Source: Plantactinospora soyae (GTDB lineage: Bacteria; Actinomycetota; Actinomycetes; Mycobacteriales; Micromonosporaceae). Taken from it: a stretch of 64,000 nt of DNA. A program made the translations under genes and the position numbers. The notes beneath the pieces were generated by a model. The model did no database searches. It was not told the DNA's origin and saw only the letters and a program-made list of their open reading frames with translations. This document shows positions 1 to 64,000 of this stretch, piece after piece. Position 1 is the stretch's first letter, and each line of letters opens with the position of its first letter. Where the stretch lies: assembly GCF_014874095.1 (NCBI RefSeq), contig NZ_JADBEB010000001.1, forward strand, positions 1,054,001 through 1,118,000. Direction: 5' to 3'.

Positions 1-1526
1 TCGTCGACGAACTCGTCGAGTCCGGGACCGGCGAGCAGGGTGACGGGGCCGTCGGCCGAGGTCACGAGCCGCTGCCGCAGCGCCTCCAGCGGCAGCGCCG
101 CGTCGGAGGCGACGATGACGAAGTTCGCCCCCTGGGAGCCGGCCAGCGCACTCGGCGGCGCGATCAGGGCGACGTGCGGGAACTCGGCCGCCACGGTCGC
201 GACCTCGGCCCGGATGAAACGCAGCGGCGGATAGTCGATCACGTTCTGCGCGTACATCCCGCCGGGGCGGATCACCCGGCGGACCTCGGCGGCCATTTCC
301 CGGGTGGACAGGTGCCAGGGCACCACCAGGTGGCCGAAGGCGTCCCCCACCACCAGGTCCGCGCTGTGGTCGGGCCGCTCGCCGATCAGCATCCGGGCGT
401 CGCCGACCCTGGCCCGAAGTTCTGGACCCGGGCGTACGTCCAACTCGCGCTGGCCCAGCTCGACCAGCCCGCCGTCGATCTCGTAGACCTCGTTGCGGGT
501 ACCGGGCCGGGTCGCGGTCAGGTAGCGGGGCATGGTGAAACCACCACCCCCGACGTGTACGGCGGCCAGCGGCACGCCGGCCGGACTCATCACGTCCGCG
601 ACCGCGCCGATCCACTTCGTGTACTCGAATTCGAGGTGGGTCGGGTCGGCCAGGTCGACGTAGGAGTGCCAGGCCGAGTTGAGCACCAGAAGCCGCCCGG
701 TGGAGTTGTCCGGGTCCGGCTCGACCGAGGCGCAGTGGTAGGCGGTCTCGATGTCGCACGGGTTGGGCGCGACGGCCGAGAAAGAGGCGCCGGCCAGGCC
801 CAGCACCGCCAGCGCGGCGGTGGCCCGGGACGGCCGGGGCAGCGTGCTGCCGGCCTGCCTGCGCAGATAGACAGCGAGCGCCAGACCGGTCACCCCGAGC
901 AGGACCGCGAGCCCGATGATGATCGCGGTGCTCGGCATGGCGGCGACGAGCACGAAGCCGGTGCCCAGGGTCGCGGTGATCGCGCCGAGGGTGCCGATGC
1001 TGGACAGCCGGCCCACCACCTGTCCGGTCCGGCGCAGGTCGCTCAGTTGCAACTTGACCACCAGCGGGGTGACCGCGGCGAGCAGTGCCGCCGGAAGGAA
1101 GATCGCCATCGCGGTCAGCAGCAGGATCCCGACCGCGGCGCCGCCGCGCAGCACCTCACCGGCGTACCGGACGATCGGCAGGGTCAGCGCGGTGCAGATG
1201 CTGGCGAGTACCAGCGCGGGGGCGAGCAGCGGACGCGGGTCGCGGCGGTCGGCGAGCCACCCGCCGATCCAGGCGCCGTACGCGATCGCGGCGAGCGCCA
1301 CTCCGATCACCGAGCTGGTGACCTGGAGGGTCACTCCGACGTACGGGCCGACGAGCCGCAGTGACGCCGTCTCCAGGACGAGTACGGCCCCGCTGGCCAG
1401 GAAGACCAGCGCGGCGGCCAGACCCGGCGGCAGGGCGTGTCGCTGGGCCTCGGCCGGCTCGTCCGGCAGTGTGCCCACGCCGACTACCTCAGGTGGTGAA
1501 GTGTCCATCGCAGCGATGGTACGCAT
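1..1526 (-). CDS. Fused membrane/spermidine synthase-like protein (3' end cut)
   Basis: No continuous frame to its stop is visible because the gene runs off the left edge. Reading leftwards from an ATG at 1526 (or 1508, six codons later) gives about 505 residues without a stop. The first half is hydrophobic with several membrane segments typical of MFS-fused spermidine synthases (for example GVTLQVTSSVIGVALAAIAY). The second half is a Rossmann polyamine-synthase-like domain: HVGGGGFTMPRYLTA, then YEIDGGLVELGQRELD, then a DLVVGDAFGHLVVP segment. The family transfers aminopropyl groups or is an uncharacterised class I methyltransferase-like protein; activity cannot be told from sequence. Neither start has a strong ribosome binding site. 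It lies 18 nt downstream of the stop of the next gene on the same strand, so it may be co-transcribed with it. Confidence 0.85.
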   Translation of the reverse strand, partial: MRTIAAMDTSPPEVVGVGTLPDEPAEAQRHALPPGLAAALVFLASGAVLVLETASLRLVGPYVGVTLQVTSSVIGVALAAIAYGAWIGGWLADRRDPRPLLAPALVLASICTALTLPIVRYAGEVLRGGAAVGILLLTAMAIFLPAALLAAVTPLVVKLQLSDLRRTGQVVGRLSSIGTLGAITATLGTGFVLVAAMPSTAIIIGLAVLLGVTGLALAVYLRRQAGSTLPRPSRATAALAVLGLAGASFSAVAPNPCDIETAYHCASVEPDPDNSTGRLLVLNSAWHSYVDLADPTHLEFEYTKWIGAVADVMSPAGVPLAAVHVGGGGFTMPRYLTATRPGTRNEVYEIDGGLVELGQRELDVRPGPELRARVGDARMLIGERPDHSADLVVGDAFGHLVVPWHLSTREMAAEVRRVIRPGGMYAQNVIDYPPLRFIRAEVATVAAEFPHVALIAPPSALAGSQGANFVIVASDAALPLEALRQRLVTSADGPVTLLAGPGLDEFVD

Positions 1527-1544
1527 CCAACCCGTGGGCCCGGG

Positions 1545-2588
1545 CTACAACATCGAGAGATGAACATGGTTCGTGTGGTCGGACGCGGGATCGCCACCGC
1601 CGTTGTACGCCCGCCAACCGGTGCCCGGCATCCAGATCTTCCGGTACCAGATCACGTAGAGCACGCCCAGCCGACTCGCGTTCTTGACGTAGAACGCGGT
1701 GACGGCGTCGCCGTAGGAGCGGTCGCCGCCGGTCGCGTCGCGGTTCGCGAAGCCTCCGGCCGCGGCCGAGAAGTCGCAGGCACGCCCCTTGGGGTGTTCG
1801 CCGCCGCCACCGTCGCGGTGGCACGAGGTGTGCCGGGTGTACTTGGCCGCCTTGGCCTGGTTCAGCGCGTGCAGGGTGCGCGGAGTGATGCAGCCGTTGG
1901 TGGTCGGGTCGTTGATGGTGCAGGACTCCTTGGGCCAAGACCCGTCGGAGTTGCGCGGCGCCGCCTTGGCCAGCGGCGAGTTGGCGCTGATCAGGGAGCC
2001 GGTCGGGTTGCCGCCGACGGCCGCGAGGGCCCGCTCGGCGTCCTTCTTCTTCCGGGCGATCACCTCGACCTGGCGCTGCTGTTCCTTGACCTCGGCGTCG
2101 ATCGCGTCCTTGGCCCGGGTCGCCTGGTCGAGCGAGTCGGCGAGTTCCCGGAGCTGCGAGTCGTCGCGTTGCGCCATCATCTCGAGTCCGGCGGCCCGCT
2201 CCACGAAGGACTGCGGCGAGGCGCTGTTCAGCAACGCCGAGATCGGGGTGAGCCGCCCCCGGCGGTACGTCTCGGCGGCGATCACGCCGACCTCGGTGCT
2301 GAGCGTCGCGATCCGGGTCTCGACCTGCTTGAGCTGCGTGCCGAGCTGGCTCTGCCGCTTCTTGGAACTGGTGAGCTTGGCGGTGGCCTCGATGTGCCCC
2401 TTCGAGGCTGCTTCGAGGGCGTCCCGGAGCTTCTTGGTCCCGCCCTCGTCGCCCGGCGAGCTGGGCGCGGCTGACGCCGGACCGGCGGTGGTCCCGACCA
2501 GGACCGGTGGTGTCACGGCGAGGACCGCGGCAGCGACGAGCAGTGCCGCGAACCGGCGCGGACCACGCAGCCGAACGATGGCCGTCAT
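1545..2588 (-). CDS. Secreted coiled-coil protein with ARB_07466-like C-terminal domain
   Basis: The protein has 347 residues from an ATG at 2588, preceded by AAAGGA. A signal peptide covers residues 1 to 40 (hydrophobic core AALLVAAAVLAVTPPVLV, cleavage near PASA/AP). Residues 50 to 200 are charged, heptad-like and lysine/glutamine-rich, as in septal-ring/EnvC-type coiled coils. The last 120 residues contain EHPKGRACDFS and DHTNHVHLSM, the conserved His/Asp/Asn signature of the ARB_07466-like domain, which resembles metal-dependent peptidoglycan hydrolases. A cell-wall role is therefore likely but not proven. An upstream frame stays open for about 300 more codons, but the signal peptide and binding site argue for 2588. 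Confidence 0.88.
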   Translation of the reverse strand: MTAIVRLRGPRRFAALLVAAAVLAVTPPVLVGTTAGPASAAPSSPGDEGGTKKLRDALEAASKGHIEATAKLTSSKKRQSQLGTQLKQVETRIATLSTEVGVIAAETYRRGRLTPISALLNSASPQSFVERAAGLEMMAQRDDSQLRELADSLDQATRAKDAIDAEVKEQQRQVEVIARKKKDAERALAAVGGNPTGSLISANSPLAKAAPRNSDGSWPKESCTINDPTTNGCITPRTLHALNQAKAAKYTRHTSCHRDGGGGEHPKGRACDFSAAAGGFANRDATGGDRSYGDAVTAFYVKNASRLGVLYVIWYRKIWMPGTGWRAYNGGGDPASDHTNHVHLSML

Positions 2589-2950
2589 GCGCACGAAAGT
2601 TGTTCCTTTCGTCGGCCGCCGACCCCGGAGGATCCACACTGACCATTCGGCGGCGGCCACCGCCGGCACCCGATGGGACGCCACCTGGCGGAGACCGCCG
2701 GTCAGCCTACCGGAAGCCGGCCGCGCTGTCGGCCCGCTTCGGAGGGGATCTATTACCACAAAATGGACAATATTTCCGACAACTCGGCGCTCAGCCGTGC
2801 TCGCCTCGCCGGGCGAGCGGCACGACAGAGCGAGAAGCACGACCGGGCGAGAAGCACGACTGAGCGAGAGGCACGACCAGGGCGAGAGGCACGACCGGGC
2901 CAGCGGCACGACCGGGCGTCGGCGGGGCGGTACCGGCGCGCCGACCCGGA
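2589..2950. other. Intergenic region with AT-rich island and tandem repeats
   Basis: This 362-base gap separates two minus-strand genes. It holds an AT-rich island at about 2746 to 2785, probably part of the promoter of the secreted coiled-coil protein, and a short tandem repeat at 2811 to 2913. I see no convincing gene in it: open frames here read through the repeat and have no ribosome binding site. Confidence 0.6.
2811..2913. repeat. 17-bp tandem repeat, six copies
   Basis: Six head-to-tail copies of a unit close to GGGCGAGAGGCACGACC start at 2811, 2828, 2845, 2862, 2880 and 2897; the fourth carries one extra base. Copies differ at two to four positions. It ends about 37 bases beyond the stop codon of the inositol-monophosphatase-like gene (2951). 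It has no spacers, so it is not a CRISPR array. Confidence 0.9.
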
Positions 2951-3766
2951 TCAGCGAGGCGACAGGAGGGCGGTGTGCACCGCGTCCCAGATCTGTTCGT
3001 TGGCCGCGACCAGCAGGCCGGCCCGGTCGTCGGCCGGGTCGTAGGCACTGCCGTCGAGCCGCCGGACCACCCCGCCGGCCTCCTCGACCAGCAGCGCCCC
3101 CGGGGCGTGGTCCCAGGGCAGCGTCCGCCAGAAGATCGCGAAGTGTTGCCGACCAGCCACAATGTCCGGATATTCCCGACCCGCACAGTGTTGGCCCGGC
3201 AATATTTTGCCGATTCGCGGAGCACCGGCCAGGATCGTCTCGCGCAGGTCGGGCGGCAGAAACCGGGTCGGCACCACACCCCGCAGCCGCTCCACCGCGA
3301 TCGACTCGGCCGCCGACCGCACCGCCACACCGTCCCGGTACGCCCCGGCACCGACCCCGGCCAGCATCAGGGTGTCCGCGATCGGGTCGAGGATCCAGCT
3401 CAACTCGGTGACCCCGGCCCGGCGCAGGGCCACCATCACCGCGAACGGCTGCCGTCCGGCCGCGAAGTTCGCCGTACCGTCCAGCGGGTCGACCAGCCAC
3501 ACCTGCGCCGATCCGCCGAGCCGTTCGAGCACCGTGGGGTCGGCGGCCACCCCCTCCTCGCCGACCACCTCGGAGTCGGGAAGAAGTCGGCGCAGCCCGG
3601 CGTCGAGCAGTTCCTCGGCGCGCCGGTCCGCCACCGTCACCACCTCGCCGGGGGCCTTCTCCGTCACGTCGGAGTCGTTCAGCCGCTGGAACATCGGCAG
3701 GATGGCGTCCGCAGCAGTACGCCGCATCAACGCCCCGACCCCGTCGACGAGCGACGGGTCAACCAC
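2951..3766 (-). CDS. Inositol monophosphatase family protein
   Basis: 271 residues, the usual length for this Mg2+-dependent, Li+-sensitive sugar-phosphatase family (inositol-1-phosphatase, histidinol-phosphatase HisN, FBPase-like). Metal-binding residues are present: the GEE pair at 69 to 71 and DPLDGT at 93 to 98, followed by ANF. A WD motif near the C-terminus (LPWDHAPG) completes the metal site. The start overlaps the stop of the response regulator upstream by 8 bp, so this is the last gene of the coupled PP2C-kinase-regulator operon. The exact substrate cannot be assigned. In actinomycetes such paralogs serve inositol or histidine synthesis, but here the neighbours are signalling proteins. 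Confidence 0.9.
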
Positions 3767-4211
3767 GCGGCGGAAGTTTCACGACGCTGACGAAGAACTC
3801 GTCGATCTGGCGTACCACCGAGATGAAGCGCTCGAAGTCGACCGGCTTCGTCACGTACGCGTTCGCGTGCAACTGGTAGCTCCGCAGGATGTCCTCGTCG
3901 GCCTGCGAGGTGGTCAGCACGACCACCGGGATGCGGCAGAGGTGTTCGTCCCGCTTGATCTCGGCCAGCACCTCCCGACCGTCCCGCCGGGGCAGGTTGA
4001 GGTCCAGCAGGATCAGGTCCGGCGACACCGCGTCGGCGTACTCGCCCTCCTGGCGCAGGTAGGCCAGCGCCTCGGCGCCGTCCGAGACCACGGTCAGCCG
4101 GTTACGCAGCTTGTGCTCCTCGAACGCCTCCTGCGTCATGAGCACGTCGCCCGGGTCGTCCTCGACCAGCAGCACCTCGATCGGGCTCCTACCGTCCGCC
4201 GGCGCCGTCAT
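3759..4211 (-). CDS. Single-domain response regulator (Rcp1-like)
   Basis: 150 residues and a receiver domain only, with no DNA-binding output. The acidic pocket is E17/D18/D19, the phospho-acceptor Asp is D70 in LILLDLNLP, the switch Thr is T100 and the conserved Lys is K122 (VTKPVD). Such stand-alone receivers of the Rcp1 type pair with CHASE/phytochrome-like kinases. The histidine kinase gene ends 28 bases upstream on the same strand, so it is the likely phosphodonor. Because the protein lacks an output domain, it probably acts by protein-protein interaction or phosphotransfer. Confidence 0.92.
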
Positions 4212-4239
4212 CGGCCCTCCTCGTTGATCCGCTCGCTCG

Positions 4240-5937
4240 TCACACAGTCTCCTTCATGTCGCCGGCCGGCCGGGCCGACTCACCCGAGGTTCCACCGGTC
4301 CGCTCCACGACCGTATCGTCGGCCGGCGCGGGCTCCGCCGAGGCGTCGTCCCGCTCCTCCGGCGCCGTCGCCCCGGACGGCTGCTCCGGCCCACGCGCCT
4401 CCGGCGGCACGGGCAGGGTGAACCGGATCAGCGTTCCCTCGGGGGCGTCGGGATCGACCCAGACCCGGCCACCGTGGTACTCGACGATCTTCTTCACGAT
4501 GGCCAGCCCGATGCCGGTACCCGGATAGGCGTCCTTGGCGTGCAGACGCTGGAAGATCACGAAGATCTTGTCGGCGAACTCGGCCTCGATCCCGATGCCG
4601 TTGTCCTGGCAGCTGATCTCCCACTCGTCACCGACCCGCCGCGCGGAGACGTGCACCTTCGGCGGCACGTCCGGCCGGCGGAACTTGAGCGAGTTGCCCA
4701 CCAGGTTCGCGATCAGGTTGGTCAGCAGGGTCTCCTCGCCCCGGATCACCGGCAGGTCCGACCAGGTCAGCTCGCCGTCGACGTACCGGCGGGTGGGTTC
4801 GGTCTGTCCCGCGACGTCCGCCATCACCCGGTTCAGGTCCACCTCGGTGAAACCGGTGGTGAGCCGTCCGATCCGGGAGAAGGCGAGCAGGTCGTTGATC
4901 AGTCGCTGCATCCGCTGGGCGCCGTCCACGGCGAACGCGATGTACTGGTCCGCGCGCTCGTCGAGCTTTCCCGCGTACCGGCGTTGCAGCAGTTGGCAGA
5001 AGCTGGCCACCTTGCGCAGCGGCTCCTGGAGGTCGTGCGAGGCGACGTAGGCGAACTGCTCCAGGTCCCGGTTCGACCGGACCAGCTCCTCGGCCTGCTT
5101 CTCCAGCTGGCTGTTGACCCACTCGATCCGCTCCCGGGCCTGGCGCACCTCGGCCAGGTCGTCGGCGATCCGGCGGCGCATCGTGTCGACGTCATCGGCG
5201 AGCCGGGCGAGTTCCGGCGGCCCGGTCCCCTCGATGTCGCGCTGGTAGTCGCCGCGCGCGACCTCCCGCACCTGGGCGGCCAGCGTGGTCACCGGACCGA
5301 TGACCAGCCGGTTCAGCGAGGTCATCAGCGCGATGCCGGCGAGCACCACGACGATCGCGGCCAGGATGAGGAGCAGTACCAGCGTGTTTCCGGTCCGCCT
5401 CGCCTTGTCGGCGACCGTGTTGCGCAGGTCGAGGATCAGCTGCTGCAACGTCCCCACCTCGTTGCGCAGCGCGTTGAACCGGTCGCTGCCCTGCGCCGTG
5501 AGGTGGGCCTGCGCGGCCGCCGTCCCGGTCGTCGCGGTCGCCTGGATGGCCGGCTGGGCCACCACCTCCCGCCACTGCCGGGCCTGGTCCCGCACGGTGT
5601 TCAACTCCCGGCGGATCTCCGGATGGTCATCCAGCAGAGCGTCCATCGAGGCGATCAGCGCCGCCTCCCGCTCCGTCCCGGACCGGTACGGCGCCAGGTC
5701 CGCCTCGTTGCCGGTCACCGCGTAGCCGCGGACCCCGGTCTGCTGGTCGATCAACGAACTGAGCAGCGCCTGCCCGTCGGTGCGCAGCGGGCCGGTCTTG
5801 GTGAGCAGGGTGTCCAGATGCTGCCGGTTGTTGGTGGCGACCACCGCCGCGCTGACCGCCAGCAGCCCCAGCACCACACCGACCACGACACAGAGCGTCG
5901 CCACCCGACGCCGCAGCGTCCATTTCAGTTGCCTCAT
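4240..5937 (-). CDS. CHASE3-HAMP sensor histidine kinase
   Basis: 565 residues. A first membrane helix lies at about 11 to 34, an extracytoplasmic CHASE3-type helical sensor at 38 to 180 (with [13 protein letters not shown], diagnostic of CHASE3), a second helix at 184 to 206, then HAMP to about 262 and a coiled linker. The HisKA phospho-acceptor is H301 in [14 protein letters not shown], and the HATPase has N, G1 and G2 boxes ([24 protein letters not shown]). The C-terminal 50 residues are a low-complexity Pro/Ala/Glu tail. The start overlaps the phosphatase stop by 4 bp, and the single-domain regulator follows, so the three are translated as a unit. Confidence 0.94.
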
Positions 5938-7160
5938 CGTCCCGCCCCCCGGCTGACCAGCAGCATCGCCACGTCGTCGGCGAGCGGCCCACCGTTGTGT
6001 TCCTCGGCCCGCTCGACCAGCCGGCCCGGCAGATCCGGCAGCGGCACCCGCCGGCTACCCGGGTCGGCCACCAGTTCGCACAACCCGGGTACGTCCAGCC
6101 GCTCGTCGCCGGTGCCGACCCGTCCCTCGATCAGTCCGTCCGTGTACATCAGCAGCGACCAGTCCTCGGTGTCGAATCGCAGGTCGTACGCGACCGGCGG
6201 GCGGGGCCGTACTCCGAGCAGCAGCCCGTGCGGAGCGGGTACCGGCACCACCCGTCCGGCGGCGAGCAGCAGCGGCGGCGGATGCCCGGCGAGCCGTACC
6301 GTGGCCCGGTTGCCGGCCAGGTCGAGCCGGACCGCGGCGACCGTGGCGAAGATCTCTCGCGCCGACCGCTCGCTCATCAGCACCTGCTCCAGCGCCGGCA
6401 GCACCTGCTCGTCGGGAACTCCGGCGAGCACCAGCGCCCGCCAGGCGACCCGCAGTTCGACACCGAGCGCGGCCTCCTCGACCCCGTGCCCGCAGACGTC
6501 GCCGACGATCAGGTCGATCCGGTCCGGCGTCGTCTGCACCACGTCGTAGAAGTCGCCGCCGATCAACGCCTCGTGCCGCCCGGGGCGGTAGAAGGTGTGC
6601 ACCGCGACCAGGTCGGTGTCCATCAGCGGCTGCGGCAGCAGACCCCGCTCCAGCCGGGCGGACTCGGCCTGGCGCAGTTCCACCTCGCGCAGCCGCCGGG
6701 TGTTCTCGTCGGCCCGCTTCCGCTCCACCGCGTAGCGCAGCGACCGGGCCAGCAGCACTCCGTCGACCTGACCCTTGACCAGGTAGTCCTGGGCCCCCTC
6801 GGCCACCGCGCCGATCCCGAGGTGCTCGTCGGAGCGGCCGGTGAGCACGCAGACGGCGGCGCCGGTCGACATGTTCAGCACCTGGCGCAGGCCGTCCAGC
6901 CCCTGGGCGTCCGGCAGGCCCAGGTCGAGCAGTACGCAGTCGACGTCGGGAATCTGCGGCCGGGCGGCGTTGAGGCTGTTCGCGATCAGCAGGTCGATCC
7001 CCGCGTCGGTCTCGGCGAGGAGTTCACCGACCAGGAAGGCGTCGGCGTCGTCGTCCTCGATCAACAGCACCCGCAGCCGTTCCCGGGGCGGCAGTTTGGC
7101 GTGCCGCCCCAGCCCACCGTGCGGATATGTCCGCGTCGGTACGACGGACGAGCCGGTCAC
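5934..7160 (-). CDS. Receiver-PP2C (SpoIIE/RsbU-type) serine phosphatase
   Basis: 408 residues from a GTG at 7160 behind a GGAGCGGAG stretch. A longer frame runs to 7319 but adds only Arg-rich sequence. A receiver domain (about 29 to 145) has acidic residues in LLIEDDDAD and acceptor D79. A linker leads to a PP2C/SpoIIE domain with the metal motifs GGDFYDVV, VGDVCGHG and YTDGLIE. The architecture is that of RsbU/RsbP-like phosphatases that dephosphorylate anti-sigma-factor antagonists. No anti-sigma gene is next to it, so its target lies elsewhere. It is the first gene of the four-gene coupled operon. Confidence 0.92.
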   Translation of the reverse strand: MTGSSVVPTRTYPHGGLGRHAKLPPRERLRVLLIEDDDADAFLVGELLAETDAGIDLLIANSLNAARPQIPDVDCVLLDLGLPDAQGLDGLRQVLNMSTGAAVCVLTGRSDEHLGIGAVAEGAQDYLVKGQVDGVLLARSLRYAVERKRADENTRRLREVELRQAESARLERGLLPQPLMDTDLVAVHTFYRPGRHEALIGGDFYDVVQTTPDRIDLIVGDVCGHGVEEAALGVELRVAWRALVLAGVPDEQVLPALEQVLMSERSAREIFATVAAVRLDLAGNRATVRLAGHPPPLLLAAGRVVPVPAPHGLLLGVRPRPPVAYDLRFDTEDWSLLMYTDGLIEGRVGTGDERLDVPGLCELVADPGSRRVPLPDLPGRLVERAEEHNGGPLADDVAMLLVSRGAGR

Positions 7161-7361
7161 CGCAGTGCTCCGCTCCGGTCGGGCCACCGGCCGACGTCGC
7201 CGCTCCGCTCGGTCACCACGCCTCCCGCTCCAATCGGTCGTATCCGGCCCCTGCCGGCGGCGCGAGCGCCGGGCCGCCCCGTCGACGCGCCGATCCTGTA
7301 CCACCCAACGCTGCCACACAACACAGGTGGCGCCGGAACTCGTACCCGGGGGATCCGACGC

Positions 7362-7730
7362 TCACGGCGCCGCTTCCGCCGATCCGGCCGGCCCCCGTTG
7401 CCGTACCCGCTCGGCCTGGCGGGCGATCACCTCGCCGAGCACCCCGTGCAGCCGGCCGCAGTCGGCGCAGTGCAGGTTCTCGTCCAGGCGCCGGCCGCCG
7501 CACGTCGCACAGGTCCCCCGGTCGGCCCGGTCACGATAGCCGGCCAGCGCCTCGGCCAGTGCCCGGGCCAGGTGCGGGGTGACCCGGATCGTCTCGGTCC
7601 CGTCGGCGGAGTGGACATCGACGGATCCCACCGGTTCGGCACCCGGCGCGGGGTCGTACGGGGAGACCCGCGCGACGAAGTCGCGCAGCACGGCAGCAGG
7701 GTCCGGCGCCCGGAGAACAGACATGCGCAT
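7362..7730 (-). CDS. Small zinc-ribbon protein of unknown function
   Basis: 122 residues starting at ATG 7730 (a second in-frame ATG is at 7724). The C-terminal third has two CxxC pairs, TCATCGG and HCADCGRLHG, which should bind one zinc. The N-terminal part (residues 1 to 80) is acidic and has no recognised domain, though it contains an SVDVHSADGTETIRV segment. It is divergent from the M28 peptidase gene, with about 96 bases between the starts. I do not recognise a characterised homologue. Confidence 0.7.
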   Translation of the reverse strand: MRMSVLRAPDPAAVLRDFVARVSPYDPAPGAEPVGSVDVHSADGTETIRVTPHLARALAEALAGYRDRADRGTCATCGGRRLDENLHCADCGRLHGVLGEVIARQAERVRQRGPAGSAEAAP

Positions 7731-7826
7731 CACGCTATGCGACCGGCGGCGGGCGGGGTGACCCGGCCGGCCGGTGTACCGGCGAACCGCCATGATGGCA
7801 CTCGCTGCCCACCACTGGAGGCGCCC

Positions 7827-10277
7827 GTGTCCACCCCTGACGACCCGCTCTCGCCGGGTACGCCCGACTCGTCCCCCGACACCCCGGCACACCGGCCGAC
7901 GGGCGGACCACCCGTGCTGCCGGCGGTGGACCGGGCCCTGACCCGTCCCCGCCGCCGCCGGCTGGCCGCCGTCGCCGCCCTGGCCGTACTGCTGGCGGTC
8001 GGCGCCGCCGCCCTGCTCGGCCTCCGTACGCCGGCCCCGGGCACCACCGGCGCACCGGCCGACGAGTTCAGCGCGGACCGGGCGTACGAGCACGTCCGGA
8101 CGGTCGCCGCGGAGACGCACGTGGCCGGCAGCCCGGCCGCCGAGCGGGCCCGGATCCACATCGAGGCGACCCTGCGCGGCCTCGGCCTGGGTCCGGAGGT
8201 GCAGGACACCGTCGCCACGGAGGCGGGCCAGCTCAGCGGCGGCGCGGGCGGCGCGACCCTGGCCCGGGTACGCAACGTGGTGGCCCGGGTACCCGGCACC
8301 GATCCCACCGGCCGGGTCTTCCTGGTCGCGCACTACGACTCGGTCCAGGTCGGGCCGGGCGGCAACGACGACGCGGCCGGCACCTCGGCGTTGCTGGAGG
8401 TGGCCCGCGCGCTCCGCACCGGTCCCCGGCCCCGCAACGACGTCGTCTTCGTCTTCACCGACGCCGAGGAGGCCTGCCTCTGCGGCGCGTCGGCGTTCGC
8501 GTCCAGCCACCCGCTCGCCGAGGGCGGCGGCGTGGTGCTCAACCTGGAGGCGCGGGGCAGCACCGGACCGGTGATCATGTTCGAGACCTCACTGCGCAAC
8601 GCCGGCCTGGTGGAGGTCTTCGGCCGGGCCGCCCCGCACCCGGTGGGCACCTCGTTCGCGGTCGAGGTCTACCGGCTGCTGCCCAACGACACCGACTTCA
8701 CCGCCTTCCTCGACAACGGCTTCACCGGGCTGAACGCCGCCTACATCGACGGGGCGGCGATCTACCACACGCCGCTGGACACCCCGGCCCGGGTGGACCG
8801 GGGCAGCCTGCAACACCACGGTGAGAACGCGCTCGCGCTGGCCCGGGAGTTCGGCGCGGTCGACCTGACGGAGCTGACGGCCGGCGGGGACGCCACCTAC
8901 TTCCCGCTGCCCGGCGGGCTGGCCCGGTATCCCGGCTGGCTCACCATGCCACTCGCGCTGCTCGCCCTGGCCGGCGTCGGGGTGCTGGCCTGGGCGGCCC
9001 GGCGGCGTGGACGCGCCACCTGGCGCAGGCTCGCCGCCGGGTTCGGGTTGGCCCTGGTACCCGTCGTGGTCGCGCCGGTCGGGGCCCAACTGCTCTGGGC
9101 CGCGGTCACCGCGATCCGGCCGGGGTACGCGACACTGCTCGACCCGTACCGGCCACTGTGGTACCGGCTCGCCGTGGTGGCACTCGCCGTCGCCGTCCTG
9201 TTCACCTGGTACGCGCTCACCCGTCGACGTACCGGCCCGGCGGCACTGGCGGTGGGCGGCTTCGGTGTGCTGGCCGTACTCGGAGTGGTGCTCGCCTTCG
9301 TGGCGCCCGGCGGGGCGTACCTGGCGACACTGCCGGCGCTGGCGGGGGTGCTGGGCGGGCTGGTCGCGCTCGCCGTACCCCGGGACGGCCCCTGGGCGGT
9401 GGTCGCGGTGACCGCCGCCGCGGCGGTCGGCGTACTCCTGTTGCTGCCCACCGTCGTCCTGCTCTTCCCGGCCCTCGGCATGGCGATGGGCGGCGTCGCG
9501 GCGCTCTTCACGGTGCTGCTCGGGCTGGCCGCGCTGCCGGTCGTCGACCTGCTGCATCCGGCGGCCGGCGGTCAACGCGGGATGGCCGCGCTCCGGGCCC
9601 GCCGGGCCGGCGCCGTGCCGGCACTCGCAGCGACACTCGGCACCGTGCTCTTCGCCGGGGTGGGGCTCGCGGTCGACCGGTTCGACGCCGCGCATCCGGT
9701 GCCGACCCAACTGATGTACGCACTGGACACCGACACCGGTACGGCCCGTTGGCTCAGCGACGAGACCGATCCACAACCCTGGACCGACCAGTACGTCGAC
9801 GGCCCGGCGAGGATCGGCGACCAGTTCCCGGCGCTCGGCGACGAGGAACGCCGGGCCGGCCCCGCCCAGCCCGCTCCGCTGCCCCCACCCCGACTCGACC
9901 CACTCGCCGACAACACCGAGGCCGGGGTGCGTACGCTGCGCGTCCGGCTCGTCCCCCAGCGCCAGGTACGGCTCGCCTCCCTGCACGTGGACCCCGCGAC
10001 GGCCACCGTCGTCGAGGCCCGGGTGGCCGGCCGGCCGATCCGGGTCGGCGGTCCGACCCCGTTCGGCGTGGTCTTCCACGCCCCACCTCCGGAGGGAATC
10101 GAGATCGAGCTTCGCCTGCGCGCCACCACCCCGGGCGCCCCGGTCCGGCTACGCGCGATGGACGCCAGCGACGGCCTCGCCGCCCTGCCCGGATTCCGGC
10201 CCCGCCCACCCGGCGTCGGCATCGTCGGTTCACACGACTCGGAACTCGTCGCGGTCGCCCACACCTACCAGATGTAA
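7827..10277 (+). CDS. M28 family membrane-anchored metallopeptidase
   Basis: 816 residues from GTG 7827, with GGAGG six bases upstream. The protein has a short cytoplasmic Pro-rich start, a membrane helix at about 45 to 66 and then an extracytoplasmic M28 domain. Zinc ligands are visible as H169 (AHYDS), D181 (GGNDDAAGT), the E214/E215 pair (DAEEA) and a late His (YHTPLDTP). The second half has about eight hydrophobic helices (residues 375 to 620) and a C-terminal soluble beta-rich domain, the layout of the Fxna/ER-aminopeptidase-like M28 subfamily found in actinobacteria. It probably trims exported peptides. It is followed directly by a strong hairpin terminator. Confidence 0.9.
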   Translation: MSTPDDPLSPGTPDSSPDTPAHRPTGGPPVLPAVDRALTRPRRRRLAAVAALAVLLAVGAAALLGLRTPAPGTTGAPADEFSADRAYEHVRTVAAETHVAGSPAAERARIHIEATLRGLGLGPEVQDTVATEAGQLSGGAGGATLARVRNVVARVPGTDPTGRVFLVAHYDSVQVGPGGNDDAAGTSALLEVARALRTGPRPRNDVVFVFTDAEEACLCGASAFASSHPLAEGGGVVLNLEARGSTGPVIMFETSLRNAGLVEVFGRAAPHPVGTSFAVEVYRLLPNDTDFTAFLDNGFTGLNAAYIDGAAIYHTPLDTPARVDRGSLQHHGENALALAREFGAVDLTELTAGGDATYFPLPGGLARYPGWLTMPLALLALAGVGVLAWAARRRGRATWRRLAAGFGLALVPVVVAPVGAQLLWAAVTAIRPGYATLLDPYRPLWYRLAVVALAVAVLFTWYALTRRRTGPAALAVGGFGVLAVLGVVLAFVAPGGAYLATLPALAGVLGGLVALAVPRDGPWAVVAVTAAAAVGVLLLLPTVVLLFPALGMAMGGVAALFTVLLGLAALPVVDLLHPAAGGQRGMAALRARRAGAVPALAATLGTVLFAGVGLAVDRFDAAHPVPTQLMYALDTDTGTARWLSDETDPQPWTDQYVDGPARIGDQFPALGDEERRAGPAQPAPLPPPRLDPLADNTEAGVRTLRVRLVPQRQVRLASLHVDPATATVVEARVAGRPIRVGGPTPFGVVFHAPPPEGIEIELRLRATTPGAPVRLRAMDASDGLAALPGFRPRPPGVGIVGSHDSELVAVAHTYQM

Positions 10278-10324
10278 GGAAGGGCCCCTTCTTATCGTTT
10301 TCTGTAGAAGAAGGGGCCCTTCCT
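10277..10324. terminator. Perfect 17-bp inverted repeat terminator
   Basis: The left arm AGGAAGGGCCCCTTCTT (10277 to 10293) is matched without error by 10308 to 10324, with a 14-base loop. It starts on the last base of the M28 stop codon and lies 40 bases before the stop of the convergent GH9 gene, so it can terminate both. The GGAAGGGGCCCTTCC core is a form I associate with recurring extragenic hairpins in Micromonosporaceae; that point is from memory and not shown here. Confidence 0.85.
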
Positions 10325-10363
10325 AACCGTTTCGGTGCGTCGGGACCGTTTCGGTGCGTCGGT

Positions 10364-12649
10364 TCAGCGGGCGTCGCCGTTGTCCTGGTCGGCGATGAAG
10401 GCCGCGATCCAGGACAGTGGCGCGTTCCAGTTGATGGTCAGTTCGTTCGTCGCCCAGGACTCGATGTCGTCGATGTAGCAGAACTGCGGCGCACAGCCGC
10501 GCAGCTTCTGCTGGGCGACCGGGTCCTGGATGGCCGAGTTCGGGCCGCCGGACAGGGTGCCCCGGGGCGGGTTCGGCAGGTCGGGGTTGAGCTGGCGGGC
10601 GTACCAGCGGCTGTGCTGGTTGCGCGAGGCCACCTCGCCGTAGCCCGTCACGTACGACTGGTTCAGGGCGTTGCGGCCGAGGATGTAGTCCATCGTCTCC
10701 AGCACCCCGGCGCGGTACCGGTCCTGCCCGGTCAGGTCGAACGCGGTGGCCAGCACGATGGCGTTGTTGACGATCAGGTTGTTGGAGCCCCAGTCGAAGA
10801 GGTTGTCCGACGGGCTGTACGGGATGCCGTACGGGTGGGCCTTCAGGGTCGCCAGGTAGCGGTCGGCGCCCTGGGCCACCGAGGCCCGGACCCGGGACCG
10901 GTCCGGCAGCCCGCTGGGCACCGTCGCCAGTTGCATGCGGCCGAGCGCGGCGGTGTTGCCCCAGTCCAGTCCGCGCTCCCTCCAGACGTCGGCGGTGTGG
11001 TGCGGCGAGGCCAGCACGAAGTCCCGGTACTCCTTCGCCCCGGTGCTCAGGTACAGCTCGGCGGCGGCCCAGTAGAACTCGTCGCTGACGTCGGCGTCGT
11101 TGTAGGCGCCGCCACCGTTGGCGTCGGCCGGGTCGGCGTACCGCTGCGGGTTGGCCTTCGCGGCGGCCCAGGCCGTCCTGGCGGCGGCCAGGTTACGGTC
11201 GGCGAAATTCCGGTCGTACGGCTTGAAGACCCGCGCCGCCTGCGCGGCCGTCGCGACCAGGTTGAGGGTGGCGGCGGTCGACGGCGGGTGCAGTTCGCGG
11301 CGCTTGTCGTCGAGATGCGGCAGCAGCGGTAGGCCGGTCCACGAGTCGTCGTGGATCTTGTGGTGGGCCATCCCGGCGAGCGGCTCTCCGGCCGGCACCT
11401 GCATGCTGAGCAGGAACTCCTGCTCCCAGCGGGCCTCGTCGAGGATGTCCGGCACCCGGTTGCCACTCTCCGGCAGGTTCAAGGTCCGGTCGCCGAGCAG
11501 CCACGGCTGGCCGGTGTCGGCCCGTACCGAGCGCTCGTACTCGCTCATCAGCTGGTGCACCGAGATGCCGCCGTTGACCACGTACTTGCCGTGGTCGCCC
11601 GCGTCGTACCAGCCGCCGGAGACGTCCAGCGTGTAGTCACAGACGCCGGGTTGGCAGGGTACCGCCGTGTCGCCGGTGTTCGGTGCCACGCCGACGTGCC
11701 CGGCCGGGCGGCCGTACCCGGGACGCAGCGCGTCGGAGATCGCGGTGCCGCTGCGCTGGGTGTAGTAGAACTTCAGCGCGTCGGTCCGGAGCTGCTCGTA
11801 GAACCCGGAGCCGATGTCGAACGGCCGGCTGGTCTCGCCGTCGGCGGTGAGGGTGTAGCCGGTGCCGACCCGGGTGTAGTGCCCGAAGTCGATGGTGTGG
11901 ACGTTCTGCCCGGAGGACTGGTCCACCCCGCGCGGCGTCGTCCGGCCCTGCTTGACGAGCCGGCCGGCACCGTCGTGGAGTTGGAAGGGCAGCGCGGCGG
12001 TCGCCTCGGTGACGACGGTGGCGTTCTTCGGCCCCTTCGGCAGGTAGCCGACCTGGTTGACCCGGACCCGTGGTCCGGTGTCCGGGACGTACACGTCCGG
12101 CTCGGCGCCGCCGGTGAGCGAGACGTCGTCCAGACAGATCCGCCACGGCTCGGCGCTGCCGCCAATCTGGAAGGCGACCTGGGCGTTCGGCAGGTCGACC
12201 GGGGAGGTGAAGGTGTACCGGTAGTTGTTGCCGGAGACGCTCAGCTCCGGAGTCGCCGACAGGTACTGGGTGTACGGATCGACCGGCAGTTGGATCAGCG
12301 CCTTGCCGACCCGGCCCGGGGTGGCCTGGCCGAAGAACCCGAACTCGTACGTCTCACCGGCGACCAGGGCGATGTTGTCCTGGCCGATGATGGCGTCCCA
12401 CGGGTTGACGGTGCCGCCCGGTACGTCGGCGCAGAGCTGCCCGGTGCTGGAGTCGAGGGCGAGGTTCCCGGTGCCCCACCAGGGGGCGTGGCCGGCGTCG
12501 AAGGTGCCGTTGACGATCTGCTCCGGCGCGTCGGCGGACGCCACCGGGGTGTACGCGGAGGCTGTCGGTGCGGTGAGCACGGTGGCGGCCAGCGCCACGG
12601 CGGTCACGGCGGCGAGCGGAACGGGTCGTCGCCAGTGGGGTCTGGGCAC
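10364..12649 (-). CDS. Secreted glycoside hydrolase family 9 cellulase
   Basis: 761 residues from GTG 12649 behind GGAAGGA. The signal peptide ends near residue 32 (APTASA/YT). A carbohydrate-binding CBM4/9-like beta-sandwich (about 40 to 190) is followed by a CelD-type Ig-like domain (about 195 to 285, [18 protein letters not shown]) and the GH9 (alpha/alpha)6 barrel. Catalytic aspartates lie in [16 protein letters not shown]. The His-containing [11 protein letters not shown] motif and the acid Glu in [15 protein letters not shown] are present. The enzyme should cleave cellulose or mixed-linked beta-glucan outside the cell. A consensus TTGACA promoter and a CebR/LacI-type 14-bp operator precede it, so induction by cello-oligosaccharides is likely. 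Confidence 0.95.
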
Positions 12650-12729
12650 GGAGGTCCTTCCGGTGGACGCGCGGTGACCGAGGAACGGCACCGCCGGGTG
12701 GGGTGTCGTACGGCGTGGACCGGGATCCA

Positions 12730-12743
12730 TGGAAGCGCTCCCA
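12730..12743 (-). promoter_or_regulatory. CebR/LacI-type operator of the GH9 gene
   Basis: TGGAAGCGCTCCCA matches the palindrome TGGGAGCGCTCCCA, known as the CebR box controlling cellobiose and cellulase genes in Streptomyces, at 13 of 14 bases. It lies just downstream of the predicted transcription start, a position suited to blocking elongation or initiation. Confidence 0.75.
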
Positions 12744-12760
12744 ACCCACTGGATACGGGG

Positions 12761-12789
12761 AGATTGACATCGAGTTTCCGGCCTGTCAA
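12761..12789 (-). promoter_or_regulatory. Sigma-70-type promoter of the GH9 gene
   Basis: On the minus strand, TTGACA (12789 to 12784) is followed after 17 bases by CAATCT (12766 to 12761). The -35 box is perfect and the -10 box keeps the key A and T. The predicted start, near 12754, puts the operator at about +11. Confidence 0.6.
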
Positions 12790-13142
12790 CAGGTCCGGAC
12801 GAGGCCGGGCAGCAGTGATTGCCATAAATCCCGCTAAAGGCGCCAGCCGGCCGTACTGCTCCACACTGGAGTGAGTCCGGCATTTGGCAGCGGGTCATGG
12901 ACCCGGAGCAGCATAATGGAGGACATAACAACTGCCCACTCAGCCAAATGGGGAATCCATCCTGATGACGGGCAACAACCGCGCCATCTTCCCGTTCCGG
13001 TCCAGTCCCAACCGATCGCCACCATCGCCGCTCCGCTCGCCCCACCCACGCCGCTCGTGACAACTCGACGGCGGCCCCCTGGGCAGCGCGGCCCAGCCGG
13101 GAGATTCCCCCAGATCGACCCGACCCGCCGAGCGGAGGAACT

Positions 13143-14303
13143 ATGGCGCAGCCACACCCGCGCGATGGACGACCGGAGCCCAACGGCCAGCGACGACTGC
13201 TGACGAAAATTCTCATCGGTGTCGCCAGCTTCTGGGTGGCATTCGGAATATCGACGCTGCTGCCGAAGGACGAAAAGCCCGAGCTGGCCTGGAGCATCGG
13301 CGCCTCGCTCTTCGTCGCGGGCGTCGTATTCATCGCCCACTACCTCTTCGAGGTGGAACGCAAACTCGACGCGCTGTTGCAGAGTTTCGACGACACCCGC
13401 AAACAGCTCGGCGACCAGATCCGACGGCGCGCCGAGGCCACCGAACACCAGATGCGGGAGGGCTTCTCGAAGATCCACCTGGCCGAGGAGATCTTCGGGC
13501 TCCGCGAGGCGTCCCAGCTCGACGCCGAGGAGATGATGCAGATCGCGAAGCTGGTCCGGAACCGTACGAAGATCACTTCGGAGGCGCCGCAGCTCATCCA
13601 GGACTTCGCGCTGGCGGAGATGACCCGGCTGGTGGAGTACCTGAAGCAGATGGGCGACAGCAACGATCTGACGTACGAGGGTGAGGACCAGGACTGGCTG
13701 CTCGGACTGACGAAGGTCGCCCGCAGCGAGATCCAGGCGACCAGCCTGAGCACGGTGGACGCGGGCGGACGCGGCTTCATCGACGGTGGGCTCTGGTCGA
13801 CCGACTTCGGGCAGCGCTACCTGGACTTCCAGCGGCACGCCATCCGGACCCGAGGAGTACGGGTGCAACGCCTCTTCATCCTCGACCGCAAGGGGCTGAA
13901 CATCGAGGACCTGCACCAGATCCTGCGGATGCACCTGAGCATCGGGGTCGAGGTACGCACGCTCGACGCCACGGTCGCGCCCACCCTGCACACCCGGCTG
14001 CACGACTTCATCCTCTTCGATCGCAAGCTGAGCTACCAGACGACGACCGCATCCAGTCTCGACAGCCAGCTCAACCCGATCATCGTCAACATCACCCTGG
14101 TCACCGATCCCGAGCGGGTCAACCGACGAATCAGCGAGTTCGCCGACCTCTGGTCCGCCGAGGGCGTCCAGGCGGTCACCGTCGACGAACGCGGCGAACT
14201 CGTCTTCCGGCCGGCGAGATCGGTCGACCAGCGCCGGCCGGCGAAGTCGGTCGACCAGCGCCACCGGGAGCCGAATCCGGGCCCTGCCGGCGAGGCCGCG
14301 TAA
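13143..14303 (+). CDS. Membrane protein with coiled coil and PLD-like C-terminal region, unknown function
   Basis: 386 residues starting at ATG 13143 behind GGAGGAA. Two membrane helices lie at about 20 to 40 and 48 to 66. A charged amphipathic stretch (about 70 to 125) is probably a coiled coil. The cytoplasmic domain (about 170 to 350) has alternating strands such as [11 protein letters not shown], a long Leu-rich helix and [16 protein letters not shown], loosely like phospholipase-D-fold proteins, but no HKD motif. The last 30 residues contain a duplicated [16 protein letters not shown] block encoded by a 27-bp direct repeat. The function is unknown; a membrane-bound sensor or effector is possible. 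Confidence 0.75.
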
Positions 14304-14354
14304 GAGGCGCTGTCGGCGAGGCCGCGTAATGGCCCTGCCGGCGAGGCCGTGTAA
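14278..14354. repeat. 26-bp tandem triplication across the stop codon
   Basis: Three copies of a unit like GCCCTGCCGGCGAGGCCGCG followed by TAA end at 14303, 14329 and 14354. Each copy carries its own TAA, so the coding end of the upstream gene has been duplicated twice downstream. A 27-bp direct repeat inside the gene lies just before it (about 14216 to 14269). Confidence 0.85.
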
Positions 14355-14371
14355 CGGGATCGGCGGGACGG

Positions 14372-15169
14372 TCAGCCCGGCGGGGCGGACCTGCCGGTTA
14401 CCACCAGCATGCCGCTGTACCCGTCCCGGAGCGGATCGCCGAGCGCGATCCGGGTGATCTGCGGGTCGACCGCGACCGGGGCCATCGCCCGCAGGACCTC
14501 GTCGACGTCGACGGCGACCGCCGGAAACCACTGCTCGCCCACCTGGTAGCCCTGGGACTGCGCCATGAAGGCGGCGGCGAACGGCGCCCCCGGCTTCAGC
14601 GCGGTGACGAACGCCTGCACACCCTGCTGGAACTCGGCGATGTCGGCGGACATCGAACAGGCGACGAAGAACATCGTGCCCAGGTCCCACTTCCGGCTGG
14701 GCAGCTCGAAGATGCTGGCCCGGTGCACCTCGGCCCGTACGGCGAGCGCGGCCCGGGGATCGGGAAGCAGCCCGTACGCCTCCGTTGGCCGATAGACGTC
14801 CCAGAAATCGAGCCAGTTGTCATCGAACCGGGCAATCTGTCGGCGTATCCAGGCAACGTTGGAGGTGCTCCGCTCCCACAGATCCAGGTGCGCGCAGAAC
14901 GGCAACATGGCGAAGGCCGGATAGAGGTTGGTGCCCGTTCCGACGTCGACCGCCCGGGCCTGCGGATCCAACTGCTGTTGGGCGAAGAAATCGCGAATAA
15001 TCTCCATTATCTGGCGATCGTCGTCCCGGACGGCGCAGTAGTTGTGCGCGAAGTAGGCTTCCGAATCGAAGTGGTCCCAGTCGACCTGCTCGTTGGAGAT
15101 CGAGGACCGGCCTGAGGACGCGCCACGCGCCTCGTCGGCCCGCTCGCGGCGCGCGCTTACCGCACTCAT
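14372..15169 (-). CDS. SAM-dependent methyltransferase (NNMT/PNMT/TEMT-like)
   Basis: 265 residues from ATG 15169; a longer frame to 15436 adds unrelated sequence. It has the SAM-binding motif AVDVGTGTNLYPAF (about 72 to 86) and the actinobacterial lineage mark DSEAYFAHNY near the N-terminus. A second motif, WDLGTMFFVACSMSADI, matches the NNMT/PNMT/TEMT-like family common in Streptomyces and relatives. The C-terminal half has the GYQVGEQWFPAVAVD segment conserved in the group. The substrate is unknown, and often a small amine in this family. It lies downstream of the flavoprotein gene on the same strand, but 286 bases apart, so it probably has its own promoter. Confidence 0.85.
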   Translation of the reverse strand: MSAVSARRERADEARGASSGRSSISNEQVDWDHFDSEAYFAHNYCAVRDDDRQIMEIIRDFFAQQQLDPQARAVDVGTGTNLYPAFAMLPFCAHLDLWERSTSNVAWIRRQIARFDDNWLDFWDVYRPTEAYGLLPDPRAALAVRAEVHRASIFELPSRKWDLGTMFFVACSMSADIAEFQQGVQAFVTALKPGAPFAAAFMAQSQGYQVGEQWFPAVAVDVDEVLRAMAPVAVDPQITRIALGDPLRDGYSGMLVVTGRSAPPG

Positions 15170-15455
15170 CTGGCCCGTCCCTCGCAGTTGTGACCTCGTC
15201 ACCGAACACACCGAGCGTGATCGGCGCCCGGTAACGCGGAGTTGTCCAACCTCGTCCGGGCCGGGGGCCTGCACCGATGTGGACTGGCCGAGGCGCGGAT
15301 CGCCTATGTCACTACAATTCACCAGAGGGATGGCGACTGCATCCCCCGAAAGTCCGAGCCCCGGAGGGGCATTCGGGCGACTCCGAGACCGCACGACGGA
15401 CGGGGACGGGGCAACCCACCGAGGCTCGCCGATCACACAGGGCTACCGCAGAACC

Positions 15456-16412
15456 TTACTGCAGGCCACTCAGTGTCAACACTTCGTCCGCACATCCCCA
15501 GGACAGGGTCAGCCCCGACCCGCCGTGCCCGTAGTTGTGGATGACCGGGACACCGTCGATCGAATCACTCTCGACGCGGACCTGGGGCCGAGTCGGCCGC
15601 AATCCCACCAGAATCCGTCGCACCCTGGCATTGCGGAGCAGTGGCTCCACCGCCGCGCACCGCTCGACAATGGCGGTGGCGGCGACGGGATCGGGCGTCA
15701 GATCTTCAGAACCAGGCGTCGCGTCGCCACCGAGCACCACCCGACTTCCATGCGGTAGGAAATAGGTCAGATCCGCGTGCTCGGCGTGGTCCTGGAAGAA
15801 TGTGTCAATTCCAGGATTGTCGACGACCACGAGTTGTCCACGGGTCGGGAACACCTCGTCGTCCGGCACCAGAAATCGTGATCCCAGACCGGTGCAGTTG
15901 ACGAGAATGCGAGCCGATCCGCCCACCTCCTTGAAAGAGGAGATGGCGCCGATCTCGATAGCGACATTGAGCGTACGCAGCCTGAGAACCAGGTATTCGA
16001 GGTACTGCGGCATGTTGACCAGCGGGATGGTGTACCGCCAACCGCTGGCGTACCCATGGGGCAGTTCCTCGGGCCGGCAAGGCTCGTAATCGGCCACTCC
16101 CACGACCCATGACGGCGGTTCCATCGGCTGCGGCGCGGCCTCCATCCCGCGTACCAGGCGGACCCCGGACGCGGTGTCGCCGGCGAGCTTCTCCAGTGCG
16201 AGGCGGGTCTGCTCACTCCACGGGAGAACCCGTGGATCGCTGACCATATAAGGGCCCCAACTCGCACCGGCCGCAGCCGAAGTTGTCTCCAATGGAGGCC
16301 GCGCGGCCCGAACCCGGACCCGCAAACCGGCCTCGGCGAGACGGACCGCGGTGGTCAGACCGGACACTCCGGCCCCGACAACCAGCGCGTCCCACTCCCC
16401 AACGCTTCCCAT
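15456..16412 (-). CDS. FAD-dependent oxidoreductase, D-amino-acid-oxidase-like
   Basis: 318 residues. The N-terminus has the FAD dinucleotide fold VVGAGVSGLTTAVRLAEAG. DAAO-family marks follow: the VNCTGLGSRFL cofactor segment and the C-terminal HNYGHGGSGLTLSWG, which is the DAAO signature around the FAD and substrate site. Length and motifs fit D-amino-acid oxidases, which oxidatively deaminate D-amino acids to keto acids, ammonia and peroxide. A conserved Arg for the substrate carboxylate is expected in LVGLRPTRPQV. The upstream region is unusually AT-rich for this genome, consistent with a promoter between 16413 and 16470. Confidence 0.9.
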   Translation of the reverse strand: MGSVGEWDALVVGAGVSGLTTAVRLAEAGLRVRVRAARPPLETTSAAAGASWGPYMVSDPRVLPWSEQTRLALEKLAGDTASGVRLVRGMEAAPQPMEPPSWVVGVADYEPCRPEELPHGYASGWRYTIPLVNMPQYLEYLVLRLRTLNVAIEIGAISSFKEVGGSARILVNCTGLGSRFLVPDDEVFPTRGQLVVVDNPGIDTFFQDHAEHADLTYFLPHGSRVVLGGDATPGSEDLTPDPVAATAIVERCAAVEPLLRNARVRRILVGLRPTRPQVRVESDSIDGVPVIHNYGHGGSGLTLSWGCADEVLTLSGLQ

Positions 16413-16822
16413 TCGGCAATATTAACGGAGATCGACCTCGATCATAGGTTCTGTATAATTTTGAAGTATCCCGCTATTTCGCGTGACAGCACAGAAATTC
16501 ATCACGAACCCCAGCATCCACGAATCTGATAGCGGTCTGACCAGCACTATCAGGGCACTGTTCTGCGTTCCATCCGCCCCGGAGCCCGTCGATGCCGCGC
16601 GGCCCGGTGCCTCTTCCCGGCACCCGGCGAGCCGGCGACCGACGGCAGTGTCGGATTCCCGACGCTGCGCGCTCGGCCGTTCCGGGCTTCGGGGCGCTGT
16701 CGGGTACCGAACGCTGCGGTGGAAGATTCACGACTGACCGGGCGAGCGGGATCGACCACCATTCCCGTGCCGACATCGGACGCCCGACGTCCGTACCATC
16801 CTGGCAGTCCCGAGGAGGTCTG
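16413..16822. other. Intergenic region with AT-rich promoter-like patch
   Basis: 410 bases without a convincing gene. The first 80 bases are AT-rich, with TATAAT at 16454 on the plus strand and several minus-strand options, and probably hold divergent promoters for the flavoprotein and the holin-like gene. A CTGATAG/CTATCAG inverted pair lies at 16526 and 16547. Open minus frames of about 130 codons exist here but lack ribosome binding sites and family features. Confidence 0.5.
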
Positions 16823-17206
16823 ATGATCCGGAAGTACGGCAAGGCCCTCGCGGCCGTCGCCGGTGCGGTGCTCACCGTCGCCTACGGCGCGCTCTCCGGC
16901 GACCAGCACATCGAGTCGGACGAGGCCGTCCAGATCGCGATCGCGGCCGCCACCGCCATCGGTGTCTACCTGGTACCCCTGACCCCGCAGTACCGGTGGG
17001 CCAAGACCGCCGTCGCCGTCGCGCTGAGCGTCCTACAGGTCCTCGCCACGGTCATCCTCGGCGGACTCGACTCGAACGAGTGGATCGCACTCCTCCTGGC
17101 CGCGCTGACCGTGCTGGGCGTCGGCGCCGCCCCGGCGGTCTCCAAGAACGGCACCAGCAACAGCCAGGCTCCGCAGGCCCAGACCCGCACCAGCCAGCCG
17201 GTCTAG
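16823..17206 (+). CDS. Holin-like small membrane protein
   Basis: 127 residues, ATG 16823 with GAGGAGG seven bases upstream. Four hydrophobic stretches (about 7 to 24, 35 to 53, 58 to 78 and 84 to 104) and the pattern of a short polar loop then LVPLTPQYRWAK closely resemble holins of actinobacteriophages. The C-terminus is a polar Ser/Gln/Thr tail. No endolysin, tail or integrase gene is near, so it is an orphan: a domesticated phage remnant, or a cell-envelope protein with holin-like topology. Confidence 0.7.
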   Translation: MIRKYGKALAAVAGAVLTVAYGALSGDQHIESDEAVQIAIAAATAIGVYLVPLTPQYRWAKTAVAVALSVLQVLATVILGGLDSNEWIALLLAALTVLGVGAAPAVSKNGTSNSQAPQAQTRTSQPV

Positions 17207-17239
17207 CCCCGGGAACGCCGTCCGCCGGTACCGGCCTCT

Positions 17240-18004
17240 GTGGTCGGTGTCACTAGCCTTGGCCTGGTGGACGGCCGGCCGATCGAGGTGCGCGTCGGTG
17301 CCGGCGTGGTCGAGCTGCTCGGTAACGACTTCGCCAGCCTGCTCTACCTGCGCGGCGAACCGGCCCGGCTGCACGCGTACGACTGCCGTGGCAGCGTGGC
17401 GCAGTTGGCCGCCCGGTCGACCTGGGAGACCGTCCGACCGGATGAACTCGACGCGCTGCGCGACTGGCTCGCCGACCCCGGACTCCGGGTCGATCGACGC
17501 AGCGGCGCCGTCCGTGGACTGCTGGTCGAACCGCTGGAGCCGTTCACCCGGCTACTGGCCCCCGGCCGGTACGTCGTCAGCGCCACCGCGGCACCCTGGG
17601 CCGAAACCGTCGTCGTCGACCCCGGCGAGCACGGCGTCAGGTCCTGGTACTGGCCGGTGGAGGGCGCCGCCATCGTTCCCACGAGCCCGTGGCCGCCGCC
17701 GGACCGGGCCACCGTGGCGGCGTACCGGGACCGGATCGCCAAGGGAGTCCGGCCGGCCGCCGTGGCGATCGGCCCAGCCGGCCGGGACGTGCGTTATCTG
17801 CTCGACGGTCACCACAAGCTCGCCGCCTACCAGGCGGAACGGGTCCGGCCGCTGATCATCGAACTGGCCCCGGAGGCGGTGTCCCCGCTGCCCCGCGAGC
17901 TGTTCGCCGGGCTGCTGCCGGAACACGTCCGCGAGCGGTTCTCCCACACTTTCGACGACTGGCGACACGGTGGCCCACCGCCGGACGGCCTGAACCAGCC
18001 GTGA
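17240..18004 (+). CDS. Hypothetical protein with ParB-like DGHHKL motif
   Basis: 254 residues starting at GTG 17240; another GTG in frame is at 17267. There is no signal peptide or membrane segment. The C-terminal third contains VRYLLDGHHKLAAYQ, the [D/N]GHHR-type motif found in ParB/sulfiredoxin-fold proteins and in DUF1015-like proteins. The N-terminal part is a beta-rich unknown region. I do not recognise a characterised family. The gene is compact between the holin-like gene and the secreted nuclease on the same strand, but the spacing does not suggest a tight operon. Confidence 0.65.
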   Translation: MVGVTSLGLVDGRPIEVRVGAGVVELLGNDFASLLYLRGEPARLHAYDCRGSVAQLAARSTWETVRPDELDALRDWLADPGLRVDRRSGAVRGLLVEPLEPFTRLLAPGRYVVSATAAPWAETVVVDPGEHGVRSWYWPVEGAAIVPTSPWPPPDRATVAAYRDRIAKGVRPAAVAIGPAGRDVRYLLDGHHKLAAYQAERVRPLIIELAPEAVSPLPRELFAGLLPEHVRERFSHTFDDWRHGGPPPDGLNQP

Positions 18005-18164
18005 GTTCTCGGCTGCCGGGAATCTCCGTCCGACAGCGATGAACTCGACTGCCGCCGAGCCTTCCGGTGCACGTCGATGCCCGGCCACACGACGGTCGCG
18101 GCCCGGTAACGCCCGTCCGCGACGTTGATGGCTCCCGTACCCCCCAACGCCTCGGGAGGCACTC

Positions 18165-18818
18165 GTGCTCGGCACTCGACGTCACTCCATCCGACTGGCC
18201 CTGACCGCCGCCGCCACCATCGCGGCGGTGGCCGCCTCGCTCCTCGGCACGGCTCCGGCCGGCGCCGCCCCGTCCGGCACCCCGTCCAAGGCGACCGCGC
18301 AGTCGAACCTGAACGCGCTGACCGTCGCCGCCGAGTCCGGCAGTGGCTACAACCGGGACCTGTTCCCGCACTGGATCACGATCAGCGGTGCCTGCAACAC
18401 CCGGGAGACGGTGCTCCGGCGCGACGGCAGCGGGGTGAGTGTGGACAGCGCCTGCTACCCGACCTCGGGTAGTTGGTACAGCCCGTACGACGGGGCGACC
18501 TGGACCAACCCGGCCGACGTCGACATCGACCACATCGTTCCGCTGGCCGAGGCCTGGCGGTCCGGCGCCAACTCGTGGACGACCAGCCGGCGGCAGTCCT
18601 TTGCCAACGATCTCAGCGGCCCGCAGTTGATTGCGGTGACCGACAACGTGAACCAGGCCAAGGGTGACCAGGACCCGTCCACCTGGCAGCCAAGCCGGAC
18701 CGCCTACCGGTGCACGTACGCCAAGATGTGGATCCGCACCAAGTACAACTGGAGCCTGCGGCTTCAGTCCTCGGAGAAGACCTCGTTGCAGGCCATGCTG
18801 AACACCTGCACCTCCTGA
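18165..18818 (+). CDS. Secreted HNH/DUF1524-type endonuclease
   Basis: 217 residues from GTG 18165 with GGGAGG six bases upstream. A signal peptide covers about 1 to 35 (cleavage near GAA/PSG). The nuclease core carries DVDIDHIVPLAEAW, the catalytic His of the beta-beta-alpha-metal fold, followed by IAVTDNVNQAKGDQDPSTW, the Asn and Lys box typical of secreted actinobacterial HNH proteins (DUF1524/GmrSD-C-like). Three or four cysteines suggest disulfides in the mature protein. It likely degrades extracellular DNA for nutrient recovery or competition. A hairpin terminator follows. Confidence 0.9.
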   Translation: MLGTRRHSIRLALTAAATIAAVAASLLGTAPAGAAPSGTPSKATAQSNLNALTVAAESGSGYNRDLFPHWITISGACNTRETVLRRDGSGVSVDSACYPTSGSWYSPYDGATWTNPADVDIDHIVPLAEAWRSGANSWTTSRRQSFANDLSGPQLIAVTDNVNQAKGDQDPSTWQPSRTAYRCTYAKMWIRTKYNWSLRLQSSEKTSLQAMLNTCTS

Positions 18819-18842
18819 CGTCCGCCAAACCTCCCACGTGCG

Positions 18843-18869
18843 CCCCGGCCCTCCACTGGGAGGCCGGGG
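18843..18869. terminator. Hairpin terminator
   Basis: CCCCGGCCCTCC pairs with GGAGGCCGGGG, with a one-base bulge and a four-base loop (ACTG). It lies 25 bases after the nuclease stop codon and before the convergent DUF433 gene. Confidence 0.75.
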
Positions 18870-18916
18870 CCTCGTTACGTTCGGCGTTGCCGATTCAGCT
18901 CAGCCTTACGTAGAAC

Positions 18917-19453
18917 TCAGGCGGCGCGGCCCAGGAGGACGCGTGCGGCGGTTCGGACGTCGGTAAGGGGGAGACCGAACTCTTCCGCAACCGTTTCAGC
19001 GCGTTCACCCGCCTTCAGCATGCCGGCCACATCGACGACACGGGTTCCTGTCCCTGCGAAGATTGGCTGGCCGAAGGATCGGTGCATGTTGACAACCACC
19101 TTCGAGGGAAGCCAGTTCGGTAGCTGGAGTTCACGGGGGTACCCGTCACCGCCCCAGCCGATGTACTCCATGTGGTCGGCGACAATCTCCCGGATCACCT
19201 GTTGGCCGGTGTCGCCGACGATCAGCCCATGGCCGGCTCTGCTCTCGTTGAAGTCCCAGAGGACGTCGATGCCGTCGGTAGCAAGCTCGGGAGCGACCAG
19301 GACGTAGTCGCGTCCAAACTCTTTTTGAAGCGCCCTGAGGGCCGGTCGTATACGCCGGGGACGCACGCCGGCTGAGCGGAGCGCCTCGAGTACATGTCCC
19401 TCGGCCAGCGCGATGAACGTCACCGGCAGAAGGTCCGACTCACGGTCGACCAC
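18917..19453 (-). CDS. DUF433 domain protein (probably truncated by frameshift)
   Basis: 178 residues are readable from GTG 19453. The C-terminal 70 residues (PIFAGTGTRVVDVAGMLKAG onward) are a DUF433 domain, a winged-helix antitoxin-like module. The N-terminal part (FIALAEGHVLEALRSAG) matches the middle of longer MerR/DUF433 proteins. In such homologues an HTH precedes it, and that HTH is found upstream in another frame (19454 to 19580), so the present start is probably not the native one. No DUF5615-type toxin partner is visible next door. The locus may be a pseudogene or may contain a sequencing error. Confidence 0.7.
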   Translation of the reverse strand: MVDRESDLLPVTFIALAEGHVLEALRSAGVRPRRIRPALRALQKEFGRDYVLVAPELATDGIDVLWDFNESRAGHGLIVGDTGQQVIREIVADHMEYIGWGGDGYPRELQLPNWLPSKVVVNMHRSFGQPIFAGTGTRVVDVAGMLKAGERAETVAEEFGLPLTDVRTAARVLLGRAA

Positions 19454-19580
19454 ATGAAGCAGCGGCTTGCCCCGCTCGTACCCGCGACCCAGCGATGGAA
19501 TGTGTCTGCCGGGGAACCCGCAGATGGCGGGCAGCCTGGGCGAGATTCAGGATTCCTTCCGTAAACCGGATATCGCTCAT
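19454..19580 (-). pseudogene. Detached N-terminal HTH fragment of the DUF433 gene
   Basis: From ATG 19580, preceded by GGAAGGGGG, the frame reads MSDIRFTEGILNLAQAARHL and then VPRQT, a good MerR-like helix-turn-helix start. It then drifts into non-family sequence and stops near 19440. Shifting frame near 19503 gives GRGYERGKPLLHVVDRESDL, which continues straight into the DUF433 protein. The distance between the two starts (127 bases) is one base off a multiple of three, so a single inserted base or a two-base loss separates them. Confidence 0.7.
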
Positions 19581-19715
19581 TCCGCCCCCCTTCCTGCTCC
19601 CCAACTTTGTTGCCTCAGGATTCCACAACCGGGACGGTCAGGTCACCATCCCACAGGTCGTTGACGCCCCGAGTCGACACCGGAAGCCTGCCCCTCAACA
19701 CGGCGATGGACAACA

Positions 19716-19758
19716 GAATGTCCACCGGCCTGTGGACAACCGGGGTGCCTGTGGACAA
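19716..19758. promoter_or_regulatory. Cluster of DnaA-box-like sequences
   Basis: TGTGGACAA, the complement of the high-GC actinobacterial DnaA box TTGTCCACA, occurs exactly at 19731 and 19750, 19 bases apart in the same orientation. A near copy, GATGGACAA, lies at 19716. They lie outside any called gene. They could bind DnaA, but no origin genes are near. Confidence 0.4.
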
Positions 19759-19911
19759 CCACCTGATCAAGGCCGGGATGTGGTATCGGGCCAACCCTCG
19801 CCCCCCAGCCTTCCCGCCCAGGGCCGCACGTTCGGCGGCAGATCCGGGTACACAGGTGCCTCTTCCACCCTGCTGCACACTGGCGCGGCCCGACCTTCTG
19901 TCTTATTGTCC

Positions 19912-19924
19912 TACTGTCGCAGTA
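19912..19924. promoter_or_regulatory. Palindrome before the GntR/ABC operon
   Basis: TACTG TCG CAGTA is a perfect inverted repeat within ATTGTCCTACTGTCGCAGTA, 20 bases before the GntR start. YtrA-type GntR regulators commonly repress their own operon through such sites. Confidence 0.5.
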
Positions 19925-19943
19925 CAACAGGAAGGTGCCGCCG

Positions 19944-20351
19944 GTGATCGAGTTCGTGCTGGACGGCCGGTCCAAGGTCAACACCTACGTGCAGCTCGTT
20001 CAGCAGGTCAAACAGGCCCTGCGGGTCGGGTTGCTGGCCCCGGGAGACCGGTTGCCGAAGGTGCGTGATGTCGCCCAGTCGTTGGCGATCAACCCCAACA
20101 CGGTGTTGAAGGCCTATCGCGAGTTGGAGATCGAAGGGCTCGCCGAGGGACGGCCGGGGGTCGGCACGTTCGTCACCCGCACCCTCGCCGGGGAGTCGCT
20201 GGCCAACCAGGCTGATCTGCGCGTCGAGCTTCTCGGGTGGTTGCGGAAGGCGCAGGCCGCCGGGCTGACGGACGAGGACGTCACCGCGCTGGTCGACACG
20301 ACGATCCGCGCCGCGCGGCAGGACGACGCGCTCCAGGGCAGATCCAAGTGA
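19944..20351 (+). CDS. GntR-family (YtrA-type) transcriptional regulator
   Basis: About 135 residues from GTG 19944, spaced eight bases from AGGAAGG; GTG 19935 is also in frame but overlaps that binding site. The winged HTH is complete (YVQLVQQVKQALRVGLLAPG, then LPKVRDVAQSLAINPNTVLK), ending in GVGTFVTR. Only a short dimerisation tail follows, which is the YtrA subfamily. These repress adjacent ABC transporter genes. Here the ATPase gene follows 11 bases downstream, supporting that role. A palindrome lies directly upstream and is the likely operator. Confidence 0.92.
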   Translation: MIEFVLDGRSKVNTYVQLVQQVKQALRVGLLAPGDRLPKVRDVAQSLAINPNTVLKAYRELEIEGLAEGRPGVGTFVTRTLAGESLANQADLRVELLGWLRKAQAAGLTDEDVTALVDTTIRAARQDDALQGRSK

Positions 20352-20362
20352 AAGGACACGAG

Positions 20363-21253
20363 ATGGAGCACGTGCTCGAGGCTGAAGAGCTCGGCAAACG
20401 GTACGCGGGACGGTGGGCGCTTCGCGACTGCACGGTACGGCTGCCGGCCGGGCGGGTCGCCGCGCTTGTCGGGCCGAACGGGGCCGGCAAGAGCACCCTG
20501 CTGCACCTGGCGGTCGGGCTGCTGCGCCCCGACGCCGGCGAGGTGCGGGTCTTCGGCGCCGCGCCGTACGAGAACACGACCGTCCTCGCGGACATCGGCT
20601 TCGTCGCGCAGGACACGCCGGTCTACCGCGACTTCACCGCCGACGAGCTGGTACGCATGGGCGGCAAGGTGAACCGGCGCTGGGACGCTGCCCTGGCCAA
20701 GGCTCGGCTGGCCCAGCTCGGCATTCCGCCCCGCAAGCCGGTCGGCCGGCTCTCCGGCGGACAACGTGCCCAGGTCGCTCTCGCCCTGGCGCTGGCGAAG
20801 CGGCCCCGGCTACTGCTGCTCGACGAGCCGGTCGCGAGTCTCGACCCTCTCGCCCGGCGGGAGTTTCTACAGTCGCTGATGGGCAGCGTCGCCGAGACGG
20901 GCACCACAGTGTTGCTCTCCTCGCACATTCTCGCCGACCTGGAACGCTCCTGCGACTTCCTCGTCGTCCTGCAGGCCGGCACGGTGCACCTGTCCGGCAT
21001 GGTCGACGACATCGTGGCCGGGCACCGGCAGCTGGTCGGTCCGCGTCATCACGGCGAGCCGATCGATGGTGTCGGGGCGGTGGTCCGGGCCCGGCACACC
21101 GACCGGCAGTCGACGCTGCTCGTCCGTACCGACGGCTCGGTACGGGATCCGTCGTGGACAGTGCACGAGTTGACGCTGGAAGACCTCATCCTGGCGTACC
21201 TCGCCGACCACGACGCGCAGGCCAACCACGAAGCGTGGGGAGTACCGGCATGA
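20363..21253 (+). CDS. ABC transporter ATP-binding protein
   Basis: 296 residues from ATG 20363, with AAAGGA upstream. Walker A is GPNGAGKS (about 37 to 44), the signature LSGGQRAQV, and Walker B LLLLDEPVASLD followed by the switch His in LLSSHILADL. It is the CcmA/YtrB-like type of exporter ATPase. A C-terminal 60-residue extension is present. It is translationally coupled to the permease by a 4-bp ATGA overlap and is controlled by the upstream GntR protein. The substrate is unknown; such systems often respond to cell-wall-active antibiotics. Confidence 0.92.
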   Translation: MEHVLEAEELGKRYAGRWALRDCTVRLPAGRVAALVGPNGAGKSTLLHLAVGLLRPDAGEVRVFGAAPYENTTVLADIGFVAQDTPVYRDFTADELVRMGGKVNRRWDAALAKARLAQLGIPPRKPVGRLSGGQRAQVALALALAKRPRLLLLDEPVASLDPLARREFLQSLMGSVAETGTTVLLSSHILADLERSCDFLVVLQAGTVHLSGMVDDIVAGHRQLVGPRHHGEPIDGVGAVVRARHTDRQSTLLVRTDGSVRDPSWTVHELTLEDLILAYLADHDAQANHEAWGVPA

Positions 21254-22212
21254 TCTGGCTAACCTGGCGGCAGCACCGCAGGCAGGCACTGTTCACCCTG
21301 CTGGGGCTGGCGGCGCTGGCGGCGTTCGTCGTCCCGACCGGCCTGTCGATGCGGCACACGTTCACCCGGCTGGGCCTGGCCGACTGTGTCACCACCGCTG
21401 GCCCCGGCTGCTCCACGAACATCGAGAAGTTCTCCAGCACGTACGGGTCGCTGGTACTCGTCAGCGTCCTGCTGCTCGTGGTCCCGCTGATGATCGGGCT
21501 GTTCTGGGGCGCGCCCGTCGTCGCACGTGAGGTCGAGCAGGGAACCCATCGGATGATCTGGACCCAGGGCATCAGCCGCCGGTACTGGGCGTTTGTCAAG
21601 TGCGGCCTGCTCGGTGGCGCGGTAGCGGCGTTCGCGCTCGTCTACGGCTTGGGCGTGTCCTGGTGGTACGAGCCGCTCGGCCAGATCGACGTTCGCCAGA
21701 CCCGGTTCACCGAGGTCTTCTTCGACATGCAGGGCATGGCCCCGGTCGGCTACACCCTCTTCGGGGTGGCGCTCGGCGTCTTCGCCGGCACCCTGCTGCC
21801 CAAGGTGCTACCCGCGATGGCCCTGACCCTGGCCGGCTTCGTCGGCGTCCGAGCCGCCGTGGCTCTCCTCGCCCGGCCGCACTACATGACGCCCGTCGCC
21901 GACGACCAGATCATCCAGGATGGCACCGGTGGGCAGGGCAACCTCGCTGGAGGCTGGGTACTGTCCAAGGAGGTCCGACAGGCCGACGGCACGTTCGTCA
22001 CATCCGGCACCGTCCGGTGTCCACCGGCCGCAGACGGCATCCCATGCGCGTCCGACCCAGCACTCGGGCTACGCCCCGGCGCCTACAACCACCAGGTGTT
22101 CCAACCAGGCGACCGCTTCTGGACGTTCCAGTGGATCGAAACAGGCGTCTTCGTCGCCCTCGCCGCGCTGCTGATCTGGTTCGCGATCCGCCGCATCCGC
22201 CGGATCGCCTGA
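21250..22212 (+). CDS. ABC transporter permease
   Basis: 320 residues starting at ATG 21250, which overlaps the ATPase stop. Hydrophobic segments lie at about 15 to 36, 75 to 97, 118 to 140, 172 to 200 and 290 to 312, with a soluble extracytoplasmic loop between the last two. The MIWLTWRQHRRQ start is a recurrent feature of actinobacterial transporter permeases that pair with GntR/YtrA systems. An energy-coupled exporter with the preceding ATPase is the reasonable assignment. It is followed by a long hairpin terminator. Confidence 0.88.
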   Translation: MIWLTWRQHRRQALFTLLGLAALAAFVVPTGLSMRHTFTRLGLADCVTTAGPGCSTNIEKFSSTYGSLVLVSVLLLVVPLMIGLFWGAPVVAREVEQGTHRMIWTQGISRRYWAFVKCGLLGGAVAAFALVYGLGVSWWYEPLGQIDVRQTRFTEVFFDMQGMAPVGYTLFGVALGVFAGTLLPKVLPAMALTLAGFVGVRAAVALLARPHYMTPVADDQIIQDGTGGQGNLAGGWVLSKEVRQADGTFVTSGTVRCPPAADGIPCASDPALGLRPGAYNHQVFQPGDRFWTFQWIETGVFVALAALLIWFAIRRIRRIA

Positions 22213-22221
22213 CACCGCGAC

Positions 22222-22257
22222 GCGGGCAGCGGCCGACACCGGCCGGCCGCTGCCCGC
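22222..22257. terminator. 13-bp stem terminator
   Basis: GCGGGCAGCGGCC (22222 to 22234) pairs perfectly with 22245 to 22257 over a ten-base loop. It lies nine bases after the permease stop and 34 bases before the convergent Smr gene stop. Confidence 0.8.
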
Positions 22258-22291
22258 AAGGCGCTCCCAGCAGGCCGATGACCTGCCGGGG

Positions 22292-22546
22292 CTATTTCCA
22301 CCGGAAATGCACGAAAAGTCGACCGAAGTTCTTGGAGTCCTTCTCCACCCGGTGGTAGAGCTGCTTGACGTCCTTCTGGTCCAGGAAGCGCAGCACCCGC
22401 TTCTTGAGCTGGCCCGAGCCCTTGCCGGGGATGATCTCGATCATGGACGCCTTCTTCGCGATGGCCTCGTCCATGATCCCCCGCAGGGCGCGGTCGATGT
22501 CCTGTCCCCGGTTGAAGATGTCGTGCAGGTCGAGCTTGAGCTTCAT
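22292..22546 (-). CDS. Smr-domain protein
   Basis: 84 residues from ATG 22546, so the protein is a bare Smr domain. It starts LKLDLHDIF (the D-L-H motif) and contains IEIIPGKGSGQLKKRVLRFL, the family's glycine motif, and ends with GRLFVHFRWK. Smr domains of the MutS2/SMR family nick DNA or RNA or bind ribosomes; a stand-alone actinobacterial version has no settled role. The TPR gene lies 65 bases upstream on the same strand, so co-transcription is possible. Confidence 0.85.
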   Translation of the reverse strand: MKLKLDLHDIFNRGQDIDRALRGIMDEAIAKKASMIEIIPGKGSGQLKKRVLRFLDQKDVKQLYHRVEKDSKNFGRLFVHFRWK

Positions 22547-22610
22547 CGGGCCGCCACCGGCTGCGCAGGGTCCATGGCCACCCATCGTAGGCGGGCCGGT
22601 CCGGCGAGGA

Positions 22611-22979
22611 TCACCGTCGTCCGCCTACCCGGGTCTGCACCCGCTGCACCGCCGTCCGGTAGTCGTCGTTCGCCGCGTACATGGCGGCGGCGATCCGCAG
22701 GTGCCGGAGCGCCTCGGTGGGCCGGCCGACCCGTTCCAGGGTCCGGCCCAGTACGTGGTGCGCGTAGTGGTCGCTCGGATCCCGCTCCACCAGGGCGCGC
22801 AACTGCTCCTCCGCCCGCGCGAGTTGCGCCGACTGGAAGTACGCGCGGGCCAGCAGTTGTCGTACCGAGGCGTTGTCGGGCTCGGCCGCGACGATGGGCT
22901 CCAGCAACCGGGCCGCCCCGCTGGGGTCCCCGGTCTCGAAGTACATGGTCGCCCGGCGGTACTCGGCCAGAAGATCCAC
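22611..22979 (-). CDS. Tetratricopeptide repeat protein
   Basis: 122 residues from GTG 22979, eight bases after GAGGAGG; GTG 22988 is also in frame but lies on the binding site. At least three TPR-like helix pairs are visible: RRATMYFETGDPSGAARLL, RQLLARAYFQSAQLARAEEQ and HHVLGRTLERVGRPTEALRH. There is no signal peptide. It should be a soluble scaffold. It is a well-conserved kind of small TPR protein in actinomycetes, but its partner is unknown. Confidence 0.85.
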   Translation of the reverse strand: MDLLAEYRRATMYFETGDPSGAARLLEPIVAAEPDNASVRQLLARAYFQSAQLARAEEQLRALVERDPSDHYAHHVLGRTLERVGRPTEALRHLRIAAAMYAANDDYRTAVQRVQTRVGGRR

Positions 22980-23137
22980 TCGACCCACCTCCTCGTATCG
23001 CGACTACTTTCCTCGACGCTGGCACAACACCGTCGGTCCCGCGACTGTTCCACCGGCTGCGTTACCCCCGGCCGAATGGACCATTCGGCCGCATTACGGG
23101 TTGCTGTCCGGATAACGGCCGGCCGGCGCTGCCGGAG

Positions 23138-23893
23138 TCATCGGCGGTCGGGGCGGAGCGCCCAGGCGCGTACGCCGCCGAGGATGCCGGCGCTGTTCGG
23201 TACGACCACCACATCGTCACCCATCCGGACCAGTTGCTCCGGCCGGACCAGTCGCGAGTTGCCGCCACCGAGGTAGAGCCGGTCCCAGAGGAAGACCGGC
23301 CGCAGCCCGTCGACGACACCCCGGACCCGACGGGACCAGAAGGCGTCACCGAGTCGGCGGCGCTCGTGTTCGCCGATGTAGGTGTCGTAGCTCATCCCCC
23401 ACCGCACCGGCGCCTGGGACAGCTCCAGGTGCGGTGCGAGCACCCCGCCGTCGAAGAGCGCGCACCCCAGCCCGGTCCCGAGGGTCAGCACCAGTTCCAG
23501 GCCGGTGCCGGCGACCACCCCGGCGCCGTGCACCTCGGCGTCGTTGAGGACCAGGGTCGGCAGCGCGAACGCGTCGGCGAGCGCGCTCTGCGCGTCGAAT
23601 CCGGACCACTCGGCGACCAGTGCCGGGTCCGGTTTCGTCCGTGGCCCGGACCGGGTGACGTAGTGCGGCGTCGCCACCACCACGCCGTGCCGGAGCATGC
23701 CGGGCATTCCGACGGTCACCCGATCGGCGGCCGGCAACTGACCGGCGAGACCGAGCAGCGTCTTGATGAACAGGCCCGGCGGCAGCGGGTACGGGGTCGG
23801 CACCCGCAGCGGCCGGGTCCGCATGGTGCCGGCGTCGTCGAGTACGGACGCCTTGATGCCCCCACCACCGCAGTCGATCGCCAACGTGGTCAT
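23138..23893 (-). CDS. Glucokinase-like ROK/ASKHA kinase (polyphosphate-glucokinase type)
   Basis: 251 residues starting at ATG 23893. The phosphate-1 motif [16 protein letters not shown] replaces the usual DIGGT by DCGGG. Further motifs are [22 protein letters not shown] (catalytic Asp) and [17 protein letters not shown]. These and the length fit the PpgK/strictly polyphosphate- or ATP-dependent glucokinase branch. It would phosphorylate glucose or a related hexose in the cytosol. It is divergent from the ABC-F gene with 66 bases between starts. The Gly substitution in the first motif occurs in related uncharacterised actinobacterial proteins, so activity should be tested. Confidence 0.82.
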
Positions 23894-23959
23894 CACAGCC
23901 ACATTTTGCCTTCCCACCGGCGGGTTGCGCCCGCCCAGCCGGATAGCATCTGAACCCTC

Positions 23960-25597
<1,638 letters not shown>

Positions 25598-25658
25598 GTA
25601 CCGGTCCGACCAATCGACGGCCGTTTCTCCGACGCTCCGGCTGGGCAAGAACTACTCC

Positions 25659-25970
25659 ATGCTCAAGTGGGAGTACGCCCTGTTGGTGCGACGGCGCCAG
25701 CCCCGGCTGGACGACACCGGCTGGGAACTCGTCTACACCTGGTACGGCCCGGACGGTGCCGTGCTCGACGTGTCCCCGTACGGGGACACCGCCCTCGCCC
25801 ACCTGAACCGGGCCGGCGTCCTGGGCTGGGAACTGGTCTCGGTCAGCGAGGACGGCAACATGCAGGGCAGCGCGGAGCTGCATCGCTACCACATGAAACG
25901 GGCACTCCCGTCGAACACGCCCCGCCCCCGGATCCGCAACCGGATCGGCCGCCGGGCGGCAGCCGGCTGA
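25659..25970 (+). CDS. Small hypothetical protein (DUF4177-like)
   Basis: 103 residues from ATG 25659, without a clear ribosome binding site. The pattern MLKWEYALLV, then YGDTALAHLNRAGVLGWELV and SVSEDGNMQG resembles the short DUF4177-type fold (WEYK... LNxLGxxGWELV). The last 25 residues are basic and Arg-rich. The function of the family is unknown. It lies between the ABC-F gene and the BON-methyltransferase gene on the same strand. Confidence 0.72.
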   Translation: MLKWEYALLVRRRQPRLDDTGWELVYTWYGPDGAVLDVSPYGDTALAHLNRAGVLGWELVSVSEDGNMQGSAELHRYHMKRALPSNTPRPRIRNRIGRRAAAG

Positions 25971-26024
25971 CCGCCCGAGGAGTACGTCGGGCGAAAGCGG
26001 GTAGGCCCGGCCGGGAGGTGGGTC

Positions 26025-26747
26025 ATGGTCGCGCAGCTGCACAGGGCGCCTTCCGGAGAACGGTTGCGGGCGATCGACGAGTTCCTCGGCATGGCATACG
26101 CCGACCTGGCCAAGCACGACGACCGGGTACGCGGAACCGCGGTGGACGTCCGGTTCGACCGGGGCGTCGCCCATCTGACCGGGGAGGTCGGCGACCGGGA
26201 CGAGTTGGTCATGGTCCGGCGGCTGATCGGGCGGCTCGACGGCGTACTGGCCGTGTGGTCCCGGGTACGCGTCGGTGGCCGGGAACCGGTGGTGCTGGAC
26301 CTCGGCTGTGGTGCCGCCAAGCAGTACCCCGGCAACCTGGGTCTGGACCTCCGGGTGGCACCCGGAGTCGACGCCCAGGCCGATCTGTCCGGACCGCTGC
26401 CGCTGGCCGACGACTCGATCGACGTGATCTTCACGGTGCACATCCTCGAGCACCTGATCGACTTCCTGACCCTGGTCGACGAGTGTCACCGGGTACTCCG
26501 CCCCGGCGGGGTACTGCACGTGATGAGCCCCTGGTGGGGGCATGTCAACGCGGTCGCCGACCCGACCCACGTACGGCTGTTGGACGTACAGACGTTCAAG
26601 CACATCTGCCAACGCCATCCCGGCGCCCCCCGGTGGTACCCGTTGCACGCCGGTTGCGACGGCGCCTCGATCTTCGCCGACCTCACCCCGCTGGGCGCGG
26701 ACGAACCGGGCCCGGACCCGGGTCACCTGGCCCGGTTCTTCGACTAG
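26025..26747 (+). CDS. BON-like domain fused to SAM methyltransferase
   Basis: 240 residues, ATG 26025 behind GGGAGG. Residues 35 to 80 look like a BON-type module (GTAVDVRFDRGVAHLTGEVG, then RLDGVLAVWSRV). A class I methyltransferase follows, with VVLDLGCGAAKQYPG (SAM motif) and IDVIFTVHILEHLIDFLTLV, typical of the Methyltransf_11 group. RPGGVLHVMSPWWG is also present. The fusion is unusual because BON domains generally bind membranes or phospholipids in periplasmic proteins. The substrate is unknown. Confidence 0.8.
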   Translation: MVAQLHRAPSGERLRAIDEFLGMAYADLAKHDDRVRGTAVDVRFDRGVAHLTGEVGDRDELVMVRRLIGRLDGVLAVWSRVRVGGREPVVLDLGCGAAKQYPGNLGLDLRVAPGVDAQADLSGPLPLADDSIDVIFTVHILEHLIDFLTLVDECHRVLRPGGVLHVMSPWWGHVNAVADPTHVRLLDVQTFKHICQRHPGAPRWYPLHAGCDGASIFADLTPLGADEPGPDPGHLARFFD

Positions 26748-26814
26748 GCAGGCATGCCGGCGACCTCGGCGGGAATGGATCCGTGTCGGATCGAACGAGC
26801 GCTCGGGGAGGCCG

Positions 26815-27753
26815 ATGATGCGTGCGGTGATGTCTGAGTCATTTGGGGCGATGCCGGAAGTCCGGGAGATGCCGGAACCCTCGCCGGGTGGCGGGGAAGT
26901 GAAGATCGAGGTGCAGGCGTCGTCGATGAACGGCTTCGACGCGAAACTCGCCGCCGGTTACATGAAGGGCGCCATGGAGCACCAGTTTCCGGTGATCCTC
27001 GGTCGGGACTTCGCCGGAATCGTCACCGATGTCGGCCCCGGCGTCTCCGGATTCATGCCCGGTGAGAAGGTTTTCGGCGTGGTGTCCAAGCCTGGACTCG
27101 GCGACGGCTCGTTCGGCGAGTACGTCGTCGTACCGGAGGAGATCGGCCTGGCGCCGTTGCCGGCCGGGCTGGACTACCGGGCCGCCGGCGTGCTGGGGCT
27201 GGCCGGGGTGGCGGCGTTGGCCAGCGTGGACGCGGTGGCGCCGATGCACGGCGAGACGGTACTGATCTCCGGGGCGACCGGCGGGGTCGGGCACTACGCC
27301 GTCCAGCTCGCCGCCGGGCGGGGCGCGACGGTGATCGCCACCGCCGAGGCGGGGCCGCAGGCCGACCTGATGCACGAGCTGGGTGCCGCACACACCGTGG
27401 ACCATCGGGCCGATCTCGCCGCCCAGATCCGTGAGCTGGCTCCGAACGGGGTGGACAGCGTCGTGCACCTGGCCGGCGACCCGACGATGCTGGCCGACCT
27501 GATCGTCGCGGGCGGCCGGATGTCGTCCACCCTCGACGCGGACTCCGGACAGCTCGGCAACCGGGACCTGAGCACCACCGCGATCCAGGCGATGCCGGAC
27601 CGGATCGTGCTCGACCACCTCGCCACCGAGGCCGCCGCCGACCGGCTGCGTCCCTCCATCGCGCGTACCTATTTGCTGGACGAGGTCCCGCAGGCGTTCG
27701 CCGACTTCAACAACAGCGGCACCGTCGGCAAGCTCGCCGTGGAGATCAGCTGA
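26815..27753 (+). CDS. NADP-dependent quinone-oxidoreductase-like MDR protein
   Basis: 312 residues from the first of two consecutive ATG codons (26815), with GGGGAG upstream. It is a zinc-independent medium-chain dehydrogenase: substrate-side motifs GRDFAGIVTDVG and GEKVFGVV, then the cofactor loop VLISGATGGVGHYAVQLAA. Cys and Glu zinc ligands are absent, as in quinone reductases. It probably reduces quinones or enones with NADPH. It ends 8 bases inside the 3' end of the convergent Crp/Fnr gene. Confidence 0.9.
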   Translation: MMRAVMSESFGAMPEVREMPEPSPGGGEVKIEVQASSMNGFDAKLAAGYMKGAMEHQFPVILGRDFAGIVTDVGPGVSGFMPGEKVFGVVSKPGLGDGSFGEYVVVPEEIGLAPLPAGLDYRAAGVLGLAGVAALASVDAVAPMHGETVLISGATGGVGHYAVQLAAGRGATVIATAEAGPQADLMHELGAAHTVDHRADLAAQIRELAPNGVDSVVHLAGDPTMLADLIVAGGRMSSTLDADSGQLGNRDLSTTAIQAMPDRIVLDHLATEAAADRLRPSIARTYLLDEVPQAFADFNNSGTVGKLAVEIS

Positions 27754-28429
27754 GGCCGTCGGCGGCACGCGCGGCGAGCAGTTCGGGCGCCAGCACCACC
27801 ACGACGCCCGGCTCGACCTGGACCAGGCCTTCGTCGGCGAGGGTGCGCAACGCCCGGTTGACCGAGACCCGGGTCATCCCGATCGACTCCGCCAACCCCT
27901 GTTGGGCGCCGGGCAGCGGCACCCGCCGGCCGGTCCGGGCGACCGCCGCCACCAACCAGGCCGCCACCCGGGTACCGGCGTCGGAGAAGGCGGTACGCAC
28001 CAGGTCCCGCTGCCGCTCGCGTAGCCGACCGGCCAGGTGATTCAGAACGTGCCGGCGGACCGCCGGTACGTCGTCGATCAGGCGCAGCAGTTCCCCGGCC
28101 GGAACCAGCCGGTACCGCGCCCCGGTGGCGGCGATCCAGGTCGCGGTGTGACCGCCCCCGTCGAGCACGGCGCTCTTGTCGACGGCGCAGGGCGCGCCGA
28201 ACTCGCCGAGCCGCAGCCGCCGCCCGTCAGCCGTCTCGTGCACCCCGGTCAGGGTCCCCGCCTCCAGCACGATCAGGTGCGCCGCCGGCTGGCCCCGTAC
28301 GGCCAGGACCGCTCCGGCCGGGACGGTGCGTACCACCGAACGGTCGAGCAGCCGCCGGAGCCGTGCCGGACCGAGCCCGGCGAAGACCGGCACCGCCGCC
28401 AGTCGCGCCAGATCCGTCGCCGCCGTCAT
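27746..28429 (-). CDS. Crp/Fnr-family transcriptional regulator
   Basis: 227 residues. The N-terminal cNMP-binding beta-barrel (about 15 to 120) has the GxxP-like ATPG... pattern only in part. The C-terminal winged HTH is clear (LPGAQQGLAESIGMTRVSVN, then RALRTLADEGLVQV). The ligand is unknown, and there are no clustered cysteines for an Fe-S sensor. The divergent YciI-like gene starts 65 bases away. The perfect 22-bp palindrome between them is a good candidate for this regulator's own site. Confidence 0.9.
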   Translation of the reverse strand: MTAATDLARLAAVPVFAGLGPARLRRLLDRSVVRTVPAGAVLAVRGQPAAHLIVLEAGTLTGVHETADGRRLRLGEFGAPCAVDKSAVLDGGGHTATWIAATGARYRLVPAGELLRLIDDVPAVRRHVLNHLAGRLRERQRDLVRTAFSDAGTRVAAWLVAAVARTGRRVPLPGAQQGLAESIGMTRVSVNRALRTLADEGLVQVEPGVVVVLAPELLAARAADGLS

Positions 28430-28440
28430 CCTCCGATTGT

Positions 28441-28462
28441 CGCTGTATCAGCCGATACAGCG
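28441..28462. promoter_or_regulatory. Perfect palindromic operator of the Crp/Fnr regulator
   Basis: CGCTGTATC-AGCC-GATACAGCG is a perfect 9-bp inverted repeat with a four-base spacer. It lies between the divergent starts of the Crp/Fnr gene (28429) and the YciI-like gene (28494). Spacing of half-sites is like that of Crp/Fnr operators. Confidence 0.75.
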
Positions 28463-28493
28463 GCGGCCGGGCTGCCGGCCGTACGGTCGGAAG

Positions 28494-28772
28494 ATGATCG
28501 TTCTGGAACTGAGCTTCACCGACGACCCGGCCCGGCTGGCGGCGCGGCCGGCACACCGCGAGCGGCTGGCCCGGCTGCACACCGAGGGTCTACTCCGGGC
28601 GGCCGGGCCGTGGCGGGACGACTCGGGTGCGCTGCTGCTCTTCGACACGGAGGAGCCGATGGTGCGCGAGATCCTTGCCGCCGACCCGTACTACCGCACC
28701 GCGGGAGTGACCGTGGTCGGGTTGCGACACTGGCAACCGATCGTCGGCGACGTCCACCAGCCGGCCGGGTGA
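28494..28772 (+). CDS. YciI-like protein
   Basis: 92 residues from ATG 28494. The YciI/DUF1330-type dimeric ferredoxin fold is suggested by LELSFTDDPARLAARPAHRE, then RLHTEGLLRAAGPWRDDSG, and then LADPYYRTAG as in YCII proteins (HxxxxxxLxxxGxxxxxGP). The conserved His-Asp pair of active YciI is partly kept. Function in the family is poorly known. It is divergent from a Crp/Fnr regulator with a shared operator, so its expression probably follows that regulator. Its stop codon lies inside a tandem duplication. Confidence 0.82.
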   Translation: MIVLELSFTDDPARLAARPAHRERLARLHTEGLLRAAGPWRDDSGALLLFDTEEPMVREILAADPYYRTAGVTVVGLRHWQPIVGDVHQPAG

Positions 28773-28829
28773 CGCGGCAGCGGCCGCCCCGGTCAGCCGG
28801 CCGGGTGACGCGGCAGCGGCCGCCCCGGT
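28758..28829. repeat. 36-bp perfect tandem duplication across a stop codon
   Basis: Two identical 36-bp copies (28758 to 28793 and 28794 to 28829), each containing CCGGCCGGGTGA, with a partial third start after them. The stop codon of the YciI-like gene is in the first copy. Confidence 0.9.
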
Positions 28830-28911
28830 CAGCCGGCAGGCACCCCCGCCGGGGCCGGCTGGCGGAGGCGGGGCAGCTGGCGGGCAGCGGCGGCGGGTGG
28901 GCGTGGAGTCC

Positions 28912-29754
28912 TTACCGGCTGGGCTGTGGGACGCGGGCCTTGGCCGCCTCGACCGCCCAGTTGAGCGCGTAGTCGGCCACCTCTTCCCAACCGGCCTGCC
29001 CCACCGTGTAGTGCGGACGACCGGGGAACTCCTTGTAGCCGGTGACGGCGGTCGACCTGCGGTAGCGGCCGGCGGTCGCCCGGCTGATCGACGGCGGCAC
29101 CACCCGGTCTGCCCCACCCGCGACCAGCAACAGCGGTGGCCGCCGCTCGTTGCCGAAGTCCACCCGCAACGCCGCCCGGGGATTCAGGTTCGCCAGCGCT
29201 CCCTCGAAGAGCACGCCACCCGCCGCCGGTACGGCGTACCGCTGGTAGACCTGCTCGGATTCCTCCCGGGACATGGTGTTGGTGAAGGCGTAGTGGAACT
29301 CGTCCATGCTCAGCGGTACGGCCCGGTGCCGGTTCGCCGGGTTCCGCAGCACCGGCAGGCTGGCCTTCAGGGTCGACAGCGGCAGCCTTAGCACGCCCTT
29401 GACCGCGACCGACTCGATTCCGACGCCGGCCGCGCCCAACCCCCGGTCCAGCAGCATCTGGGTGAACGCGCCGCCGAACGAGTGCCCCATGATGATCGGC
29501 GGACGGTCGAGATCCCGGATGATCCGCTCGTAGTGGTCGACGATCTGGGCCGCCGTCAGTTCGGCGATGGGGCTGGAGTCCCGCCGCAACTCTTCGACCT
29601 CGTCGTCCATTCCGGGCCAGGCCGGGGTCAGCACCCGGTAACCGGCACTCCGGTACCGCTCGGCCCAGTGCTCCCAACTGCGCGGTGTCAGCCACAACCC
29701 GTGGATCAGCACGATGGTGTCGGGCGGGGTCGGTTCGGGAGGGATGAGGGTCAC
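28912..29754 (-). CDS. Alpha/beta hydrolase
   Basis: 280 residues from GTG 29754, five bases after AGGAGG. The oxyanion motif is LIHGLW, the nucleophile elbow is IIMGHSFGGAFTQ (Ser in GHSFG), the acid is probably in GGADRVVPPS, and the catalytic His is in GRPHYTVGQ. It lacks a signal peptide. Enzymes of this family hydrolyse esters or other small compounds. Its upstream neighbour on the same strand is the ABC-2 permease, 124 bases away, so it may be read through from the exporter operon. Confidence 0.9.
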   Translation of the reverse strand: MTLIPPEPTPPDTIVLIHGLWLTPRSWEHWAERYRSAGYRVLTPAWPGMDDEVEELRRDSSPIAELTAAQIVDHYERIIRDLDRPPIIMGHSFGGAFTQMLLDRGLGAAGVGIESVAVKGVLRLPLSTLKASLPVLRNPANRHRAVPLSMDEFHYAFTNTMSREESEQVYQRYAVPAAGGVLFEGALANLNPRAALRVDFGNERRPPLLLVAGGADRVVPPSISRATAGRYRRSTAVTGYKEFPGRPHYTVGQAGWEEVADYALNWAVEAAKARVPQPSR

Positions 29755-29878
29755 CGTGTCCTCCTGCGGTCTGGATGTCCGGTCCGGTTCACGAGCGGTA
29801 CCGGGCCGGCGTCTCCCCTGCTGGCGGCCCGGTACCGGCGCCGTGCGTCGGTTACCCCGGGCCGCCAGCCCCAATCTG

Positions 29879-30706
29879 TTACCGGTCGAGTCGGCGGTAC
29901 CGCCGTACGGAGAGCGGGAGGAAGATCCCGATCAGCAGGACCGGCCAGCCCACGGCCATTGCCACGGCGTGCTGGCGCAGCCACGAGTCCCCGCCCCAGC
30001 CCGGATTGCCGAACAGCTCGCGGGTCGCGGACACCGTCGCGGAGAGCGGGTTCGCCTCGGCGAGGAAACCCAGCCAGCCCGGCATGGTCTCCGGCGAGAC
30101 CAGGGCGTTGGAGAGGAAGAGCACCGGCCAGACCAGGATCTGCATCGCGACCACCGCCTCCGGGTTGCGCAGCACCAGCGCCAGGTGGATGCCGACCCAG
30201 AGCACCGCGAACCTGAGCAGCAGAAGCAGCCCGAATCCGGCCAGCGCCGCGCCGACCGTGCCATGCCAGCGCCAGCCGACCAGCAGTCCACAGACGACCA
30301 TGACGGCCAACCCGAGTACGGCGTTGAGCATGTCGGCGGTGCTCCGGCCCACCACCACCGCCGAGCCGGCCATCGGCATCGACCGGAACCGGTCGGTGAC
30401 GCCCCGCGAGACGTCGGTGGCGACCGCCGTGTAGGTGCCCTCGATGCCGAAGAGCATGGTCATGGCGAACATGCCCGGCATCAGGAACTCCCGGTAGTCG
30501 CCGCCGCCCGGCACCGACATCCCACCGCCGAACAGGTAGCCGAACATCAGCACCACCATGATCGGGAACAGCAGTCCGACCACCACCTGCACCGGTTGAC
30601 GGGCCCAGTGGACCAGGTCCCGCCGGGTGATCGTCCAGCCGTCCGCGATCGTCCAGCGCAAGCGCTGCGACGCCGTACGGGACGGGCTCGGGATCATGAC
30701 TGTCAC
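29879..30706 (-). CDS. DrrB-type ABC-2 transporter permease
   Basis: 275 residues with six hydrophobic segments (about 35 to 60, 72 to 95, 115 to 140, 145 to 170, 175 to 200 and 240 to 262). An ABC-2 signature is seen around LMPGMFAMTMLFGIEGTY and VSRGVTDRFRSMP, the exporter-type coupling segment found in daunorubicin-resistance DrrB proteins. The start overlaps the ATPase stop by 4 bp. With the ATPase it would export a hydrophobic drug or metabolite. No proof of substrate exists in the sequence. Confidence 0.92.
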   Translation of the reverse strand: MTVMIPSPSRTASQRLRWTIADGWTITRRDLVHWARQPVQVVVGLLFPIMVVLMFGYLFGGGMSVPGGGDYREFLMPGMFAMTMLFGIEGTYTAVATDVSRGVTDRFRSMPMAGSAVVVGRSTADMLNAVLGLAVMVVCGLLVGWRWHGTVGAALAGFGLLLLLRFAVLWVGIHLALVLRNPEAVVAMQILVWPVLFLSNALVSPETMPGWLGFLAEANPLSATVSATRELFGNPGWGGDSWLRQHAVAMAVGWPVLLIGIFLPLSVRRYRRLDR

Positions 30707-31728
30707 AGGGCCACCTTCCGTTCAGCCGAATTAGGAGTGATCACGTTCGAATCAGTGCCGGTGCTCGGGTCGGTGCCGGTGCTCGGGTCGGTGCCGGTGA
30801 GGTGCAGGAAGACCTCGTCCAGCGTGGGTCGGCGCAGCGCGATGTCCTCCGCCGCGATGCCCCGGTCGTCCAGTCCGCGTACCACCTCGGTCAGCGCACC
30901 CATCCGGTCCCGTACCGGTGCGCTGACCCGCCGGTTGTCCTCGTCGACTTCGGCGGTACCGCCGGTCACCCGGCCGAGCAGCGCGGCGGCGGCCGGAAGG
31001 TCGTCGGCCCGGTGCAGGACGAGGTCGATCCGGTCACCGCCGAGCAGGGTCTTCAGCCCGTCCGGCGTGCCCTCGGCAATGGTCCGGCCGTCGTCGATCA
31101 CGGAAATCTGGTCGGCGAGTTGATCGGCCTCCTCCAGGTACTGGGTGGTGAGCAGCACCGTCGTACCGGCGTCGACCAGCGCCCGGACGGCGGTCCACAC
31201 CTCGTTGCGGCTGCGCGGGTCGAGTCCGGTCGTCGGTTCGTCCAGGAAGAGCACCGGCGGGGCCAGGATCAGCCCGGCCGCCAGGTCGAGCCGGCGGCGC
31301 ATGCCACCCGAGTACTGCTTGACCGGCTTGCCTCCCGTGTCGGCCAGCCCGAACTGGGCCAGCAGTTCGTCCGCCCGGCGGTCCGCCACCGCCCCCGGCA
31401 GGTGGTAGAGCCGGCCGAACATCGCGAGGTTCTGCCGGCCGGACAGGATCTCGTCCACCGCCGCGTGCTGGCCGACCAGCCCGATCCGGTACCGCACCTG
31501 TTCGGCCTGGCGGGCCACGTCGAATCCGGCCACCTCGGCCCGTCCGGCGTCGCACCTGAGCAGGGTGCCGAGGATCCGTACCGCCGTGGTCTTGCCGGCT
31601 CCGTTCGGTCCGAGCAGGCCGTGCACCGTACCGGCCGGAACGGTGAGGTCGAGCCCGGCCAGGGCGAGCTTGTCGCCGTACCGCTTGCGCAGCCCCTCCG
31701 CCCGGATCGCCACGTTCGGGTCGTTCAT
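30703..31728 (-). CDS. DrrA-type ABC transporter ATPase
   Basis: 341 residues from ATG 31728 behind GGGGG. Walker A is GPNGAGKT, the signature YSGGMRRRLD and Walker B FLDEPTTGLD. A C-terminal DrrA extension (about 220 to 310) precedes a duplicated GTDPST tail that comes from an 18-bp tandem repeat at 30761 to 30796. The DrrA class exports daunorubicin-like drugs as DrrAB heterodimers. A divergent TetR regulator and a near-perfect palindrome sit upstream, giving a typical inducible drug-efflux module. Confidence 0.93.
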   Translation of the reverse strand: MNDPNVAIRAEGLRKRYGDKLALAGLDLTVPAGTVHGLLGPNGAGKTTAVRILGTLLRCDAGRAEVAGFDVARQAEQVRYRIGLVGQHAAVDEILSGRQNLAMFGRLYHLPGAVADRRADELLAQFGLADTGGKPVKQYSGGMRRRLDLAAGLILAPPVLFLDEPTTGLDPRSRNEVWTAVRALVDAGTTVLLTTQYLEEADQLADQISVIDDGRTIAEGTPDGLKTLLGGDRIDLVLHRADDLPAAAALLGRVTGGTAEVDEDNRRVSAPVRDRMGALTEVVRGLDDRGIAAEDIALRRPTLDEVFLHLTGTDPSTGTDPSTGTDSNVITPNSAERKVAL

Positions 31729-31773
31729 GACCACCCCCAAAATCATGTACGCCGTATAGAGTAACGAGCGACA

Positions 31774-31791
31774 TTATAGCGTACGCTGTAA
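31774..31791. promoter_or_regulatory. TetR-type operator between exporter and regulator genes
   Basis: TTATAGCGTACGCTGTAA is an 18-bp palindrome with one mismatched pair. A second copy of its GTACGCYGTA half-site lies at 31747 to 31756. Both lie between the DrrA start (31728) and the TetR start (31819), so they could control both directions. Confidence 0.7.
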
Positions 31792-31818
31792 AGAGTTCAA
31801 GTCGGGGAGAATGACGAG

Positions 31819-32646
31819 GTGACGACGGAGTACAGCGGCAGCGGTGACCCGAAGCGGAGCATGGAACTCCTCTGGGGTGTCCAGGACCCGCCTCGACGGG
31901 GGCCGAAGCCGAAGCTCTCGGTGGAACGGATCGTCCGGGCGGCGATCGAGGTCGCCGACGCCGAGGGACTGGCCGGGCTGTCGATGCGACGGGTCGCCGA
32001 CGAACTCGGGGTGACCGCGATGTCCCTCTACACCTACGTGCCCAGCAAGGCCGAGTTGATCGACGTCATGGTGGACACCGTGCACGCCGAGGAACCCCGG
32101 CCGGCCGGAAGCGAGGAAAAAGACGGCAGCGAGGACAACGACGGCAGCCGGAGCAATGGCGGCGGGCGTGCCGGGCTGGAGCGGCTGGCCCGGGAGAACT
32201 GGGCGCGCTACCTCCGGCATCCCTGGCTACTCCAGGTCGCGACGAGCCTTCCGGTGCTCGGCCCGCACCTGATGGCCAAGTGGGACCGGGACCTCACCGC
32301 CGTCGACGGGCTCGGCCTCACCGAGATCGAGATGGACCTCGTGGTCAGCCTGCTCCAGGACTACGTGTACGGGGCGGTACGCAGCGTCATCGAGGCCGCC
32401 CGGGTGGAGCAGCGTACGGGGATGACCAGCGAGCAGTGGTGGGAGACGTACGCCCCGCTGCTGGAGCAGGTGTTCGATCCCGACCGCTATCCCACGGCGG
32501 CCCGGGTCGGCGAGGTGTCCGGCGAGGAGTACGGCGCTCCCTCCGATCCGGCCCGCTCGTTCGAGTTCGGCCTGCAACGGGTGCTCGACGGAATCGAGTC
32601 GTTGATACGCACCCGGGCGGCCGAGCCCGACCGTCGATCCCGCTGA
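31819..32646 (+). CDS. TetR-family transcriptional regulator
   Basis: 275 residues from GTG 31819. The HTH is complete: LSVERIVRAAIEVADAEG, then LSMRRVADELGVTAMSLYTY and VPSKAELIDVMVD. The C-terminal ligand domain is of the TetR_C type paired with drug exporters. An acidic insert EEKDGSEDNDGSRSN (about 97 to 111) separates the DNA-binding and ligand domains, longer than usual. It is divergent from the DrrAB-type transporter genes and most likely represses them. Confidence 0.92.
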   Translation: MTTEYSGSGDPKRSMELLWGVQDPPRRGPKPKLSVERIVRAAIEVADAEGLAGLSMRRVADELGVTAMSLYTYVPSKAELIDVMVDTVHAEEPRPAGSEEKDGSEDNDGSRSNGGGRAGLERLARENWARYLRHPWLLQVATSLPVLGPHLMAKWDRDLTAVDGLGLTEIEMDLVVSLLQDYVYGAVRSVIEAARVEQRTGMTSEQWWETYAPLLEQVFDPDRYPTAARVGEVSGEEYGAPSDPARSFEFGLQRVLDGIESLIRTRAAEPDRRSR

Positions 32647-32669
32647 GGGCGCCGGACGGGTGCCGGTGG

Positions 32670-33788
32670 TCAGGCCGGCTCGACGAAGCGGACGTCGAGC
32701 GTGGACTTCCCGCCGGTGAGGAAGCGGAGCAGACGCTCGCCCTCGACCGCCAGCGCCTCGATGTTCACGCTGGACAGTCGGGCGAACGGGTCGATGGTCA
32801 GGGTCGCCGTACCCCGCGCGACGGTGGTCGTCCAGGTCCCGGCGGTGTAGCCGTCGAGGAGGATCGCGCGGGGCAGCATGCCGTTGCGGGAGGTGTTGCG
32901 CTGGCGGTAGCCGTCGGTCACGACCCGGCCGCGATCGTCGTACGAGAGCAGCAGGTTGTCGTAGTCGTACAGGAAACGGGGTGGCGCCGGAACGTCTGGA
33001 TCCGGCCGTACGGCGTCCGGCAGGTCGAACAGCTCGGCACCGTTCTCGTCGCGGAAGCCGACCAGCCGGGAGCCCATCCGCTCCACCACCTCGGCGAGCC
33101 GGGTCAGGCCCGACCAGACCTGCATGTCGCGGACCGTGGCCGGGCCGAACGCGGCCAGGTAACGCGACAGCAGTTCCTCGACCGGGTAGTCGTGGCGCGG
33201 CGCGGCACCGAGCCAGGTGTCCAGGCTGGCGTGCGCGGCGATCCCGGTACGTCCCCAGACTCCGCGCGGCGGCACCTGCACCAGCGGCACCCAGGCCCGG
33301 ATGCCCTGGGCGAGCGCCGCCGGATCCCGGTCCGGCCACCGCTGCCCCAGTGAGCGGCCGAGTTCGTCGAAGCTGAGCGGCCGTTCGTCGAGGAGATCAC
33401 GGCCGGCCGCGACGATGTCCTCCCGGGCCAGTCCGGTGAGCAACTTGCCGTGGTTGCTGCCCATACCCCGTTCGATCACCGGTTGCAGCAGGGGACGCAA
33501 GGCCAGCGCGTCGGCGGCGGTCACCAGGTGGATGGTCGAGCGCAGCAGCGCGATGCGTACGGCCTGGCGGCTGGTCAGCAACTCCCCGACGGCCTCCGGG
33601 CGACAGTCGCGCAGCCGGGTCCAGAGGCCGACGTACCAGGTCTGGGGTGTCTGGGCCTGGAGGCCCACCAGATGCCCGATCGCCTCGATCGCGGTGAGGT
33701 CCGAACGGTCCAACAGGAGCTGCCGGTGCAGGGTGGCCCGGTTGAGCGCCCGACGGTGCAGCACGGCCCTGGTCATCGTGATGGTCAT
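32670..33788 (-). CDS. HTH_42 winged-helix protein, AlkZ/YcaQ-like DNA glycosylase family
   Basis: 372 residues; ATG 33788, with another in-frame ATG at 33776. It belongs to the winged-helix DNA-binding protein family HTH_42, which includes the DNA glycosylases AlkZ and YcaQ/AlkX. The N-terminal HLVGLQAQTPQTWYVGLWTR carries Q44-A45-Q46, the QxQ catalytic motif reported for AlkZ-type enzymes. The conserved WG-containing and RDMQVWSGL segments follow in the body. AlkZ-type enzymes unhook interstrand crosslinks and act as self-resistance in some genotoxin producers. The location next to a DrrAB exporter makes that role worth testing. Confidence 0.82.
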   Translation of the reverse strand: MTITMTRAVLHRRALNRATLHRQLLLDRSDLTAIEAIGHLVGLQAQTPQTWYVGLWTRLRDCRPEAVGELLTSRQAVRIALLRSTIHLVTAADALALRPLLQPVIERGMGSNHGKLLTGLAREDIVAAGRDLLDERPLSFDELGRSLGQRWPDRDPAALAQGIRAWVPLVQVPPRGVWGRTGIAAHASLDTWLGAAPRHDYPVEELLSRYLAAFGPATVRDMQVWSGLTRLAEVVERMGSRLVGFRDENGAELFDLPDAVRPDPDVPAPPRFLYDYDNLLLSYDDRGRVVTDGYRQRNTSRNGMLPRAILLDGYTAGTWTTTVARGTATLTIDPFARLSSVNIEALAVEGERLLRFLTGGKSTLDVRFVEPA

Positions 33789-33871
33789 CTCCCGTCGGAA
33801 CGGTTTGTCGAGGTCAGACGTTAGCCCCGACCCCTGACACCGAACGGACCCGGTCGGTCGACCCACGTCCG

Positions 33872-33901
33872 TTGCCCATTCCGGCCGGTACTGGATATAT
33901 T
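33872..33901 (+). promoter_or_regulatory. Promoter of the SGNH/glycosyltransferase unit
   Basis: TTGCCC (33872 to 33877) and TATATT (33896 to 33901) are separated by 18 bases on the plus strand. The -10 box is unusually AT-rich for this region. The predicted start near 33908 lies ten bases before the operator. Confidence 0.55.
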
Positions 33902-33917
33902 TACCTCCGTCGCGGCA

Positions 33918-33931
33918 TGGGAGCGTTCCCA
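33918..33931 (+). promoter_or_regulatory. LacI/CebR-type operator before the SGNH/glycosyltransferase genes
   Basis: TGGGAGCGTTCCCA matches the CebR palindrome TGGGAGCGCTCCCA at 13 of 14 positions. Position relative to the promoter (about +10) matches that at the GH9 gene. Confidence 0.75.
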
Positions 33932-34055
33932 CGCATCCGACCAACGGCTCGGCCAGCGGATTCGGTCAGCAGGCTCGGCGGCCGGCTCGGCCAGCAGGCT
34001 CGGCGGGTCGGCCCGGTGCCGCCGGGGAGAGCGCAGCAAGGAGACGGCATTGACC

Positions 34056-34814
34056 ATGACCCGGCTGCTCGTGGTGAACGGGTGCAGCTTCGCCCGGGGC
34101 GCGGAGCTGGCCAGGCCGGAGCGCGAGTCCTGGCCCGCCGTACTGGCCGCGGAACTCGGTATCGACGTGGTCAACCTGGCCTGTGACGGCGGGTCCAACC
34201 GGCGGGCCGTCCGGACGACCGTGCAGCACCTGGCGGCGATCCGGGCCGCACACCGGCTGGAGTACGACCAGATCCTCTTCCTCGGGATGTGGACCGCGCT
34301 GAGCCGCAACGAGTACTACGACAGCGGAATCGAGGACGGGCCGGTACGCCCGGACCTCGGCGTACGGCCGGCGCTGCCGGAGGAACTCCACTGGCAACGG
34401 GTGGCCGACTGGAAGGCCGCCGAGGGCGACAAGCCGTCGAAGGCGTACCTCCGGCACCTGTTCAGCACCACGGGCGAGACGGTGAACTTCTTCGTGGACT
34501 GGTTGCTCCTGGAACACCATCTCGCCGGGCGGGGCGTACCGAGCCGGTTCGCCTTCGCCTGGGAGATCCTGCCGGACCCGATTCCGGCCGAAGCGGTGCC
34601 ACTGATGCGGGCGCTCCGCGCCGACCTGGTCTTCGGGCAGTTGCCACCCCGCCCCCAGGACACCTTCCGGGAGATGGTGTTCGGCAGGGTTCCGTTCGGC
34701 GACTGGGACCATCCGCTCCGGGAGGGGCACCGGCACTTCGCCGACGCGATGCGCACCTGGCTGACCACGGACGAGCGGCTCTGCTTCCCACTCGCCGACC
34801 GGCTCCACCGGTGA
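34056..34814 (+). CDS. SGNH/GDSL hydrolase-like protein
   Basis: About 252 residues. ATG 34056 is used here, but a TTG six bases upstream (34050) is better spaced from AAGGAG. The N-terminal LVVNGCSFARGAEL (Ser in a GDSL-like block) is followed by NLACDGGSNRRAVRT and a C-terminal GDWDHPLREGHRHFAD (Asp-x-His catalytic pair), the SGNH arrangement. No signal peptide is present, so it is cytoplasmic. It may be an esterase or deacetylase acting on a sugar. It is coupled to the glycosyltransferase by a 4-bp GTGA overlap. Confidence 0.8.
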   Translation: MTRLLVVNGCSFARGAELARPERESWPAVLAAELGIDVVNLACDGGSNRRAVRTTVQHLAAIRAAHRLEYDQILFLGMWTALSRNEYYDSGIEDGPVRPDLGVRPALPEELHWQRVADWKAAEGDKPSKAYLRHLFSTTGETVNFFVDWLLLEHHLAGRGVPSRFAFAWEILPDPIPAEAVPLMRALRADLVFGQLPPRPQDTFREMVFGRVPFGDWDHPLREGHRHFADAMRTWLTTDERLCFPLADRLHR

Positions 34815-34876
34815 CGGCAGGCACGCCGGTCACGGCCCGTCCCGTGACGGCAGGCACGCCGGTCACGGCCCGTCCG
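34811..34876. repeat. 33-bp tandem duplication at a gene junction
   Basis: Two copies of GTGACGGCAGGCACGCCGGT plus 13 more bases (34811 to 34843 and 34844 to 34876), differing at the last base. The first copy contains the SGNH stop (TGA) and the glycosyltransferase start. Confidence 0.9.
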
Positions 34877-35773
34877 GTGGCGGCGCCCCGAGCTCCGGGG
34901 ACGACCGGGCCCGGCCTGGTGTCGGTGATCATTCCTACCCGCAACGGCGCGGCGACGATCGCCGCCCAGCTCCAGGCGTTGGGCCGGCAGACGTACCAGG
35001 GTCGGTGGGAGCTGATCGTGGTGGACAACGGCTCCACCGACGGGACGGCGGCACTGGTCGACGCCTTCCTCGGCCGGCTGCCGGAACTCCGGCTGCATCC
35101 GGCTACGGGGCAGGCCGGCACCAGCTACGCCCGCAACGAGGGCTGCCGGGTGAGCCGGGGCGAGCTGCTGCTCTTCTGCGACCAGGACGACATCGTCGGG
35201 CCCGAGTGGGTGGCGGAGATGGTACGCGGACTCGCCGAGTTCCCGGCGGTGGGCGGACACGTCGAACGTCACCTGCTCAACGACGACGTCTCGCTGGCCA
35301 CCCGGCCGGAGAAGCCGCCCGGATCGTTGCAGGGCGGCTTCGACTTCCTGCCGTACGCCCTCGGCGCCAACTGCGGCGTACGACGGGCCGTCTACGAGGA
35401 ACTCGGCGGCTTCGACCCGCACTACCGGTACGGCTCCGACGAGGTCAGCTTCTTCTGGCGGGCCCAACTCGCCGGGCACCGGCTCGGGGCGCTGCCCGAC
35501 GCCGTGGTCCACTACCGGCTCCGGCGTGACCTGCGCGGGATGGCCCGGCAGTACTACTCGTACGGCACGAGCCATCCCCGGCTGTACCGCGACTTCGCCA
35601 CCGCCGGACTACCCCGCTCGGTACGGTCCGCCGCGCGGGAGTGGCGCTGGCTACTGCACCACCTGCCCGACCTGTTCCGGTCCAGGAAGGCCCGAGCCGT
35701 CTGGGTGACCCGGTGCGCGATGCGCTGTGGACGCCTCGTCGGAAGCCTCCGCAACCGGGTGCTCTTTCCATAG
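34811..35773 (+). CDS. Family-2 glycosyltransferase
   Basis: 320 residues from GTG 34811. After a duplicated Ala/Pro/Thr leader (PVTAGTPVTARP twice, from a 33-bp repeat), the GT-A fold starts with VSVIIPTRNGAATIAAQLQA and VVDNGSTDGT, followed by CDQDDIVGPEW (DXD-like metal site). It has no membrane segment. GT2 enzymes transfer sugars from nucleotide donors, here perhaps to a cyclitol product. Its 3' end overlaps the end of the convergent Gfo/Idh gene by 123 bases. Confidence 0.9.
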   Translation: MTAGTPVTARPVTAGTPVTARPVAAPRAPGTTGPGLVSVIIPTRNGAATIAAQLQALGRQTYQGRWELIVVDNGSTDGTAALVDAFLGRLPELRLHPATGQAGTSYARNEGCRVSRGELLLFCDQDDIVGPEWVAEMVRGLAEFPAVGGHVERHLLNDDVSLATRPEKPPGSLQGGFDFLPYALGANCGVRRAVYEELGGFDPHYRYGSDEVSFFWRAQLAGHRLGALPDAVVHYRLRRDLRGMARQYYSYGTSHPRLYRDFATAGLPRSVRSAAREWRWLLHHLPDLFRSRKARAVWVTRCAMRCGRLVGSLRNRVLFP

Positions 35774-36772
35774 CTCGTCGGCCGGGTACCGGACCCCCGT
35801 GCGGGCCCGTACGGCGTCCAGGGTCCGCAGTACGGCGATCGTGTCCGCCGCCGTGGCCAACGGGCTCTCGGTCAGCCCGGCCCGCAGGCACCGCATCACC
35901 TCCACCGCCTCGTGGACGAAGCCCTCACCCTCGAAGGGCACCTCGACGAGTTGCGGCTCGGCGCCGGCCGGATGCAGGGTCAGCACCGCCGGCCGGAAGA
36001 ACCCCCGGCCCAGTTCGATCCGGCCGGTGCTGCCGCAGACCGCGGCGGTCCACGGGGTGTCGGCGACGATCGAGCAGGACAGGGTGGCCAGCGCGCCGTC
36101 CGGGTAGCCCAGCGTCATCGCGGTGGTCTCGTCGACGCCGTACGGGGTCAGCGTGGCGACCGCCGTGATCGACTCGGGCGGCCCGAGCAACAGGTGGGCC
36201 AGGGTCACCGGATAGACGCCGAGGTCGAGCAGGGCGCCCCCGCCGAGCGCCGGGTCACGCAGCCGGTGCCCGGGATCGACCGGCGCCACCAGGCCAAAGT
36301 CCGCCTGGACGAGCCGGGGTAACCCGACCGCGCCCTCCCGGACGAGTTCCACGAGTCGTCGGATCGCCGGCACACAGCGCATCCACATCGCTTCCATGAG
36401 GAACAGGCCGGTGCTCCGGGCCCGGGCCACCAGGTCGGCGGCCTCACCGGCGTTGAGGGTGAACGGCTTCTCGCACAGCACGGGCCGCCCCGCGTCCAGG
36501 CACGCCGCCACCGCGGCATGGTGGGTCGAGTGCGGTGTGGCGACGTACACGACGTCGACCCGGTCGTCGGCGAGGAGCCCGGCCCAACTGCCGTGGGCCC
36601 GGGGAATCGCGTACCGGTCGGCGAACCGGGCGGCGGCCGCCCCGGTGCGCGATCCGACCGCGACCACCTCGGCGTCCGGCAGGCGTACCAGGTCGTCGAC
36701 GAACTTTCCGGCCATCCAACCGGTGCCCAGGATGCCCCACCGGATCGGTCGGCCGGTCGGCGCTCCGCTCAC
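35651..36772 (-). CDS. Gfo/Idh/MocA-family oxidoreductase (second)
   Basis: 373 residues. The NAD(P) fold is IRWGILGTGWMAGKFVDDL (G-x-G-x-x-A). The family marks VVYVATPHSTHHAAV and CEKPFTLN (catalytic Lys) and the LLDLGVYPVTL His/Asp region are present. It should oxidise or reduce a sugar or cyclitol hydroxyl. The C-terminal 40 residues are a low-complexity extension that comes to overlap the convergent glycosyltransferase gene. It is the last gene of the seven-gene operon, with a 4-bp overlap to the TIM-barrel gene. Confidence 0.9.
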   Translation of the reverse strand: MSGAPTGRPIRWGILGTGWMAGKFVDDLVRLPDAEVVAVGSRTGAAAARFADRYAIPRAHGSWAGLLADDRVDVVYVATPHSTHHAAVAACLDAGRPVLCEKPFTLNAGEAADLVARARSTGLFLMEAMWMRCVPAIRRLVELVREGAVGLPRLVQADFGLVAPVDPGHRLRDPALGGGALLDLGVYPVTLAHLLLGPPESITAVATLTPYGVDETTAMTLGYPDGALATLSCSIVADTPWTAAVCGSTGRIELGRGFFRPAVLTLHPAGAEPQLVEVPFEGEGFVHEAVEVMRCLRAGLTESPLATAADTIAVLRTLDAVRARTGVRYPADELWKEHPVAEASDEASTAHRAPGHPDGSGLPGPEQVGQVVQ

Positions 36773-37803
36773 CGCCCGGATCCCGGTGCACCCGCGAGCG
36801 CCGGCCCCGCGTCCTTCGCCACCAGCGTCGCCACCGACGATCCGGCCGGCCGGGACAGGTCGACCGCCGCCGCCCGGTTCGGCTCCGCCGCCTCCGCCGC
36901 CCCGATCGCCCCGATCGCCTCCGCCGCCTCGTTCGCCCCGATCGCCTCGGCCGCCTCGTGCCGTCGGTCGAGGTCGTCGCGCAGCGCCAGGCAGTCGCGT
37001 ACGTAGTTGCCGGCGCGGGCGATCGGCGGATGCGGGTCACCGGTACCGCAGTACTCGACGCAGATCGCCGGCACACCGAGCGCGTACGCCTTGGTTATCC
37101 AGGCGTAGTTGTCCAGCACCCCGTCGGCGGTGTCCACATTGAAGTCGGCCCGCCCGCCGTCCGGATGGAGGTTCTTCAGGTGGAAGTAGCCGAGCCGGCC
37201 GGCGAGTTGGTCGAGTACTTCGGGATCCCGGTCGGCCGGGCTGACCACGTAGGCGTTGCCCGGATCCGCCGTGGCGAACACGTTCGGGTGATCGACCATG
37301 GCCAGCAGCCGGGCGGTGGTCGCCACGGTGTCGTGTACGGACCCCGGATACACCTCCACCCCGACCCGTACGCCGTGCCGCCGGGCGTACTCGCCGAGCT
37401 GCCGGTACCCCTCGGCGGCCCGTTCGTAGTGCCGGTCCTCGGCGATGGCGCTGCCGTTGCGCCGCCAGTCGTCCGGATCCCGCTCCAGGGTTCCGGACCA
37501 GCCGTTGACCAGTTCGATGCCGTGCCGGGCACAGGTCTCGATGGTCCGCCGGGCCAGCGCCAGCGAGGCGGCCCGGTCCGACGGGTCGTCGCCGACGAAG
37601 TCGCCGGTGTAGCCCACGCAGTGGATCGGCACCCCGTACCGCCGGCCGAGCGTCACCGCCTTGGCGATCTCGTCCTCCACCCGGGCCGGATCGAAGTGGA
37701 AGTGGACCAGTTCGATGCCGTCCCAGCCGTACCGCCGGGCGACCGCGAAGACGTGTCGCAGGGGGTACCGGCGGAACGTGTAGCTGTGCAGGACGAGTTT
37801 CAT
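36769..37803 (-). CDS. Sugar-phosphate isomerase/epimerase-like TIM barrel
   Basis: 344 residues. The AP_endonuc_2 type barrel begins MKLVLHSYTFRRYPLRHVF. The metal-binding residues are visible: Glu in RVGVEVYPG, Asp in ATADPGNAY, His in GYFHLKNLHPDG and Glu in CVEYCGTG. Such enzymes isomerise or epimerise keto-sugars and cyclitols (IolE/IolI/3-keto-sugar epimerases). The last 70 residues are a low-complexity Ala/Glu/Ile/Gly tail with EAAEAIGA repeats that is not part of the barrel. Both ends are coupled by 4-bp overlaps to Gfo/Idh genes. Confidence 0.88.
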   Translation of the reverse strand: MKLVLHSYTFRRYPLRHVFAVARRYGWDGIELVHFHFDPARVEDEIAKAVTLGRRYGVPIHCVGYTGDFVGDDPSDRAASLALARRTIETCARHGIELVNGWSGTLERDPDDWRRNGSAIAEDRHYERAAEGYRQLGEYARRHGVRVGVEVYPGSVHDTVATTARLLAMVDHPNVFATADPGNAYVVSPADRDPEVLDQLAGRLGYFHLKNLHPDGGRADFNVDTADGVLDNYAWITKAYALGVPAICVEYCGTGDPHPPIARAGNYVRDCLALRDDLDRRHEAAEAIGANEAAEAIGAIGAAEAAEPNRAAAVDLSRPAGSSVATLVAKDAGPALAGAPGSGR

Positions 37804-38810
37804 GGGTTCTGCCCTCCGCTCAACGCCAACCGCACTCCGCCGTTGGCGACGCTGCGTTCAAGCGCGTGCAGCACCCGTAGGTCCCGTAACGCGCGGGGGA
37901 TGCTCACCTCGGCCGGCACCGGGGCCCCCGCCGCGCTGGCGGCGAAGGTCCGGTACTGGGCGACGTACGGGTCCACCGGCTCCGGCCGCAGCCAACGCCG
38001 TCCCTGTTCGTCGCAGACCAGCACCGAGCCGCCGGAGTTCATCGCCCACGAGTCCCGGACCACCACCAGGCCCTGCTCGCAGACGACCGTGTACCGCGAG
38101 ACGCCGACACCGGGCGGCTCGGTGAACGACGACTCCAACTGCAGCCGCAGTCCGTCGCCGAACCACAGGGTCGCCTCCACGTAGATGTCGGTCCGCTCAG
38201 GATCGCCGCCCGGGTAGCCGGTGGCGCGGCAGGCCGTCGGCGCCGCGCCGAACACGTCCGTCGCGGTCAGCAGCGGATAGATGGCCAGGTCGCCGAGGCA
38301 GCCGAGTCCGCTGTCCGCGCGCCGGTTGCGCCAGTCGCCCTGTCGGTGCCCCAGGTGGCTGGCCGTGATCGACCGGGGCGTGCCGAGTCGTCCGGACCGG
38401 ACCAGTTCGACGACGGCCCGGTTGTAGGCGTTGTACCGGGACATGTAGCCGACCATCGCGGGCGCACCCGAGGCCATCGCGGCCCGGAGGATCCACTGCC
38501 CGCCGTCGACGGTGTCGGCCAACGGCTTCTCGACCAGGGTCGGGATGCCCCGGGCCAGGGCCCGGCAGGCGAACTCGGCGTGCCGCCGGTTCGGGGTGGC
38601 CACGTGCACCCCGTCCAGCGGCGTACGCAGGAACTCGCGGGAGTCGGTGCCGCACCAGACCCCCGGGAAGCCGGCTGCCACCGCGCGGAGCGTCTCGGGG
38701 TCCCGGTCCAGCACGGCGGCCAGGCTCAGGTCGCCGGCTTCGGCGATCGCGGGCAGCAGTGACTGGCGGGTCAGGAACCCGGCGCCCACGATGCCGATCC
38801 GAAAGGTCAT
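37800..38810 (-). CDS. Gfo/Idh/MocA-family oxidoreductase (first)
   Basis: 336 residues from ATG 38810. The N-terminal FRIGIVGAGFLTRQSLLPAI is a Rossmann NAD(P) site. The VHVATPNRRHAEFACRAL motif and VEKPLADTVDGG (catalytic Lys) follow. The C-terminal half has the Gfo/Idh beta-sheet domain with GCLGDLAIYPLL (catalytic Asp in this line). It differs clearly from the second Gfo/Idh protein of the operon and so is not a recent duplicate. Two dehydrogenases flanking an epimerase suggest a keto-sugar or keto-cyclitol intermediate. Confidence 0.9.
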   Translation of the reverse strand: MTFRIGIVGAGFLTRQSLLPAIAEAGDLSLAAVLDRDPETLRAVAAGFPGVWCGTDSREFLRTPLDGVHVATPNRRHAEFACRALARGIPTLVEKPLADTVDGGQWILRAAMASGAPAMVGYMSRYNAYNRAVVELVRSGRLGTPRSITASHLGHRQGDWRNRRADSGLGCLGDLAIYPLLTATDVFGAAPTACRATGYPGGDPERTDIYVEATLWFGDGLRLQLESSFTEPPGVGVSRYTVVCEQGLVVVRDSWAMNSGGSVLVCDEQGRRWLRPEPVDPYVAQYRTFAASAAGAPVPAEVSIPRALRDLRVLHALERSVANGGVRLALSGGQNP

Positions 38811-40390
38811 CGGGCGTCTCCCGTTCGGCCGGATCCGATCGCCCCGGCCCCGGCGTCGCCGGACGCACCCGGGCACCACCGCAGCAACAGGCTGCGTGGG
38901 GCGAGCGAGACATAAGTGGCACCGGCGATGGCGTCCAGGGTGTGCCGCTGCGCGGTCAGGGCGGCGTCCAGCGCCGGGTCGCCGGTGACCACCGGCTGGA
39001 CCGGGGCGAGCAGCACCGCGACGCCGACCGAGCGGGTGTGCCAGACGAGCTGGTACGAGTGGTGGTTCCAGCCACTGCCCTCGTGCACCTCGACCCGGCG
39101 GTCGAGCCGCTCGGTCAGCCGTCCGGCCCGTACCGCCCGGGCCAGGCCGGCGCCGTACCCGACGACGTGTACGGCGGTCAGCTCCGGCCGCTCCGCCAGC
39201 CAGCCCGCGAGTACCCCGGCCAACTCGTCGACGCTGCCCACCGCCCGGCCCCCACCGGGACGGTCGGTGGCGGTCGGCGCCAGGGGCATCAGCCGCTTGT
39301 AGCGGTTCACCGCGTCGTGGGTGGCGAAGCGGAGTCCATGCCGGACCGCCACGCAGGCGACCAGGGCGGCCACGGCGTAGCTCGTGGCCATCGCGGTGGC
39401 GACCGCTCCGGCGGGACTGCCGGCGGGCCGCAGCCCCGAGATGCCCTCGGCGATGTCGACGACCACCTCCCCGGCGGCCGTGCCGTTCCGGGCGGACTGC
39501 TCCGGCGACTCCCCGACGACGTCCGATCCGGGTTCCAGGTCCGGATCGGAACCCGGGACCGGGCCCGGGAACTGCGGCGCGGCCACGTCCGGCCACGGGC
39601 GGAACCGCTCGGACTTGCCGCCCCAGCCCTGCCGGGCGGCCTGCAGGGTCCAGAGTCGCAGTCCGGGGCCGGAGCCGTGCGGTAGCCGGAACACCACCCG
39701 GGGTCCTCCGGTGGCCGGGAGCCGGCGGGACTCCTCGCCGGCCCACTCCCCGATCGCCCGGGTCGCCGTCGCGAACTCCCGGTACGCGTCGGAGAACCGT
39801 GGCCAGCAGAGCATCCGCGCGGCGAGCAACGCCGGTCGGGAGAGCGGGGTGCCGTAGAGAGCCACCTGGTCGCGGGCGCCGGTCAGGGAGAGCGCTCCGT
39901 CGCGTTCGGACAGCCAGACCGGAGGCGCCGCGCCGCTACGCTGCCCGGCCACCGCGAGGGTGGCGGCGAGCAAGCTGGTCTCCCGGGTACGCCCCGACGC
40001 ACTCACCGCGAAGCCGGCCGTGTCGCCCGACCGACCCGCCTCGGCGAGTACCCGTTGGGTGGCGGCCGGGTCGAGGCTGTCCAGCACCCGGACCGTGGAC
40101 TGACCCGGCAGTGCCTCGCAGACGGCTCGCAGCCCGAAGGCCCAGCCCCCGGTGCCGACGAACACCGCCCGGTGACAGCCCCGCAGCGGCGCCCCACCGC
40201 TGCGCGGCCCGAGCAGGCGGGACACCACCGGCCAGGGTGGCGCGTGCACCCACCCGAGTCGGGGCACCCCGGCCAGGCTGGCCAGCGCGGCGACCGTACC
40301 CGCCGGTCCGTGTCGATCACCACGGGCCGCCGCCCGGACGTACGCCCACAGTTCGGCTCCGGTCGGCTCCGGCCGTCGTACCCCGGTCAC
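38807..40390 (-). CDS. Phosphoglucose-isomerase-like (SIS-domain) protein
   Basis: 527 residues from GTG 40390; a longer in-frame reading lies over the upstream gene. Phosphoglucose isomerase signatures are recognisable but divergent: FVGTGGWAFGLRAV (79 to 90; compare GIGGSALGP), then VRVLDSLDP (100 to 108) and FAVSASGRTRET (127 to 138; compare VxSKSGxTxET). In the second domain, VEVHEGSGWNHHSYQLV may hold a catalytic Glu-His. A glycosidic-sugar or cyclitol phosphate isomerase is plausible; canonical Pgi would be about 550 residues with closer motifs. It sits directly downstream of the fused kinase-dehydrogenase with a 4-bp overlap. Confidence 0.75.
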   Translation of the reverse strand: MTGVRRPEPTGAELWAYVRAAARGDRHGPAGTVAALASLAGVPRLGWVHAPPWPVVSRLLGPRSGGAPLRGCHRAVFVGTGGWAFGLRAVCEALPGQSTVRVLDSLDPAATQRVLAEAGRSGDTAGFAVSASGRTRETSLLAATLAVAGQRSGAAPPVWLSERDGALSLTGARDQVALYGTPLSRPALLAARMLCWPRFSDAYREFATATRAIGEWAGEESRRLPATGGPRVVFRLPHGSGPGLRLWTLQAARQGWGGKSERFRPWPDVAAPQFPGPVPGSDPDLEPGSDVVGESPEQSARNGTAAGEVVVDIAEGISGLRPAGSPAGAVATAMATSYAVAALVACVAVRHGLRFATHDAVNRYKRLMPLAPTATDRPGGGRAVGSVDELAGVLAGWLAERPELTAVHVVGYGAGLARAVRAGRLTERLDRRVEVHEGSGWNHHSYQLVWHTRSVGVAVLLAPVQPVVTGDPALDAALTAQRHTLDAIAGATYVSLAPRSLLLRWCPGASGDAGAGAIGSGRTGDAR

Positions 40391-42726
40391 GGCGAACCTC
40401 GACGGCCCGGCTCCGAAAAGGCCGGCGCCACCACGGTGCCGTCGAGCCGGAAGTCGACCACCACCCGCAGCGCCGAGGTACCCGCCACCGTGCCGTGGTC
40501 GAGGAGTTCCGTCGCTACGGCCGGCAGCGCGGGCAGCGATACGAGGTGGCTGACCAGTGGGGTCAGGTCGAGCGGTGCCGGCCCGGCGGTGATCCGGATA
40601 CCGGACCCGCCGTCCTCGGCCGGGGTGCCCTCGTCGGAGTCGCCTCCGGTGAGCAGGTCGCGGGCGGCGGCGAAGTCGATGCCACGACCGCCCCGGGTAC
40701 CGACCACTGTGCACCGGCCACCGGCCGGGTTGTCGACGACCCGGAATCCGGCGCTGGCCCGCAGCGGCCCCGGGTCCAGGGTCAGGCCGCCGATCCGGAC
40801 CGGCCGGCCGGCGTGGAATCCGCCGAACAGGTGCAGTCCCGCCCCGTCCGCCAGCGCCGGCCAGACGAGTTCGGCCGCCGCCGGGCCGGCGGCACCCGCG
40901 ACCGCGATCACGGCGAGTTCGGCGCCCCGGCCGGCGGTGGCGGACCGGACCCCGGCCGCCAGTCCCGGACCGAGCGGCAGAACGGCATCCGGGGTCGGCA
41001 GCCCGCGCCGCAACGCGACCTGGAGGCGCCGGTCGGACCGGGCCGCGACGGTCACCGTACGGGCACCCCGGGCCCGGGCCACGGCGACGTGCAGCAGGGC
41101 CAGTACGCCGGCGCCGAGCACGAGTACGTCCCGACCGGCCCAGTCCCCGGCCAACGCCCGGTGGGCGCGCAGCACCGCGGCCAGCGGCTCCAGCAGTACC
41201 CACTCCGGCCCACAGCCCGGCGGCAGCCCGACGACCTGCCCCTGGGCCAGCGCCCCCAGGTCACTCACGATCACGTCCCGGAACACTCCGGGCACGTTGT
41301 GGCCCAGCTTGAGATAGTCGTCGCCCGGATGGTTCGGATTGAGTGTCACCAGGTCACCGGGGAGCGGACCGGAGACGTCGGCGCCGACCTCGACCACCTC
41401 GGCCACGCACTCGTGTCCGAGCACCCCCGGTTCCAGGCCCCGCTCGCCGCGCAGGATCTGCAGGTCGGTCCCGCAGAATCCGGCGTACCTCGGGCGGAGC
41501 AGTAACTGTTCGCGGCCGCACCGGGGCCACGGCCGGACGGTCAGCACCAGACGCGCCTCGCCGACCGGCTTGACCACCTCCCGGGCCTGCGTCCCCCGGG
41601 CCGCGAGGTAGCCGGCCATCCCGGCCAGGGTGGCGTGCTCGGCGTCGTCCGGTACGTGCAGCAGCCCGTCCCGGTCGGCCACCGGCCAACCCTGGAACCA
41701 GCCGGCGTCGACGTACAGCTCCGTGAGCCAGCCGCGCAGCGCGGCGAACCAGGGCGCGCCCATCCCGTGCGCGAAGCCGCCGACCACGACCACCACGCGC
41801 AGCCCGAGCTGGGCGCAGACCTGCAACACGGCCACCGCGAGGTGCCGGGTGGCGGCGCGTACCACGGCGAGGACGAACGGGTCGTCGTCCCGGGCCGCGT
41901 CGGCGAGTGCCCGCGCGTCGATCCGCGCCGGGTCGCCGTCGACCAGGCGGTGCAGGCGCGAGCCGGCGAACTCGGCGCCGTCGCGCCGCGCCCGCCGGAT
42001 CGCGGCGCGGACCACGGCCGGTCCGGAGCTGTACGCGCAGAGGTCGGCGACCGCGCCGCAGTCGCACCAGGGCAGGTCCCAGTCGGCGAGCCGGTCCTGG
42101 GCGGCCCGGTCCCCGGCGGCGGCGGCCCGGCCGAGTCGCGCGGCACCGGCCGGCCCACCGGGCACCGTGTCGAGCAGGGTCGGCTCCACCGGTACGTGAC
42201 CGATCTCACCGCCCAGGCCGGCCGGATCGGCGAGCACCTTGTCGACGCCGACCAGCCGATCGTCGAAAATCTTGACCGCCACCCCGGTGCTCACGGTGAC
42301 CAGGGCGAAGCGGCCCAGGCTCCGGTAGTGCCAGGCGGCGGCGGCCACGTCGTTGAGTACCGTCACCCGGGCCCACGGCAGCCGGCTCCGCAGCGCCGCC
42401 CGCAGGTCGAAGCCGGCCGACTGGGCCCGCCACAGCACGCTCGCGTCCCGGATCACCCCGTCGGCGCCGACCACCGCACCGAACGCGACGCCCAGGTCGC
42501 GGCGGCCGACCGGCCCGGCCGCACGGTGCAGCCGGTCGGCCTCCTCGGCCACCCGGTCGAGCAGGCCGTCCCGGGCGTCGGCGAGCGAGAGTTCCTGCCG
42601 GTCGCGACGGCTGGGCGTGGCGAACCGGACCACCTCGCCGACCAGCCGATCCCCCTGCGCCAGCGCCAACCGGGTCTGGGTCCCGCCGACATCGACCACG
42701 ACACTGCTCTGCGGCACCGGACTCAC
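40387..42726 (-). CDS. Fused ROK-family sugar kinase and zinc-dependent dehydrogenase
   Basis: 779 residues from GTG 42726, overlapping the cyclase stop by 4 bp. Residues 8 to 376 are a ROK kinase: phosphate motif VVVDVGGTQTR (12 to 16 DVGGT), catalytic Asp D126 in VLNDVAAAAW, GHVPVEP, then an insert before WCDCGAVADLC (221 to 230, the ROK zinc motif). Residues 391 to 779 are a medium-chain zinc dehydrogenase: GFCGTD (416 to 421), GHEC (437 to 440), then the cofactor loop VLVLGAGVLALL. The structural-zinc Cys cluster is missing. ROK kinases ValC/AcbM and a dehydrogenase like AcbL phosphorylate and oxidise C7-cyclitols; here both lie in one chain. Confidence 0.88.
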   Translation of the reverse strand: MSPVPQSSVVVDVGGTQTRLALAQGDRLVGEVVRFATPSRRDRQELSLADARDGLLDRVAEEADRLHRAAGPVGRRDLGVAFGAVVGADGVIRDASVLWRAQSAGFDLRAALRSRLPWARVTVLNDVAAAAWHYRSLGRFALVTVSTGVAVKIFDDRLVGVDKVLADPAGLGGEIGHVPVEPTLLDTVPGGPAGAARLGRAAAAGDRAAQDRLADWDLPWCDCGAVADLCAYSSGPAVVRAAIRRARRDGAEFAGSRLHRLVDGDPARIDARALADAARDDDPFVLAVVRAATRHLAVAVLQVCAQLGLRVVVVVGGFAHGMGAPWFAALRGWLTELYVDAGWFQGWPVADRDGLLHVPDDAEHATLAGMAGYLAARGTQAREVVKPVGEARLVLTVRPWPRCGREQLLLRPRYAGFCGTDLQILRGERGLEPGVLGHECVAEVVEVGADVSGPLPGDLVTLNPNHPGDDYLKLGHNVPGVFRDVIVSDLGALAQGQVVGLPPGCGPEWVLLEPLAAVLRAHRALAGDWAGRDVLVLGAGVLALLHVAVARARGARTVTVAARSDRRLQVALRRGLPTPDAVLPLGPGLAAGVRSATAGRGAELAVIAVAGAAGPAAAELVWPALADGAGLHLFGGFHAGRPVRIGGLTLDPGPLRASAGFRVVDNPAGGRCTVVGTRGGRGIDFAAARDLLTGGDSDEGTPAEDGGSGIRITAGPAPLDLTPLVSHLVSLPALPAVATELLDHGTVAGTSALRVVVDFRLDGTVVAPAFSEPGRRGSP

Positions 42727-44795
42727 GACCGGTCCCACGCCCACGGCGGTACGGCCGGCGCCGCCGCCGTCCGGGTACCGACCGCCCGGGCCCGCAGCGC
42801 CGTCCAGGCCCGGCGCAGGTCCCCCGCGCCGATCTCGTCGATCGAGTCGACGAACCCGCCCACCCCGATCCCGACCGGTACGGCCAGGTGCAGTTCGCCG
42901 CCCTTGTGCGGCAGTACGTGGGTCCGCAGCGCCCGCCACAACTCCCCGGCCGCACAGCAGTCGTCGTACGTCGGCAGCCCGATCCGGCGCAGCAGCGTCT
43001 CGGCGCGGTCGGCGACGGTCCGGGGCAGCCGGCCGGCGCTGACCCCGAGGCGACAGGAGAGCGCCATCCCGATCGCGACCGCCTCGCCGTGCCGGAGCCG
43101 GTAGTCGGACCGCTCCTCCAGCACGTGGCCGAACTCGTGGCCGAAGTCCGCCAACCGGCGCAGCCGCCGCTCCCAGGGGTTCTCCTCCAACTCGACCAGC
43201 ATCGCCGCGACGGCCCGCCGGAGCACCTCGTCGAGCACCGGGGCGCCGCCCGGGGTTCGCAGTGCGCGGTGGTGCTCCTCGACGAGGCCGTACAGCCGGG
43301 CGTCCCGGACCAGTGCGATCTTGACGATCTCGGCCAGCCCGCAGCGGAACTCGACGTCCGGCAGGGTGGTGAGGAATCCGGCGTCGCAGAGGCAGGCCAG
43401 CGGTGCGTGGTACGCGCCGAGCAGGTTCTTCCGCCCGTCCAGGTCGACGCCCACCTTCAGGCCCACGCCCGCGTCGACCAGTCCGACCAGGGTGGTCGGG
43501 ATCCGCAGGTAGGGCGTGCCGCCGGGATGGCAGGCGGCGACGTAGCCGACCAGGTCGAGCATGGTGCCACCGCCGACGGCGAGGATCCGGTCGTCCGGTC
43601 CCAGTCGCATCCGCCGGGCCGTCCGGAGCAGTTCCTCGGCGGCGTCGAGAGTCTTGCCCCGGGGCGTACTGCGAATCGGCAGCACCGTGAAGCCGCCCAG
43701 CCGGCCCTGGCGGAACCGCGCGTCCAGGGTGTCCCGGGCGGCGGCGGTGACCTTGCCGGAGTAGTCGTCCACCACCGCCAGTACCCGGGCGCCGGCCGGC
43801 AGGTAGGCCGAGAGGGCGGGGTTGCCGGGGTCGAGGACTCCGCTGGTGAAGGTGACCCGGTAGGACACCTCCCGGATCCGGTGCGCCCGGACCGACACCC
43901 GTACCGGCGTCGCCGCCTGCAACGAGATCGACGGCTGCAACAAGAACGACGCCCGGGGCGGAACCGACCCCCGGGCCCGGCTCGGCTCGGCCGCCCGCGT
44001 CGGCGGCGGCGGCCAGACGCGCGGGTCGCCGGGGGCGTACCGGTGCAGCAGCCGGGACACCGCGCCCAGCGCCGTCCGCCGGAGCAGGGACGGCGGCGGG
44101 CGGTCCGCACCCCGGTCCAGGTGCTCGGCGAGTACGTCGTCGAAGCCGGCGAGGTGACGCAGTGCCCACTCCTCGTCGGGGCGTACCGGGGTGGTGTCGG
44201 CGAGCAGGGTGTCCAGGTCGACGAGCACGAACGGGTCCCGCCCGGGAACGGCGATCGCGGGGTCGCCGGCCACCGTCCGGGCGTCCCAGTGCAGGGCGGC
44301 CAGCAGCGCCGGCAGGTCGTCGTGCACCCGTACCGCGTGGGCGTACCGGCGGTACATGGCGGCGGCCAGCGTGGTCGTGGCGGTCGCCCGGGTCCCGCCA
44401 ACGGACAGGAACGCGTCCCGGCGGCCGAGCCGGGCCGTCACGGCGGCCCGGACCACCGCCCGGACCGGCGCGGCACCGGGCAACCCGGCCAACGTCCGGC
44501 CGTCGACCGTCTGGTGGTCGTCGAGCGCGCCCCGGTCCCGCCAGTGGTCGAGGTACGCGCCGAGCCGCCGGCCCTGCTCCGGGTGGTCGCAGACGGCGAG
44601 GATCCGCCGGGCCCCGCCGAACGCCCGGAGCAGGGTGGGATTGCCCGGGCTCCACAGGTTCCGCCGGATCCGCAGTTCGAAGGTGTCGACCAGCTCGGCC
44701 CGGAACGAGTCCTTGAGCCCGTACGCGGGGCGAGCGGCGGTACGGGAAACCTCGCGGGTGCGGCCCGGAACCGTGACCGGCGTCGTCGTCGGCAT
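42723..44795 (-). CDS. Double-domain sugar phosphate cyclase (EEVS/DHQS superfamily)
   Basis: 690 residues. The C-terminal domain (about 308 to 665) is a complete cyclase: AVGGGTMLDLVGYVA (406 to 420), IPTTLVGLVDAGVGLKVGVD (432 to 451), KNLLGAYH, and metal ligands E489 (GLAEIVK), H553 (FGHEFGH) and H569 (RHGEAV). The N-terminal domain (about 31 to 230) is a degenerate copy of the NAD-binding half: AFLSVGGTRATATTTLAAAM (128 to 147) sits where the GGGT loop should be, without the metal ligands. Family members cyclise sedoheptulose 7-phosphate to valiolone-type cyclitols or form dehydroquinate. The KNLLG loop favours the sedoheptulose cyclases, though the exact product is unknown. Confidence 0.85.
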   Translation of the reverse strand: MPTTTPVTVPGRTREVSRTAARPAYGLKDSFRAELVDTFELRIRRNLWSPGNPTLLRAFGGARRILAVCDHPEQGRRLGAYLDHWRDRGALDDHQTVDGRTLAGLPGAAPVRAVVRAAVTARLGRRDAFLSVGGTRATATTTLAAAMYRRYAHAVRVHDDLPALLAALHWDARTVAGDPAIAVPGRDPFVLVDLDTLLADTTPVRPDEEWALRHLAGFDDVLAEHLDRGADRPPPSLLRRTALGAVSRLLHRYAPGDPRVWPPPPTRAAEPSRARGSVPPRASFLLQPSISLQAATPVRVSVRAHRIREVSYRVTFTSGVLDPGNPALSAYLPAGARVLAVVDDYSGKVTAAARDTLDARFRQGRLGGFTVLPIRSTPRGKTLDAAEELLRTARRMRLGPDDRILAVGGGTMLDLVGYVAACHPGGTPYLRIPTTLVGLVDAGVGLKVGVDLDGRKNLLGAYHAPLACLCDAGFLTTLPDVEFRCGLAEIVKIALVRDARLYGLVEEHHRALRTPGGAPVLDEVLRRAVAAMLVELEENPWERRLRRLADFGHEFGHVLEERSDYRLRHGEAVAIGMALSCRLGVSAGRLPRTVADRAETLLRRIGLPTYDDCCAAGELWRALRTHVLPHKGGELHLAVPVGIGVGGFVDSIDEIGAGDLRRAWTALRARAVGTRTAAAPAVPPWAWDRS

Positions 44796-44799
44796 CGAC

Positions 44800-46296
44800 T
44801 CAGACCGGAGTCGGCTGGGCGCAGGCCCGTCGCAGCAGGTCGACCAGCGGCTGGCGCGGTCGGCACTGGTCGAACCGGAACGAACGCATCATCTCGTCGA
44901 TCGCCGACTCGTCCATGCCCCGGAACAGCCCACCGAACTCGGGCAGCAGGGCCTCGGCGAACAGGATCTGCGGCACCAGCCGTCCGATCAGGAACTCGCT
45001 GCCGAACGGGAACGGCAGGTAGTCGGGGAACTCGGCGGCGAAGAGTTCCGTGAGCGGCCGCATGACCTGCTGGATGTGATCGTGCCGGCCACCCCACAGG
45101 TCGACGCCGAGCCGGGCCTTCTTCTCCAGCACGGGTCGGATCCGGCGCATCCAGGCACTCTCCGGGTCGACGGTCAACGGCGCCGCCACCCCGATGTCCT
45201 TGTACGGCCAGAACGCCCAGTTGGCCCGGTGCCGGGTGTAGATCTCGAACTGGTCGGCGAGCAGGTCCAGCCGCATCCGGTCGCGCTCGGCGTCCCCGGT
45301 GAAGACCACGTTGAACTCGCCGACGTAGACCGGGGTGCCGGTGCGCAGCATGTACTCGCTGCGCTTGAGATAGGTCCGCTCCAGCACGTCCGCGTCGAAG
45401 TACTGGTCGCGGGACTGGTCCGGCAGCAGGATGCCGTGCTCGTAGCCGACCCCGTCCGGCGACTCCCAGACGTGGGTCAGGTGCGCCACGCCCGGGTACC
45501 GGCCGTCCGGTACGTACCCGGGCGGCGCGTAGTCGTGGTGCGAGTAGACGACGTTCGGCAGCGGGTCGCCGTACACCTCGAAGTCGTTGGAGTAGCGGTT
45601 CCCCTCCAGTACGACGATGTGCCGGGGGTCGATCTCGCGGATCGCCTCGACCAGCCGGCGCGAGTACGGCCCGATCACCTCGCCGGTCGGGTCCGCCGGC
45701 TCGTTGACCGGGTTGTACGCGGCCACCCACGGGTTGTCCCGGTAGCGGCGGGCGATCTCCCGCCAGAGGTGTACGACCCGGTCCTGGAAGTGCGGATGCT
45801 GCCAGAACTGGGCCACGTGGGTGGGGTTGTCGCTGTGCCAGTCCTGGTTCTGCCATCCGGGCAGCGCGTGCAGGTCGATGATGGTGCGTACGCCCTGCCC
45901 GGCGAGCAGTTCGATCGCCCGGTCCAGGTGGTGGAAGCCGGACTCCTTGAGCTCGAACGGCCGCTGGTCGTCCTCCAGGTGGCGGTAGTTGACCGGGATC
46001 CGAACCACGTTGCAGCCGAGCCCGGCGATGAACCGGGCGTCGTCGGCGGTGAAGAAGTGCTCCAGGAACCGGTCGAAGAAGAACTCCGCCCGCTCGGGGC
46101 CGAGCACGTCCCGTACGGCGCCCCGCATGCCCTGCTCGTACGCCGGGAAACCGGTCATCCAGTTCTCGAAGTTGAGCCAACCGGCGAGGCCAATCCCGCG
46201 CCAGATAACCGGGCGGCCGTCGTCGTCAACTATTTGATCGCCATTGGTCCGGAGAAATCCTCCGGGGCACGCCAAAGTAAACCGGGACACGGACAT
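44800..46296 (-). CDS. Cytoplasmic glycoside hydrolase family 5
   Basis: 498 residues from ATG 46296 behind AGGGGG; an upstream ATG (46356) is possible but has no good binding site. No signal peptide is present. The (beta/alpha)8 barrel has RGIGLAGWLNFENW, VVRIPVNYRHL, DLHALPGWQNQDWHS, the acid/base E199 in AYNPVNEPAD, an HHDYAPPG segment and the nucleophile E327 in VYVGEFNV. The group includes exo-1,3-beta-glucanases and endoglucanases. As first gene of the cyclitol-type operon it may process a glycosylated intermediate or release glucose from imported beta-glucosides. It ends 4 bases before the cyclase start. Confidence 0.92.
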   Translation of the reverse strand: MSVSRFTLACPGGFLRTNGDQIVDDDGRPVIWRGIGLAGWLNFENWMTGFPAYEQGMRGAVRDVLGPERAEFFFDRFLEHFFTADDARFIAGLGCNVVRIPVNYRHLEDDQRPFELKESGFHHLDRAIELLAGQGVRTIIDLHALPGWQNQDWHSDNPTHVAQFWQHPHFQDRVVHLWREIARRYRDNPWVAAYNPVNEPADPTGEVIGPYSRRLVEAIREIDPRHIVVLEGNRYSNDFEVYGDPLPNVVYSHHDYAPPGYVPDGRYPGVAHLTHVWESPDGVGYEHGILLPDQSRDQYFDADVLERTYLKRSEYMLRTGTPVYVGEFNVVFTGDAERDRMRLDLLADQFEIYTRHRANWAFWPYKDIGVAAPLTVDPESAWMRRIRPVLEKKARLGVDLWGGRHDHIQQVMRPLTELFAAEFPDYLPFPFGSEFLIGRLVPQILFAEALLPEFGGLFRGMDESAIDEMMRSFRFDQCRPRQPLVDLLRRACAQPTPV

Positions 46297-46357
46297 GCCA
46301 CCCCCTGCCTTTCCCCTAGTCGGGTGCATTGCCCGTTCGGATCGATATTGACTCAAT

Positions 46358-46376
46358 ACGATTTAAGGACAATCGT
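46358..46376. promoter_or_regulatory. AT-rich inverted repeat in the GH5 operon promoter region
   Basis: ACGATT-TAAGGAC-AATCGT, bounded by TTGAC (46349) and GTCAA (46375), forms an interrupted palindrome about 60 bases before the GH5 start. Minus-strand TTGACG (46379 to 46374) inside it is a possible -35 box. This is among the most AT-rich stretches in the window. Confidence 0.45.
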
Positions 46377-46398
46377 CAAGAGGTGAACCATGATCAGA

Positions 46399-46412
46399 TG
46401 GATGCGCTCCCA
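46399..46412 (-). promoter_or_regulatory. LacI/CebR-type operator before the GH5-cyclase operon
   Basis: TGGATGCGCTCCCA matches the CebR palindrome TGGGAGCGCTCCCA at 12 of 14 positions, with the right half-site intact. TACGGT on the minus strand just upstream (46424 to 46419) could be a -10 box, giving the same start-proximal placement as at the other two sites. Confidence 0.6.
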
Positions 46413-46515
46413 CGGCGTACCGTAGGAGCCTGTGGGCCACCCCGGCGAGGCGCTGGATCTCGGCGAGGTCAACCGGTCCGCTGTTGCCCCCACTGATGGA
46501 GGGCGATATTTTGCC

Positions 46516-46536
46516 GTGGGATGTTAGCGATCCCAC
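46516..46536. promoter_or_regulatory. Perfect inverted repeat upstream of the small basic peptide frame
   Basis: GTGGGAT-GTTAGCG-ATCCCAC has two perfect 7-base arms with a 7-base spacer. The TTAGCG centre is also found in LacI-family sites. It ends 35 bases before the candidate peptide gene. Confidence 0.5.
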
Positions 46537-46571
46537 CCGCCGGTCCCAACCCAGGAGTCACGGGGGGAAAA

Positions 46572-46673
46572 ATGGTTTGGCCGAGCATGTTGAGGTCCGC
46601 CCTATCCTTCGTCCGCCGCTTGATCCGGCGCCGTCGAAGGAGCAACCCGCGCGACCCCTTTCTCTACAAGTGA
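46572..46673 (+). CDS. Candidate 33-residue basic peptide
   Basis: The ATG at 46572 is placed four bases after a GGGGGG run, giving a 34-codon frame ending in TGA at 46671. The product begins MVWPSMLRSALSFVRRLI, then has a run of arginines, and ends NPRDPFLYK. The amphipathic Arg-rich helix followed by a short aromatic end suggests a membrane-binding or nucleic-acid-binding peptide, or a leader for an unknown pathway. I do not recognise it. It is not tightly followed by another gene on the strand; the kinase gene starts 96 bases later. Confidence 0.4.
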   Translation: MVWPSMLRSALSFVRRLIRRRRRSNPRDPFLYK

Positions 46674-46769
46674 ACGTCGACCCGAATCCGAAAATCGGCA
46701 TGCCGTCCCGCCCCGGGTCCGAGCCGCGCGCCCGGCATCGCGGCGACCCGGCGGCATAACATCGGGCGG

Positions 46770-47924
46770 GTGGCCAGCGACCCCGATCCGCCCGGACCCG
46801 ATCCCCGGCTGCACCGGCCCCGGATCGCCACCCTGGCCGCGCTGGTCGGCACCCTGCTGACCGGTCTGGCCATGCCGGCGATCGGGCTGGCCCGGGAGTC
46901 CGATCCGACCTGGATACTGCTCGGCACGCTCGGCGTCGTGGCCTTCGCCATGGCCCAACTGGCGGCGCTGTACGTGGTGGTCACGCCCTGGCTCACCGCC
47001 TCGACCCGACACCGGTTGCTGGTCGGTTTCGCCGCGACCGCCGTCGCCTCCGTACCCCTGGTCGGCCCGGTCGGCGACGACCGGTGGGCGACCTGGGCCT
47101 GGCTCGGCGCCTCGATCGTCGGGTCCGCGCCGCTGCTGCTCCGGCGCTGGCCGGCGCTCCTGGTGATGGCGGGCACCGTCGTCGTCGCGATCGGGGTGGC
47201 CGCCTGGACCGGCGGCTCCATCCGCGACTACGCCCTGGTCACCGGCACCGTCGGCCTCGGGGTCGCCGTCGTCGGCTGGCTCCAGGTGTGGTTCTGGGAT
47301 CTCCTGGTGCACGCCCAGCGTGGCCGCACCGCCCAGGCCCGGCTGGTCGCCACGCAGGAGCGGCTACGGTTCGCCCGGGACGTACACGACCTGCTCGGAC
47401 ACAATCTCACCGTGATCGCGCTGAAGGCCGAACTCGCCTCCCGACTCGCGCCGGTGGACGCCGAACGCGCCGGCCGGGAGGCCGCCGAGGTGCAGCGGTT
47501 GGCGCTCTCGGCGCTCGCCGAGGTACGCGAGGCGGTGCACGGGTACCGGACAATCGACCTGCGTGACCAGCTCACCGCCACCGCGCAGGTGCTGCGCTCC
47601 TCCGGCGTACGGTGCACCGTGGACCAGCCGGAGGAGGAGCTGCCGCCGGAGGTCGCGAGCCAACTCGCCCCCGTACTGCGAGAGGCCAGCACCAACCTGC
47701 TGCGGCACAGCCGGGCCAGCTGGTGCACGATCGAGCTGCGGCGGGACGGCGGAAGGATCCGGATGACGGTGTCGAACGACGGGGCGGGACCGGCCGAGCC
47801 GGACCGGCACAGCTTCGGGCTGCGTGGCCTCGCCGACCGGCTGGCCGACGTCGACGGGACCCTCCGGACCGAGCACCACGACGGCGTGTTCACGGTCGAG
47901 GCCACCGTACGGGCCGCGCGATGA
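46770..47924 (+). CDS. DesK/NarX-type sensor histidine kinase
   Basis: 384 residues from GTG 46770. Five hydrophobic helices occupy about 18 to 178 and form a compact membrane sensor with almost no extracellular loop. The HisKA_3 phospho-acceptor is H206 in FARDVHDLLGHNLTV. The ATPase domain follows with ASTNLLRHSRA (N-box) and FGLRGLADRL (G-box). This is the common actinobacterial kinase paired with a NarL regulator, and the regulator gene follows with an ATGA overlap. The stimulus may be a cell-envelope or membrane state. Confidence 0.92.
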   Translation: MASDPDPPGPDPRLHRPRIATLAALVGTLLTGLAMPAIGLARESDPTWILLGTLGVVAFAMAQLAALYVVVTPWLTASTRHRLLVGFAATAVASVPLVGPVGDDRWATWAWLGASIVGSAPLLLRRWPALLVMAGTVVVAIGVAAWTGGSIRDYALVTGTVGLGVAVVGWLQVWFWDLLVHAQRGRTAQARLVATQERLRFARDVHDLLGHNLTVIALKAELASRLAPVDAERAGREAAEVQRLALSALAEVREAVHGYRTIDLRDQLTATAQVLRSSGVRCTVDQPEEELPPEVASQLAPVLREASTNLLRHSRASWCTIELRRDGGRIRMTVSNDGAGPAEPDRHSFGLRGLADRLADVDGTLRTEHHDGVFTVEATVRAAR

Positions 47925-48526
47925 TCCGGGTCCTGCTCGCCGACGACGAGGAACTGATCCGGGTCGCGGTGGCCGCCCTGCTCGACCTGGAGGCCGACCT
48001 CGAGGTCGTGGCGCAGGCGGCCGACGGTCGGGCCACGGTGCAGGCGGCCCTGGCGCACCGCCCGGACGTGGCCGTCGTCGACCTGGAGATGCCGTCGCTG
48101 GACGGCCTCGCGGTCACCGCCGAACTCGCCAAAGCACTGCCCTCCTGCGCGGTGGTGATCCTGACCGGCCGGGGAAGGCCGGCACACCTGCGCCGGGCAC
48201 TCACCACGGGCGCCCGGGGATTCCTGGCCAAGGGCGCACCCGGCGGCGCGCTCGCCGACGTCATCCGGCGGGTGCACGGCGGTGCCCGGTACGTCGACCC
48301 GGCGCTGGCGGCGGAGGCCCTCGTCGCGCCCGAGTGCCCACTGACCCCACGCGAGCTGGAGGTACTGCGGCTGGCCGGCACCGACACACCCGTCGGAGTC
48401 GTCGCCCGGCGTGCGCAACTGTCCCAGGGGACCGTCCGCAACCACCTGGCCGCGGTAGTCGGCAAGCTCGGCGTGACCAGCCGCGCGGAGGCGTACCGGA
48501 CCGCCCACGAGAACGGCTGGCTGTAA
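47921..48526 (+). CDS. NarL/LuxR-family response regulator
   Basis: 201 residues from ATG 47921, overlapping the kinase stop. The receiver has DDE at 8 to 10, acceptor D54 in VAVVDLEMPSLDG, and LTGRGRPAHLR around the switch Thr and KGAP with the conserved Lys. The C-terminal LuxR HTH is LTPRELEVLRLAG, then GVVARRAQLSQGTVRNHLAA and VVGKLGVTSRAEA. It is the cognate partner of the kinase. The genes it controls are not visible here. Confidence 0.93.
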   Translation: MIRVLLADDEELIRVAVAALLDLEADLEVVAQAADGRATVQAALAHRPDVAVVDLEMPSLDGLAVTAELAKALPSCAVVILTGRGRPAHLRRALTTGARGFLAKGAPGGALADVIRRVHGGARYVDPALAAEALVAPECPLTPRELEVLRLAGTDTPVGVVARRAQLSQGTVRNHLAAVVGKLGVTSRAEAYRTAHENGWL

Positions 48527-48554
48527 CCGGGTAGGACCGGCCCCCCGCCGTCGG

Positions 48555-48998
48555 TCAGTAGGAGCGGACGCGGGTGGGCGTCACCCGGATCACGGTGGAG
48601 AAGTCCGCGAAGGTCTCCTCGGGCGTCACGCCCGCCCACCGCATCGACTCCAGGTGCTTCGCCACGTAGGCGGAGACCTCGTCCGGGCTCAACGGTGCCG
48701 ACCCGCCCGGTGGTGCGGGATCCAGCTCGGCGACGCCCTCGATGGTGAGGACGCTGAACTCCTCCGCGTCGGCGTCGAGGTCCAGGTGCAGCGCCACCCG
48801 GGGGTTGTGCCGCAAATTGCGGACCTTCGCTATGCCGGGTTTGCTGATGACCAGGAATTTCGTCCCGTTCCACACGTACCCCACCGGCGACGTCTGCGGT
48901 TGCCCGTCGGGGTTGACCGTCGTCAGCCAGATGACCGACTGGTCCCGAAGTCGTTGCTCGGCACGGACACCTGCCTCGGCTCCGAGGTGAGGAAGCAT
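48555..48998 (-). CDS. F420-dependent PPOX-class oxidoreductase
   Basis: 147 residues. The split-barrel flavin-reductase fold is marked by VIWLTTVNPDGQPQTSPVGY, FLVISKPGIAKVRNLRHNPR and VALHLDLDADAEEFSVLTIE, the class TIGR03618-like/PPOX F420 family abundant in F420-making actinobacteria. It would transfer hydride from F420H2 to an unknown acceptor. It is convergent with the NarL gene, 28 bases apart, and its start is 58 bases from the divergent Hsp70-like gene. Confidence 0.9.
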   Translation of the reverse strand: MLPHLGAEAGVRAEQRLRDQSVIWLTTVNPDGQPQTSPVGYVWNGTKFLVISKPGIAKVRNLRHNPRVALHLDLDADAEEFSVLTIEGVAELDPAPPGGSAPLSPDEVSAYVAKHLESMRWAGVTPEETFADFSTVIRVTPTRVRSY

Positions 48999-49055
48999 CC
49001 GCGCAGTTTATGGGAGCCGGGCCGATTCTCGACAGCGTGCGGCTCCCGTACGGTG

Positions 49056-50915
49056 ATGTCCGTGGGTGGCGCAGGTGCGAGACTCGGCATCGACTTCGGC
49101 ACGTCCAACACGGTCGCGGTGCTGGCCCTACCGGGCCGGGAACCCCGACAGATGCTGTTCGACGGGTCGCCACTGCTGCGCTCGGCCGTCTGCGTCGACA
49201 CCGGGGAACGGATGCTGGTCGGCCAGGACGCCCTGCACACCTCGATCTCCTTTCCGCAGTCCTTCGAGCCGTACCCGAAGCGGTGCGTCGACGACGGCAC
49301 CGTGCTGCTCGGCGAGCGCGAGATAACCATCGAGGACCTGTTCGCCGCGCCCCTGCGACGAGTCGCGACCGAGGCCCGGCTGACCACCGGCGAACCGATC
49401 ACCGAGGCGGTGCTCACCTTCCCCGCCGCCTGGGGAACCCACCGCCGGGCCACCCTGCTGGCCGCGGCGGAGCAGGTGCTGCCGACCGTTCGCCTGGTCG
49501 CCGAGCCGGTCGCCGCCGCCAACTTCTTCGTCGAGGTGGCCGGGCGCCAGCTACCGGTCGGGCGGTGCGCGGTGGTCTACGACTTCGGTGCCGGCACCTT
49601 CGACGTCACCGTCGTACGCCGTACCGGCGACGGGTTCGAGGTGCTCGCGACCGAGGGGTTGTCCGACTGTGGCGGGCTCGACATCGACGCCGCCATCGTG
49701 GAACGGCTCGGCAGCACGATCGGGTCCGGCGACGAGTCGATGTGGGCGCGGCTGACCAGTCCGGTCACCGCCTCCGACCGGCGGGCGAGCCAGCAACTGT
49801 GGGCCAACGCGCGGGCCGGCAAGGAGATGCTGGCGCGTACCACCAGGACGGTGATCCACGTACCGCTGTTCGATGTGGAGCTGCCGCTGGGCCGCGAGGA
49901 GCTGGAGGAACTGGCCGAACCGATCATCGCGCGGACCGTGGCGACCACCCGTACGGTGCTCGGCCGGATCGAGGACGCGGAGCAGACCCTTGCCGCGATC
50001 TTCCTCTCCGGCGGCTCCAGCCGGATGCCGGCGGTCGCCTCCGCGCTGCACCGGGCGCTGGACATCACCCCGAGCGTGGTGGAACAGCCGGAACTGGTCG
50101 TGGCCGAGGGCAGTCTGCGGATTCCCGCGACAGCCACCGGATCCAGCGCCGTACCCGCTGCCGAGTCGACCTCGGTGGATGCCGGTGGAACGGCGGTGAT
50201 TGCCGGCGGAACGGCGGTGACTGCGGCTGGCACGGCGGTGATTGCCGGTGGCACGGCGGTGACTGCCGGCGGAACGGACGCTCCGGCCGGAGCGTGGACG
50301 ACGAGACTGCGGTCCCGGCCGGCCCGGGTCGCCGGGGTGGCCGTGGCGGTCGTCGGCATCCTCGGCGCGGTCGCCGCCATCGCCGCCCTGTCCGGCAACG
50401 ACGATCGGGATCAACCCGGAATCGGCGCGGCCGGTGCGGTGGCAAGCTCCTCCCCGACCGCCACGCCGACGCCGTCGGTCACGCCCACGGTGACGGCGAG
50501 CGGGGTGGACAGTTGCATGGTCGGCGTCTGGCGCGAGGTGAGCGATCAGTCGACGATCAAGATCAACGGTCGGGACGTGCAGTTCAGCGGTGCCGGCGGC
50601 ACCCTGCAGACCTACACCGCCGGCGGCAAGGTGACGCTGGACTTCAACAAGAGCAAGGACCCGGCGGCGACCGTCAGCGGCGTCAAGTGGCGACAGCGGA
50701 CCCGTGGCACCGCGTCGGCCAACGTGTACCACCGCAACGGCATCGAGTACGTCAGCAACGTGCGAGCCAAGGGATCGATAGCCCTCTACCGCGGCAGTAG
50801 CCGCAACAACAGCGTTCCGCTGACACTGATCCTGGAGCCGTCCGAATACATCTGCACCGGAAACACGATGCGGTTCTTCGGCAACGGCTCCAGCGAGTGG
50901 GTCCGGGTCCGCTGA
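49056..50915 (+). CDS. Hsp70-family protein with membrane anchor and extracellular domain
   Basis: 619 residues from ATG 49056. The first 350 residues are an Hsp70 ATPase: LGIDFGTSNTVAVL, AVVYDFGAGTFDVTVV and IFLSGGSSRMPAVASAL. The substrate-binding lid is missing. A Thr/Ala-rich linker of 7-residue repeats (about 376 to 409) precedes one membrane helix (about 426 to 448) and an extracytoplasmic C-terminal domain of about 160 residues, beta-rich, beginning near SCMVGVWREVS. This topology, ATPase inside and a sensor-like domain outside, is found in several actinobacterial Hsp70-like proteins with unclear roles. It is not a canonical DnaK. Confidence 0.88.
   Translation: MSVGGAGARLGIDFGTSNTVAVLALPGREPRQMLFDGSPLLRSAVCVDTGERMLVGQDALHTSISFPQSFEPYPKRCVDDGTVLLGEREITIEDLFAAPLRRVATEARLTTGEPITEAVLTFPAAWGTHRRATLLAAAEQVLPTVRLVAEPVAAANFFVEVAGRQLPVGRCAVVYDFGAGTFDVTVVRRTGDGFEVLATEGLSDCGGLDIDAAIVERLGSTIGSGDESMWARLTSPVTASDRRASQQLWANARAGKEMLARTTRTVIHVPLFDVELPLGREELEELAEPIIARTVATTRTVLGRIEDAEQTLAAIFLSGGSSRMPAVASALHRALDITPSVVEQPELVVAEGSLRIPATATGSSAVPAAESTSVDAGGTAVIAGGTAVTAAGTAVIAGGTAVTAGGTDAPAGAWTTRLRSRPARVAGVAVAVVGILGAVAAIAALSGNDDRDQPGIGAAGAVASSSPTATPTPSVTPTVTASGVDSCMVGVWREVSDQSTIKINGRDVQFSGAGGTLQTYTAGGKVTLDFNKSKDPAATVSGVKWRQRTRGTASANVYHRNGIEYVSNVRAKGSIALYRGSSRNNSVPLTLILEPSEYICTGNTMRFFGNGSSEWVRVR
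50181..50279. repeat. 21-bp in-frame tandem repeat in the Hsp70-like linker
   Basis: Four full copies of a unit like GCCGGCGGAACGGCGGTGAC and one partial copy encode AGGTAVI/AGGTAVT repeats. Divergence between copies is only a few bases, pointing to recent expansion. Confidence 0.9.
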
Positions 50916-51098
50916 CCCCGGTCGCCGAACTCAGGTCCTGAATAGGAATTGACTGCGGCGGCACTTCGCCGGACACCCGTCGCGAGCCGACAGGATCGCG
51001 GCACTCCCGCGCGTCCGACGTCCGCAGGGGTACGGCGGATGGGATCCGGGGCCCGCTCGGGGACAGCGACCGCGACCCGGGTGTTCTAGCGTTCCACC

Positions 51099-51257
51099 AT
51101 GGTTTCCACCGGCCAGCTTCCCGAGTTGGTGTTCTCCCTGTCGCTGTCCCTGGCCTTCGCGGTGTTGACGTTCGGGGCGCTCTACTGGGTGATCCGGTTG
51201 GCGGTCCGGCACGCGATCGAGGATGCCGACCGCCGCCGGACGGGCCAGCGGAGATAA
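51099..51257 (+). CDS. Small single-helix membrane protein
   Basis: 52 residues from ATG 51099. One central helix (LVFSLSLSLAFAVLTFGALY) is followed by WVIRLAVRHAIED and an Arg-rich end (DRRRTGQRR), so the C-terminus is cytoplasmic. Codon third positions are GC-rich and no stop interrupts the frame. The binding site is weak. The gene lies alone in the gap between the Hsp70-like gene and the next plus-strand unit. Function unknown; it resembles small DUF6019-like membrane proteins. Confidence 0.6.
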   Translation: MVSTGQLPELVFSLSLSLAFAVLTFGALYWVIRLAVRHAIEDADRRRTGQRR

Positions 51258-51320
51258 GCCGCCGCGAGGGGTCGTACCCGAGATCCCGGGCCGGTGGTGG
51301 CGGCGGTTAACCTGCCGGAT

Positions 51321-51962
51321 ATGACGGACCTCGCGGGCGTGATCCGATCCCTGCTGTTCCGGCATCCGACGGAGTCGTCGCCGGTCCCCGGTTCCGTGGA
51401 GCTGCTCGACGACGGAACCTTCCACGTCGACTACCACGATCCCGAGTACGTCTACCTCGTGACGGTGCGCCAGGTCCCACGGGTCCGGTTGCCGCTCGAT
51501 CGCAGCATGCCGGTGGGCGAGGTCGCCGGAGTACCGGCAGAGCTTGTGCAGGTCAGCATCGCGAACCACGTCGACGTACTGCTCGACGCCGGACCCGGCC
51601 CGTCCCGGGACGCGGCGTCGAACGACTTCGCGGCGGCGTACCGGCAGTGGGAACGACAGGCCGAGCCGGATACGCCGCCACCCTGGCCCGGGGAACAGCT
51701 CGGGGCCATCGCTCTCGCGGTCTCCGACGACGTCGGCACCTCCTACCGCCGGGTCTCCGGCCAGACCGGAGGCCCGGGAAAGGAGTGGCAGGTACGGTGG
51801 TCGTTCCGGCCGACGCCGCCGGCAACGGCAGGCAGGCTGACGCTCGACTTCACACCCCCGGCCGGCGCAGCCGTAAGGATCGACCTTCCGCTGCCGCCGG
51901 CCAGCGACCCCGGAACCGCCGGGGCGGTACACCAGATCAACCCAGTGGGAGACGAGACGTGA
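51321..51962 (+). CDS. Hypothetical protein, first of a coupled pair
   Basis: 213 residues from ATG 51321; an in-frame start at 51294 is possible. There is no signal peptide or membrane helix. The N-terminal segment VELLDDGTFHVDYHDPEYVY is beta-rich. The last 75 residues (GTSYRRVSGQTGGPGKEWQV, then FRPTPPATAGRLTLDFTPPA) look like an Ig-like sandwich. I do not recognise a family. The stop overlaps the next gene by 4 bp (GTGA), so the two products probably work together. Confidence 0.7.
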   Translation: MTDLAGVIRSLLFRHPTESSPVPGSVELLDDGTFHVDYHDPEYVYLVTVRQVPRVRLPLDRSMPVGEVAGVPAELVQVSIANHVDVLLDAGPGPSRDAASNDFAAAYRQWERQAEPDTPPPWPGEQLGAIALAVSDDVGTSYRRVSGQTGGPGKEWQVRWSFRPTPPATAGRLTLDFTPPAGAAVRIDLPLPPASDPGTAGAVHQINPVGDET

Positions 51963-52480
51963 CACAGCTGCGTCGCAGGTTCGAGGTGACCGACGACTCG
52001 GGGTTCCTTGCCCTGGTCGACCACCACGCGTACGACGGTTTTGTGGACAAGCAGTGGACGTATGACACCTTGTTCGCGCACTTCCGCGCCGCGATGGCGC
52101 AGCGTTCCCTGCTGCTCTGGGGAACGGGGCGGGAGGGCTTTTGGACGGTGGACGTCGTGGTCGGCGAGCCGGCCCCGCAGGCGGGCTTTCGTCGTACGTC
52201 CGGACCGATCCAGGTGACGAGTGGGCAGCTGCACGTCCTCAACTACGAGTCGCTGACGATGGCCGCCCAGTTCGCCGACGTACGCCTGCCCGAACCGTAC
52301 ATGCGGGACCTGGTCCTGGAACTACCGACAGGGAGTTACGGCTGCGAGATCGTCCAACTCGACGATCCGGATGGCGACATTGACGACGAGTCGGAGCGCG
52401 AACGCCCGCACTTCCTCGTCACGCTGACCGCCGGCCAACAGCCTGAGCCCTGGTCCCAGCCAGCCTGGCACGACGACTAG
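51959..52480 (+). CDS. Hypothetical protein, second of a coupled pair
   Basis: 173 residues starting at GTG 51959. Short strands and Trp/Tyr-rich segments (VDHHAYDGFVDKQWTYDTLF, LLLWGTGREGFWTVDVVVG) resemble small DUF-type proteins of immunity or contact systems, but this is weak. There is no membrane segment and no signal peptide. The C-terminus is acidic (DDPDGDIDDESERE). It is coupled to the preceding gene by a 4-bp overlap. Function unknown. Confidence 0.7.
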   Translation: MTQLRRRFEVTDDSGFLALVDHHAYDGFVDKQWTYDTLFAHFRAAMAQRSLLLWGTGREGFWTVDVVVGEPAPQAGFRRTSGPIQVTSGQLHVLNYESLTMAAQFADVRLPEPYMRDLVLELPTGSYGCEIVQLDDPDGDIDDESERERPHFLVTLTAGQQPEPWSQPAWHDD

Positions 52481-52587
52481 CCGTACGGCAGATTTTTCAC
52501 TTTCTCGGACCGCCGCCTGGCACGCGCCTCGGCTCGACATGATTGACAGGACGCCGCCCAGGCCATTGGTCCCAGAGAGGAGCACAA

Positions 52588-53418
52588 ATGCCGTTCGTCA
52601 ACATCTCGCTGGCCCGTGGCAAGTCGGACCGGTATCTCGCCTCCGTCTCGCAGGCGGTGCACGACGCGCTGGTCGCCGAGCTGAACATGAAACCCGATGA
52701 CAACTTCCAGCTCATCCACCAGTACGACCCCGGCGAGATGGTCTTCAACCGGGGCTTTCGCGGCGGCCCACGCTCCGATGACTGGATCGTGTTCACGATC
52801 ACCGGCGATCTGGACCGTGGTGAGCGGGCCAAGCGCAGGTTCTACCAGACACTGGTCCGTCTGCTCGAAGAGCGTCCGGGTGTCCGTCCCGCCGACGTGT
52901 TCGTCACCATGACCGAACTCCCGCCGGAAGACTTCTCCTTCGCTGGCGGAGTGATCGGCACCGAGTTCGCGGCCGCCGAGTCACTCGAAGCGGCGGCAAA
53001 GGCTCCGGGCACGCGCGACACGTACACCAGGGCCGAAATGACGTACGCCGTCACCCAGCTCTTCCGGAACCGCGATCGTGGCCCGATCCTCCCGATGCTG
53101 CGCGACGACGTCGTCCTCACCCTGCCCACGACGCTGCCCTACGGCGGCGAGTTCACCGGCCCTGCGGCCTTCGGCGACTTCTTCGCGAAGACCCCGGGCG
53201 GCGGCGCCGTCTGGAAGTCGTTCGACAGCGTCGTCGATGACGTCCTCGCCGCCGACGACCACGTCATCGCCCGACTCACCAACACGGCCGTGCCCAAGGC
53301 GACCGGCAAGAAGGTCGTCTTCCAGAACCTCTGGTTCTTCGGAGTCGTGGCCGGCCGGATCACCAGTGCCCAGCTCTACGCCGACACCGCCGCCACGACC
53401 AGCGGCGCACCCGGTTGA
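52588..53418 (+). CDS. Tautomerase-like domain fused to an NTF2/SnoaL-like domain
   Basis: 276 residues, ATG 52588 behind GAGAGGA. After Met removal the chain starts with Pro, the catalytic base of the 4-oxalocrotonate tautomerase superfamily (PFVNISLARGKSD). About 125 residues of the tautomerase-type fold follow (FTITGDLDRGERAKRRFYQT). The second half (about 145 to 265) is an NTF2-like/SnoaL-type cone, as seen in GPILPMLRDDVVLTLPTTLP and VIARLTNTAVPKATGKKVVF. Both domains bind small acids or ketones, so a two-step small-molecule enzyme is possible. The convergent amidase gene is 32 bases downstream. Confidence 0.82.
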   Translation: MPFVNISLARGKSDRYLASVSQAVHDALVAELNMKPDDNFQLIHQYDPGEMVFNRGFRGGPRSDDWIVFTITGDLDRGERAKRRFYQTLVRLLEERPGVRPADVFVTMTELPPEDFSFAGGVIGTEFAAAESLEAAAKAPGTRDTYTRAEMTYAVTQLFRNRDRGPILPMLRDDVVLTLPTTLPYGGEFTGPAAFGDFFAKTPGGGAVWKSFDSVVDDVLAADDHVIARLTNTAVPKATGKKVVFQNLWFFGVVAGRITSAQLYADTAATTSGAPG

Positions 53419-53450
53419 TCGTGCGTGCGCCCGGCGTGGGCTTCTGGCCG

Positions 53451-54857
53451 TCAGAGGGCGGGATGCTGGTCGCGGACCGGGCTCAGTGACTCCAGTAGCG
53501 AGGCGAGGTAGAGGATCGTCGACTCCGCGTGCCAGTTGGCCACGAGCTGGACACCGATCGGCATGCCGTCGTTGGTCGTGCCGAAGCGCATGGACAAGGC
53601 GGGAAGCCCGGTCAGGTTGAACGGGACGGTCGTCGACATTACGTGGAAGGCCTCCACCGTCTGGCCGTTGAGGGTGAACTGCTTGAGTCCGTGCGCGTGA
53701 GCGGGGATCGTCGTCACCGGGAGCAGCAGCGCGTCGTACTTCTGGAAGTACTCGGCGAACCCGTCCCGGAGCCGTTCGATGCCCTGCTCGGCCACGACGT
53801 AGTCCTGCACGGACGTGTCGGGTGTGGCGAGCATGGTCTTCGAGTACATGAACATCTGGTCCTCGTGACCGGCGGTGGCCTCGCGCATTGCCGGTTTCAT
53901 CTCCATGACGTGTTGCCGGGTGAAGAGTTCGAGAGGGTTGTCCCGTTCGAGAGCCGGGATACTTACGGCATCGACCCGGATCCCCGCTCCCTGCAGGGCG
54001 TTGGCGGCCTCCTGCACAGTTGCCGCGACCTCTGCGTCGATCGGACCCAGTCCCGAGTCGACCAGCCAGCCGAGGCGGACGGGCCGGTCCGGCGAGGCGC
54101 CGAGGCCGGCGTCGAAGTCGCGCGGGACGGTGGCGAAGCCGTCGGCACCGTCAGAACCGGCCAGCAATGAGTACGCCAGTGCGAGGTCGCGGATCGTGCG
54201 GGCCATGGGACCGACGTGCCAGTCGCGACGCGGCTCCCGCGGCCAGGCTCCTGTCATCGGGATGCGCCCGCGCGTCGGCTTGATGGCCGCGATACCGGTG
54301 TCGGCCGCCGGCCCGCGCAACGAGATGGACAGGTCGCTCCCGATTCCGAGCGGCGACATCCCGGCCGCGATCGCCGCGGACTCCCCGCCGCTCGAACCGC
54401 CGGAGCTGCGGTTCAGGTCCCAGGGGTTGTTCGTCCGGCCCGTCAGAAGGTTGTCGGACTCGATCCAGTACGCGAATTCTGGGAGATTGGTCTTTGCCAG
54501 GAGGATCCCGCCGGCGCGCTTTATCCGCGCCACGCTGGTGGCGTCCGTGTCCGGGATGCGCCCTGCGAAGATCGGCGAACCGCGCTGGGTGAGGACCCCG
54601 GCGGTGTCGAACGAGTCCTTGACCGTGAAGGGCACGCCGTGGAGCGGTCCCACCTCCGCGCCCGCCGCGAGCGACTCGTCTGCTGCCCTCGCGGCGTCCA
54701 GCGCGCCGTCTACGAGCGTGACGACGGCGTTGATCTTCGGATTCACGGCCTTGATGCGGTCGAGGTGGGCCTGAACCACCTCGACCGAGGAAACCTCTCT
54801 GGTGCGGATCAGCTCGGCGAGTCCGGTTGCGTCGAGCTTGTTGAGGTCAGTGGCCAT
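53451..54857 (-). CDS. Amidase (amidase signature family)
   Basis: 468 residues from ATG 54857. The amidase signature triad is in place: K80 (GVPFTVKDSFDTAG), cis-Ser S155 (NRSSGGSSGGESAA) and nucleophile Ser S179 (GSDLSISLRGPA), though the nucleophile motif differs from the common G-G-S-I-R. The protein has no signal peptide. Relatives include GatA-like, peptide and nitrile-derived amide hydrolases, so the substrate is open. A TTGAGG/CCTCAA palindrome lies upstream at 54964. Confidence 0.92.
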   Translation of the reverse strand: MATDLNKLDATGLAELIRTREVSSVEVVQAHLDRIKAVNPKINAVVTLVDGALDAARAADESLAAGAEVGPLHGVPFTVKDSFDTAGVLTQRGSPIFAGRIPDTDATSVARIKRAGGILLAKTNLPEFAYWIESDNLLTGRTNNPWDLNRSSGGSSGGESAAIAAGMSPLGIGSDLSISLRGPAADTGIAAIKPTRGRIPMTGAWPREPRRDWHVGPMARTIRDLALAYSLLAGSDGADGFATVPRDFDAGLGASPDRPVRLGWLVDSGLGPIDAEVAATVQEAANALQGAGIRVDAVSIPALERDNPLELFTRQHVMEMKPAMREATAGHEDQMFMYSKTMLATPDTSVQDYVVAEQGIERLRDGFAEYFQKYDALLLPVTTIPAHAHGLKQFTLNGQTVEAFHVMSTTVPFNLTGLPALSMRFGTTNDGMPIGVQLVANWHAESTILYLASLLESLSPVRDQHPAL

Positions 54858-55208
54858 GATGAATTCCTTTCACGGTCCGGGCTACTGAACAGACAGCACT
54901 GACCGGGCCCGGTGCGCCGCAGGTAGCGGTGGCTCGTCAGACGTGAAGGACCTCGGCGACGGATTGAGGAACCCTCAAGCATTTTGCGCAGGAGCGAATC
55001 GCGGCAAGCACGTTGAGGCCAGATTTCGCCTATATGAGTGAATGCGAACGCCCTCCGGTAGCGATGTCAGGCATGCCTTCCCTGGGTGTTCGAGGGTGCA
55101 TCGCTCGGCCGGACCCGCTGGCAACGCCGCCGCACCACAGGCGTCGTGTGCACCGCGGCCGGCTGGTTCGTGGCAACGATCGAGCCGGTGGTACTCGGCG
55201 GGTTGGGG
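54858..55208. other. Intergenic region before the amidase gene
   Basis: 351 bases with no convincing gene. A perfect inverted TTGAGG-AAC-CCTCAA lies at 54964 to 54978, a likely binding site for the amidase promoter. No RNA-gene-like structure was recognised. Confidence 0.5.
54964..54978. promoter_or_regulatory. Palindrome upstream of the amidase gene
   Basis: TTGAGG-AAC-CCTCAA is a perfect 6-bp inverted repeat with a three-base spacer, about 107 bases before the amidase start. It is the strongest symmetric motif in the gap; the regulator is unknown. Confidence 0.5.
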
Positions 55209-55625
55209 CTACCTGTCGACCGTCAGTTGCTCGATTTCGGCAAGGGTGAGCCCGGCGTGATGTGCCTCGTACGCTGCCCCCTCGGCGGTGCCGGCTGGCT
55301 CCCCACACGCCTCCTCGATCGCGGCAGCGGCACGTGCGCGCCGAAAGGCAACCGAATACGCCTCTCCGCCGCCGTCGGCGGCTAGATCCCACGCGACGAC
55401 ATCCAGCTGGTGGACGATGCCGCCAACTGCTTCACGTCGCGACGTCGACGGCTGGCCCGATCGGATCTCCGCGATGGCCTCACGGAGCCCCGGATGTGTG
55501 ACGCCAGTATGAGAGAGCGCAGCCTCACAAACAGCCGCGCAGAATGCTCGTCGGACAGGCTCGGGCATCACGCGTAGGCGTGCAGCCAAACCCCTTCCGG
55601 CTGGGTCGATTTCAAGACGGTGCAC
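55209..55625 (-). CDS. Hypothetical protein
   Basis: 138 residues starting at GTG 55625, 33 bases downstream of the FtsX stop, so it may be the last gene of that operon. The sequence is Ala/Glu-rich and alpha-helical throughout, without a signal peptide or membrane segment. A segment REAVGGIVHQLDVVAWDLAA has a regular heptad pattern. No characterised family was recognised. Codon bias resembles that of its neighbours. Confidence 0.6.
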   Translation of the reverse strand: MHRLEIDPAGRGLAARLRVMPEPVRRAFCAAVCEAALSHTGVTHPGLREAIAEIRSGQPSTSRREAVGGIVHQLDVVAWDLAADGGGEAYSVAFRRARAAAAIEEACGEPAGTAEGAAYEAHHAGLTLAEIEQLTVDR

Positions 55626-55658
55626 CTCTGATCCCTCCGCCGAGGCGATCCGGAACCG

Positions 55659-57560
55659 CTACTCCCCCGCGCCCATCAGTGTGACCGGTGCCGGGCGGGT
55701 GGCGACCCACGAGGTGACGGCGCTCGCTGTCGCCGTCGCCGTCAGGGCGACCCCGACGACCATCGCGACGAGCGTCCACGGCAGGTCGAGGGTGGCCGTC
55801 CCGGTGATGGCCGCGGTAGTGCCCAGCACGCCGACGAACGTGGCTCCGGCGGCGAGCCCGCCGAGAACGACGCCGGCCACCGCGACCGCGAACGACTCCA
55901 GCAGCGCCGAGCGGACCACCTGGCCGCGCCCGAGCCCGGTGACGCGCGCGGTGGCGAACTCCCGTCGCCGCGAGGCCCCTCCGATCACCACCGAGTTGAC
56001 GACGCCGATGAGCGCGTACAGCCCACCCAGGCCGAGCACGATCAGCATCACCTTGTCGTTGGTGGCGCCGCGCGCCTTCGCGTCGGCACGGAGCCAGGAC
56101 TCCACATCGGACACCCGACCAACCGCTGCGAGTGCCGCAGCCACGGCGACCGGGTCGGCGCCGGGCGCCAGGGACACGAACGACCGCGTCGGCGCGTCGG
56201 CCAGCAGGGCGAGTGGTACGACGTCGGGCGGCAGGAGCAGTCCCGCACCGCCGCTCGACGTCTCCGGAACCGAGGCGAACACCGGCAGCGCGCCCAGGTC
56301 GGTGCCGGGGAGGCTGACCCGTACCGTTCCCCGGTCCGGCACTCCGCCGCCGGGGCCGGCGACCACACCCCGCCCACGCAGCCCGGCGACCGCGTCGCTG
56401 CCCGGGTGGGCGGCCGCGTAGGACGCGGGGTCGACGACGAGTGCCGGCACCCCCTCCGACTCGGCGTCCTCCCCGCGTCCGGTGTGGACGGTCGCCGGGA
56501 TCGACGCCTCGGTGGACGCCGCTGCCACGCCGGGCACCGCCGCGACAGCGGCACCGATCGGACCGGTTCCCTCGACCACCAGGTCCGCTCGGGTCTGCTC
56601 CCGCAACTCGGCGACGGCCGAGGCCTGGAAGGACGTACCGGCACCGGCGTTGCCGAAGACCAGCCCGACGAGCACGATCAGCGGCGCGGCCACCGACGCA
56701 CTGCGCCGGCGGTCGTCGCGCAGGTTCGCCCGGGCGAGTCCCGCCGCCACCCCGGCCCCGGTCGGGACGAGGCGACCGAGCAGCGGCACGAGGATCGGCG
56801 AGAACGCGGCGAGGGCCACCGCGGCCGGCATGGCGATGTTCATCACGATGGCCTGCCCGCCGGTCGCCCCGGCGCGCGGGGCCACGATCACCATGGCGGT
56901 CGCGCCACCGGTGAACAGCAGGCCGGCGATCCACCGGCTCACCGTCATGACGCGCGCGGACGCGCCGGTGTCACGCAGCGCCTCCAGCGGGCGGACCCGG
57001 CTGGCCCGCCGGGAGGCGACCAGCGCGCCTGCGAGGGCCAGCATGACGCCCGTCCCGACGGAGACGGCCAGGATCCAGGACCGCCACTCGCCGGCGAACC
57101 CGTCGGGCACGAAGCCGGCGGAGACGAGCAGCCGGGTCTGCACCGCCATCACCCCCAGCCCGGCGGGGACCCCGACCGCCGCGCCAAGGGCGCCGAGCAG
57201 TACCGCCTCGCCGAGCAGCAGGCGGCGCACCTGTCCACGGCTTCCGCCGGCCAGGCGCAGCAGCGCGAGGTCACGGCGGCGCTGCGTGACGGTGAACGCG
57301 AACGTCGAGCTGACGATGAAGCCGGCGAGGAACGTGGCGGCGCCCATCACCACGCCGAGGACCGCCACCGCCACGGTCGCGTTCTCCTCGAACGTCATCC
57401 GCTCGGCCGGGCCGAGGTCCGCCGGCGGGACGAGCGTCGCCGCCGAGATGAGCAGCAGCAGCGATGACTGCACCAGCGCCACGCCGAGAGACACCGACAG
57501 TACGGCGCCGACGAGGACGGGAAAGCGTTCGGCCACACCGGCCCGGCTCATGCCCAGCAT
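55659..57560 (-). CDS. FtsX-like ABC transporter permease
   Basis: 633 residues from ATG 57560, just 1 base after the ATPase stop. It has two FtsX-like halves, each with large extracytoplasmic loops and several helices (about 15 to 40, 70 to 100, 115 to 140, 165 to 195; then 215 to 245, 255 to 275, 505 to 535, 555 to 580, 590 to 615). The motif FTVTQRRRDLALLRLAGGSR, then VRRLLLGEAVLLG is diagnostic of MacB/LolE-type permeases. It exports peptides or lipids with the preceding ATPase. Confidence 0.92.
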   Translation of the reverse strand: MLGMSRAGVAERFPVLVGAVLSVSLGVALVQSSLLLLISAATLVPPADLGPAERMTFEENATVAVAVLGVVMGAATFLAGFIVSSTFAFTVTQRRRDLALLRLAGGSRGQVRRLLLGEAVLLGALGAAVGVPAGLGVMAVQTRLLVSAGFVPDGFAGEWRSWILAVSVGTGVMLALAGALVASRRASRVRPLEALRDTGASARVMTVSRWIAGLLFTGGATAMVIVAPRAGATGGQAIVMNIAMPAAVALAAFSPILVPLLGRLVPTGAGVAAGLARANLRDDRRRSASVAAPLIVLVGLVFGNAGAGTSFQASAVAELREQTRADLVVEGTGPIGAAVAAVPGVAAASTEASIPATVHTGRGEDAESEGVPALVVDPASYAAAHPGSDAVAGLRGRGVVAGPGGGVPDRGTVRVSLPGTDLGALPVFASVPETSSGGAGLLLPPDVVPLALLADAPTRSFVSLAPGADPVAVAAALAAVGRVSDVESWLRADAKARGATNDKVMLIVLGLGGLYALIGVVNSVVIGGASRRREFATARVTGLGRGQVVRSALLESFAVAVAGVVLGGLAAGATFVGVLGTTAAITGTATLDLPWTLVAMVVGVALTATATASAVTSWVATRPAPVTLMGAGE

Positions 57561-57561
57561 G

Positions 57562-58308
57562 TCACTGCTCCAACGTCGCGAGCCGGTCGGCGACCGCGCG
57601 CGGCCCGGCGCCGACCAGCCGGTCGACGATGCGCCCATCACGGAGGAACACCACCGCGTCGGCGCGGGCGGCCGCGACCGGGTCGTGGGTCACCATCACG
57701 ATGCTCTGACCGCCATCGGCCATCGCGCGCAGCAGGTTCAGCGCGGAGCGGGCAGCGGTCGAGTCCAGCGCGCCGGTCGGCTCGTCGGCGAACAGCACCT
57801 CGGGCCGGGTCACCATCGCGCGGGCGATCGCCACCCGCTGCTGCTGCCCGCCGGAGAGTTCACGCGGCCGGTGCTGGGCCCGGTCGGCCAGGCCCACCGC
57901 GGCGAGCGTGTCACGGACCACCGACCGCGACGGACGTCGGCCGGCCAGGCGCAGCGGCAGGGCGACGTTCTGTTCGGCGGTCAGCGAGCCGATGAGGTTG
58001 AAGCCCTGGAACACGAAGCCGACGCGGGTACGACGCAGCGCCGTCAGCTCCCGATCACCGGCGGCGGTGATGTCGGTACCGGCGATCAGCACCTGTCCCG
58101 CGTCGACGCGTTCCAGCCCGGCCGCGCAGTGCAGCAGCGTCGACTTGCCGGACCCGGACGGGCCCATCACGGCCGTCCATCCACCGCGCGGAAAATCGAT
58201 CGTCACGTCGTCGACTGCGCGTACGGCGGCTGCTCCTCGGCCGTAGGTCCGGCTGATTCCGCGCAGCGCCACCGCTGTGGCCGTCACCGTGACAGTCGTT
58301 GTCGTCAT
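57562..58308 (-). CDS. MacB/LolD-type ABC transporter ATPase
   Basis: 248 residues from ATG 58308. Walker A is GPSGSGKS, the signature [15 protein letters not shown], Walker [13 protein letters not shown] and the switch His is in [10 protein letters not shown]. The family drives lipid or peptide export with FtsX-like permeases, and the permease gene follows directly. A short Thr-rich N-terminal extension precedes the fold. No regulator is adjacent, so expression control is unclear. Confidence 0.92.
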
Positions 58309-58551
58309 ACCTGCGAGGCTAGGGACGGACGGGGCCCGCGTCGCTGCCGCTGTCCCCCCAGCCGAGGTAGGGCTACCGGGCCCCACAGCGGTCGGGTGCG
58401 GCGGACCAACGCCGAACAGGGCCGGAGCCCCCGTCGAGCGCCGCCCCTGCCCGAAGTGCGACTGTCCGGGCCGGCCGCGCCTGCCGGTGGTGTCGATCTT
58501 CGCCGTACGCCGCTGGCCGGCAAGGCCGTACAGATGGCTGTACGACCTCGG

Positions 58552-58908
58552 TCACATCGCGGCGAGTTCGGCCAGCAGCTCGTCGGAGACGCGCAGCGGC
58601 GCCAGCAGATCCTGGATGTATCTACGGCGATCCTGCTCGTCCATGTTCCGCCACCATCCGCCGGCACCGGCAAGTTGGCGGCGGACCGCCTCGACACGAT
58701 CCGTATGGGCTTCAGCGGCACGCCAGGTACGCCAACCACCGCCTGGATCGACCGCCTCCAGCGCATCAGCAAGACGATGCTGGATAGCCGCAATGAACGG
58801 GCTACCCGCGTGGGTGCTATCCAGATCATCGAACTTGGCCTCGAAGAGTGCGCGGTGAAGAGCGAGGATCTCGTGGTAACCCTTGACCCAGACAGGCTCG
58901 ACGTCCAT
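58552..58908 (-). CDS. Hypothetical protein
   Basis: 118 residues from ATG 58908. It is predominantly helical (HEILALHRALFEAKFDDLD, then AIQHRLADALEAVDPGGGW and RRRYIQDLLAPLRVSDELL). It has no signal peptide, membrane segment or known motif. It is followed on the same strand after about 240 bases by the ABC ATPase gene. Codon usage is normal for the genome. Function unknown. Confidence 0.6.
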   Translation of the reverse strand: MDVEPVWVKGYHEILALHRALFEAKFDDLDSTHAGSPFIAAIQHRLADALEAVDPGGGWRTWRAAEAHTDRVEAVRRQLAGAGGWWRNMDEQDRRRYIQDLLAPLRVSDELLAELAAM

Positions 58909-59088
58909 CCGCCAAGCTTCTCAGCAGCCTGAAGCCTCAGGAAGCTCGCCTCGTGGAATCCACGACCGGGCCGTTGTGGTCGGCATGGCGCAAGCCCTTG
59001 GACCCGGCGGGCAAACGGGTTCACTCTGCGGCAACTCAAGCCCCGGTCCGAAGCCTGGCGCGGTGACCGCGCAGGGCCGATCCCACGA

Positions 59089-59162
59089 CGGGGGTTGGGT
59101 GACGCGGCGGTGCCGCCGGAAGTCGAATCTTCCGGCGGTGCCGGTGCGTAACCCACCCGCCG
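59089..59162. repeat. Long imperfect inverted repeat (34-bp arms)
   Basis: Arms 59089 to 59122 and 59129 to 59162 pair at 27 of 34 positions plus three G-T pairs. The innermost ten bases CCGCCGGAAG/CTTCCGGCGG are perfect and the loop is TCGAAT. The structure would fold as a 74-base hairpin in RNA or a cruciform in DNA. Confidence 0.75.
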
Positions 59163-59201
59163 CAGCGCATGCCGAGATGCCGAGGCTTCGCGCTCACCAA
59201 A

Positions 59202-59234
59202 CCGGGTGTCGACAGATTGCCTGTCGACACCCGG
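59202..59234. terminator. Perfect 14-bp hairpin downstream of the HTH_42 gene
   Basis: CCGGGTGTCGACAG pairs with CTGTCGACACCCGG over an ATTGC loop. It lies 146 bases beyond the stop of the minus-strand HTH_42 gene and is probably its terminator. Confidence 0.6.
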
Positions 59235-59379
59235 GCGGGCGATCTATCAGGCGCGGGTATGGACCATACCGCCAATGCGCGGCCGGACGAGCGTGGCCGC
59301 CCTCGACGCGGCATGTCCGGACGTTGCCGACACTCGCAGACCGATCGCCTGTGCCCAGGATCGGCTGACGCTGGCGTGC

Positions 59380-60552
59380 TTACGCGTGGCCGCCCACGAG
59401 CACCGTGCCGATGGTCAGCTGTGGTTTCTCCTCCAGGATCTGCCCGAGACGTTCAACCCGGTCGTCGAGCTCCCGACGCTCGGCGACGGTGAGCGGGGTA
59501 AGCGGCTCGACCGTGACGTCCAGGCTGCGTCTGGAGCGGCGCTGGTGCCACACCCCTGCGACAGTGCCGTCGATGAGCAGTACCGGAAAGTTGCCGGCCT
59601 GACCACCGGCGAGCGCGCGTTGCGCGGCGGGCCCCGGGAAGAGCCGGTTACGCGGGTGGCAGCCAACGGTGTAGGCGTCGAAGTACGGCAGTAGCTGCAC
59701 CCCGTGCGGTGGCGTGGGTGGCGGCTCGGTGTCGCCGGCACGGACCCAGGCGGGGCTGCCGTCGACCTCGACCTCTTCCAGTTCGCTGGCGAGGGAGTCG
59801 AACAGTTCAGTCGCCCAGCGGCGAGGCGCGGACAGCCACTGCGCGAACTGCTGTGGTGTGGCCGGGCCGTACGCGTGCAGGTAGCGCCGGACCAGACCGG
59901 CGAGGGCGTCGGCGGCCGGGGCCGGCTGGAGTCCGGGCAGCCACCGCCGTGGGCTGGTGTAGGTGACCTTCCGCCCGCGGTTCGGGCCGAAACAGAGTGC
60001 CCCGCGGTGCGCGGCCAGGTGCATGGCCTGCCGCCAGCGTGGCCACCTGCCTCCGAAGGCCGGCACCACCGGGTCGGCGGCCCAGGGGCTGGTGCGGGCG
60101 ACCACCTCTGTACTGAGTTCGTCGATGGTCAGTTCCGCGTCGGCCAGCGCGGCCGCGACGGCGGCGATGACCTCGTCGGTCTGGTCGGGGGTCAGCCGCG
60201 CGTCGGCGGGCATGGTGGTCGAAGACGGTGGGATGGCGCTGAGCGCGCCGGTCCACAGTGGCAGCTCACGGGTCGGTAGCAGGTGTACGGTGCCGCGCGG
60301 CCCGAACGTCTTGACCAGGCTACGCTCGCGCCACAACGCATCCGCGACATCGGCCCGGGTGGCACCGGCGACGCGCAGCCCGATCGACACCTCAGCGGCG
60401 GACAGCACCTGAGCGTGCGCGCCGCACATGGCGGCAACGGCATCGGCGGGTGTGCCGTCGCGTACCGGGGCGGACAGCCCGTGCCGATCAAGTCGGCGGC
60501 CACATACGTCGGACCAGGACAGCTGCGGGATGGCGGTGGAACGGTTGGTCAT
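59380..60552 (-). CDS. HTH_42 winged-helix protein, AlkZ-like (HxQ variant)
   Basis: 390 residues from ATG 60552. It belongs to the same winged-helix DNA-binding family as the 32670 gene. At the position of the QxQ motif it reads AMCGAHAQVLSAAEVSIGLR, so H46-A47-Q48. H-x-Q forms belong to a variant branch of AlkZ-like proteins in actinobacteria, as I recall. Conserved features of the body (GALCFGPNRGRKVTYTSPRR, then TVAGVWHQRR at the end) are kept. It may be a DNA glycosylase for alkylated or cross-linked bases. It lies 273 bases from the epoxide hydrolase gene on the same strand. Confidence 0.82.
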   Translation of the reverse strand: MTNRSTAIPQLSWSDVCGRRLDRHGLSAPVRDGTPADAVAAMCGAHAQVLSAAEVSIGLRVAGATRADVADALWRERSLVKTFGPRGTVHLLPTRELPLWTGALSAIPPSSTTMPADARLTPDQTDEVIAAVAAALADAELTIDELSTEVVARTSPWAADPVVPAFGGRWPRWRQAMHLAAHRGALCFGPNRGRKVTYTSPRRWLPGLQPAPAADALAGLVRRYLHAYGPATPQQFAQWLSAPRRWATELFDSLASELEEVEVDGSPAWVRAGDTEPPPTPPHGVQLLPYFDAYTVGCHPRNRLFPGPAAQRALAGGQAGNFPVLLIDGTVAGVWHQRRSRRSLDVTVEPLTPLTVAERRELDDRVERLGQILEEKPQLTIGTVLVGGHA

Positions 60553-60825
60553 CCGAGCACATCTTCCGTGTCGTCGTTCGGTTCTTGGTGGTGATGGTGC
60601 GGGCACCGCGCCGGCCGACGGCAGCGCCGCCCTCGTAGGTCGCCGCGTCGTGACGGGTGAGCGGACTTTCCGGTCCGGCTGCGGTGCGACCGGTAGCAGT
60701 TGACGTGTGGTCGATCGTCGTATCCCGAACTTGTCCGGTTCTCGGACGACCGATGAACACGTCGTCTTGCTGACCCGGACCGAGCGAGTCCGGGCCAGCA
60801 TCGCGTCTGCCCTAACTGGTTGCCG

Positions 60826-61980
60826 TCAGCGGAGGTTCCGGAAGAAGGCGCGGATGTCGGCGGTCAATGTCTCGGGTTCCTCCAGTGCGGCGAAGTGGCC
60901 GCCCCGGTCGACGTCGACCCAGCGGGTGATGGTGTTCTCGCGCTCGGCGTAGCGGCGGATGCCGACGTCATGGGCGAAAACGACCGCGGCGGTGGGTACG
61001 CCAGAGTTCGGTCTGGTGGCGCCCCAGGCGGACTCCTGGGCGTAGCCGACGTACGCCGACGAGCCGGCCGTACCGGTCATCCAGTAGATCGTCGCGTTGG
61101 TCAGCAGTCGGTCCCGGTCGATGATCTTGTCCGGTAGGACCTCGCGGGGGTGGGTCCACTCGCGGAACTTGTCCATGGCCCAGGCGAACTGGCCGGCTGG
61201 GGAGTCGGTCAGGCCGTACGCGAGAGTCTGCGGCCGGGTGGACTGGATGGCGATGTAGCCGAACTCCTCCTGCATGAACGCCTCGATCCGGCGGATCCGG
61301 TCGCGTTCGAGGTCGGACAGGCTGGCCAGGTCGTCGTCGGTCAGCGGCAGTGGCGGCAGCGGGCCGGGGCCGCCGTTGACGTGGACGCCGGCGACGCGGT
61401 CCGGCGCGACCCGGCCCAGTTGCGGGCTGACCGCGGCTCCGATGTCGCCGCCCTGCGCCCCGTAGCGCTGGTAGCCCAGCCGGCGCATCAGCTCGGCCCA
61501 GGCCCGAGCGATGCGATCGGTGTCCCACCCGGCATCGGTGGTCGGCCCGGAGAAACCGAACCCGGGCAGTGACGGGATGACCACGTGGAACGCATCGGCT
61601 GGGTCACCGCCGTGGGCGCGTGGGTTGGTCAGCGGTCCGATCAGGTCGAGGAACTCCACCACCGAACCGGGCCAGCCGTGGGTCAGGACCAGCGGGAACG
61701 CGTCCGGTTCCGGGGAGCGGACGTGCATGAAATGGATCCGCTGCCCGTCGATCGTGGTGGTGAACTGCGGAAACTCGTTGAGCCGCGCTTCAGCCGCGCG
61801 CCAGTCGTAGCCGGTGCGCCAGTAGTCGACCATCTCCCGCAGCCAGGCGGTGGGGACGCCGGTGTCCCAGTCGTCGCCGGGCAGCGCGACGGGCCAGCGG
61901 GTCCGGGCGAGCCGGTCGCGCAGGTCGTCGAGCTGTTCCTGTGGGATGTCGATGCGGAACGGGGTGATGTCTTCGCTCAT
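60826..61980 (-). CDS. Epoxide hydrolase (EHN-domain type)
   Basis: 384 residues from ATG 61980. The EHN N-terminal domain (about 5 to 110) begins [20 protein letters not shown], ends near the oxyanion motif [12 protein letters not shown], and is followed by an alpha/beta hydrolase fold with nucleophile D179 in [12 protein letters not shown]. The catalytic His is in [13 protein letters not shown], and Tyr residues of the lid are in [11 protein letters not shown]. It resembles juvenile-hormone-epoxide-hydrolase-like bacterial enzymes that open small epoxides. It is divergent from a WYL regulator with a perfect operator between them, which suggests inducible detoxification. Confidence 0.93.
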
Positions 61981-62003
61981 GAGTTCGACCGTAGGAGGCA
62001 AAG

Positions 62004-62020
62004 AGGACAACTTTTGTCCT
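62004..62020. promoter_or_regulatory. Perfect palindromic operator between epoxide hydrolase and WYL regulator
   Basis: AGGACAA-CTT-TTGTCCT has 7-bp perfect arms. It lies in the 63-base gap between the divergent starts at 61980 and 62044. An AGGACA-type palindrome is, from memory, common upstream of YafY/WYL regulators. Confidence 0.8.
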
Positions 62021-62043
62021 AGCCGGCTGGCAGACTTCTGCGC

Positions 62044-62994
62044 ATGCTGGAAACCTCGGCGCGGCTGCTCCGCCTGCTGTCCCTGCTGCAGACCCCGCGC
62101 GACTGGACCGGCGCAGACCTGGCCGAGCGCCTCGAGGTCGACGTACGGACCGTCCGGCGCGACGTCGACAAGCTGCGTACCCTCGGCTATCCGGTGCATG
62201 CCACGCCGGGCGTGGCCGGCTACCGGCTCGGCGCCGGCGCGAACCTCCCGCCGCTTCTGCTCGACGACGAGGAGGCGATCGCCGTCGCCGTCGGGCTGCG
62301 CACCGCCGCGAGCGGCACGGTCGCCGGCATCGAGGAAAGCTCGGTACGCGCGCTCGCCAAGCTCGAACAGGTTCTCCCGTCGCGACTACGGCACCGGGTG
62401 AACCTGCTGCACTCGTTCACCGTGATCGTCCCCGCGACCGGCCCGACCGTCGACCCCGAGACCCTGACCGCCGTGGCGGCGGCCTGCCGTGATCATCATC
62501 GGCTCCGCTTCGACTACCGCAGCCACGACGGCACGACGTCAGTCCGCACGGCAGAGCCCCACCGGCTCGTCCACGCCGGCAGACGGTGGTACCTGATCGC
62601 CTGGGACGTCGAGCGAACCGACTGGCGCACGTACCGTCTGGACCGGCTGATGCCCCGCGTCCCGACGGGTCCCCGTTTCGCCCCGCGCGAGGCGCCCGAC
62701 GTCGACCTCGCCGGGTATCTGTCTCGTGGCGTCTCGACCGCGGCCTACCGATACCAGGCACGCATCACCCTGCACGTACCCGCCGACACGGCCGCGGAGC
62801 AGATCCTCCCGACCGTCGGCGTCATCGAGGCCGTCGACCCGCAGACCTGCCTCCTACACACCGGATCGAACTCCCTCGACGAGCTGACGGTTTACCTCGG
62901 CCTGTTCGACCTCCCCTTCACCGTGCACGAACCACCCGAACTGATCGCGCGCATCCGCGCCCTCGCCACCCGCCTCACCGACGCCGTCCGCTGA
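62044..62994 (+). CDS. YafY/WYL-family transcriptional regulator
   Basis: 316 residues. The N-terminal HTH_11 ([20 protein letters not shown], then [20 protein letters not shown] and TLGYPV) is followed by a WYL domain with [20 protein letters not shown]. The ligand-like region ends with the WCX domain ([20 protein letters not shown]). WYL proteins act as ligand-responsive regulators. Here the divergent epoxide hydrolase gene and the shared palindrome make a local two-gene control unit. Confidence 0.93.
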
Positions 62995-63350
62995 CCGCCG
63001 AGCAACCCCACGCAGGCGGCAAGGCAACGCAGCCTCGACCCCTGAACCACCCTCAGCGGGGTTTTCGGGGGGTGAACAGAAGGCACTATCCCGATCCCAG
63101 TGTGGGTCGGCGAGCGGAGTGATGGCGCAGGTTGATGCCCTGCCGGCCCGAACCCCGCCGCCCAGCGCGACTGCCCGCACTGTGGCCAGTCGATCACAAT
63201 CGACCGCACTGCTCACCGCGCCACGGATCGCCGCAGCCGGGTGCTTGCCGGACCGCCAGACGTGCCAGGGCTGGCGCCCGATTACGGATGGGCCGTTCAC
63301 GCGATGTCGCCCGGTCGAATGGCGACCGGGCGACATCGGGGCGGGTCGGG
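62995..63350. other. Intergenic region between WYL regulator and esterase ends
   Basis: 356 bases between convergent genes. It holds a strong hairpin near its right end (63302 to 63338) and an imperfect CGATCCCA/TGGGTCG repeat near 63090. I see no gene in it. Confidence 0.5.
63302..63338. terminator. Perfect 16-bp hairpin terminator
   Basis: CGATGTCGCCCGGTCG pairs perfectly with CGACCGGGCGACATCG over a five-base AATGG loop. It lies 12 bases beyond the stop of the minus-strand esterase gene. Confidence 0.85.
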
Positions 63351-64000
63351 TCAGCCTGCGAGCTCTGCCCAGAAGGCGTAGTGGTGGTCGGCCTGGAAGT
63401 TCGTCCGGCCGATCCGCTCGCTCGACAGCGATTGTGTGTACTGGCCGCCGCGAGTGAACGGCGACCACTTCGGCAACCCGGCGGCGCTCGGCGCACCGTT
63501 ACGGGCGAAGGCGGTCCAGTACGCGCTCATGTCCCGGGCGACTCGCTGCTGCGTCTCGTCCAGCGGCGTGATGAAGTCCACTGTGAACAGGTAGGCCACG
63601 TCGAGTAGGTGGTAGGAGCCGAGCGTGAAGCTGGGCTTGGGCAGCCCGGTCAACCACGGCGTGTCCCGCTCGGCGAAGTCGTACGTGTAGGTGGGCACGT
63701 ACCGGCTGAGCATGGTGTTCGTGACCACCGCACCGTACGCGTACTCGTGGTCGGTCTGGACCGCGGCGAGCGCCTGGGCGGCGCTGGGGTAGCGACTCAG
63801 CGGGTATTCGGCGAGAACCTCGTCCGCCTGCGCGCCGAACTCGGCCCGGATGGTCGGGGCGTACTCGTCGGCAGTCATGACGTGCCCGGTGATGACCTCC
63901 GGACCGGCGACCATGAGCTGGTACTCGTCGTGGTTGGTGCCCTGCATGACCGGCACCCGGTTGAACCTTCCGGTTCTCAGCGCCTCGGTCGGGTCGATCG
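63351..64000 (-). CDS. Type-B carboxylesterase (5' end cut)
   Basis: The visible part, about 216 residues, is the C-terminal third; the reading frame stays open to the right edge. The segment RFNRVPVMQGTNHDEYQLMV matches the type-B (COesterase) region G(T/S)NxDE. YHLLDVAYLFTVDFITPLDE holds the probable catalytic His and NGAPSAAGLPKWSPFTRGGQ is the usual end. The nucleophile Ser and signal peptide lie outside the window. It probably hydrolyses esters outside the cell, but the cut end limits certainty. A strong hairpin follows the stop. Confidence 0.88.
   Translation of the reverse strand, partial: IDPTEALRTGRFNRVPVMQGTNHDEYQLMVAGPEVITGHVMTADEYAPTIRAEFGAQADEVLAEYPLSRYPSAAQALAAVQTDHEYAYGAVVTNTMLSRYVPTYTYDFAERDTPWLTGLPKPSFTLGSYHLLDVAYLFTVDFITPLDETQQRVARDMSAYWTAFARNGAPSAAGLPKWSPFTRGGQYTQSLSSERIGRTNFQADHHYAFWAELAG

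What the first reader, a model, noticed from the sequence alone, without database searches (positions are those of the whole stretch)
35651..46296. Seven-gene coupled operon with the logic of a C7-cyclitol (carbasugar) pathway
Seen in sequence: GH5 hydrolase, sugar phosphate cyclase, ROK kinase-dehydrogenase, isomerase-like protein, two Gfo/Idh oxidoreductases and a TIM-barrel epimerase follow one another with a 4-nt gap or 4-bp overlaps. Established: EEVS-type cyclase, ROK cyclitol kinase, epimerase and dehydrogenase are early steps of acarbose and validamycin synthesis. Inference: the operon makes a valiolone-type cyclitol or a glycosylated derivative. It lacks an aminotransferase, a cyclitol nucleotidyltransferase and a pseudoglycosyltransferase, so the product should differ from known C7N aminocyclitols.
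Basis: partly seen in the sequence, partly recalled or inferred. Interest (0 to 1): 0.88.

Follow-up and report, generated by a model that had tools for sequence, protein, structure and literature searches.

The report
Cyclitol operon with half-dead double cyclase
A soil bacterium carries a conserved set of seven genes that looks made for building a ring-shaped sugar mimic, and its first enzyme is two fused copies of a ring-closing enzyme, one dead, where the dead copy seems to have kept the one key residue that the live copy lost.

Summary
The seven-gene operon is real: one 4-nt gap and five 4-bp overlaps. The genome is a Plantactinospora. The locus is in 6 of 7 genomes of the genus; four loci in other actinobacterial genera and a second P. 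alkalitolerans locus keep the core order. Nostoc calcicola has a reduced version. The cyclase groups with sedoheptulose-7-phosphate cyclases, not DHQS, but as its own deep clade. It is not a canonical EEVS: two active-site positions are DHQS-like.

Its N-terminal ~270 residues are a decayed cyclase domain, below Pfam's cut-off. All 12 distinct catalytic domains of the clade have glycine where 80 of 82 other covered cyclases have arginine. The dead domain keeps that arginine in 11 of 12 proteins, with no other alignable pocket residue conserved. The one outsider with the residue deleted, from Legionella brunensis, also has a fused dead domain with the arginine. I propose that the dead domain completes the live active site. 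That this arginine works across the dimer is recalled, not tested; Nostoc is the exception. The product is unknown. Relatives add a phosphatase, ABC-2 transporter and glycosyltransferase, suggesting an exported cyclitol glycoside.

The parts
44800..46296 (-). GH5 retaining glycosidase, 498 aa (start ATG; longer TTG start possible to 46356); both catalytic Glu motifs (NEP, GEF) present by eye; no obvious signal peptide by eye
   Evidence: Pfam Cellulase 1.5e-30; best PDB 9ku5 'putative beta-xylosidase GE32' 7.1e-95 over residues 15-494; 91-93% identical in 4 other Plantactinospora loci (L026-L029)
42723..44795 (-). double sugar phosphate cyclase, 690 aa
   Evidence: AF2 model pLDDT 85.9, pTM 0.85
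44016..44714 (-). N-terminal dead cyclase domain, residues 28-260
   Evidence: hhalign of 8 such domains to the cyclase profile: Prob 99, E 4.2e-18, 334 columns; Pfam DHQ_synthase only 15.4 bits, cut-off 24.2
44346..44351 (-). Arg149-Arg150 of the dead domain; Arg150 aligns with the column of A. nidulans DHQS Arg130 (numbering recalled)
   Evidence: invariant in 10 of 10 rows; 8 of 8 rows in the hhalign map
42780..43907 (-). catalytic cyclase domain, residues 297-672
   Evidence: best PDB ValA 4p53 E 3.4e-59, Foldseek TMt 0.91; metal and substrate residues retained
43521..43523 (-). Gly425 at the position that is Arg in nearly all other cyclases
   Evidence: G in 12 of 12 clade sequences, R in 80 of 82 others with a residue or gap there
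40387..42726 (-). ROK kinase fused to zinc (MDR) dehydrogenase, 779 aa (kinase about 1-345, dehydrogenase about 376-779)
   Evidence: Pfam, PDB sequence matches of the dehydrogenase half; the fusion is kept in Nostoc
38807..40390 (-). SIS/phosphoglucose-isomerase-fold protein, 527 aa
   Evidence: AF2 pLDDT 81.2, pTM 0.84; Foldseek top hits PGI; invariant GTGGW, SxxxxTxE and WNHHS in 11 rows
37800..38810 (-). Gfo/Idh oxidoreductase 1, 336 aa
   Evidence: best PDB aldose-aldose oxidoreductase 6.4e-26
36769..37803 (-). AP_endonuc_2 TIM barrel (epimerase/isomerase/lyase type), 344 aa
   Evidence: weak PDB matches, best 5tnv 5.6e-6, AsbF 1.6e-5
35651..36772 (-). Gfo/Idh oxidoreductase 2, 373 aa
   Evidence: best PDB dihydrodiol dehydrogenase 7.2e-60
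34814..35773 (+). family-2 glycosyltransferase, convergent, 3' end overlaps Gfo/Idh 2 (start approximate)
   Evidence: Pfam 2e-24; same place in 4 of 5 other Plantactinospora loci of this type (L026-L029, not L025)
34050..34814 (+). DUF6071 protein, kept beside the operon in the genus
   Evidence: Pfam 2e-25; present in 5 of 5 other Plantactinospora loci of this type (L025-L029)
46770..48526 (+). divergent two-component system (HisKA_3 kinase; response regulator recognised by eye, not Pfam-scanned), candidate regulator
   Evidence: kinase Pfam; both genes 73-92% identical beside the operon in L026-L029; only about 30-34% identical regulators beside L030, L032 and L033

Best explanation
The operon makes a phosphorylated C7 cyclitol and probably a glycoside of it. 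Its entry enzyme is a fused double cyclase. The C-terminal domain keeps the NAD, metal and most substrate residues and should cyclise sedoheptulose 7-phosphate, or a close relative, by the DHQS-type oxidation, elimination and aldol route (inferred from family; substrate not shown). The N-terminal domain is a dead copy. In dehydroquinate synthase each active site is, as I recall, completed by one arginine (A. nidulans Arg130) from the neighbouring subunit. In this clade the live domain has lost that arginine and the dead domain has kept it, so the fusion probably works as a cis pseudo-dimer in which the dead domain donates Arg150 to the live site. Next, the ROK half of the fused kinase-dehydrogenase would phosphorylate the ring and the MDR half would oxidise or dehydrate it, as AcbM and AcbL do in acarbose synthesis; the PGI-fold protein would isomerise the ring phosphate; the Gfo/Idh, TIM and Gfo/Idh set would edit ring or attached sugar through a keto intermediate; GT2 would add a sugar and the apparently cytosolic GH5 would trim or release it. 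Shown here: architecture, residue swap, conservation, fold. Inferred: every chemical step.
For: Gene order conserved; the PGI-fold gene is found in 6 of 7 genus genomes, in 1 of 394 sampled class genomes, the window's own, and in 1 of 291 sampled genomes of the Nostoc order, N. calcicola itself. Cyclase groups with ValA and DDGS against DHQS, support 99. Dead domain is a cyclase by profile-profile comparison. Arg130 column: G in 12 of 12 clade sequences versus R 80, K 1, gap 1 and 2 not covered of 84 others. The dead domain keeps RR in 11 of 12 distinct clade proteins (10, L045; Nostoc lacks that half) and conserves none of the pocket residues that could be aligned. The one gapped outsider, L. 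brunensis, has its own fused dead domain with FRRG aligned to RRG. Dead-domain dN/dS is 0.51-0.88, below 1 in 15 of 15 pairs. When the dead domain is shortened in actinobacteria, the half with the arginines is what remains. DHQS domains form dimers (passages of PMC9074039). Acarbose precedents: passages of PMC9200736.
Against: That Arg130 acts across the dimer is recalled. Three paper searches aimed at it showed no such paper in their listings (15 of 167, 15 of 67 and 10 of 480 papers listed), and passages of two DHQS papers did not state it. I could not read the model's coordinates. Nostoc calcicola keeps the C-terminal, not the arginine-bearing, half, against the model unless that copy is broken. 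Dead-domain dN/dS is higher than the live domain's (0.28-0.53), as expected of slow decay. The live domain has His557 and Lys631 where EEVS-type enzymes have Pro and Arg, which might compensate for the lost Arg alone. The operon lacks the HAD phosphatase, ABC-2 transporter and long GT2 seen in relatives.
Confidence: 0.45

Rival explanations
1. The dead domain is a decaying relic. The catalytic domain works as an ordinary homodimer and replaced Arg130 by His557 and Lys631 of its own.
For: Relaxed dN/dS 0.51-0.88; different truncations in different lineages, including loss of the arginine half in Nostoc; His and Lys in 12 of 12.
Against: RR invariant in 10 of 10 although only 23 of 151 filled columns of that half are invariant; the 39 DHQS-type sequences have the His as well as Arg130 (39 of 39 each); an outlying Legionella protein repeats the pattern.
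Confidence: 0.25
2. The dead domain is a scaffold or allosteric domain, for example binding the ROK-MDR partner or an effector, unrelated to Arg130.
For: dN/dS below 1 in 15 of 15 pairs; confident two-domain model, pTM 0.85.
Against: Does not explain why, among the sequences covered, the Arg is lost only where a fused dead domain is present.
Confidence: 0.2
3. The cyclase uses a different sugar phosphate, such as a hexose 6-phosphate, and the operon makes a C6 cyclitol or inosose-type product; the PGI-fold protein prepares the substrate.
For: Loss of Arg130 and DHQS-like His and Lys; PGI fold; Gfo/Idh and TIM proteins match inositol-enzyme models, all below cut-off.
Against: Nearest solved relative is ValA (3.4e-59) while 2-deoxy-scyllo-inosose synthase is at 4.2e-21; groups with S7P cyclases.
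Confidence: 0.2
4. A catabolic operon: GH5 splits a cyclitol glycoside and the rest degrades it.
For: GH5, ROK kinase, Gfo/Idh and TIM-barrel sets also occur in sugar catabolism (recalled).
Against: A cyclase is a biosynthetic entry enzyme (recalled); relatives carry an ABC-2 (export-type) transporter, MFS and glycosyltransferases in the cluster.
Confidence: 0.1

Closest known systems
ValA / AcbC, 2-epi-5-epi-valiolone synthases
   Same: Fold; EEVS-type Asp550 and Met532; ValA is the best solved relative (38% identity, TMt 0.91); ROK kinase nearby as in acarbose
   Different: Fused dead second domain; Gly for Arg130; His557 and Lys631 instead of Pro and Arg; separate deep clade
Acarbose (acb) early pathway
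   Same: Cyclase, ROK 7-kinase and cyclitol dehydrogenase (passages of PMC9200736)
   Different: Kinase and dehydrogenase fused; PGI-fold protein, Gfo/Idh pair and GH5 added; no aminotransferase, nucleotidyltransferase or pseudoglycosyltransferase among the genes tested
Streptol / streptol glucoside of Ca. Burkholderia kirkii
   Same: A nitrogen-free C7 cyclitol and its glucoside (passages of PMC8599487), a plausible product type
   Different: Gene sets not compared here; no sequence tie shown
ebo operon (EboD cyclase with a xylose-isomerase-like partner)
   Same: Conserved operon around a non-DHQS cyclase with a xylose-isomerase-like partner (abstract and 12 of 21 passages of PMC5133447)
   Different: No UbiA-type prenyltransferase here; no dead domain mentioned in the passages seen

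Membership tests
[quoted passage not shown]
[quoted passage not shown]
   SH-aLRT 99; quick tree only, 45 chosen rows; the clade lies outside the group that holds ValA and DDGS (92)
[quoted passage not shown]
   His and Lys in 12 of 12; Pro in 41 and Arg in 41 of 42 EEVS-type sequences. That this feature defines EEVS is my reading of the alignment, not a cited rule
[quoted passage not shown]
   Gly in 12 of 12
[quoted passage not shown] 2014 | not testable with these tools
   that paper was not looked up; two other cyclase papers tried were not held; the fingerprint is mentioned without the full list in passages of PMC4426668
[quoted passage not shown]
   needs enzyme assay
3-dehydroquinate synthase (AroB) | Asn246 and Lys228 (Mtb numbering); DHQS clade | tested here: not met
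   Asp and Met in 12 of 12; the genome holds another, DHQS-type cyclase L001
C7N aminocyclitol cluster (acarbose/validamycin type) | ROK-family cyclitol kinase beside the cyclase | tested here: met
   substrate not tested
C7N aminocyclitol cluster (acarbose/validamycin type) | Aminotransferase, cyclitol nucleotidyltransferase, pseudoglycosyltransferase | tested here: not met
   absent from 9 + 10 proteins of operon and flanks; remaining window genes not scanned
Phosphoglucose isomerase (gene 4) | PGI/SIS fold | tested here: met
Phosphoglucose isomerase (gene 4) | Match to a curated PGI family | tested here: not met
   no Pfam family above cut-off and no NCBIfam match

The most novel reading that the evidence does not exclude
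A sugar phosphate cyclase has turned its homodimer into a single chain: a fused dead copy has lost catalysis but supplies in cis the arginine that a partner subunit would supply, while the live copy has lost its own. This split has spread with the pathway, or arisen more than once, in actinobacteria and a gammaproteobacterium, and it defines a new class of cyclitol cyclase feeding a nitrogen-free glycosylated cyclitol.
Probability: 0.4. Interest if true: 0.75.

Novelty: new variant of a known kind. Interest (0 to 1): 0.6.

Why it matters
It would be a clean natural case of subunit complementation becoming a fusion: a pseudoenzyme kept for one residue. It makes a precise, cheap test possible (one arginine in the dead half, one glycine in the live half). 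It also marks a cyclitol pathway that ordinary annotation is likely to misread: the dead domain falls below Pfam's threshold in 6 of 6 proteins tested, and the best NCBIfam models of the live one, all below cut-off, are 3-dehydroquinate synthases. The locus is in 6 of 7 Plantactinospora genomes and rare in the wider samples, so it is a concrete target for a new carbasugar.

Tried and rejected
Canonical EEVS assignment: rejected on active-site positions. DHQS: rejected. Window ABC-2 transporter (29879-31746) as the operon's exporter: its ATPase is only 30-34% identical to the relatives' operon ATPase and its permease gave no match in the ten sources searched, so it is not treated as an orthologue. 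Counterparts of the relatives' GT2 and HAD elsewhere in the genome: GT2 none convincing (6.4e-6), HAD best 42%. Cyclophellitol literature: no paper held both terms. Literature on a dead or fused cyclase domain: 10 papers listed, two looked at by passages, nothing relevant. Plantactinospora with cyclitol: 0 papers. GE32: 10 of 157 listed, none with the name. EEVS with ROK: 30 of 3,774 listed, nothing relevant. Plasmid collection: 115 records, all under 60% identity, none covering 80% of the query; the 20 shown match only the C-terminal domain. First tree had only 3 clade rows because my list of 18 duplicate ids removed others, and its careful search did not finish; it was replaced by a quick tree of 45 rows (12 clade rows, 3 PDB references, 30 other loci chosen by hand); the genome's own DHQS-type cyclase L001 was asked for but did not enter it. 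In one search the clade was set by hand as identity of at least 46.9% to the window, L073 excluded. The hhalign map differs between global and local mode in the C-terminal half, so residue losses there are less sure than those in the N-terminal half. In the class search only the four best first-look candidates per genome were scored.
Full report
Observation. The seven ORFs are present at the stated place on the minus strand, with one 4-nt gap and five 4-bp overlaps.

Host and distribution. The window lies in a 9.7-Mb single-contig genome. Named relatives place it in Plantactinospora. With a profile of the PGI-fold protein the locus is found in 6 of 7 genus genomes, including the window's, and in 1 of 394 sampled class genomes, which is the window's own; with the Nostoc protein it is found in 1 of 291 sampled genomes of the order of Nostoc, which is N. 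calcicola itself. The full seven-gene order with the convergent GT2 and DUF6071 is read in the window and four others (L026-L029; L041 and L042 have the contig lengths and places of L028 and L027). P. alkalitolerans has a reduced copy, in which most of GH5, the whole ROK-MDR gene and GT2 gave no match (L025, the same place as L040), plus a second, diverged locus (L031, the same place as L043). That second locus and four loci in other genera (L030; L033; L045 of Actinoallomurus soli; L046 of Micromonospora sp. KC606, the same place as L032) keep GH5, cyclase, ROK-MDR, PGI-fold, then Gfo/Idh 1 and TIM. The four in other genera have a related HAD phosphatase, ABC-2 ATPase, permease and long GT2 inserted between; L043 has the GT2 there, only half of the PGI-fold gene, and HAD, MFS, carbamoyltransferase and aldo/keto reductase genes around it. 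The GH5 of L030 aligns in two pieces, possibly a frameshift. Nostoc has the double cyclase, the same ROK-MDR fusion, a PhyH oxygenase and the PGI-fold protein. GH5 is the most conserved of the seven proteins between the window and L026-L029 (91-93%).

The cyclase is a double cyclase. Residues ~297-672 are the live domain: best solved relative ValA (E 3.4e-59; Foldseek TMt 0.91, 38% identity). Metal and core residues (window E489, H553, H569, K492, K447, D441, N457) are kept in 12 of 12 clade sequences. Residues ~28-260 are a decayed second copy: eight such domains against the cyclase profile give Prob 99, E 4.2e-18 over 334 columns. Pfam sees this only below its cut-off (14.6-21.7 bits against 24.2 for five proteins; 19.0 against 27.6 for the Nostoc half). 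In L030, L033, L045 and L046 the dead domain is full length; in Plantactinospora the C-terminal half is eroded; in L043 only the N-terminal half remains. Nostoc is the reverse: only a C-terminal half is present (Prob 92, E 6e-7).

The residue swap. I tabulated active-site columns across the cyclase regions held and counted distinct sequences (matches of at least 200 residues, contained duplicates removed, clade set at 46.9% identity or more with L073 left out: 12 clade, 84 other). At the column of A. nidulans DHQS Arg130 the clade has Gly in 12 of 12. The others have Arg in 80, Lys in 1 (L069), a gap in 1 (L062) and no coverage in 2 (L073, L104). The numbering, and the statement that this Arg binds substrate from the neighbouring subunit, are recalled; three searches showed no paper stating it in their listings. 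The pocket list in a passage of PMC6262012, made for a single chain, does not contain this Arg, which is compatible but proves nothing. In the dead domain the aligned residue and its neighbour are Arg-Arg in 8 of 8 rows of the profile map and 10 of 10 in the ten-sequence alignment, where 23 of 151 filled columns of that half are invariant; taken together 11 of the 12 distinct clade proteins have it, Nostoc being the one without. No pocket residue that could be aligned is conserved across the dead-domain rows; one of the eleven could not be aligned, single rows show chance identities, and the C-terminal part of the map is unsure. The single gapped outsider, Legionella brunensis L062, turned out to encode a 1962-aa protein with its own N-terminal dead cyclase half whose FRRG aligns with the live domains' RRG (Prob 88.5, E 2.7e-6), then a live cyclase without the Arg, then a ROK domain. 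So among the sequences covered the Arg is deleted or replaced by glycine only in proteins with a fused dead copy, and in all of those except Nostoc calcicola the dead copy has the Arg. This pattern, not the count of conserved columns, is my main argument for complementation.

Selection. Across 15 pairs of six Plantactinospora sequences, dN/dS (NG86; high-GC genomes, so rough) is 0.51-0.88 for the dead domain, 0.28-0.53 for the live one and 0.21-3.25 for the short linker. The dead domain is constrained, but loosely. This fits either a domain kept for few contacts or slow decay.

Phylogeny and class. In the quick tree of 45 chosen rows the 12 clade rows form one group (89) on the sedoheptulose-7-phosphate side (99), outside the group that holds ValA and DDGS (92); seven DHQS-type rows are apart. 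The clade has EEVS-type Asp550 and Met532 but DHQS-type His557 and Lys631. It is therefore not filed as EEVS. A figure legend in PMC5133447 (passages) says that the clade of confirmed 2-epi-valiolone synthases would be taken for DHQS from the tree alone, so the present clade is probably not that class either; no such reference sequence was in my tree.

Likely pathway. By family: cyclisation of sedoheptulose 7-phosphate; ROK 7-phosphorylation and MDR dehydrogenation or dehydration, as AcbM and AcbL in acarbose synthesis (passages of PMC9200736); isomerisation of the ring phosphate by the PGI-fold protein; keto-route editing by Gfo/Idh and TIM; sugar transfer by GT2; GH5 as trimming, release or self-protection enzyme. 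All chemistry is inferred. Nitrogen-free C7 cyclitols and glucosides such as streptol glucoside exist (passages of PMC8599487).

Verdict. A genuine, conserved and rare cyclitol-type operon whose entry enzyme has an unusual and testable architecture. The strongest doubts are the untested trans role of the arginine and the Nostoc exception.

Noticed in passing
L040:9796-12151 (same place as L025): In P. alkalitolerans the genus-type operon keeps only the two ends of GH5 and lacks the whole ROK-MDR gene, the next gene's start overlapping the cyclase stop; the same genome has a second locus with these genes, a natural gene-loss pattern (or assembly effect) worth checking.
   Followed up: partly
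L062:9113-15001: Legionella brunensis encodes a 1962-aa fusion of dead cyclase half, cyclase, ROK kinase and an HD-like region (below Pfam's cut-off), beside a Stealth-type protein (7913-8890); described only.
   Followed up: partly
window 35651-35773: The convergent glycosyltransferase and Gfo/Idh 2 overlap by 123 bp on opposite strands; the tblastn matches overlap at the same place in L026.
   Followed up: no
L002 (G000:C1:1309133-1309465): The genome has a further, very divergent sugar phosphate cyclase (end branch 2.09 in the tree) outside the window.
   Followed up: no
window 32670-33932: AlkZ-like DNA glycosylase gene (Pfam 1.2e-84) near DUF6071; a protein with a similar start sits at the same place in L026 (by eye).
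   Followed up: no
window 52588-53418: Tautomerase domain and SnoaL-like domain in one ORF.
   Followed up: no
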